NCBI GenBank assembly: GCA_027315135.1
Contig: DAHUYR010000013.1
Location: forward strand, 1 to 33,905
Direction: 5' to 3'
Length of the DNA: 33,905 nt
DNA from: Microcaldota archaeon
GTDB taxonomy: Archaea > Micrarchaeota > Micrarchaeia > Micrarchaeales > CABMGC01
In this document: in pieces, positions 1 to 33,905 of the stretch
Layout: the number at the start of each line of letters is the position of its first letter
Numbering within the stretch: the first letter of the stretch is position 1
The notes under the pieces: generated by a model
Told to the model about the DNA's origin: nothing
The model's database searches: none
Seen by the model: the letters and a program-made list of their open reading frames with translations, nothing else
Made by a program: the position numbers and the translations under genes

Positions 1-262
1 TTCAACCACCTCGACTTCAACAACATCCAGTGTCTTATATTACACATTCACAGAATCGTCAAATCCTTCGCCTGATGGCAGTGTTTCTCCAGGTACTGGA
101 AGCTATCCGGCAGGATCTGTAGTCTCGATAGGTGCTAATCCAATCACAGGTTATCATTTTGTTGATTGGACCTGCTCTGGAACAGGATGTTATTCAGGAA
201 CGAGTCAGTCGTCTTCTGTAGTACTTGGTGTGGATAATATGCAGGAGACTGCAAACTTTGCA
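1..262 (+). repeat. Long direct repeat, copy A block 1 (matches 23757..24018)
   Basis: Ungapped match by eye with about 5 mismatches over 262 nt. Confidence 0.9.
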
Positions 263-2191
263 ATAAACGTATACTCCTTTACATCTTCTGCCAACCCTTC
301 AACCGGTGGAAGCGTCTCTCCAGTCAGCGGCAATTATAATTATGGATCAGCAGTGACATTGTCTGAGACTCCAGCAACAGGACATACTTTTGTTGACTGG
401 ACCTGCACTGGAACAGGATGTTATTCCGGGACAAGCGCTTCTCCTACAGTAACTATAAGTAATGACATTGCAGAAACGGCAAACTTTGGATTAAGCACGT
501 ACACATTGACTGCAGCTTCGAACCCTTCTGGAGATGGCACTATTTCAGGAGGCGGAACGTATGCATACGGATCCAATGCAATTTTGACAGAGACACCTTC
601 GTCAGGATATCATTTTGTTGACTGGACCTGCACTGGAACAGGATGTTATGCTGGGACATCGTCTAATCCGACGGTAACAGTATATAATTCGATTGCAGAA
701 ACAGCAAACTACGCACCTAACAGCTACACGCTCACTACAGGAGCCACGCCAGCAGGAGATGGGACCGTATCGCCATCTTCAGGATCGCATACGTTCGGAT
801 CCGCTGTGACCATATCTGAATCGCCATCAACATCAAACACCTTCACAGGATGGTCATGCAGCGGCACCGGATGTTATTCTGGAACTGCAACATCAAACAC
901 AATAATAATATATGGAAATACTGTAGAGACTGCAAGTTTCTCTCCTTATCAGCCTTTCACAGAGATAGCTTCACCGACGGCAGGTGGAAGTGTCTCTCCT
1001 GGATCAAGAAGTGTCCCTTACGGAACATCAGTAACAATATCTGAATCTCCAAGTTCAGGATATCATTTTGTTGACTGGACCTGCTCTGGAACAGGATGTT
1101 ATTCAGGAACGAGTAATTCCGATTTGATAACAATCAACAACGCCGTAACGGAGACAGCAAACTTTGCATCAACAACCTCTACTTCAACTACTACTTCGAC
1201 TTCAACAAGCACATCTACCTCAATTTCAACATCGTCTACATCTACTACCGTTTCCACCTCTACTTCAACAAGCACTGCGTCTACCTCTACTACCATAGCG
1301 TCTACATCTACTACCGCTTCGACTTCACTTTCGACAAGCATATCAACTTCGACATCTTCTACATCTACTACTGCTTCGACTTCACTCTCGACAAGCATAT
1401 CAACTTCGACATCTTCTACGTCTACTACTGTTTCCACCTCTACTTCTACGACAAGCGTAAGCTGTACCCCCGGCTCTCAAAGTTGGACCGTTTCGGGAAC
1501 TTATCATTTCACGACACCTAGTGGCTGTGGATCTTCAATTACATATACAATAACCTTAATCGGAGGAGGAGGGGGAGGTTCAGGAGGTCCTGTAGGACCT
1601 AATCCCAGAGGAACTGGAATATGTGCTAGAGGACAGGACATAACAGGTGGCAGCGGAGGAGGAGGGGGAGGTTATGCAACAGGCAGCACTTCAGGTATAT
1701 TGTCAGGGACAGTCTTTACGATATACGTAGGCAACGGAGGAATGTATGATAATTCCACTGCTACAAGTCTCGCTGGATGCGCAGCAACTGCTTATGCAGG
1801 AGGCAACTCAGAAGTGACTAGTAGTTACTTCACCGTGACAGCTACTGGCGGAGCTGGTGGTGCAAGAGAGCCGTCTTCGACCAGTTCTGGAGGAACGTAT
1901 AGCTGCAGCGGCATGGGCTGCTCTGGCGCAAACGGAGCAGTAGGTCAACTTGGCTCCGATTCAATCACACCGTGCTGCTATTCAACAGGAGGCAATGGAG
2001 GAAACGCTGGAAGCTCTGGTGGTGGAGGCTTAGGAGGAATATTGAGTAGTATGTCATCGCCTTCCAATAGGACGGCCACAGCAGGATCTCCATATGGAGG
2101 CGGTGGTGGAGGAAACAATGATACATATCTCGGATACACCAACCATGGTATGCTTGGAGCTGGAGGAGAAGTTATAGTATCATGGAACTGA
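2..2191 (+). CDS. Surface/secreted repeat protein, 5' truncated by window edge: InlB-B-like repeats, Ser/Thr-rich linker, Gly-rich C-terminal domain
   Basis: Frame open from base 2, upstream of the listed ATG at 230. Repeated units of about 75 aa with GYHFVDWTCTGTGCYSGTS...ETANF; long (TS)n linker; C-terminal YTITLIGGGGGGSGG...TIYVGNGG pattern. Confidence 0.85.
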   Translation, partial: STTSTSTTSSVLYYTFTESSNPSPDGSVSPGTGSYPAGSVVSIGANPITGYHFVDWTCSGTGCYSGTSQSSSVVLGVDNMQETANFAINVYSFTSSANPSTGGSVSPVSGNYNYGSAVTLSETPATGHTFVDWTCTGTGCYSGTSASPTVTISNDIAETANFGLSTYTLTAASNPSGDGTISGGGTYAYGSNAILTETPSSGYHFVDWTCTGTGCYAGTSSNPTVTVYNSIAETANYAPNSYTLTTGATPAGDGTVSPSSGSHTFGSAVTISESPSTSNTFTGWSCSGTGCYSGTATSNTIIIYGNTVETASFSPYQPFTEIASPTAGGSVSPGSRSVPYGTSVTISESPSSGYHFVDWTCSGTGCYSGTSNSDLITINNAVTETANFASTTSTSTTTSTSTSTSTSISTSSTSTTVSTSTSTSTASTSTTIASTSTTASTSLSTSISTSTSSTSTTASTSLSTSISTSTSSTSTTVSTSTSTTSVSCTPGSQSWTVSGTYHFTTPSGCGSSITYTITLIGGGGGGSGGPVGPNPRGTGICARGQDITGGSGGGGGGYATGSTSGILSGTVFTIYVGNGGMYDNSTATSLAGCAATAYAGGNSEVTSSYFTVTATGGAGGAREPSSTSSGGTYSCSGMGCSGANGAVGQLGSDSITPCCYSTGGNGGNAGSSGGGGLGGILSSMSSPSNRTATAGSPYGGGGGGNNDTYLGYTNHGMLGAGGEVIVSWN
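713..1255 (+). repeat. Long direct repeat, copy A block 2 (matches about 24016..24565)
   Basis: Near-identical DNA from gcacctaacagctacacg through the start of the Ser/Thr linker. Confidence 0.85.
1301..1434 (+). repeat. 57-bp tandem repeat (about 2.3 copies) in the Ser/Thr linker
   Basis: Unit tctacatctactac(c/t)gcttcgacttcact(t/c)tcgacaagcatatcaacttcgacatct starts at 1301 and 1358, with a partial third copy at 1415. Confidence 0.8.
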
Positions 2192-2303
2192 TACCAGTTA
2201 TATTGCATTTAACATGCTCAACGGGCCTGCGAACAGTTTTTATATATATGCATGTATAATATGAACACATTTCTTAGACATTCTTGCAAGGCTAGATGGT
2301 TTT

Positions 2304-2873
2304 ATGAAGATAGATATGCTTGAAAATAAAGGCAATTATCTGCGCTTCAAGCTCAGTGGAAGCGACTACTCTACAGCAAACGCCCTTAGGAGGATGCTCA
2401 TAAACAGCGTGGATTGCTTTGCGATAGACAAGGTAACCTTTTACGAGAACAACAGTGTCATGTTTGACGAATACATAGCGCACAGAATAGGAATGGTGCC
2501 GATAACGACACCAAAAGGCTACAATGAAAAGGATGAGGTGCTCTTCTCCCTTGAAGCTGAAGGGCCTAAGACAGTATATTCAAAGGACATAGAATCCAAA
2601 GATAAAGAAGTAAAGGTAGCGAATGATGACATACCAATAATAAAGCTGGGAGCCAATCAGAGATTAAAGTTTGACGGCAGGGCAGTGATCGGCCATGGTA
2701 TGAAGAGTTCAAAGTTCCAGACCTGCATTGCGACTTACAAACAGATAGATGAAAAGAATTATGATTTTTATATAGAAAGCTTCGGCCAGATGCCACCTGC
2801 TGAAATATTCAAAAGAGCAGTAAGTATAATAAACAGCGAGCTAAAAGAAATAGCAAAAGAAATGAAGAAGTGA
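2304..2873 (+). CDS. rpo3: DNA-directed RNA polymerase subunit Rpo3 (D), short form
   Basis: STANALRRMLINSVDCFAIDKV and EYIAHRIGMVPI motifs; only 189 aa, no Cys cluster. Confidence 0.95.
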   Translation: MKIDMLENKGNYLRFKLSGSDYSTANALRRMLINSVDCFAIDKVTFYENNSVMFDEYIAHRIGMVPITTPKGYNEKDEVLFSLEAEGPKTVYSKDIESKDKEVKVANDDIPIIKLGANQRLKFDGRAVIGHGMKSSKFQTCIATYKQIDEKNYDFYIESFGQMPPAEIFKRAVSIINSELKEIAKEMKK

Positions 2874-2975
2874 GCGGGGGTGGCAGAGTTTGGCCAAATG
2901 CGCAGGATTGAGGAGTTTTTACGCAAAATTCCTGTAGCTTTAGTGCTTGCGTGAGTTCGAATCTCACCCCCCGCA
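2874..2975 (+). tRNA. tRNA-Leu(GAG) with 15-nt intron (2914..2928) at position 37/38
   Basis: Acceptor GCGGGGG/CCCCCGC+A; T arm GTGAG-TTCGAAT-CTCAC; anticodon stem CAGGA/TCCTG; long variable arm; intron AGTTTTTACGCAAAA in a bulge-helix-bulge fold. Confidence 0.9.
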
Positions 2976-2988
2976 TAAAGTGATTAAC

Positions 2989-3327
2989 GTGATAGAAAAA
3001 GAGTATCTGAAAAGAGCAATTGAGGATGCGAAGTCCAGTGCTACTGATAAGAATAAGAAAAGGTCCAATTACATAGTGAGGCTCATGTCAAAACCTAAGA
3101 GGCGGAGAGTGAGCGTCAACATAGCAAAGCTTGAGAAGCTTGTGAATTCAGGAGAGAACGTTATAATCCCTGGAAAGGTGCTTGGAAGGGGAAACATAAG
3201 CAAGAAGATAAGCGTAGCTGCAGTAGTATATTCGGAAGATGCGGAGAAGAAGCTTAAGGAAGCCGGCTGCACAGTAGTAGGAATAAAGGAGATGCTGAAG
3301 AAGGATAATGTTCGTATAATAATATAG
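2989..3327 (+). CDS. rpl18e: 50S ribosomal protein L18e
   Basis: KRSNYIVRLMSKPKRRRVSVNIAKLEKLV...VLGRGNISKKISVAA. The listed ORF start at 2947 lies inside the tRNA; GTG at 2989 preceded by GTGAT (2980..2984) is preferred, GTG 2980 is the alternative. Confidence 0.93.
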   Translation: MIEKEYLKRAIEDAKSSATDKNKKRSNYIVRLMSKPKRRRVSVNIAKLEKLVNSGENVIIPGKVLGRGNISKKISVAAVVYSEDAEKKLKEAGCTVVGIKEMLKKDNVRIII

Positions 3328-3335
3328 TGATATTA

Positions 3336-3767
3336 ATGGCAGAATACTTGATAGATGGAAAGGGAAAGATCCTTGGAAGAGTCGGAAGCACTGTTGCAAA
3401 GAGGCTCCTTTCAGGAGATTCCATATTCATAGTTAATGCAGAAGATATGCTTATCAGCGGCCACCCTAAGAATATAGTTGCAAAATACAAGAGGCTGCAT
3501 GATCTCAAGGACAAGGCGAACCCAGAGCACTCGCCATACTGGTCAAGAAGGCCTGACCTTTTTGTCAAGCGCATAGTAAGAGGCATGCTTCCATACAAAA
3601 AAGCCAAGGGCAAGGAGGCGTATAAGAGGCTCAAGGTATACATTGGCTTCCCTGAAGAGCTGAAGAATTACAAGGAATACGAAATTGCAACAAAGAATGC
3701 TGAAGAGATATACGAGGATACGACTACTGTAAAGCAGATAGTCACGAAACTCGGTTACGCAGGTTGA
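3336..3767 (+). CDS. rpl13: 50S ribosomal protein L13
   Basis: IDGKGKILGRVGSTVAKRLL...RRPDLFVKRIVRGMLPYKKAKG; ATG 3336 preceded by GTGAT. Confidence 0.95.
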   Translation: MAEYLIDGKGKILGRVGSTVAKRLLSGDSIFIVNAEDMLISGHPKNIVAKYKRLHDLKDKANPEHSPYWSRRPDLFVKRIVRGMLPYKKAKGKEAYKRLKVYIGFPEELKNYKEYEIATKNAEEIYEDTTTVKQIVTKLGYAG

Positions 3768-3768
3768 T

Positions 3769-4317
3769 TTGACGACAGCTGTACAAAAAGAAGGATTGGA
3801 GAAATTAGACGCGGAATTGCAGAATCTTTACACTGAGCAGAGTACTGTAAAGAAGGAGGCTGCAAAAGTGGGCATCAAAGCGAAGCCCAAGAAGGCAAAG
3901 GCAGTGAAGCAGAAGGTTGTCTTCGTTAAGTCAAGGAGAAAAGAGGCTGTAGCAAGGGCCGTTCTTAAGAGCGGCACTGGAAGGATATTGATAAATGGCA
4001 AGAGCGTCGTAGTGATAAAGCCGCTTGAGGTTAGAGAACTCATACTTGAGGCGATAAGGATAAATGGCAGCGCCAAGGAGATAGCAGACAGATCCGACAT
4101 AAGCATCAATGTCCATGGCGGAGGAATGAGCGGACAGGCACAGGCCGCAAGGACAGCTATTGCAAAGGCAATTGTTGCGGCTTCCGAAAGCGAATCAATG
4201 AAGAAAGAGTATATGAATTATGATAGGACGCTTCTTGTAGACGATACAAGAATGGTAGAGCCTAAGAAGTTCAAGGGACCAAAGGCAAGAGCCAGGTTCC
4301 AGAAGTCTTACAGATGA
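3769..4317 (+). CDS. rps9: 30S ribosomal protein S9 with about 50-aa N-terminal extension
   Basis: SRRKEAVARAVLKSGTGRILINGK...GGGMSGQAQAARTAIAKA...ARARFQKSYR C-terminus; TTG start. Confidence 0.94.
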   Translation: MTTAVQKEGLEKLDAELQNLYTEQSTVKKEAAKVGIKAKPKKAKAVKQKVVFVKSRRKEAVARAVLKSGTGRILINGKSVVVIKPLEVRELILEAIRINGSAKEIADRSDISINVHGGGMSGQAQAARTAIAKAIVAASESESMKKEYMNYDRTLLVDDTRMVEPKKFKGPKARARFQKSYR

Positions 4318-4332
4318 TATTTGAGTGATACT

Positions 4333-4533
4333 ATGATGATTCCGATAAGGTGTTTTTCATGCGGGCAGGTAGTTGCCGATAAATGGGAACATTTCAGCAA
4401 GCGCGTAAATGAAGGCAAGGAGGATCCTCAGAAGGTACTTGATGACCTTGGAGTGAAGAGATACTGCTGCAGGCGCATGCTCATAGGACACACGGACCTT
4501 ATAGATGAGATTATAGAATACAACAAGAAGTAA
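4333..4533 (+). CDS. rpo10: DNA-directed RNA polymerase subunit Rpo10 (N)
   Basis: [21 protein letters not shown]...[24 protein letters not shown] 4333 with GTGAT at 4325 preferred over TTG 4321. Confidence 0.95.
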
Positions 4534-4586
4534 ATTCTTGCATTGTATTTAGATAGAGATAAAAATATAGATGATACATAAGATTA

Positions 4587-4692
4587 GGGGTCGTCTGCTA
4601 GTCTGGTTAGGCTCTATGCTTAGGGAGCATATGACCCGAGTTCAAAATGGCTTTTGTGTTATGCAAAAACCATGAGGCTCTCGGCGACCCCA
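4587..4692 (+). tRNA. tRNA-Pro(AGG) with 32-nt T-loop intron (4647..4678) at position 59/60
   Basis: Acceptor GGGGTCG/CGACCCC+A; anticodon arm TATGC-TTAGGGA-GCATA; T stem CCGAG/CTCGG interrupted by a 39-nt loop that reduces to TTCAAAT after removing 32 nt; BHB fold. Confidence 0.85.
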
Positions 4693-4710
4693 ATAAATTA
4701 TGGTGAAAAA

Positions 4711-5325
4711 ATGACTGAAGAACTTTTGATAGACCAAAACATTTACCTAGAGGCAGGAATACACATAGGCACTAAGATAAAGACACCAGGAATGAAGAAG
4801 TTTATTTACAAGGCGAGAGAGGACAGATTATACCTTCTTGATCTCAACACTATAGACGGTAGGATAAATGCGGCGGCAAAGCTGCTGGCGCAGTATGATC
4901 CGAAGGAGATAGTTGTAACTGCTTCGAGAATATATGCCGTTGCTGCTGCGGAGAAGTTCGGCGAGATAACAGGAGCGAAGGTAATAACAGGAAGAGTAAT
5001 GCCGGGAACGCTCACGAACCCAAACAGGGACGACTATATGGAGCCTGAAGTTATACTTATCAGCGATACGAGGAACGAGAAGCAGGCTGTCAAAGAAGCG
5101 AGCGAGACGAATATACCTATAGTTGCGCTTTGCGACACTGACAACTGGATAAAGTTCGTAGATCTGGTCATACCTTGCAACAACAAGGGAAGAAGGTCTC
5201 TGGCGCTCGTCTACTATCTGCTTGCAAGGCAGTTCCTGAAAGAGAAAGGATTAATAAAATCAAACGAGGAATTCAAGTACAAAGTCTCCGATTTCGAAGC
5301 GAAGATGGAGATGAAGGCGAAGTAA
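4711..5325 (+). CDS. rps2: 30S ribosomal protein S2
   Basis: YLEAGIHIGTKIKTPGMKKFIYKAREDRLYLLDL...PGTLTNP...DTRNEKQAVKEA. The listed start at 4654 lies inside the tRNA; ATG 4711 preceded by GGTGA. Confidence 0.95.
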   Translation: MTEELLIDQNIYLEAGIHIGTKIKTPGMKKFIYKAREDRLYLLDLNTIDGRINAAAKLLAQYDPKEIVVTASRIYAVAAAEKFGEITGAKVITGRVMPGTLTNPNRDDYMEPEVILISDTRNEKQAVKEASETNIPIVALCDTDNWIKFVDLVIPCNNKGRRSLALVYYLLARQFLKEKGLIKSNEEFKYKVSDFEAKMEMKAK

Positions 5326-5859
5326 TTGAATCCGAAAAGTTTGAGAGGGCAGGCAGCCATAGACTTCATGTCGTCTTATGGCTTTGCAATTCTCATTATA
5401 GTCATTGCGATAATTATAATATATAGAATAGGGCTGAGCGGCGTAAATGGCTTTACGCAGCAGACGTGCACTGCACAGCCGGGCTTTTCCTGTGACTATG
5501 TAAGCCTTAATACTACAGGCATACTTGCAATCAAGATGTCTCAGAATGTAGCCACTAATATGAAGATTAATGCAATCGCATGCAGCGCAGCTCTGAATAA
5601 TACTGGTGCTGGACCGCAGTTTGGCAATGTTAATATGGTTCCATCAAATTCTTTCTATCCTGCAGGCAGTAGCCCAGTTGGCATGACCTTTTACGGAAGC
5701 TCTGAGAGTATATTCTATATGAACTGTTATGGAAGCGGAGGTATACTGACTGGACAGATAAGCAAGCCGGTCATCGTATATGTCTTCATAAATTACACTG
5801 CTCCGGGATACCAGCCGGTAACACAGTTGATAATAACCGATGATGGCGCCTACACCTGA
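5326..5859 (+). CDS. Type IV pilin-like secreted protein (class III signal-like N-terminus)
   Basis: LRGQAAIDFMSSYGFAILIIVIAIIIIYRIGL followed by a Cys/Asn/Gly-rich ectodomain; TTG start. Confidence 0.75.
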   Translation: MNPKSLRGQAAIDFMSSYGFAILIIVIAIIIIYRIGLSGVNGFTQQTCTAQPGFSCDYVSLNTTGILAIKMSQNVATNMKINAIACSAALNNTGAGPQFGNVNMVPSNSFYPAGSSPVGMTFYGSSESIFYMNCYGSGGILTGQISKPVIVYVFINYTAPGYQPVTQLIITDDGAYT

Positions 5860-5876
5860 AGTGCGCATCTGTTGTA

Positions 5877-6074
5877 TTATAGGTTGAATAGGAGCATTGC
5901 CTCGTATCTTGAGAACGTCTCCAGCTTTCCGCCGCAGCTGCACCTGAATTCTGAGTCCTTCGCAGAATCATAAGGATATACTACCTTATAATCTTCGAAG
6001 CACGAAGTGCAGGTGAAGAATTGCATGTCCTTTCCCCCGTGCCTTTCCCCCATGAAGCTGTATTTGTTAGGCAA
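5877..6074 (-). CDS. Small zinc-ribbon-like protein
   Basis: 65 aa with FTCTSCFEDYKVV...FRCSCGGKLE (CxxC...CxC). Confidence 0.6.
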   Translation of the reverse strand: MPNKYSFMGERHGGKDMQFFTCTSCFEDYKVVYPYDSAKDSEFRCSCGGKLETFSRYEAMLLFNL

Positions 6075-6149
6075 TATTTATCAGTCTTGCCAAATCTGCC
6101 TTTTATCCTTCAGCATGATAGAAAAATTTATTAAGCGTTATTTAGTCTT

Positions 6150-6374
6150 ATGAATGTAGATTTCATGGAAGACGTAGCTGTTGTCAGTAGAGTTGGTAGA
6201 GCAGATAGCGGAACTGTAAAGGAGAAGAGAGAAAAGAATGAAATGGCATACAGGGATGCAGAGCGTAAGGCAAGATTATGGGACAGTATTGGTCAGCTCA
6301 AGGAAGCCGCAAGGAATGGAATTATAAGGCCTGAAAGAGTTGCTGAGCTTTCAGGAGTTAAAAGACAGAGATAA
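6150..6374 (+). CDS. Small charged hypothetical protein
   Basis: 74 aa ORF with an AT-rich TATA-like element (AAATTTATTAAG) about 20 nt upstream. Confidence 0.55.
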   Translation: MNVDFMEDVAVVSRVGRADSGTVKEKREKNEMAYRDAERKARLWDSIGQLKEAARNGIIRPERVAELSGVKRQR

Positions 6375-6392
6375 CTATATCCATAGAGCATG

Positions 6393-7844
6393 CTACTCTA
6401 TCTTCTTGAACAGCGGAGCGCCCTTCTTTGGTATATAATCTATTCTTGAGAACTTGCAATCCTCAAACCTTCCTGAGGGTATGCCCAGCTGTTTGTTTAT
6501 ACTATCTGCTGCTGCAGGCATGAAAGGCGATATTAATATTGCAATTACCCTTATTGCCTCTATAGAATTGTAAAGGGCGTTTGCAAGTTCAGATCCTTGA
6601 AGCTCCCAGGGCTTCGTGTCGTTTATGTACTTGTTTGCCGCTTTTATGAATCTCCAGATTATCTCCAATGCCTTGTAAGTGTCATACCTGTCCATAGCTT
6701 CCTGGAAGGCTTTAAGGTCCATACTGCTTTCCAAGGCAGGCTTGCCCTCGAGCTTTCCCTCAAACTTTGAGGATAATGTGAGTACCCTGAATACAAGGTT
6801 GCCAAGATCCGCAGCTAGCTCGTTGTTGTTCCGCTCTGCCAATAGCTTCTCTGAAAAATCCCCATCGTCTCCGAGAGGTAGTTCACGCATGAGGAAATAC
6901 CTGAGCGAATCTGCAGAATATTTGTTTACCAGCTCTGTAGGATCTGCCACATTGCCGATAGATTTTGACATCTTCTTTCCTTCGGATATGAAGTGCCCTG
7001 TGACAAGTACACTCTTTGGCGGCTTGAATCCCGCTGAGATCAGCATGGCTGGCCAGATTACCGTATGGAACCATACTATATCCTTCCCAACAATTTGCAC
7101 GTCTGCAGGCCAATACTTAGGTTCCTTATCGGGCCAACCCTGTGCTGAAAGGTAGTTAACAAGCGCATCAACCCACACGTAAATAGTGTGTTTGTCGTTG
7201 AACTGGAATGGTATGCCCCATCTGACAGAAGGTCTTGTCATGCTAAGGTCCTTTAGCCCATCGTTTACCCTATTTATTATCTCTGCAGCTCGTTTTTTTG
7301 GGAGTATGAAGTTGGGATTCTGTTTATAGTATTCAAGCAAGTGTTCTTGATATCTTGAGAGTCTGAAGTAATAGGTCTCTTCCTTTAGCTTGCGTACCTC
7401 TTTGCCGCATTCCGGGCATTTGCCATCTGCAAGCTGCGATTCAGGAATGAAGGTCTCGTCTGAAGTGCAGTACCATCCTTCATAAACTCCCTCATATATG
7501 TCACCGTTGTCATGCATCAGCTTTACGAAATGCTTTACTGCTTTTTCATGGCGCAACTCCGTGGTTCTTATAAAATCGTCATTTGAGATATTCAGCTTCT
7601 TCCATGCCTCCTTCCACTCTGCTGATAATCTGTCCACATGCTCCTGCGGGGAGATTCCCAGTTCTGCTGCTTTCTTCTCCACCTTCTCGCCATGCTCATC
7701 GGTTCCTGTAAGAAAGAATGTGTCATCGCCTTTTAACCTGTGCCATCTTGCCAGCACGTCTGCTATGGTTACAGAGTATGCGTGACCAATGTGAGGCTTT
7801 GCATTGAGATAAAATATCGGAGTCGTAACATAGAACTTCGGCAT
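6393..7844 (-). CDS. metG: Methionyl-tRNA synthetase (bacterial-like type)
   Basis: MPKFYVTTPIFYLNAKPHIGHAYSVTIADVLARWHRLKGDDTFFLTGTDEHGEKVEKKA; KMSKS at GKKMSKSIGN; start 7844 preferred over listed 8018. Confidence 0.95.
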   Translation of the reverse strand: MPKFYVTTPIFYLNAKPHIGHAYSVTIADVLARWHRLKGDDTFFLTGTDEHGEKVEKKAAELGISPQEHVDRLSAEWKEAWKKLNISNDDFIRTTELRHEKAVKHFVKLMHDNGDIYEGVYEGWYCTSDETFIPESQLADGKCPECGKEVRKLKEETYYFRLSRYQEHLLEYYKQNPNFILPKKRAAEIINRVNDGLKDLSMTRPSVRWGIPFQFNDKHTIYVWVDALVNYLSAQGWPDKEPKYWPADVQIVGKDIVWFHTVIWPAMLISAGFKPPKSVLVTGHFISEGKKMSKSIGNVADPTELVNKYSADSLRYFLMRELPLGDDGDFSEKLLAERNNNELAADLGNLVFRVLTLSSKFEGKLEGKPALESSMDLKAFQEAMDRYDTYKALEIIWRFIKAANKYINDTKPWELQGSELANALYNSIEAIRVIAILISPFMPAAADSINKQLGIPSGRFEDCKFSRIDYIPKKGAPLFKKIE

Positions 7845-8105
7845 AACAATACATCTTGTTATTACTCCTTCAATTATAAAGGTTTTACTGAAACTATGCA
7901 GATTTTTGGATATGGCGTCGTTGCAGAAATAGTCTAATCCTGAGCTTATGGGGTATTTTATAGGGACAGCAATGCAATTTTGTCGTAAAAAGGAGATTTC
8001 TCTTATAAAACCAGACATGGCAATGAATAGTGGAAGTGTACCGGTAATTGCAGAAAATTATATAAAATACTGACATAGAGTTATAATTAGTCAGGGGCTG
8101 ATTTT

Positions 8106-10163
8106 ATGGATGTCATTGCTAGGGAGGAGATGGAGGAAAGATTCCTTGAGTTTTACAACTCCTATTACATTGACGAGATAAATAACCTCTATCTTGAGTA
8201 TCCTGAAAAGAGGAGCGTAAATATAGACCTTGGCACGCTTGAGAAGTTCGATATGGACCTTGCAACAGAGCTTGCAAAGGATCCTGATTCAATACTTCCT
8301 GTCGCAAATTCATCACTTGCAAGGCTGAATCCGCATGCACAAACTAAGGAGCAGGTCTATGCAAGGTTCTTCGGTTCTGGAATCAATGCGCCGCTAATAC
8401 AGAATGTTGGTTCAGAGTATATAGGCCATATGATAACTGTGGACTCTCTTGTTGTCAAAAGGTCTGAGATAATACCTAAGATAAGTTTTGCCACTTACAA
8501 GTGCATGTTCTGCGACACTGTGATAAAGGAGCAGATAACAAAGGAGGAGGTTCCTGAAGTGTGCCCGCAATGCAAGAGGAAGGCATTGAAGCAGGTCAAC
8601 AAGGAATCCGAATTCATAAATATGCAGAGAATTGCCGTCCAGGACCCGCTTGAGAAACTGAGAGGCTCTACGCCGACATGGCAGCTTGAGGTCTGGCTTG
8701 CGGATGATCTTGTCAATACAGTTCTTCCTGGAGACAGAATTGAGCTGACCGGTGTTTTAAGAATAAGGCCGAGGAGGGCGTTTCGTGGGAAGGAGGACAA
8801 GTTGCTCTTCACAGTATTCTTCGAGGCTAATTCCATAATACATAAGCAGAAGGAATTCGCAGAACTGGACATAAGTGACGATGATGAGAGGAAGATAATA
8901 GAGCTTTCAAAAGATATTAGAATATTTGAAAAGATATCTGAATCGATAGCCCCTTCAATTTACGGGCATGATGACATTAAGAAGGCGCTTGCGCTGCAGC
9001 TCTTCAGCGGCACTCCTGACAAGAAGCTGATTGATGGCGGAAAGATAAGGAGCGATATACACATACTGCTTATAGGAGACCCTGGAAGCGCTAAGACAAG
9101 GTTGCTGCAGGCAGTTACTTCGTTGGTGCCGAAAGGGATATATGTGAGCGGAAAATCAACAAGCGCAGCAGGACTTACTGCTTCTGCCGAGAGGGATGAA
9201 TTTTCTGAGGGAGGATGGACGCTGAAAGCTGGGGCGCTCGTGTTAGGTTCCGGAGGAGAGGTAAGCATAGACGAGTTTGACAAGATTGGCGAGGATGACA
9301 AGTCTGCGCTCCATGAAGCGCTTGAATCGCAGACGATAAGCGTTGCCAAAGCAGGAATAGTTGCTACCTTTTCAACTAAGACCTCAGTCCTTGCTGCTGC
9401 GAACCCGAAGTATGGAAGGTTCGAGACGACCGCTTACCCTGTTGATCAGTTTAATATACCTGCGCCACTCATGTCAAGATTTGACCTGATATTCCCGATA
9501 AGGGACGTGTTGGACGAGGAGCAGGACAAGAAGATTGCAAAGCATATACTGATGCAGCACGAGCAGGCAGGCAATGCAAATGCTGGAGTAAACGTAGAGT
9601 TTGATGACCTTAAGCAGCCGCCGATGGATCATGAACTCCTTAGGAAGTATATTGCATATGCAAAGAGGAATGTAAAGCCAAGGCTTACTCCAGAAGCATC
9701 TTCAAAAATAGAGAATTTCTATATACAGCTTAGGATGAGAGGGGCAAAGCAGGGCACAACGCCAATAACGGCGAGACAGATTGAGGGTCTGATAAGGCTT
9801 GCTGAGGCAAGCGCAAAATCCAAGCTTATAGACGTTGTGTCTGAAAAGGATGCAGAATTGTCTATTAAACTGTTTGATTATATGTTGGGCACACTGGGAG
9901 TGGATAGCGAAGGAAGGCGGGATATAGACGTCATAATGGGAATACCTAAGGAAAAGGTTGCCAAGATCGGAAAGCTGCTCGGCGTGATAAAGAAGATAGA
10001 TGCGGAGGAGAATGGCGCACGTATGGTACGAATACTTGAAGAGGCTGAGAAAGAAGGTATAGACCGTTCAACAACCACGAAATATATGGCAGAACTTGAA
10101 CGATCCGGAGATATTTATTCCCCGAAGCAGGGAGTATATAAACTTGTGAAACGTGAAGAGTAA
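8106..10163 (+). CDS. mcm: Replicative minichromosome maintenance helicase MCM
   Basis: Zn motif CMFCD..CPQC; Walker A GDPGSAKTRLL; IDEFDKI Walker B; PLMSRFDLIF arginine finger; C-terminal winged-helix-like tail. Confidence 0.97.
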   Translation: MDVIAREEMEERFLEFYNSYYIDEINNLYLEYPEKRSVNIDLGTLEKFDMDLATELAKDPDSILPVANSSLARLNPHAQTKEQVYARFFGSGINAPLIQNVGSEYIGHMITVDSLVVKRSEIIPKISFATYKCMFCDTVIKEQITKEEVPEVCPQCKRKALKQVNKESEFINMQRIAVQDPLEKLRGSTPTWQLEVWLADDLVNTVLPGDRIELTGVLRIRPRRAFRGKEDKLLFTVFFEANSIIHKQKEFAELDISDDDERKIIELSKDIRIFEKISESIAPSIYGHDDIKKALALQLFSGTPDKKLIDGGKIRSDIHILLIGDPGSAKTRLLQAVTSLVPKGIYVSGKSTSAAGLTASAERDEFSEGGWTLKAGALVLGSGGEVSIDEFDKIGEDDKSALHEALESQTISVAKAGIVATFSTKTSVLAAANPKYGRFETTAYPVDQFNIPAPLMSRFDLIFPIRDVLDEEQDKKIAKHILMQHEQAGNANAGVNVEFDDLKQPPMDHELLRKYIAYAKRNVKPRLTPEASSKIENFYIQLRMRGAKQGTTPITARQIEGLIRLAEASAKSKLIDVVSEKDAELSIKLFDYMLGTLGVDSEGRRDIDVIMGIPKEKVAKIGKLLGVIKKIDAEENGARMVRILEEAEKEGIDRSTTTKYMAELERSGDIYSPKQGVYKLVKREE

Positions 10164-10200
10164 CGGTGTTTGAATAGAAAGAAGAATAGGGTATAGGCAG

Positions 10201-11343
10201 TTGACAGAGATACTGGCCCTATTCATGATAGTACAGTTCTTCGGTCTGTTTGTAGCGACATTTTCCACGACTCCGGTACAGACCATAATTATAGGCAATT
10301 CCAGCAGCAGCAGCTTATTCAGCAATCCTTTGATACTGGCGATATACGACGTTGTTGCAATTGCAGTATTTGCAGTGCTGATACTTGCAATCCTCAGAGT
10401 ATACAAAAACAAAGGAGCGCTGCTCTTCAGGTTCATAGAGGCATTTGCAGTAGGTTTTGGTACGGCTGCTATGTTCTTCTTTATATTTGCAACCATATTC
10501 TATACTGCAAATGTGTTGTACACCGCAGGAGCTGCAGTAGTTCTTAGTGCAGCAGTGGTAATTGCAAAGAACAAGGTAAGGAGCCTGAGAAACTTTGCAG
10601 CGCTCACGTCAAGCATAGGTCTTGGGGTTATGATAGGCGCTTACGGATTCAGCCTTGCTTATGTATTTATGTTCATCATGGCAATATACGACTATATTGC
10701 AGTATTTGTCACCAAGCATATGCTTGCGCTTGCAAAAGCCGCTTCGAATGAGAACCTCTCCCTGCTCATAGGCTCTTCAAATGTAGAGGTAATGCCTAAG
10801 GCGCAGACAAACAGGAAGATGGTTGCAGAACTGAAGAATGAGATTAAGAAGAACCAGATAAAGGATCCGATTATAAGAAAGATAATAGATTCGGGGGAGA
10901 TGCCTGTCCTTTCCCAGATACAGCTTGGAGCTGGGGACCTTACCCTCCCTTTGGTTATGTCAGTAGGACTGTTCATATCCTTGTTTAATTACTATCTTGC
11001 AGTAGTAGCTGCCATAGGCGCTGTCGCAGGCCTTGTCACGACCATGTGGCTGCTGAAGAGATATTCGGTTGCGCTCCCTGCTATCCCGCCTTTGTTTGCG
11101 GTGATGAACTTCTTCGTAGGGATAGGCATGCTCACGTATTCTAAGCCAATGAGCTTCTTGTCAGGAATCGGCATAACTTCAGGCACAACTGCAGAGTATT
11201 ACAAATTTGCTTTTGGGATGATTGTAGTTGGTGTGGTGTTCATGTTAATCATGCTAATAACTCTTGAGAGGAACCGAAGCAGACAGAAAAAGGGGGTGCG
11301 TCACACGGCAAACCTGCACAAAAGCCTTAAATATCTAATTTAA
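10201..11343 (+). CDS. Presenilin/signal peptide peptidase-like (A22) intramembrane aspartyl protease
   Basis: Multi-TM protein with AIYDYIAVFVTKHM (YD), LGAGDLTLPLV (GxGD) and ALPAIPPL (PALP-like) in order. Confidence 0.82.
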   Translation: MTEILALFMIVQFFGLFVATFSTTPVQTIIIGNSSSSSLFSNPLILAIYDVVAIAVFAVLILAILRVYKNKGALLFRFIEAFAVGFGTAAMFFFIFATIFYTANVLYTAGAAVVLSAAVVIAKNKVRSLRNFAALTSSIGLGVMIGAYGFSLAYVFMFIMAIYDYIAVFVTKHMLALAKAASNENLSLLIGSSNVEVMPKAQTNRKMVAELKNEIKKNQIKDPIIRKIIDSGEMPVLSQIQLGAGDLTLPLVMSVGLFISLFNYYLAVVAAIGAVAGLVTTMWLLKRYSVALPAIPPLFAVMNFFVGIGMLTYSKPMSFLSGIGITSGTTAEYYKFAFGMIVVGVVFMLIMLITLERNRSRQKKGVRHTANLHKSLKYLI

Positions 11344-11490
11344 TTTAGAGAATATTTGTTTGTTATGAGAGGTTCTTGTAACTATTCTTCAAGAGCATTG
11401 CTTAAGACGCTCGGATGCGCTGTGTAGAATAAAATGCGGTTGCATTGGTTTTGTGTTATATGAATAATTATAGTATATGCGTGGTGTTTG

Positions 11491-12858
11491 ATGGAAAAAC
11501 AACTTAAAGAAGCATATGAAAACAGTTTCGACAAGCAGCGTGAAGGAAGACTGAAGATTTCTTTAGATTTGCCCATAGTCAGGACAAACAAGCATCACTA
11601 TGGTGAAGCTGCAAGAATAATAGATATGACTAATTTAGTAAGAGAAATAGGTAGTATGGATTCATGGACCGTCTCTACCAAGGGCTTTTTTGCTACAAAG
11701 AAATTTGGAGACTCTGAGGTGAAGGTAGGCACAAACTTCAGGAGTGGAGTGCTTGAGGTTAAGCTCCCCATGGCAGCTAACCTGCATGAAGCTGAAGATA
11801 GCGTGATTGATATATGGAACCATATAGCAAGATCTGCAAAAGATGCAGGAGTTGCTGCGCTTGCGTATGGAAGCCAACCATTATCCAAGGCGAGCGAAGA
11901 ACTGTTGATTAAGAATTGCAAAAACAGAGTTCTTGCAAGCAAATTAAATGATAGGTTCTGCTATCTGGGCTTAGTGGCATCCGAGAAGGTGCATGTCGGA
12001 GTTACAGGGAAGGAGATGCCTTTGGTAAACAATGTGCTGAATTATTACTCTCCTGCAATAATATCCCTTACTGCAAATTCTGCAATAATTAAAGGCAGGA
12101 GCGTAGGCTTTGCGGATTATAGAGGTATCGTAACAGATATGGTGGACTTTAGCGGAAAGGAAAGGAAGAAGATGAACGATTCCAGAAGAAGAATAATGCG
12201 TCCCATATCCAGTGTTGAAGAATACGTCGATATGATGCTGGATGTTACGCCCATGTATACAATGAGAGAGGGAAAGCCTGTGGCGTTTAGCGGGATAAGC
12301 AAGTTCAGGGAATTTGTCAACAGAGAAAGCTCCGAGGTTGTCTTTATAGATAGCTTGGAGCGCGTGAAGACAGCTCCGATCATAACACCCGAACCTATAG
12401 ACTTCTACTATCACGAGCGCACCTGCTGGACCGATGCAAGGCCAAGAGGAATCTATGGTACTGTGGAATTAAACACTGTAAGCATGCAAAGCAGCGTAAA
12501 GGAAGTAATGGCTGTCGGAGCACTTACCTTGGGATTGGCTGCAAACGCGAAGGAGGCGTGGGAGGATATACGTAGATATGATATCGAATATCTTGAAGTA
12601 CTTAGAAGAGATGCTATGGAGAAGGGAGTGTCTTTGGGAAGAACTGGGCATAAAGGAGTCGTCACTCTTGAATCAGTCATGCTGGATTACGCTGAAAAAG
12701 GACTTAAGTTAATCGGAGAAGATATTTCATACCTTGACCCGTTGCGCAGGAACTATGATGAAGCCGTAAGTCCTGCACAAAGAAGCATAGATTGCCTCAA
12801 ACAGGAGCAGGGCAGTATTAGCGCTTTTGTAGACGTTTATAGAATCAAGGAGGTGTAA
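11491..12858 (+). CDS. Divergent GCS2-family (glutamate-cysteine ligase/carboxylate-amine ligase-like) protein
   Basis: KVHVGVTGKEMPLVNNVLNYYSPAIISLTANSAIIKGRSVGFADYR resembles the GCS2 HVHVG...LSANSP segment; ARPRGIYGTVELNTVSMQSSVKEVMAVGAL resembles RP..GTVE.R..D motif. Confidence 0.7.
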   Translation: MEKQLKEAYENSFDKQREGRLKISLDLPIVRTNKHHYGEAARIIDMTNLVREIGSMDSWTVSTKGFFATKKFGDSEVKVGTNFRSGVLEVKLPMAANLHEAEDSVIDIWNHIARSAKDAGVAALAYGSQPLSKASEELLIKNCKNRVLASKLNDRFCYLGLVASEKVHVGVTGKEMPLVNNVLNYYSPAIISLTANSAIIKGRSVGFADYRGIVTDMVDFSGKERKKMNDSRRRIMRPISSVEEYVDMMLDVTPMYTMREGKPVAFSGISKFREFVNRESSEVVFIDSLERVKTAPIITPEPIDFYYHERTCWTDARPRGIYGTVELNTVSMQSSVKEVMAVGALTLGLAANAKEAWEDIRRYDIEYLEVLRRDAMEKGVSLGRTGHKGVVTLESVMLDYAEKGLKLIGEDISYLDPLRRNYDEAVSPAQRSIDCLKQEQGSISAFVDVYRIKEV

Positions 12859-12862
12859 AAGG

Positions 12863-13414
12863 TCAGCTCCTGAATGCCTTCTTCATAGCCTCTTGACCAT
12901 GTGTGCTTGCCTTTGCTTCAGTAAGTCCCGCATCAAGCATCATTACCTTGCTCCTTGGCATTATCCCAAGCACTATTGGAGCCACATAATTCTTTGGAAG
13001 GCTTGCATCAAATGTGAAGCGCCTTCCACTCTCGATCGCATCTGCATCGCTGTTGACTATTACCGTCAGCGGAGCAGAACCGAACCACGCATACACGTTT
13101 CTTTCTATGTCGTGTTTTTCCCCATGTGTGAGCTTGCCGCGCTTGTTGAAGAAGTAATGGTTTACCAGCTTGTGGCCATCTGCATTATCGTCTATGTAGA
13201 ACCATTTTCCCTTTAACTGTTCGAGTAAGCAGTTATCCTGGCTTATATTCACGAGTGCTTCCTTGTATGTAAGCGGTCGGAGATCATTGCGCTTCAACAG
13301 CTTCATTGATTTCTCATAATCGACATTGGCACGACCGAAAAGGACTATTGTGCTTGCAGGCTCCTTGAAATCTATCTGAAACGTGTAAGTTGGAAGCGAA
13401 CACCAATCCATCAA
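12863..13414 (-). CDS. Hypothetical protein, 183 aa
   Basis: Long ORF convergent with the GCS2-like gene; no family recognised. Confidence 0.7.
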   Translation of the reverse strand: MMDWCSLPTYTFQIDFKEPASTIVLFGRANVDYEKSMKLLKRNDLRPLTYKEALVNISQDNCLLEQLKGKWFYIDDNADGHKLVNHYFFNKRGKLTHGEKHDIERNVYAWFGSAPLTVIVNSDADAIESGRRFTFDASLPKNYVAPIVLGIMPRSKVMMLDAGLTEAKASTHGQEAMKKAFRS

Positions 13415-13563
13415 ACCATATTTAAGTGGAATCAGGCTGATATAAAAAGATTTTCTTTAATTTTAGCAAGGTAGCAAAAGTTATTAATATAAAATGCGAA
13501 GATTCAGCTTGCTTGCTTATCCTGAAAATAAAACGGATTGTTGAATATAACCAGAAGAGAAAA

Positions 13564-13655
13564 TGGGCCCGAGGAGATTTGAACTCCTGACCTACGGCTA
13601 ACTTAGGCTAAAGCCGTATAAGACCGCCGCTCTGACCAGGCTGAGCTACGAGCCC
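13564..13655 (-). tRNA. tRNA-Ile(UAU) with 17-nt intron (13600..13616) at position 37/38
   Basis: Minus strand: GGGCUCG acceptor/CGGGCCC+A, D arm GCUC..GAGC, anticodon stem GCGGU/GCCGU, T arm AGGAG-UUCAAAU-CUCCU; canonical BHB: helix CUUA/UAAG flanked by bulges UA^C and UU^A, hairpin GGC-UUUA-GCC. Confidence 0.88.
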
Positions 13656-13750
13656 ATGATTTAAGAGATTAGGTTACTTTATTTATATTAATTTCTGTTT
13701 TAAACTGACTTATTTTATATAGTAGTTAATATAAGATTATATGTGATTTT

Positions 13751-15052
13751 ATGGATCTTGGCGAAGGATTGAGGAAGGCTATTGCAAAACTTAGCGGAGC
13801 TACCATAATGGATGCCAAGACAATCCGTGAATTCAACAAGGAGCTGCAGCGCGCCTTGATCTCGTCTGATGTAGAGCTAAATCTAGTTATGGCGCTTACT
13901 AACAAGATAGAAAATGCAGCGCTTAAGGAGAAGCTTCCGGAAGGGATAAGCCCGAGAGAATACATAACGAATATGATTTATGAGGAGCTCGTCGGGCTTA
14001 TGGGAAAGGAATATGCTCCTGAGATAAAGCCGAAACGCATATTGCTCATGGGTATATACGGATCTGGAAAGACAACCACTACTGGAAAGCTTGCTAAGTT
14101 CTATCAGGATAGAGGGTTAGGAGTAGGAGTCATCTGCTGCGACGTTTCCAGGCCTGCGGCTTATGAGCAGCTTGAGACTGTAGCCAAGCAGGCAGGAGCA
14201 GGCTTCTATGGCATAAAAGGTGGAAAGGACGTAAGCGAGATAGTTAGGAATGGGCTTGCGGAGCTTAAGAGCAAGAAGGTAATCATATGCGACTCGAGCG
14301 GAAGGAGCGGAATGGATAGCGAGATGATAAAGGAGCTGAAGGAGATAGACAATGTATTCAAGCCAGATGAGAGATTCCTTGTGATAAATGCAGATATAGG
14401 ACAGGTGGCTGGGAGGCAGGCGCGTGAATTTGGAGCGGCTGTTGGAATAAACGGAGTCATTGTAACGAAAATGGACGGGTCGGGAAGAGGAGGAGGGGCA
14501 CTGAGCGCTGTTAATGAGTCTGGCAGCAAAGTTGCATTTATAGGAACCGGCGAGAAGCTGGGCGACATTGAGCTTTACGATTCGAAAAAGTTTGTAGGCA
14601 GATTGCTAGGGATGCCAGACATAGAATCCCTTATTGCAAAGGTTAACGAAGCTGCGAAGAGTGTTGGTGTCAAGGAGATAAATGAGATAAACGAGCTAAA
14701 CTTTGATGTTTTCTACCAGCAATTAAAGGCCATGTCGAAGATGGGTCCGATGAAGAATGTTCTTGGAATGATGGGGCTTGCAGATGTGCCAAAGGAAATG
14801 GTCGAGGGAGGGGAGAGCAAGCTTAAGATTTATGAATCAATAATAGGGTCGATGACAAAAGCTGAAAGAAACGATGAGAAGCTAGTAAGGGACCTGAGCA
14901 GGATAAAGAGAATTGCGAAGGGAAGCGGAAGGACTGAAAAGGACGTGAGAGGGTTGCTGAATGATTTCAACCGCATGAAAAAGATTGCAGGGTTGATGAA
15001 GAACGACAGAGCATTCAAGAAAAACTTCTCGAAATTTGCAGGAATGAAATAG
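13751..15052 (+). CDS. srp54: Signal recognition particle protein SRP54
   Basis: N domain, GIYGSGKTTTTGKLAKFY, CCDVSRPAAYEQL, TKMDGSGRGGGALS, LGMMGLADVP M-domain. Confidence 0.95.
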   Translation: MDLGEGLRKAIAKLSGATIMDAKTIREFNKELQRALISSDVELNLVMALTNKIENAALKEKLPEGISPREYITNMIYEELVGLMGKEYAPEIKPKRILLMGIYGSGKTTTTGKLAKFYQDRGLGVGVICCDVSRPAAYEQLETVAKQAGAGFYGIKGGKDVSEIVRNGLAELKSKKVIICDSSGRSGMDSEMIKELKEIDNVFKPDERFLVINADIGQVAGRQAREFGAAVGINGVIVTKMDGSGRGGGALSAVNESGSKVAFIGTGEKLGDIELYDSKKFVGRLLGMPDIESLIAKVNEAAKSVGVKEINEINELNFDVFYQQLKAMSKMGPMKNVLGMMGLADVPKEMVEGGESKLKIYESIIGSMTKAERNDEKLVRDLSRIKRIAKGSGRTEKDVRGLLNDFNRMKKIAGLMKNDRAFKKNFSKFAGMK

Positions 15053-15054
15053 GA

Positions 15055-15110
15055 AACGACGAAAAAAGGATGAAAAAAGAGAAAAAGGATGAAAAAAAGA
15101 AAATGAAAAA
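15055..15110 (-). terminator. Multiple T-tracts (minus strand) after the tiny basic ORF
   Basis: Minus strand reads TTTTTTTCATTTTCTTTTTTTCATCCTTTTTCTCTTTTTTCATCCTTTTTTC, consistent with archaeal poly-T termination. Confidence 0.4.
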
Positions 15111-15125
15111 AACTTCATCCTTAAA

Positions 15126-15191
15126 TTATCTCTTTCTCTTTGGCTTTGCTTTCTTGGCCTTTGACTTAGCCTTTTTCTTTGCTTTTGCCAT
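15126..15191 (-). CDS. Tiny Lys/Ala-rich basic protein, 21 aa (MAKAKKKAKSKAKKAKPKRKR)
   Basis: Complete ATG..TAA ORF; upstream TATA-like TTTTAAATATATG at suitable distance; downstream T-tracts. Below the length cutoff of the ORF track. Confidence 0.5.
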   Translation of the reverse strand: MAKAKKKAKSKAKKAKPKRKR

Positions 15192-15309
15192 TTTATTCAC
15201 GATATAAATGTTGTTGAACATATATTTAAAAGGTAATTTTGGCAATATTGAGTGTAATAAAAGGTTTTTACACCTGTATAATGTTTTTATCTGAATACAA
15301 AGTGATTAT

Positions 15310-16422
15310 TTGGCTGACAAGGAAGCTCTTAAGAGGAAACTTGACGATCTTGAAAAGGAGTACAGCGGTACGAAATATAATAAGGCTACTAACAAGCATT
15401 TGGGCATACTCAGAGCCAAGATTTCCGAGATAAAAGAGCAGATGGATAAGAAGAGCAGCAAGAAAGGGCAGGGCTTCTCGGTAAAGAAGAGTGGCAATGC
15501 AACTGTGTGCATGGTTGGGTTTCCGAATGCAGGCAAATCCTCGACTCTGAGGGCACTCACTGGAGTGGAATCTAAAGTTGCAAGTTATGCGTTCACAACG
15601 CTTGACGTAATACCAGGGAACCTTGATTACAAAGGTGCGAAGATACAGATATTCGATCTTCCTGGGATTGTTGAGGAGGCGCATGCTGGGAAGGGTAGGG
15701 GCAGGGAGATAATAAGTGTGATGCGATCTGCCGATCTGGTCCTATTTATAGTAGATATTAATGACCCGAGTGGCATCATAAAGCTGGTTGAAGAGCTTAA
15801 GCTTGCAAAGATTAGGATAAATGCCAAACGGCCTTCAATAAGGATAGAGAAGAAGCCTTCTGGAGGCGTGACAGTTTCGTCGGCATTTGGGAAGGTGCCT
15901 CCCAAGGACAGCATTATCGGCGCCCTGAACGGACATAAGATATTCAATGCGAATGTCTACCTAAACGGCGATTGTTCGGAAGAAGAATTTGAGCAGTTTC
16001 TGAGCGGGCAGGTGATGTACATAAATGCCGTAACTGCAATCAACAAAATCGACCAGAAGACTGACTCTGAGGTAAAGAAGATTGTTGATGATGTGGTAAA
16101 GAGAACGGGCATAAAGACCGTTCCTATAAGCGCAGAGCATTTTATCAACATAGACGCGCTTAAGGAAGCGATATTCACCTCTCTCGGACTGGTGCGCATT
16201 TATTTGCGGCCGAAGGGAGGAAGCGCTGATTTTGAAAAGCCACTTGTTGTTGATGAGGGAGAGACTGTTTTGGATGCAGCAAAGAAGTTGAATTCCAAGA
16301 CGGCGAAGGATGCGATCTGCGCGTATGTCACTGGGCCAAGCGCAAAATTCAAGGCACAGCGTATGGGGTTGGAACATGTCCTGATGGACGGCGACGTAGT
16401 TACGCTTGTCTATAGGAAGTAA
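15310..16422 (+). CDS. DRG-family (Obg-like) GTP-binding protein with TGS domain
   Basis: VCMVGFPNAGKSSTLRALTG, YAFTTLDVIPGNLDYKGAKIQIFDLPGIVEEAHAGKGRGREIISVMRSADL; TTG start preceded by GTGAT. Confidence 0.93.
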   Translation: MADKEALKRKLDDLEKEYSGTKYNKATNKHLGILRAKISEIKEQMDKKSSKKGQGFSVKKSGNATVCMVGFPNAGKSSTLRALTGVESKVASYAFTTLDVIPGNLDYKGAKIQIFDLPGIVEEAHAGKGRGREIISVMRSADLVLFIVDINDPSGIIKLVEELKLAKIRINAKRPSIRIEKKPSGGVTVSSAFGKVPPKDSIIGALNGHKIFNANVYLNGDCSEEEFEQFLSGQVMYINAVTAINKIDQKTDSEVKKIVDDVVKRTGIKTVPISAEHFINIDALKEAIFTSLGLVRIYLRPKGGSADFEKPLVVDEGETVLDAAKKLNSKTAKDAICAYVTGPSAKFKAQRMGLEHVLMDGDVVTLVYRK

Positions 16423-16473
16423 ATGCAGACATCAAAAGCTAGTAATTAAATCTTTTTCTTGTGATAGGACATC

Positions 16474-16890
16474 ATGCCGATAAAGTACTGGGAGTATGAG
16501 GATGCGCCGCTCAAGGAAAAGCTGAAGGATGTGAGCGTAAAGCATGTTGCAAAGATATACTTCGAGAATGAGACAAAGGCGTACAGGTTTGCACGCGCCA
16601 TTTATGAAGTTAAGGAGAGAAAGGAGCTTCGGCTCAGGGACTGTCCTGACGATCTGCCACAGGCGACATGGAAGAGATATCTTGATTACGGAGTTACAGT
16701 AGGCATACTGAAGCATGAAGCTGGGATGTACAGTTTCACCGACAGATACTCTAAACCATTGAAGAATATTGCGACCTACATAGGCGAATGGATAAGCTCT
16801 GACAAGAAAGAGGACCTTGGAATAGTTTTCGCTAGTGCAAAGATAGGGAGGCAGGCGAAGCGCGGTGGAAGGGCAGGTGCAAAGGAATAG
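16474..16890 (+). CDS. Conserved-looking hypothetical protein, 138 aa
   Basis: Well-formed ORF between DRG and convergent cysS; basic C-terminal tail. Confidence 0.65.
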   Translation: MPIKYWEYEDAPLKEKLKDVSVKHVAKIYFENETKAYRFARAIYEVKERKELRLRDCPDDLPQATWKRYLDYGVTVGILKHEAGMYSFTDRYSKPLKNIATYIGEWISSDKKEDLGIVFASAKIGRQAKRGGRAGAKE

Positions 16891-16892
16891 GC

Positions 16893-18338
16893 TCAGTTTA
16901 CGTAGTACCATAACGTGCCGTATCTGCTGTCTTCTATTTTCAGGGAGTATTTCTCAAGCAACTCATCCCTTATCTTGTCGGATTCGTCGTATCTCTTTTC
17001 CTTTCTTAGTCTGTCCCTCTGAACTATCATACTGGATTCTGCGTCGCCAATGGCGCGTTTGTACTTTCCATCTTCAAATATGCCGATTACTGCTGCCAGT
17101 TCAAGCGTCTTCTCAATCGCCGTTCTCTTTGCAGTACCGTTAAGTTCTGTGTTGGTCTCCGTAATCTTCCGGAAGTCTTCTATTGCAGACTGTAGCTTTG
17201 TTATTGCGAGGGGTGTGTTGAAGTTGTCATTCATAGCTTCGGAAAATTCCTTTTCGAGGAATGCAGTTACCTCAAGAAGCTCGCTCGAATAATCTTCAAG
17301 CGTCGTCTCTTTCGAATTATAGAGCATACTCATTGACGACCTTAGAAAGTTGAGCAGGCTTGCAGCGTCGTCCAACAGCGCTTCCTTGTAATCTATGTCC
17401 TTAGTGTAATGTGTCCTTGCAATCAGTAGCCTTATCGTTTCCGGATCGTACTTTTCAAGCGCCTGCCTTATTGTTACGAAGTTGTGCAGGCTTTTGGACA
17501 TCTTGTCCTTTCCTACATTCATCGTTCCAGCATGTATCCAGTATCTGACAAATGGTTTTACACCGAAGGCAGCTTCTGCCTGGGCTATCTCGTTTGAATG
17601 ATGCGGAAAGATAAGCTCTCTGGCTCCGCCGTGTATGTCGTATGTTGGTCCGAATATCGCATGGGTGGTGGCAGTATCTTCTATGTGCCATCCTGGCCTG
17701 CCAATGAATTCTTTTGGAACCCCGTTTATCTTCAGGGTTATGTTCCATGACGGCTCGCCTGGCTTTGCTGCTTTCCATAATGCAAAATCGTACTCGTGCT
17801 TCTTTCCCGGTTTCGGTTCTATCCTGTGCTTTTCGAGCTCCTCAAGCTTCATCCCAGAGAGTACAGTGTAATCTGGGAATTTGGCAACATCGTAGTATAT
17901 GTCATTGTCAAGCTCATACGCGTATCCCTTGTCGACAAGCAGCTGTATCTGCATGCGGATTTCATCTATGTAGTCATGCGATTTTGGATACTTGTTGACA
18001 TTTTGTGTAACTCCAAGCTTAGTCATATCCTCCATCAATCTTTGGCCGTACAGTTTTGACAGCTCCTCTGGAGACACGCTCCGCTCATGTGCCCTTTTGA
18101 TTATCTTGTCATCAACGTCAGTTATATTCTGTACGTAGTTGACAGTATAACCAGAGTGGCGCAGCCACCTGACTATTATGTCGTAATTTATGTAGGCCTT
18201 TGCATGACCAAGGTGTGCGTCGTCATATACTGTCTGTCCGCATACAAAGAAGTTTACTTTGTTGCCGTTTGTAAAGATAAGCGGCTCATTGCTCCTTGTT
18301 AACGTGTTGTATACAATTATCTTGTTCTCTGGCATCAT
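16893..18338 (-). CDS. cysS: Cysteinyl-tRNA synthetase
   Basis: NFFVCGQTVYDDAHLGHAKAYINYDIIVRWLRHSGYTVNYVQNITDVDDKI; KMSKSLHN; GWHIEDTA. Confidence 0.97.
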   Translation of the reverse strand: MMPENKIIVYNTLTRSNEPLIFTNGNKVNFFVCGQTVYDDAHLGHAKAYINYDIIVRWLRHSGYTVNYVQNITDVDDKIIKRAHERSVSPEELSKLYGQRLMEDMTKLGVTQNVNKYPKSHDYIDEIRMQIQLLVDKGYAYELDNDIYYDVAKFPDYTVLSGMKLEELEKHRIEPKPGKKHEYDFALWKAAKPGEPSWNITLKINGVPKEFIGRPGWHIEDTATTHAIFGPTYDIHGGARELIFPHHSNEIAQAEAAFGVKPFVRYWIHAGTMNVGKDKMSKSLHNFVTIRQALEKYDPETIRLLIARTHYTKDIDYKEALLDDAASLLNFLRSSMSMLYNSKETTLEDYSSELLEVTAFLEKEFSEAMNDNFNTPLAITKLQSAIEDFRKITETNTELNGTAKRTAIEKTLELAAVIGIFEDGKYKRAIGDAESSMIVQRDRLRKEKRYDESDKIRDELLEKYSLKIEDSRYGTLWYYVN

Positions 18339-18340
18339 TA

Positions 18341-19111
18341 TCAGCTGTAGTTGAGGATTGTTGTGTTAATGATTATCCCCCGGTCCAGCTTTGGAGTTGG
18401 GCTGAGATAGAAATTACCTGCGCTTATGTATGAATATTTGGAAGAGGTTGATGCCTGCAGGTCTGAGACTATCTTTATGCTTGCATTTTTGCATAGTAGA
18501 GGATACAGGTTCATGCTACCATTCAGGTATGTAGTGAAATAATTACCGTTTATTGACTGATTAAATGTGTCGAAGTAGACTCTTTCAAATACAGTATTTC
18601 CAGATATGGCTTCCAAATATAGTCCCTGATTCTGAGCGGAGATTATCTTGAAGTTGAGATATGGCTCCACCACTTGGAAGGGTTTGGAGGTGAGGTTGCC
18701 TTGGCCAGATAAGAACCCTTGGTATGTAGATGCGACAAATGTGTTGTTATATCCTGTCCATGGGGAACCGTAGTAATTGTGGTTGTTATTCATGTATGTA
18801 AGGTTCAGCGGCGTGCTTCCGAAGGCTTTGCCAGTAGCGTTCCATCCTACATATGTCCCTGTGCTGAAGTTTCCGTTAAATAATGGAGATGCAGTTGGGG
18901 TTGACGGAACACAGAATGAATGTAGGTTTGATCTCGTTGTAGTGTACAAGATAGATGTAGTCCTTACAGATGTGGAAGAGGTCGAGGATATTGATGAAGA
19001 AAGTATGTGAAGTGGCAGTGGGGTGCCAGTATTTGTCATGTTTAATATTACTACTACCACTATAAGAACTGCAAAAACGCCTATATAAGCTATTATCTTT
19101 TTTGTGTTCAT
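18341..19111 (-). CDS. Membrane-anchored/secreted Ser/Thr-rich protein
   Basis: N-terminal hydrophobic helix IIAYIGVFAVLIVVVVILNM, then Ser/Thr-rich stretch and many N-x-S/T sites. Confidence 0.75.
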   Translation of the reverse strand: MNTKKIIAYIGVFAVLIVVVVILNMTNTGTPLPLHILSSSISSTSSTSVRTTSILYTTTRSNLHSFCVPSTPTASPLFNGNFSTGTYVGWNATGKAFGSTPLNLTYMNNNHNYYGSPWTGYNNTFVASTYQGFLSGQGNLTSKPFQVVEPYLNFKIISAQNQGLYLEAISGNTVFERVYFDTFNQSINGNYFTTYLNGSMNLYPLLCKNASIKIVSDLQASTSSKYSYISAGNFYLSPTPKLDRGIIINTTILNYS

Positions 19112-19229
19112 ATGAACCTCTCAGAATAAAGAGTTTAGAGCATATTTATAAATTATACCTAATAAGCTTAATAGATATATTGTTTCATTATTTGTAATAT
19201 TTCAAATATAATTAGCATTGGTGCTCATT

Positions 19230-19343
19230 TTGGGAAGTATACCTAGAAAATGGAAAAAGAAAGGAAGAATGCGCTGGAAATGGGTAAAGAAAAGAAGGAA
19301 AAGAATAAAGCGAGCGCAAAAGAGAAGAGTAGGGGACCTCTGA
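19230..19343 (+). CDS. rpl41e: Ribosomal protein eL41 (L41e)
   Basis: TTG(19230)- or ATG(19269)-initiated ORF: (M)[36 protein letters not shown], matching the archaeal [17 protein letters not shown] signature. Missing from the ORF track because of size. Confidence 0.85.
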
Positions 19344-19349
19344 GGTTAG

Positions 19350-19937
19350 CTACGCCAGGGTTCTTGTCTGGTATCTGCCCCTTTTCTTTATTTCGTTAAG
19401 TCTTTTGGTCACGGTTAGGTGGTCCTTTGCTATTGAGGTGTACGCCTTTCTTACATTCGCGTAGTCCTTTTTGCTTATCGACCTTTCAAGCAGCAGTAGA
19501 TCAAGGGCTTTCTCTTCCTCGCTGTTTGAGAAGACGCCGAGGCCAAAATCTATTATGAACGGGCCGTTCTTAGTAAGCAGTATGTTTGCCGATGTGAAGT
19601 CGCCATGAGTTATGCCGTTCGCATGCAGCAGGGCAAGGTATCTGCCTATGGTTTGCATGTCGTGTGCGGAAGGCTTTGAATCCTTAAGGAGCTTGCCTCC
19701 AACCTTCTGCATGAATATCGAATACTTTCCTATGGCTGCAACGCCTGGAACAGCTGCTCCGGCTTTCTTTGCATAAATCAGTAGCTTTGCTTCCTTCCTT
19801 GTTCTCCTCTCCCTCAGTTCCTCGTCTATTTTATCTATGCGCCATAGTTTCTTGTTCCTGAATTTTATGAGCATAGGCACGCCTGCAATCTTTGTTTCAT
19901 ACATTATGGATTCTGCACCTTCGTTTACTCTTTCCAT
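19350..19937 (-). CDS. bud32: KEOPS complex kinase Bud32
   Basis: GAESIMYET, HGDFTSANILL, IIDFGLGVFS, C-terminal RGRYQTRT. Confidence 0.95.
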   Translation of the reverse strand: MERVNEGAESIMYETKIAGVPMLIKFRNKKLWRIDKIDEELRERRTRKEAKLLIYAKKAGAAVPGVAAIGKYSIFMQKVGGKLLKDSKPSAHDMQTIGRYLALLHANGITHGDFTSANILLTKNGPFIIDFGLGVFSNSEEEKALDLLLLERSISKKDYANVRKAYTSIAKDHLTVTKRLNEIKKRGRYQTRTLA

Positions 19938-20896
19938 AGCTTCACCTCATCTATCCTGTACCTTTGTTCTATTGTGCAATCCTGCAGTTTTGTCTTTATC
20001 CCATGTTTGAGCATCTGCTCTGCCATAAGCGCTATCATCGCCCCGTTGTCAGCATTAAAGGTATCTTCAGCGTAGCCGAAAGTTATCCCGTGCTCGTCAG
20101 CCATGCCCTGCAGCATCCTTTTGAGACGGTGAGACTGTGCAACTCCGCCGCATACGCATAATTCCTTCGAATTTGTTAGCAGCAATGCACGTTCCGTGGC
20201 TTCGGTAAGCATAGCATATGCTGTTTCCTGCACCGAGAAGCAGATGTCCTTGTCGCTCTTCCTGTCCTTCATCTTAGATGCATGGGTCAGCATGCCTGTG
20301 AACGAAAAATCCATCCCTTTAACAGTATATGGCATCTCGACATATTTGCCGCCTTCCGCGGTCTTTTCCACTGTGGACCCCCATGCAGGATATAGTTTAA
20401 GAGACCTTGCCAGCGAATCCAGCATGTTCCCTATCCCTATGTCAAATGTTTCACCGAGCACTCTGTAGCTTTCTCCGTATTTCTTCAGTATCTGAGAGTT
20501 TCCGCCGCTTACGTAAAGTGCAAGTGGATCCTTAAGTTTTGCCCTGCTCTTTGCTATCTCCATATGGCCTATGCCGTGGTTTACCTGAGTTATAGGCACA
20601 TTGAGCTTCTTTGCAAGGGTCTTTGCTGAAAGCATGCCGACATGCAGGCAGTAGCCTATCCCAGGCCCTTTGGTATATCCTATTCCGTCTATGTCACTGA
20701 ATTTCATGCCGGCTTCTTTTAGCGCTTCTTGTATCACGTTTGGAGCGTTTGCGATATGGGTCTCTGCAACTTCCCGCGGTATCATTCCTTTGCTGCCTAT
20801 CTTGTACATTGCCTTTGCATTTGCCACTACTCTTCCTTCCTCGACTATCCCTACCCCGAACGTATGCGCACTGCTTTCGATTCCAAGTACTGCCAT
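19925..20896 (-). CDS. kae1: KEOPS complex tRNA N6-threonylcarbamoyladenosine synthase Kae1
   Basis: MAVLGIESSAHTFGVGIV...VNHGIGHMEIAK...LYVSGGNSQIL...CVCGGVAQSHRLKRML; ATG 20896 preferred over GTG 20914. Confidence 0.96.
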   Translation of the reverse strand: MAVLGIESSAHTFGVGIVEEGRVVANAKAMYKIGSKGMIPREVAETHIANAPNVIQEALKEAGMKFSDIDGIGYTKGPGIGYCLHVGMLSAKTLAKKLNVPITQVNHGIGHMEIAKSRAKLKDPLALYVSGGNSQILKKYGESYRVLGETFDIGIGNMLDSLARSLKLYPAWGSTVEKTAEGGKYVEMPYTVKGMDFSFTGMLTHASKMKDRKSDKDICFSVQETAYAMLTEATERALLLTNSKELCVCGGVAQSHRLKRMLQGMADEHGITFGYAEDTFNADNGAMIALMAEQMLKHGIKTKLQDCTIEQRYRIDEVKLWKE

Positions 20897-20906
20897 TTGA
20901 TCAGAA

Positions 20907-22022
20907 TTAATCACGGATCATGAAACTTTCTAGCTTTCCTTCCAGCTTCTTCTTCATGGCTCTGTGTTCTTTAAGGAAGGTGTTTATGCGCATTGCAAGG
21001 TCCTTCTTATGCTCTCCGGCAAGCAGCGTTCCTTTTTTCTCTCCTTCGAATATCGCATTGAGCTTCTTGTCATCAGGCTCGAACATGTATCTGTAGTATT
21101 GGCAGACTGCGCATTTATCAGGATTGCCGCCGTACTTCTTCTGCAGTTCTGCAGTATCCTGTTGTCCGGTTATTGCCTTGTTTACCTTTTTCACCACTGT
21201 CGCTTCATCATCGGATAAATAGATGGTGTCGTTTGGATCGCTTGCCGACATCTTAGGATTCATTGACAATCCAGGCATGAACTTTGAGACAAGGGATGCT
21301 GGTTTGTAATATCCAAGTTTTGATATCGCATTCCTTGCAACCCTGAAGTGTACATCCTGGTCCACTCCCATCGGTATCAGGCAGGGTATGTTCTTTTCTG
21401 CCTGTACTGATTTCAGGAATGCAGGCACAGCCTGAAATGAGGTGTAAAACAAAGCGCCTATGTTAGTGTCATTGCCAAAGCCGAATGCATCCTTGATTAT
21501 AGAATATGTGACATATTTTGATACCCTTACTGCCTGTTTGTAAAGGGTCTTTGCATATTCAGTATCGAGGAAAATCTGCGTCTTTTTACTATCGAAACCT
21601 AGAGCAGCTATGTCAAGTGCATCCTCCATGGCAAGGTTATGGCCGTTCTCAAGAGTGAAGGCAGGATTCCTCTTGACAAGGAACTTCTCCTCATCTGGAA
21701 TCATTATGAGTACCTCGGCGTCGAATCTGTCTTGGAGCCATTTTGCCATCTGGAATTGCATCGTCTGTGCTATCGTCATGCCTCCGGAAGGTGCTATTCC
21801 GGTGTAAATATAGAACTTGTTGTGTTTCTCATACTGGTCCATGAGCCAGTTTAGATCCCTTTCTGCAAAATAAAGACCCCTTCGCATAGCATAGTGGCTG
21901 CCTTTTGCGAGCTTCTCAAATCTCTCCGTCGTCTCTTTCATCATGGGACGAAGGCCAAAGTCGGATATCAACTTGTCGTAGTCGAGTTCTCCCTTGACTT
22001 CGTAAGGGTTCACGGTCTGCAT
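20907..22022 (-). CDS. trpS: Tryptophanyl-tRNA synthetase
   Basis: YIYTGIAPSGGMTIAQTMQFQMAKWLQD, CLIPMGVDQDVHFRVARNA, NPKMSASDPNDTIYLSD. Confidence 0.93.
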   Translation of the reverse strand: MQTVNPYEVKGELDYDKLISDFGLRPMMKETTERFEKLAKGSHYAMRRGLYFAERDLNWLMDQYEKHNKFYIYTGIAPSGGMTIAQTMQFQMAKWLQDRFDAEVLIMIPDEEKFLVKRNPAFTLENGHNLAMEDALDIAALGFDSKKTQIFLDTEYAKTLYKQAVRVSKYVTYSIIKDAFGFGNDTNIGALFYTSFQAVPAFLKSVQAEKNIPCLIPMGVDQDVHFRVARNAISKLGYYKPASLVSKFMPGLSMNPKMSASDPNDTIYLSDDEATVVKKVNKAITGQQDTAELQKKYGGNPDKCAVCQYYRYMFEPDDKKLNAIFEGEKKGTLLAGEHKKDLAMRINTFLKEHRAMKKKLEGKLESFMIRD

Positions 22023-22323
22023 AGATATACAATAGGATAGATTATCTTATAATATATGATACTGGAAATTTGAAAGGCATGTACTTCAACAAAATACTAT
22101 TTCAATAAACTGCTCATGCTTTAGCTACCTTTCTTTTTCATGGTTGTCGCCTGATGGCAGAGACGCTGAATGGTCAATATCCTTGAATCTTTTCTATGAA
22201 TAGATGGATTTTACAGAGCCGGTTTTATCCTAAATCGGCAAAGCTTAGATTTTAAGTTTTATACGGAATTCCTTAATGAGATTAGTTTATAATTAGATAC
22301 TAGCAGATAATAGTGGTATTTGG

Positions 22324-22587
22324 ATGGTAACCATAAACAAACTGAATTATATATCTGCAGCAAAGGTATTCCTTGTATTCGGCTTGATTGTCGGGCTGAT
22401 AGAATTTATACTGAGCCTGCTAATAGGAGCCAGCATGCCTATATTAGGGGCAGGATTGGCTGCTGGTGCAGTTACAGGTCTCTTTGGAATCGCAGTAAAT
22501 GTGGTCGTTGGTGCTATCGGCGGATTGATATTTGCACTGCTCTATAATTATGCCATATCCAGATTTGTAAAGTTGGAAAGCAACTGA
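22324..22587 (+). CDS. Small integral membrane protein
   Basis: 87 aa; two to three Gly-rich hydrophobic segments. Confidence 0.65.
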   Translation: MVTINKLNYISAAKVFLVFGLIVGLIEFILSLLIGASMPILGAGLAAGAVTGLFGIAVNVVVGAIGGLIFALLYNYAISRFVKLESN

Positions 22588-22629
22588 AAGTCTAACAGAG
22601 TATTATGCATCATTGCAGAGCATTGCCTA

Positions 22630-22672
22630 AGCAGCGCGCGGATATCATTTGTAGCTCTGTCCGCCGTCTGCT
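22630..22672 (+). other. Two-stage stem-loop downstream of small membrane protein gene
   Basis: AGCAG/CTGCT and GCGGA/TCCGC separated by a symmetric 3x3 internal loop, followed by AT/T-rich sequence. Confidence 0.4.
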
Positions 22673-22911
22673 CTAAATATTATTTTAAGATGAAGTTTGA
22701 CTCTCAATTCTACAGTTATGCACTTGTCAGGAAACGGTTTTGATTTGCGAATTAACTCGGACTGCAGTAGTTCCGAAGTGCTCAACAAGTAATTTTGCTA
22801 AGATATAGTATCTTTTGTAGGCTTATTGTCCAGGCATCAGATATCACGCATAGAATTAGTACGGATTGATTTTGTTTCTGACAAGCAGCGTATGGTTATT
22901 TAAATCATGTT

Positions 22912-25065
22912 TTGCAAAATATAGTAGTGGCCGGTAAGCAGGGTTCTGCCCGTATTAGAACTAAGAAACGTTCGAAGAAGGAGCAGGTATCTATAGAATA
23001 TATGGTTATATTCGCATTTGCATTTCTCATTGTCGCAGTTGTCATCGGATACTTATACACTGTTGGTCTGCACAATACTACGTATACAAATTCATACTGT
23101 TATATTACTCCTGAACTGCCGTGTCAGGGAATGTATGTGATTGGCAATCCAGCAGTTCCTACAAACGCAAAGGCGTATGTGATATTCACAAACAACAAAG
23201 GTACAGGAATATACGTTAAACCAGGTTCATTCTACTTCTATCCGGGCGCTAGCAGTACATTTTATTCTGGAGAATGCATACCTTCCAACATTCCTCAGGG
23301 AGGAGTGGCAGTGTGCAATGTGACTATCAGCAACATTGCCAGTGGATCGTTACAGTCCGGTTCACAGGTAAATCCTAAATTCAGCATGTCATATGGCATA
23401 TGCAGCAACAATTATTGCAATGGACAGAGTGCGAATGCTCCTGTATTCAACATAACAGGCACTGGAACAACATATGTTGCGCTTAGTGCACCATCATTGT
23501 ATTATATTACTGTAGACAGTGCGAGCATCAATGTCACCGTAGACGGTGTGCAGTATGCTCCAGGATCAAAGTTAGTAGTATTCAAGAATACACAGTATAC
23601 TCTGTTCGGAGATCTTCCTGCGGAGTATAGTTTTAATACATGGACTAGCACAGGAGGAGTATCTGTAGCTTCTTCTACATCGCAGTCAACCACCTTCACC
23701 GCAACTTCAAACGGGACAATAAAGGGCATAAAGGCAGGCATAACCTCATCCACCTCTTCAACCACCTCGACTTCAACAACATCCAGTGTCTTATATTACA
23801 CATTCACAGAATCGTCAAATCCTTCGCCTGATGGCAGTGTTTCTCCAGGTACTGGAAGCTATCCGGCAGGATCTGTAGTCTCGATAGATGCTAATCCAAT
23901 CACAGGTTATCATTTTGTTGACTGGACCTGCACTGGAACAGGATGTTATTCAGGAACGAGTCAGTCGTCTTCTGTAGTACTTAGTGTGGACAATATGCAG
24001 GAGACTGCAAACTTTGCACCTAACAGCTACACGCTCACTACAGGAGCCACGCCAGCAGGAGATGGGACAGTATCGCCATCTTCAGGATCGTATACGTTCA
24101 GATCCGCTGTGACCATATCCGAATCATCATCAACATCGAACACATTCACAGGATGGTCATGCAGCGGCACTGGATGTTATTCTGGAACTGCAACATCAAA
24201 CACAATAATAATATATGGAAATACTGTAGAGACTGCAAGTTTCTCTCCTTATCAGCCTTTCACAGAGATAGCTTCGCCGACGGCAGGAGGAAGCGTCTCT
24301 CCTGGATCAAATAGCGTCCCTTACGGAACATCAGTAACAATATCTGAATCTCCAAGTTCAGGATATCATTTTGTTGACTGGACCTGCTCTGGAACAGGAT
24401 GTTATTCAGGAACGAGTAATTCCGATTTGATAACAATTAACAACGCCGTAACGGAGACAGCAAACTTTGCATCAACGACTACTACTTCGACTACCACGTC
24501 TACTTCAACAAGCACATCTACCTCAATTTCAACATCGTCTACATCTACTACCGTTTCCACTTCTACAACAACAGCAATAACTGTTTACGAAGCTACAATC
24601 TCCCCGGAGGTTGCATTATTTACAAATGGGAATGCTTCTACATGCTTAACCAACAGTGGATGCTCCTATAATGTAGTACCACATGGAAGTTCTGTATCAG
24701 GAGCAACATCAGTAAGCATGGGAGGTACGGTGACGATCGTAAAACTAGTACAGATAGGTCTTGGAATGGCAACCAATGGAAGAGGAACTAGCACGCATAT
24801 CGGACCGTTGAACGTGACTATTACCGGATTCTCCGTTAATCCAGGTGCTCCGAACGTAACATGCAACAATGGAGTGAATACAACCACTTATGACAGTTCT
24901 GGAATACACCAGAATGGGAATACCTATGTCAACACATTGCCAACAGTATATTACAGTAGTGGTACGCTCACCACAATATGGACACCGCCCCCATATTCAA
25001 TACAGCTTTCCATAGGGTCCGATAGTACAACTAATGCAGGCACATGCAACGTATCTGTTGTTTAA
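22912..25065 (+). CDS. Surface/pilin-like repeat protein with class III signal-like N-terminus and InlB-B-like repeats
   Basis: KKEQVSIEYMVIFAFAFLIVAVVIGYLY; repeats GYHFVDWTCTGTGCYSGTS; (TS)n linker; distinct C-terminal domain. Start uncertain (TTG 22912 or GTG 22927). Confidence 0.85.
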   Translation: MQNIVVAGKQGSARIRTKKRSKKEQVSIEYMVIFAFAFLIVAVVIGYLYTVGLHNTTYTNSYCYITPELPCQGMYVIGNPAVPTNAKAYVIFTNNKGTGIYVKPGSFYFYPGASSTFYSGECIPSNIPQGGVAVCNVTISNIASGSLQSGSQVNPKFSMSYGICSNNYCNGQSANAPVFNITGTGTTYVALSAPSLYYITVDSASINVTVDGVQYAPGSKLVVFKNTQYTLFGDLPAEYSFNTWTSTGGVSVASSTSQSTTFTATSNGTIKGIKAGITSSTSSTTSTSTTSSVLYYTFTESSNPSPDGSVSPGTGSYPAGSVVSIDANPITGYHFVDWTCTGTGCYSGTSQSSSVVLSVDNMQETANFAPNSYTLTTGATPAGDGTVSPSSGSYTFRSAVTISESSSTSNTFTGWSCSGTGCYSGTATSNTIIIYGNTVETASFSPYQPFTEIASPTAGGSVSPGSNSVPYGTSVTISESPSSGYHFVDWTCSGTGCYSGTSNSDLITINNAVTETANFASTTTTSTTTSTSTSTSTSISTSSTSTTVSTSTTTAITVYEATISPEVALFTNGNASTCLTNSGCSYNVVPHGSSVSGATSVSMGGTVTIVKLVQIGLGMATNGRGTSTHIGPLNVTITGFSVNPGAPNVTCNNGVNTTTYDSSGIHQNGNTYVNTLPTVYYSSGTLTTIWTPPPYSIQLSIGSDSTTNAGTCNVSVV
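23757..24565 (+). repeat. Long direct repeat, copy B (matches 1..262 and 713..1255)
   Basis: By-eye alignment; copy A carries an extra 453 nt between the two matching blocks. Confidence 0.9.
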
Positions 25066-25194
25066 CCTATAGTGGCGTTTTCTTTGGTAAAAAAATAGAA
25101 TTTGACTAAATGATTCTTGATCTGTCGGGAAAATGCAATTAAACTGACAAAGTCTTGTAGAACTTCGTTTATCATGTTCCGCTTGAAACTGACA

Positions 25195-25207
25195 AATCTA
25201 TATAAAC
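25195..25207 (+). promoter_or_regulatory. TATA-box-like element upstream of the RNA polymerase operon
   Basis: aaatctatataaa; upstream of rpo5 with an intervening leader. Confidence 0.4.
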
Positions 25208-25274
25208 CTATTTGTTCTATAGATAGCGGAAGTGGATGTGCTAGTCCCTACTCTTTGTCTTTATAGGTGTATAT

Positions 25275-25505
25275 TTGTCAGATAGAAGTAATCATGTTAT
25301 TGTACCGCCTCACAAATTAATGACTGAAAAGGAGGTAAAAGAGCTTCTGGAAGAACTGGACTTAAAATTAAACAACCTGCCTAAGATTTTTGAAAACGAT
25401 CCGCAGGTTAAGATACTTAACGGCAAGATAGGACAGGTCGTTAAGATAGATAGGATAGAGAACGGCGTAAAATTACCTTACTATAGACTGATTGTAGAAG
25501 GTTAA
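25275..25505 (+). CDS. rpo5: DNA-directed RNA polymerase subunit Rpo5 (H)
   Basis: HVIVPPHKLMTEKEVKELLEEL...LPYYRLIV; TTG start. Confidence 0.93.
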   Translation: MSDRSNHVIVPPHKLMTEKEVKELLEELDLKLNNLPKIFENDPQVKILNGKIGQVVKIDRIENGVKLPYYRLIVEG

Positions 25506-25516
25506 CTGTGATTTCT

Positions 25517-26995
25517 ATGGATAGCAATAGCATTTTGTTGGAATCGTATTTGGACACTATGCCACTGATACAGCATCAGTTGGAGAGCTTCAATAGATTT
25601 GTGAGCCAAGGTCTTCAACGCGTTGTAGATAGGCAAAATATAGTGCAGCCAAGTGTAGAGGGATTTTCATTAAAGCTTGGAAATATACGACTTGACAAAG
25701 CCTCAATAATAGAGGCTGATGGGTCGAGAAGGCAGATAATGCCTAATGAAGCGCGTTTGAGAAATCTTACCTATTCGGCTCCGATATTCATAGAAGTAGT
25801 CCCAGTGATAAGAGGCATTGAAAAGAAGGCCTCTTTCGGCGAAGTTTTCATAGGCGAATTGCCAATCATGGTAAGGAGCGATTTGTGCTACATAAAGACA
25901 ATGTCTAGGCAGCAGTTGATAGAAGAAGCCGAAGATGTAGACGATCCAGGAGGCTATTTCATAGTAAAAGGAGTTGAACGTGTACTTATAGGGCTTGAGG
26001 ACATAGCGCCTAACCGCGTAATAACTACAAAGGGAAAGGGAGGCGACAAGATTAACAGTGTTGTATTTTCCACGGCACCTGGATTTAGGGCAAGGTGTGT
26101 AGTTTCAAGGAACCAGAACGGAATATATACTGTGGAATTCCCAACAATATCAAAGAGTGTGAATCTGATACTTATGCTAAGGGCGCTTGGGATGTCTGAA
26201 AAGGGTCTTCTTGAAAATGTTTCTGATTCTCTTTCATTAAGAAATGACGTTATGCTGAACCTTGAGGTCAGCGATTACAGGAACATGACTCAGAATGAAG
26301 CCATAGCCGAATTAGGAAGGATGGCAGCTCCTGGGCAGGCGCCTGAATATCAGCTTTCAAGGGCGGAGACGCAGATAAACAATTACCTGCTGCCTCACGT
26401 TGGTGAAACTGCTGAAGATAAGTTCAGGAAGGCAGAGTATCTGATAACAATGGCAAGGAAGGCTACAATGGTAGGAAATAAACTCGCGCGCGAAGACGAT
26501 AAAGACCATTATGCAAACAAGCGCATAAAGTTCTCAGGTGAATTGATGGAAGATCTCTTCACTTACGCTTTCAGGTTCTTCACAAAAGAGGTCAAGTACC
26601 AAATAGAGAGGACAAGTGCGCGCGGAAGAAAGCTCAGCATACAGTCAATAATCAACCCTGACACAATAACAGAGCGTATATCATATGCTATGGGAACAGG
26701 AACCTGGGTTGCAGGGCAGACTGGTATCTCACAGGTTCTTGACAGGACTAACTTCTCAAGTGCTTATACTCATCTCAGGAGAGTAAAGTCTCCACTGGCA
26801 AAAAAGCATCCGCACTTCAAGGCAAGAGAGGTGCATGGAACACAGTGGGGAAAGATCTGTCCTTCCGAAACTCCAGAGGGTCAGGAAGTAGGTCTTACCA
26901 AGTATCTCGCATTGATGTCGAAGGTAACAGTAGGTGCAGAAGAGTCATCTTTCGAGGACAAACTTGCAGGTCTGAGGAAAAAGGCAAACGAGTGA
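25517..26995 (+). CDS. rpoB2: DNA-directed RNA polymerase subunit B''
   Basis: LIQHQLESFNRFV...YFIVKGVERVLIGLED...GTQWGKICPSETPEGQEVGLTKYLALM. ATG 25517 with GTGAT at 25508 preferred over GTG 25508. Confidence 0.96.
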   Translation: MDSNSILLESYLDTMPLIQHQLESFNRFVSQGLQRVVDRQNIVQPSVEGFSLKLGNIRLDKASIIEADGSRRQIMPNEARLRNLTYSAPIFIEVVPVIRGIEKKASFGEVFIGELPIMVRSDLCYIKTMSRQQLIEEAEDVDDPGGYFIVKGVERVLIGLEDIAPNRVITTKGKGGDKINSVVFSTAPGFRARCVVSRNQNGIYTVEFPTISKSVNLILMLRALGMSEKGLLENVSDSLSLRNDVMLNLEVSDYRNMTQNEAIAELGRMAAPGQAPEYQLSRAETQINNYLLPHVGETAEDKFRKAEYLITMARKATMVGNKLAREDDKDHYANKRIKFSGELMEDLFTYAFRFFTKEVKYQIERTSARGRKLSIQSIINPDTITERISYAMGTGTWVAGQTGISQVLDRTNFSSAYTHLRRVKSPLAKKHPHFKAREVHGTQWGKICPSETPEGQEVGLTKYLALMSKVTVGAEESSFEDKLAGLRKKANE

Positions 26996-26999
26996 TGTT

Positions 27000-28823
27000 A
27001 TGGCAAAGAATGAAATAACTCATGTTTATTTGAACGGAAGAGACATAGGAACGGTAGAGGATCCGGTAAAGTTCGTAAACGAGATAAGAGGTGCAAGAAG
27101 GGCAGGCGTAATCTCTGGTGAGATAAACGTGGCACTTTATGCAAAGCAGCACTTCATCAATATAAACAGTGACCGCGGAAGGGTTAGGAAGCCATATGTA
27201 ATAATAGAAAACAGCAAGTCAAAGCTCACACCTGACCTGATTGAGAAGCTTAATAGCAAGGAGATAAACTTCAATTATCTTTTCAGGAACGGAATTGTAG
27301 AGTATCTTGATGCTGAAGAAGAGGAGAATGCTCTTGTGGCATTCAAGGAAAAGGATATTACTGAGAAGCATACGCACCTTGAAGTGGATATAGCATCCAT
27401 ATTCGGGTTCACAGTAGCGACATCGCCATATGCAGAACATAACAGTATTGCAAGGCACGCAATGCTTGCAAACTTCATAAAGCAGGCGCAGGGATTGTAT
27501 GCGATCAACTTCAACCAGAGATTCGATTCACGAGCATACCTGCTCTTTTATCCGCAGGTGCCAATAGTAAACACAGTACCATACAGGAAGACAAACATAC
27601 AGAAGCATCCTAGCGGTCAGAACCTAGTCGTTGCACTGTCCACCTATTATGGATATAATATGCAGGACGCAGTTGTCCTGAATAGAGCAGCTGTAGAGAG
27701 AGGAGTAGGAAGAAGCTTATTTTACAAGACATACTCTGATGAGGAGAGAAGATATCCTGGAGGGCAGAGAGACAGACTTAAGGTGCCTCCGCCTACGGCA
27801 GAAGGATATATGGGAGAGCACTTCTATTCAAAACTCAGCGATGATGGGATTATAGAACCTGAGATGGACGTTGAAGAAGGAGATGTTTTAATAGGAAAGG
27901 TTTCTCCACCAAGGTTCCTTGAAGAGAGCATGGGCCCTAGCGGGATAGAGGAAAAGGTAAGAGATGATTCAACCGTTCTTAAGACTGGAGAGACAGGAAT
28001 TGTAGATAGTGTAATGATAACGGAATCGCCTGGGGCGACAAAGCTCGTTAAGATAAGGGTTCGCGGTCTGAGGATTCCTGAGAATGGGGATAAGTTCGCA
28101 AGCAGACACGGGCAGAAAGGAGTCACGTCACTCATAGTTCCGCCTGAGGATATGCCATTTACTGAATCCGGAGTGATTCCTGATCTGTTGTTAAACCCGC
28201 ATAGCGTTCCTTCAAGAATGACTTTTGGTCACCTGCTGGAGGAGCTTGCAGGCAAGGCCGGCGCAGTGAGCGGGCGCACTATAGACGGCACAGCGTTCGC
28301 AGAGGACGGAGTGGACCGCATGTCCGAGTATGGCAGAATGCTTGAGGAGAAGGGATTTGACAAGTACGGAGAGGAAGAGATGTACGACGGGATAACAGGG
28401 ATGAAGTTCAAGGCAAAGGTCTTCACAGGCGTTGTCTATTACAACAGGCTGTACCATATGGTAAGCAACAAGATGCAGGTAAGGAGCAGAGGAAAGGTAC
28501 AGATACTTACGCACCAGCCTACAGAAGGAAAGGCGAGGCAGGGAGCGTTGAGATTCGGAGAGATGGAACGAGATACGCTTATAGGATATGGAGCAAGCCT
28601 GCTTCTCAAGGAGAGGCTGCTTGACCAGTCAGACAAGACCACGGTGCTTGTATGCAAGCAGTGCGGCAACATTGGCTACTATGATCATATAAAGCGTGCC
28701 AATATCTGTCCTATAGACAAGGGCTCAGACTTCGTTGAAGTGGAGATGAGCTATGCATTCAAGGTATTGCTTGACGAGATAAAGTCTCTGCACATAATGC
28801 CTAGAATGAAGATAACGGAGTGA
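27000..28823 (+). CDS. rpoB1: DNA-directed RNA polymerase subunit B'
   Basis: GQNLVVALSTYYGYNMQDAVVLNRAAVERG...RGLRIPENGDKFASRHGQKGV...FGEMERDTLIGYGASLLLKERLL. Confidence 0.97.
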   Translation: MAKNEITHVYLNGRDIGTVEDPVKFVNEIRGARRAGVISGEINVALYAKQHFININSDRGRVRKPYVIIENSKSKLTPDLIEKLNSKEINFNYLFRNGIVEYLDAEEEENALVAFKEKDITEKHTHLEVDIASIFGFTVATSPYAEHNSIARHAMLANFIKQAQGLYAINFNQRFDSRAYLLFYPQVPIVNTVPYRKTNIQKHPSGQNLVVALSTYYGYNMQDAVVLNRAAVERGVGRSLFYKTYSDEERRYPGGQRDRLKVPPPTAEGYMGEHFYSKLSDDGIIEPEMDVEEGDVLIGKVSPPRFLEESMGPSGIEEKVRDDSTVLKTGETGIVDSVMITESPGATKLVKIRVRGLRIPENGDKFASRHGQKGVTSLIVPPEDMPFTESGVIPDLLLNPHSVPSRMTFGHLLEELAGKAGAVSGRTIDGTAFAEDGVDRMSEYGRMLEEKGFDKYGEEEMYDGITGMKFKAKVFTGVVYYNRLYHMVSNKMQVRSRGKVQILTHQPTEGKARQGALRFGEMERDTLIGYGASLLLKERLLDQSDKTTVLVCKQCGNIGYYDHIKRANICPIDKGSDFVEVEMSYAFKVLLDEIKSLHIMPRMKITE

Positions 28824-28827
28824 TATT

Positions 28828-31374
28828 ATGAAGACCGAGGCAATCAATCATATAAAATTCGGAGTAATGAATCCGGAATACGTCAAGGCTCTTGGAGTTG
28901 TGAAACTCACTGTGCCTGACACCTACAATGAGGACGGCTATCCGATAGACGGAGGGCTGCTTGACCAGCGCCTCGGGGTTATAGATCCTGGATTGATATG
29001 CAAGACCTGCGGAGCCAGAGCAAAATCCTGCCCAGGTCATTTCGGAAGAATAGAACTTGTCCGACCTGCAATCCATTCTGAATTTGGGAAGACACTTTAC
29101 ATGATTCTACAGTCAACCTGCAGAAACTGCAACAAGCTCCTGCTCAACGATGAGAGCATCGCCAAATATGGTGGCGGTAAACCTATAGACCCTGATGCCC
29201 TTGTGGCAGATGGAGAGGAGGGAGCTACTGAAGTAAAGAGTGTGATGCTGAAAAGGTTGAAGGATATTAAGAGATGTGAAAGATGCGGAACACAGAAGAA
29301 GAAGCTGAAGTTTTCCCTTCCAACATACTTCTACGTTGACGATTACAAGTTGAAGCCTAATGAAATAAGAGACATGGTATCTAAAGTGAGCAACGATGAT
29401 CTTGAAATTCTCGGGGTGGATGCAGAGAATGCCAGACCTGAATGGCTTATAATTGATATACTGCTCGTGCCTCCAGTAAACGTAAGGCCTTCGATAACCC
29501 TTGAGAGCGGAGAGAGAAGCGAAGACGAACTTACACACAAGCTTGTAGACATAATGAGAATAAATCAGAGGTTGGAACAGAACCTCAATGCAGGAGCACC
29601 TCAAATAATAATAGATGACCTGTGGGAATTGCTGCAGTACCACGTCACAACATATTTCAACAATGAAACCTCCAACATACCTCCTGCAAGACACAGGAGC
29701 GGAAGGGCATTGAAGACGCTTACACAGAGGCTTAAGGGCAAAGAAGGAAGGTTCAGGTACAACCTCAGCGGAAAAAGAGTCAACTACTCTGCAAGAACCG
29801 TAATCAGTGTGGATCCGAATGTGGATATAGACGAGGTAGGAGTACCATTTGCAATAGCTTCGAAGCTGACAGTTCCGTTCTACATTACAGAGTGGAACAT
29901 AGAGCATGCAAAGAAGATGCTCATGTCAACTGATTATCCTGCAGTGTTAAACGTAATAAGCAAGGATGGCAAGAGAAAGAGAGTAATAGAGACAAACAAG
30001 GAAGAGATACTTAAGGAGCTTGCCGCAGGAGACGTGATGGAGAGGCAGCTTGTTGATGGAGATATAGTCCTGTTCAACAGGCAGCCTTCGTTGCACAGAA
30101 TGTCGATTATGGCCCATAAGGCAAAGGTGCTTCCTGGAAAGACCTTCAGGATAAACCTCTGTGTTGCGGCGCCTTACAATGCAGACTTCGACGGAGACGA
30201 GATGAACCTTCATGTTCCGCAGACGCTTGAAGCAAGGGCAGAGGCAAAGATATTGATGATGTCTTCGCACCAGGTCTTCTCTCCAAGAGAAGGAAATGTG
30301 ATAATAGGCACGGAACAGGACGGAATAACAGGAGCATACGAGATGACGGCTGAAGGCAATTATGTGACGAAAGAGGAGGCAGTCTACCTTCTTGCGCTTG
30401 CAGGCGTATATGAGTTGCCAAAGGAAGCGAAGAATGGAATGTATATGGCAAGGGATGTGTTCTCGATGCTCTTGCCAGAAGGGCTTAATTTTGAGACTGA
30501 GACAAAGAAGGGCCACGTAAAGATAAAGGATGGCAAGCTTGTTGAAGGAAGGCTGGACAACGGAACAATTGGAAGAGGAGGAAACCAGCTATTCATGAAG
30601 ATACGCGCAGATTATGGATTTGAGGAATTGAAGAAGTTCATATACAGGTCTTCAAAGATGGTTGATGCGTATGTTACTCTTATGGGCTTCAGCCTTGGAG
30701 TCAAAGAATATGTCAACGATCAGAGACTGGTCAAGGACAGGGAACGCATGCTTAATGAAACAATGGAGAAAATAAAGAAGCTCATTGTAGATTATAATGA
30801 TGGCAAGCTTGAGGCACTCGTAGGCTACACGCTAAAGAGCTCCCTTGAGAGGATGATAATTGCCGAGTTGAACCTTGTCAGAGACATGGCAGGAAAGGAT
30901 ATCCTTAAGGCAAAGGCAGATATGAAGGAAAATAACACGGCAATGAATATGGTATCATCTGGAGCGAGAGGAAACATATTGAACGTAGTGCAGATGATGA
31001 TGTTCTTGGGACAGCAAGCTACAATCTCAGGAGGAAGGATAAACAGAGGTTACGCTACAAGAAGGGCTCTGCCGCACATACTGCCTGGAGATCTCTCCCC
31101 TAAGGGAAGAGGGTTTATAACGACATCCTTCTATGGAGGACTTGACCCTATAGACCTGTTCATGCACGCAGTAGGTTCAAGAGGTTCTGAAATTTATAAG
31201 GCATTGCTTACTGCACGAAGCGGATATCTCTACAGAAGGCTGTCTAACGCGCTTCAGGATTACTATGTCGATGTTGATTACAGCGTAAGAGATGCAAGCA
31301 ACAATCTTATAGAAACGCAGTACGGAGGGGACATGATTGACCCGATGTACACCAAGATAAATGATATAGAGTGA
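28828..31374 (+). CDS. rpoA1: DNA-directed RNA polymerase subunit A'
   Basis: [51 protein letters not shown] catalytic motif. Confidence 0.98.
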
Positions 31375-31378
31375 TGTT

Positions 31379-32422
31379 ATGGCAAAAGAAGATAAGAATA
31401 GATTTCTGGTGCAGTATGGAGAGGCAGTTGGCACGATAGCTGCACAGTCTCTTGGAGAGCCAGGCACGCAGATGATTCTTAGGACGTTCCACTATGCAGG
31501 AGTAGAGTCCACAATGTCAACTTCTGGATTGCCAAGGATAGTCGAGCTTGTTGATGCAAAGAAAAAGCCAACCACTCCGATTACCTATATCTACCTTGAC
31601 AAGGATATAGCTAAAAGTTTTGAAAAAGCTGACGAGATGATAAGGAAGATCAGCGAGGTTACGATGAGTTCTGTGGTTAGAAGGGTGGATGAAAACTTTG
31701 CTAAGGGAAAGATAAGACTCATACTCAGCTCGCAGGAAATCGAGGCTGCAAGAATAACCCCGAAGAGCGTAGCGTCGAAGATTTCAAAGGATTTTGGCTT
31801 TGAGACAAAGGTTGACGGAAGGATAATAGAGATAAAGATAGGGACACGAGATCCGAAAAAGGTACGCTCGGAAAGAGTAAGGATAATGAATTCGGTGATA
31901 AGCGGGATAGATGGAGCTGGAAAGGTAACCTTGAGGCAGGATGACAAGACAAAGGAGTTCTATCTTGTTGCGGCAGGCAGCGACATTGAGAGTCTGATAG
32001 ACATACAGGGTGTGGACTCGACAAGGATAATAACAAATGACGTTTTTGCAATATACAGGCTGTTCGGAGTGGAAGCTGCAAGGAATTCCATAGTAAGCGA
32101 GCTTGCGAAGACACTCGACGAACAGAGAATAGGAGTCAGCAGAAGGCATCTTTCACTTATAGCAGACGCTATGACAGCAAGAGGCAACATAAAAGGAGTA
32201 GGAAGGCACGGGCTTTCTGGAGAAAAAGGCTCAGTGCTCGCCAGAGCAGCTTACGAAGAGACCATAAAGCATCTGGTCCACGCTGCAGTTTATGGTGAAA
32301 TAGACCATATGAATGGCGTGACTGAAAACGTATTAATAGGGAAGCAGGTACCTGTCGGGACCGGAACAGTTAAGCTTGCGATAAGGAAGGAGGACCTGTC
32401 AAGGACGGCGAAAAAGAAATAG
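31379..32422 (+). CDS. rpoA2: DNA-directed RNA polymerase subunit A''
   Basis: [44 protein letters not shown]. Confidence 0.97.
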
Positions 32423-32469
32423 TCTTTTAAATTGTCTTGTCGCTATAATCTCAATAAATATACAAGAAG

Positions 32470-32706
32470 ATGGGTTTAATTATGCCTCAGGACAGACCGT
32501 TTGATTTACTGAACAAGTCGATAGGACAGCAAGTGATGATAAGGCTGAAGAATGGGACAGACATAAGGGGAAAGGTCGTTTCGTTTGATGCTCACATGAA
32601 TATTGTGATAGAGAATGCCGAAGAGGTCGAGGATGGAGAACTCAAGGCAAGGCTCAACACAATACTGTTAAGAGGAGGAAATATCCTTTTCATTTCCCCC
32701 GTATAA
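32470..32706 (+). CDS. Sm-like (LSm) RNA-binding protein
   Basis: RPFDLLNKSIGQQVMIRLKNGTDIRGKVVSFDAHMNIVIENAEE...ILLRGGNILFISP; ATG 32470 or 32482. Confidence 0.94.
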   Translation: MGLIMPQDRPFDLLNKSIGQQVMIRLKNGTDIRGKVVSFDAHMNIVIENAEEVEDGELKARLNTILLRGGNILFISPV

Positions 32707-32724
32707 CTCTGACTTTATCTTTAT

Positions 32725-32826
32725 GGGCTCTTGGCGCAACGGTAGCGCGCCTGCATGGCATGCAGGAGGTTGCGGGTTCAAATGGCCTTTAGAATTTCTA
32801 TGGGCCTGCAAATCCCGCAGAGTCCA
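32725..32826 (+). tRNA. tRNA-Ala(GGC) with 30-nt T-loop intron (32783..32812) at position 59/60
   Basis: Acceptor GGGCTCT/AGAGTCC+A with G3:U70; D arm GCGC/GCGC; anticodon arm CCTGC-ATGGCAT-GCAGG; T stem GCGGG/CCCGC, loop TTCAAA[30 nt]T; BHB-like fold with GGCC/GGCC and TAGA/TCTA helices. Confidence 0.9.
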
Positions 32827-32892
32827 TATACTAATACATGAACTAATGCTGCAGAGATTCCAACTTTATGCATAATAGTATGAAGTTCTGGG

Positions 32893-33711
32893 CTATTTCA
32901 GATTCGCATCGTAAAATCTTAACAGCATCTCCCATGCTTCGTCTGCTGCTGCTTTGTTGTAGTGCTGCTGCCGTGAGTCATTGAAGAACGCATGATACGC
33001 TCCTGGAAAGACCTTTATTGTAAACGGCTTCTTGTAATCCACTAAAGCTTTCACCAATTCACTTATTCCTGAATTTATCCTATGGTCCTCTCCGCCGTAC
33101 AGTCCCATTACAGCTCCATTCACTCCTTTTATCTTTTCTATAGGGCTTGGGTTTTCTCCGTAGAATATGACAGATGCGTTTGTCTTTCCTGTGCATCCTA
33201 AGTTTATCGACATGCCGCCTCCAAAGCAGAAACCTGCACTCCCTATCTTTTCACTTACGTTTTCCAACGAGTGCAGATAATCTACGCCGCTAGACATATA
33301 TTCTACAAAAAGGTCAATAGGCCTGTTCATGAATAGTATCTGGTTTACCTCGCTTACTGCTTTCTGCTGCTCGCCGCTGAGTTTTGAAAGTTCTGCTGCC
33401 CTGTATTGCTCGTCTCTTTGCTTGTCTACAGGCATAGACATCATGAACTTCATCGCCGTAGCTATGTTCTGCTCCGATAAGGATCCGGATAGTTTTTTGC
33501 TTGAGAACAGGTGTGGTGCAAGAACGACGTATCCTTCCGCTGCAAGCCTGTCAGCAACCTTCCTTGTGTGCGCATCAAGGCCGAATATCTCATGTATGAG
33601 GATTACCCCAGGATGCTTGTCTGAATCGTCAGGGAATGCCAGATATGCGCCTATAGTATCGTTATTGGTAGTGTACGTAATATCCTTTGAATTCGTTTTC
33701 ATGTTATTCAC
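32893..33711 (-). CDS. Dienelactone hydrolase family protein
   Basis: HPGVILIHEIFGLDAHTRKVADRLAAEGYVVLAPHLF; GSAGFCFGGGMS nucleophile motif; PGAYHAFFND. Confidence 0.92.
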   Translation of the reverse strand: MNNMKTNSKDITYTTNNDTIGAYLAFPDDSDKHPGVILIHEIFGLDAHTRKVADRLAAEGYVVLAPHLFSSKKLSGSLSEQNIATAMKFMMSMPVDKQRDEQYRAAELSKLSGEQQKAVSEVNQILFMNRPIDLFVEYMSSGVDYLHSLENVSEKIGSAGFCFGGGMSINLGCTGKTNASVIFYGENPSPIEKIKGVNGAVMGLYGGEDHRINSGISELVKALVDYKKPFTIKVFPGAYHAFFNDSRQQHYNKAAADEAWEMLLRFYDANLK

Positions 33712-33722
33712 TCTTTATTGAG

Positions 33723-33905
33723 TTAAATCCTTATTATTATCTTGCCTTTCGCTTTTCCGCTTTCGCTCAGAGCATGAGCCTCGCTTATTCTCTCTAGAGG
33801 CAGCTCTCTTTCTATTAGTACTTTGAGCTTTCCAGAATCTGCAAGCTTTGCTATCTCCTCCATAGTCTTTCCGTCTGAAGGCACTGATAGATACTGTGCG
33901 CGTAT
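33723..33905 (-). CDS. C-terminal fragment of zinc-type alcohol dehydrogenase/quinone oxidoreductase, truncated by window edge
   Basis: Reverse complement encodes IRAQYLSVPSDGKTMEEIAKLADSGKLKVLIERELPLERISEAHALSESGKAKGKIIIRI*, typical MDR-family C-terminus. Confidence 0.75.
   Translation of the reverse strand: MRAQYLSVPSDGKTMEEIAKLADSGKLKVLIERELPLERISEAHALSESGKAKGKIIIRI

Follow-up and report, generated by a model that had tools for sequence, protein, structure and literature searches.

Evidence for recurrent, partial gene conversion between two genes for putative stalked surface proteins with differing tips in a Micrarchaeota genus

Paralogous genes in prokaryotes can evolve in concert, such that the copies in one species are more similar to one another than to their syntenic orthologs, synonymous sites included (PMC6053082; mtrA, PMC4632066). 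The gene pair described here is alike in this respect. A survey of concerted evolution lists 26 prokaryotic genes, seven of them archaeal, all from methanogens (PMC6053082); here, in contrast, the product is a surface protein of a DPANN lineage, and only its anchor and stalk are homogenised, with the tip exempt. Recombination between homologous surface-gene copies is also familiar from antigenic variation of pilE in Neisseria, but in that system a single expressed gene gains diversity from silent partial copies (PMC3899283), whereas here two intact frames have a homogenised anchor and different tips.

The protein layout has its own counterparts. The adhesion pilins PilA1–PilA6 of Haloferax volcanii, which vary in adhesion, likewise join a conserved N-terminal domain to differing distal parts, and they carry class III signals, as predicted for our proteins (PMC4371748). 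They are pilins with a conserved hydrophobic (H) domain, whereas our proteins have ∼250 anchor residues plus repeats, span 0.6–1 kaa and are homogenised at the DNA level. Fibrillar adhesins similarly carry an anchor, a repetitive stalk and a distal domain on one long surface protein (PMC8286594, PMC9210967); those are bacterial, while the present ones are archaeal and bear a predicted pilin-type signal and a putative binding tip. Our literature search, made largely outside the subscription journals, found no paper joining Micrarchaeota with the InlB B-repeat and did not find the present case in work on gene conversion in DPANN or other archaea. This is a known process in a new case: conversion ends before the tip, and tips relocate, in a DPANN lineage. 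It adds a DPANN example to the few archaeal instances of concerted evolution. For small episymbiotic archaea, which have to attach to host cells, the pair supplies named loci and domains for testing host specificity and recombination.

The window, 33,905 bp, is the entire contig C25 of G000, a Micrarchaeota (DPANN) metagenome-assembled genome (MAG) of 807 kb in 50 contigs. Relatives were compared at both loci (G001, G004 and G005) or at the B locus (G002), and every genome compared is a MAG. The features of the two genes, A and B, are as follows.

1–2191, +: gene A, 3' part; open frame from base 2 to the stop, with five stalk repeats, Ser/Thr linker and Gly-rich tip
1–262, +: gene A linker and repeat r1; 98.1% identical to 23757–24018
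263–715, +: two PF18998 units, r2 and rX, in A and not in B (offset change, PF18998 matches, junction sequences)
713–1255, +: gene A repeats r3 and r4 and start of linker; 95.8% identical to 24016–24558
1169–1459, +: gene A Ser/Thr linker (translation)
1460–2188, +: gene A C-terminal tip, Gly-rich; homologous to same-locus tips in G004 and G001
2304–22022: conserved interval between the loci (Rpo11, L18e, L13, S9, S2, MetRS, MCM, SRP54, CysRS, Kae1, TrpRS)
22885–22911, +: 5' edge of the A/B homologous tract (BLASTN boundary); AT-rich, promoter-like TTATTTAAAT; no homology upstream
22912–25065, +: complete gene B, encoding 717 aa from an assumed TTG start
22912–23756, +: B N-terminal anchor domain; candidate class III (pilin-like) signal, QVSIEY from 22984, hydrophobic helix
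23757–24480, +: B stalk, repeats r1, r3 and r4 (PF18998 profile matches)
24481–24576, +: B Ser/Thr linker (translation)
24577–25062, +: B C-terminal tip; across 139 aa it shares 47% identity with the tip of a third-locus gene of G005 (C31)

The sequence-only reading had noticed near-identical DNA modules in two genes about 23 kb apart, and BLASTN with gapless comparison reproduced both blocks. The first has 5 mismatches, with its initial 131 nt identical; the second is gapless with 23 mismatches and ends at 24558. E-values near 0 exclude chance. The range 1–1255, described there as copy A, holds only the 3' stalk of a gene cut by the contig start, a truncation missing from that account. Between the blocks, the offset from A to B shifts from 23756 to 23303, a surplus in A of exactly 453 nt (151 codons); in agreement with the earlier count of two extra repeat units, it contains two PF18998 (InlB-B-type) units, with profile matches at 287–487 and 509–721. 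PF18998 scored 117.2 bits for A and 61.7 for B (curated cut-off 23.6). Elsewhere in the assembly, a search for further copies found PF18998 only at the end of contig C35. The tips of A and B gave no BLASTP match to each other, as expected from the claim of unrelated C-termini. The A tip scored 23.9 bits against PF21722 (Gly_rich_2), just below the cut-off of 24.3, and its orthologs score above it; the B tip matched no Pfam family and no known adhesive domain in profile searches.

By synteny, contig C35 ends in the 5' part of gene A. The last stretch of this contig, C35:22463–23567, is 93.8% identical to B over 1105 nt, and the first 359 codons of the terminal open frame are 94% identical to B. 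Homology begins 27 nt before the assumed TTG start and takes in the AT-rich promoter-like stretch, with unrelated flanks upstream. Preceding this frame are genes for AsnRS, a FEN1-like protein, Peptidase_A24, and CsaA-like and RNA-ligase-like proteins. In G004 and G001 the A-locus gene is immediately preceded by the same genes, and G005:C14 carries them in unchanged order. Because they precede the A-locus gene in three relatives, we assign the C35 copy to the upstream half of A; a third paralog was considered and rejected on this synteny. The C35 end (L008:9336–9568) should overlap window positions 1–233, yet 23 of 233 nt differ, and thus the two ends are not one sequence; the window end is nearer gene B. 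A strain variant, an extra r1-like unit or a misassembly are possible sources of this mismatch. In G000 and in G005, the A locus is split between contigs within the gene, and homogenised loci may explain broken short-read assemblies, and possible misjoins, at such places.

The encoded proteins run from a candidate class III (pilin-like) signal through stalk and Ser/Thr linker to the tip. The N-terminus, KKEQVSIEYMVIFAFAF, has charged residues, then Q(+1)xS(+3)xE(+5), then a hydrophobic helix. The same Q(+1), S(+3), E(+5) pattern is reported for EppA-type class III signals (QXSXEXXXL) of euryarchaea (PMC2910488), with cleavage and assembly here predictions; unlike the EppA-type case, only one Peptidase_A24 was found in this assembly. 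That sole type IV leader peptidase lies on C35 (L008:4850–5749), ∼3 kb upstream of gene A. Against PF04021 (class III signal), the anchor scored 16.9 bits, below the cut-off of 23.7. A model of the B anchor placed a helix at residues 4–30 with low confidence; mean pLDDT was 36 for anchor plus first repeat (4 sequences) and 33 for the B tip (single sequence). The anchor and r1 had no match in a PDB sequence search, and the viral contigs searched showed no relative. The assembly also encodes T2SSF and two T2SSE genes. From these sequence features we infer that the products of A and B are stalked surface proteins displayed by, or alongside, type IV pili. A role as adhesins is plausible, and the tips may bind host cells, a step suggested by the lifestyle of Micrarchaeota (PMC5498576, PMC5864196). 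Window 5326–5859 holds another small class III-like (RGQ|AAIDFM) pilin-type gene, whose position is conserved in G001, G004 and G005.

Both loci are old. The A locus precedes Rpo11–L18e–L13–S9, and the B locus lies between TrpRS and RpoB. In G000, G001, G004 and G005 each of the two loci carries a family member, as does the B locus of G002. One 252-kb contig of G004 includes both genes, separated by 23 kb in which the gene order is the same. Since each copy has syntenic orthologs in the other species (G000, G001, G004, G005), the paralogs predate the species split. A and B thus form an old pair of paralogs in one Micrarchaeota genus, alike in orientation and each with a fixed place on the chromosome. 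The interval also holds genes for a presenilin/signal-peptide-peptidase-like protein (10201–11343; PF06550), a glutamate-cysteine ligase family 2-like protein (11488–12858; PF04107, 46 bits) and, on the minus strand, a genus-conserved secreted-type protein with an N-terminal hydrophobic segment, a Ser/Thr stretch and no Pfam match (18341–19111).

In G000 and G004, anchor similarity does not follow these positions. Across 247 anchor codons, A versus B within a genome gave dS 0.16 and dN 0.02, both in G000 and in G004, while dS between species was 0.9–3.5 whichever locus was compared. In these two genomes, then, synonymous divergence between the copies is not that of single-copy genes, the outcome that had been named beforehand as refuting. 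In the tree, the two G000 genes grouped together (100/100), as did the two from G004 (95/97), and monophyly of the A-locus genes was rejected (p-AU 1.4e-48, log-likelihood 340 lower). Homogenisation, as proposed from the window sequence, is therefore seen in G000 and G004 but is not universal: the G001 pair has diverged (dS 1.41), its B gene lacks repeats and tip, and conversion there is absent or old.

The tracts are bounded, with unaffected flanks, and their limits differ by species. The G000 tract begins 27 nt ahead of the start codon and reaches into the linker. G004 shows ∼680 nt of near-identity followed by ∼65–70%, with an abrupt drop at the anchor end. Across repeats r1–r5 the G005 copies are ∼98% identical, except that their linkers differ in length. 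Differences in G004 are clustered (a 281-nt identical run; 0 of 5000 shuffles), and its tract contains islands in which each gene retains sites of its own locus, as judged from the G001 gene at that locus (8 locus-consistent versus 2 crossed). For the G000 tracts, the run-length test for clustered differences was weak (187, 905 and 296 of 5000 shuffles), and patchy tracts are clear only in G004. Such patchiness is the pattern that gene conversion would leave. RadA and Hjc are encoded in the G000 assembly. The syntenic loci, clustering by species and species-specific boundaries bear out the proposed homogenisation by recombination, and recurrent partial gene conversion between the loci is well supported by these comparisons.

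Tips behave differently. At the A locus, G000, G004 and G001 have homologous tips, which are Gly-rich domains. Yet the tip at the A locus of G005 is the one found at the B locus of G004 (73% identity across 358 aa), and the B tip of G000 resembles that of the G005 third-locus gene, which has a different N-terminus. The G005 B tip is different again, and B-locus tips differ in every species. Since related tips sit at different loci in different species, tips move between loci or are replaced, in keeping with the swappable tips proposed earlier. Stalk length varies as well, as had been suggested, from 0 to 5 repeats. Base and stalk appear to have been copied between the two genes in at least three species, with the exposed tips different or swapped.

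Could the pairs instead have arisen by independent recent duplications, with one locus in each species newly seeded with the 5' part of the other by insertion and fusion to a local tip? The variety of B-locus tips would suit such a history, as B genes might have been rebuilt each time. Against it speak tract lengths that vary by species, an insertion point and orientation identical in four species, orthologous A-locus tips, and the locus-specific islands inside the homogenised tract of G004, which require resident old copies. We consider this history unlikely. Collapsed or chimeric repeat assembly, giving rise to one copy or to the near-identity itself, would be a natural suspicion for a contig that begins inside gene A with a stretch identical to B, and for a C35 that ends inside the same gene with a mismatched overlap. 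But the copies differ at ∼2–6% of sites, mostly synonymous in the anchor, and so are not one sequence; moreover, G004 shows the same pattern with both genes on one contig. An assembly artefact is therefore very improbable.

Strong sequence constraint might also keep anchors alike with no recombination at all. Anchor dN/dS within pairs is about 0.11, indicative of purifying selection, and this fits a part obliged to match shared machinery. As a substitute for recombination, constraint is contradicted by synonymous sites, which are alike within a genome and near saturation between species, and we give this explanation next to no weight. We put the probability at about 0.85 that A and B are two old paralogs undergoing recurrent conversion of anchor and stalk, with tips exempt and mobile. 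The observations behind this reading are the conserved loci, homogenisation within species, tracts particular to each species, relocated tips and the change in stalk length.

On this reading, the product of each gene would be a surface protein built from a pilin-type (class III) N-terminus, a PF18998 beta-repeat stalk, a Ser/Thr linker and a C-terminal tip of its own. Homologous recombination without crossover would repeatedly copy the promoter-proximal stretch, the anchor and the stalk from one locus to the other, so that paralogs would remain alike within species; tips, lying outside the converted tract, would stay different and sometimes be moved or replaced. The products would be processed by the single type IV leader peptidase and displayed by type IV pilus machinery or in the membrane, and their tips may bind host or neighbour cells. 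Selection may favour a uniform anchor with diverse tips; keeping one assembly part while varying what it binds is a plausible benefit. A bolder version is that Micrarchaeota possess a built-in system in which conversion between dispersed expressed surface loci keeps anchor and stalk uniform and reshuffles a tip library, altering host-cell recognition, even within one population. This we hold to be speculative and rather doubtful; if true, the differing sequences at the C35 end and the window start would represent alternative alleles.

Similar families are present in other Micrarchaeota. Among the sampled relatives outside the genus, several (G053, with six genes, and G017, G043, G047 and G042) have dispersed class III-signal genes that share modules of ∼74–91% DNA identity over 0.6–3.2 kb, with C-termini that do not align. 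Recent duplication is a possible origin of these modules. G010:C4 (L110) is a 6.9-kb contig with a related anchor module at either end (1–572 and 6342–6913); the two copies are inverted and 92% identical, possibly an inversion-prone arrangement. In G042:C1 (L062), a single-contig genome, positions 873484–874553 hold a perfect 535-nt tandem duplication in a PF18998 gene region.
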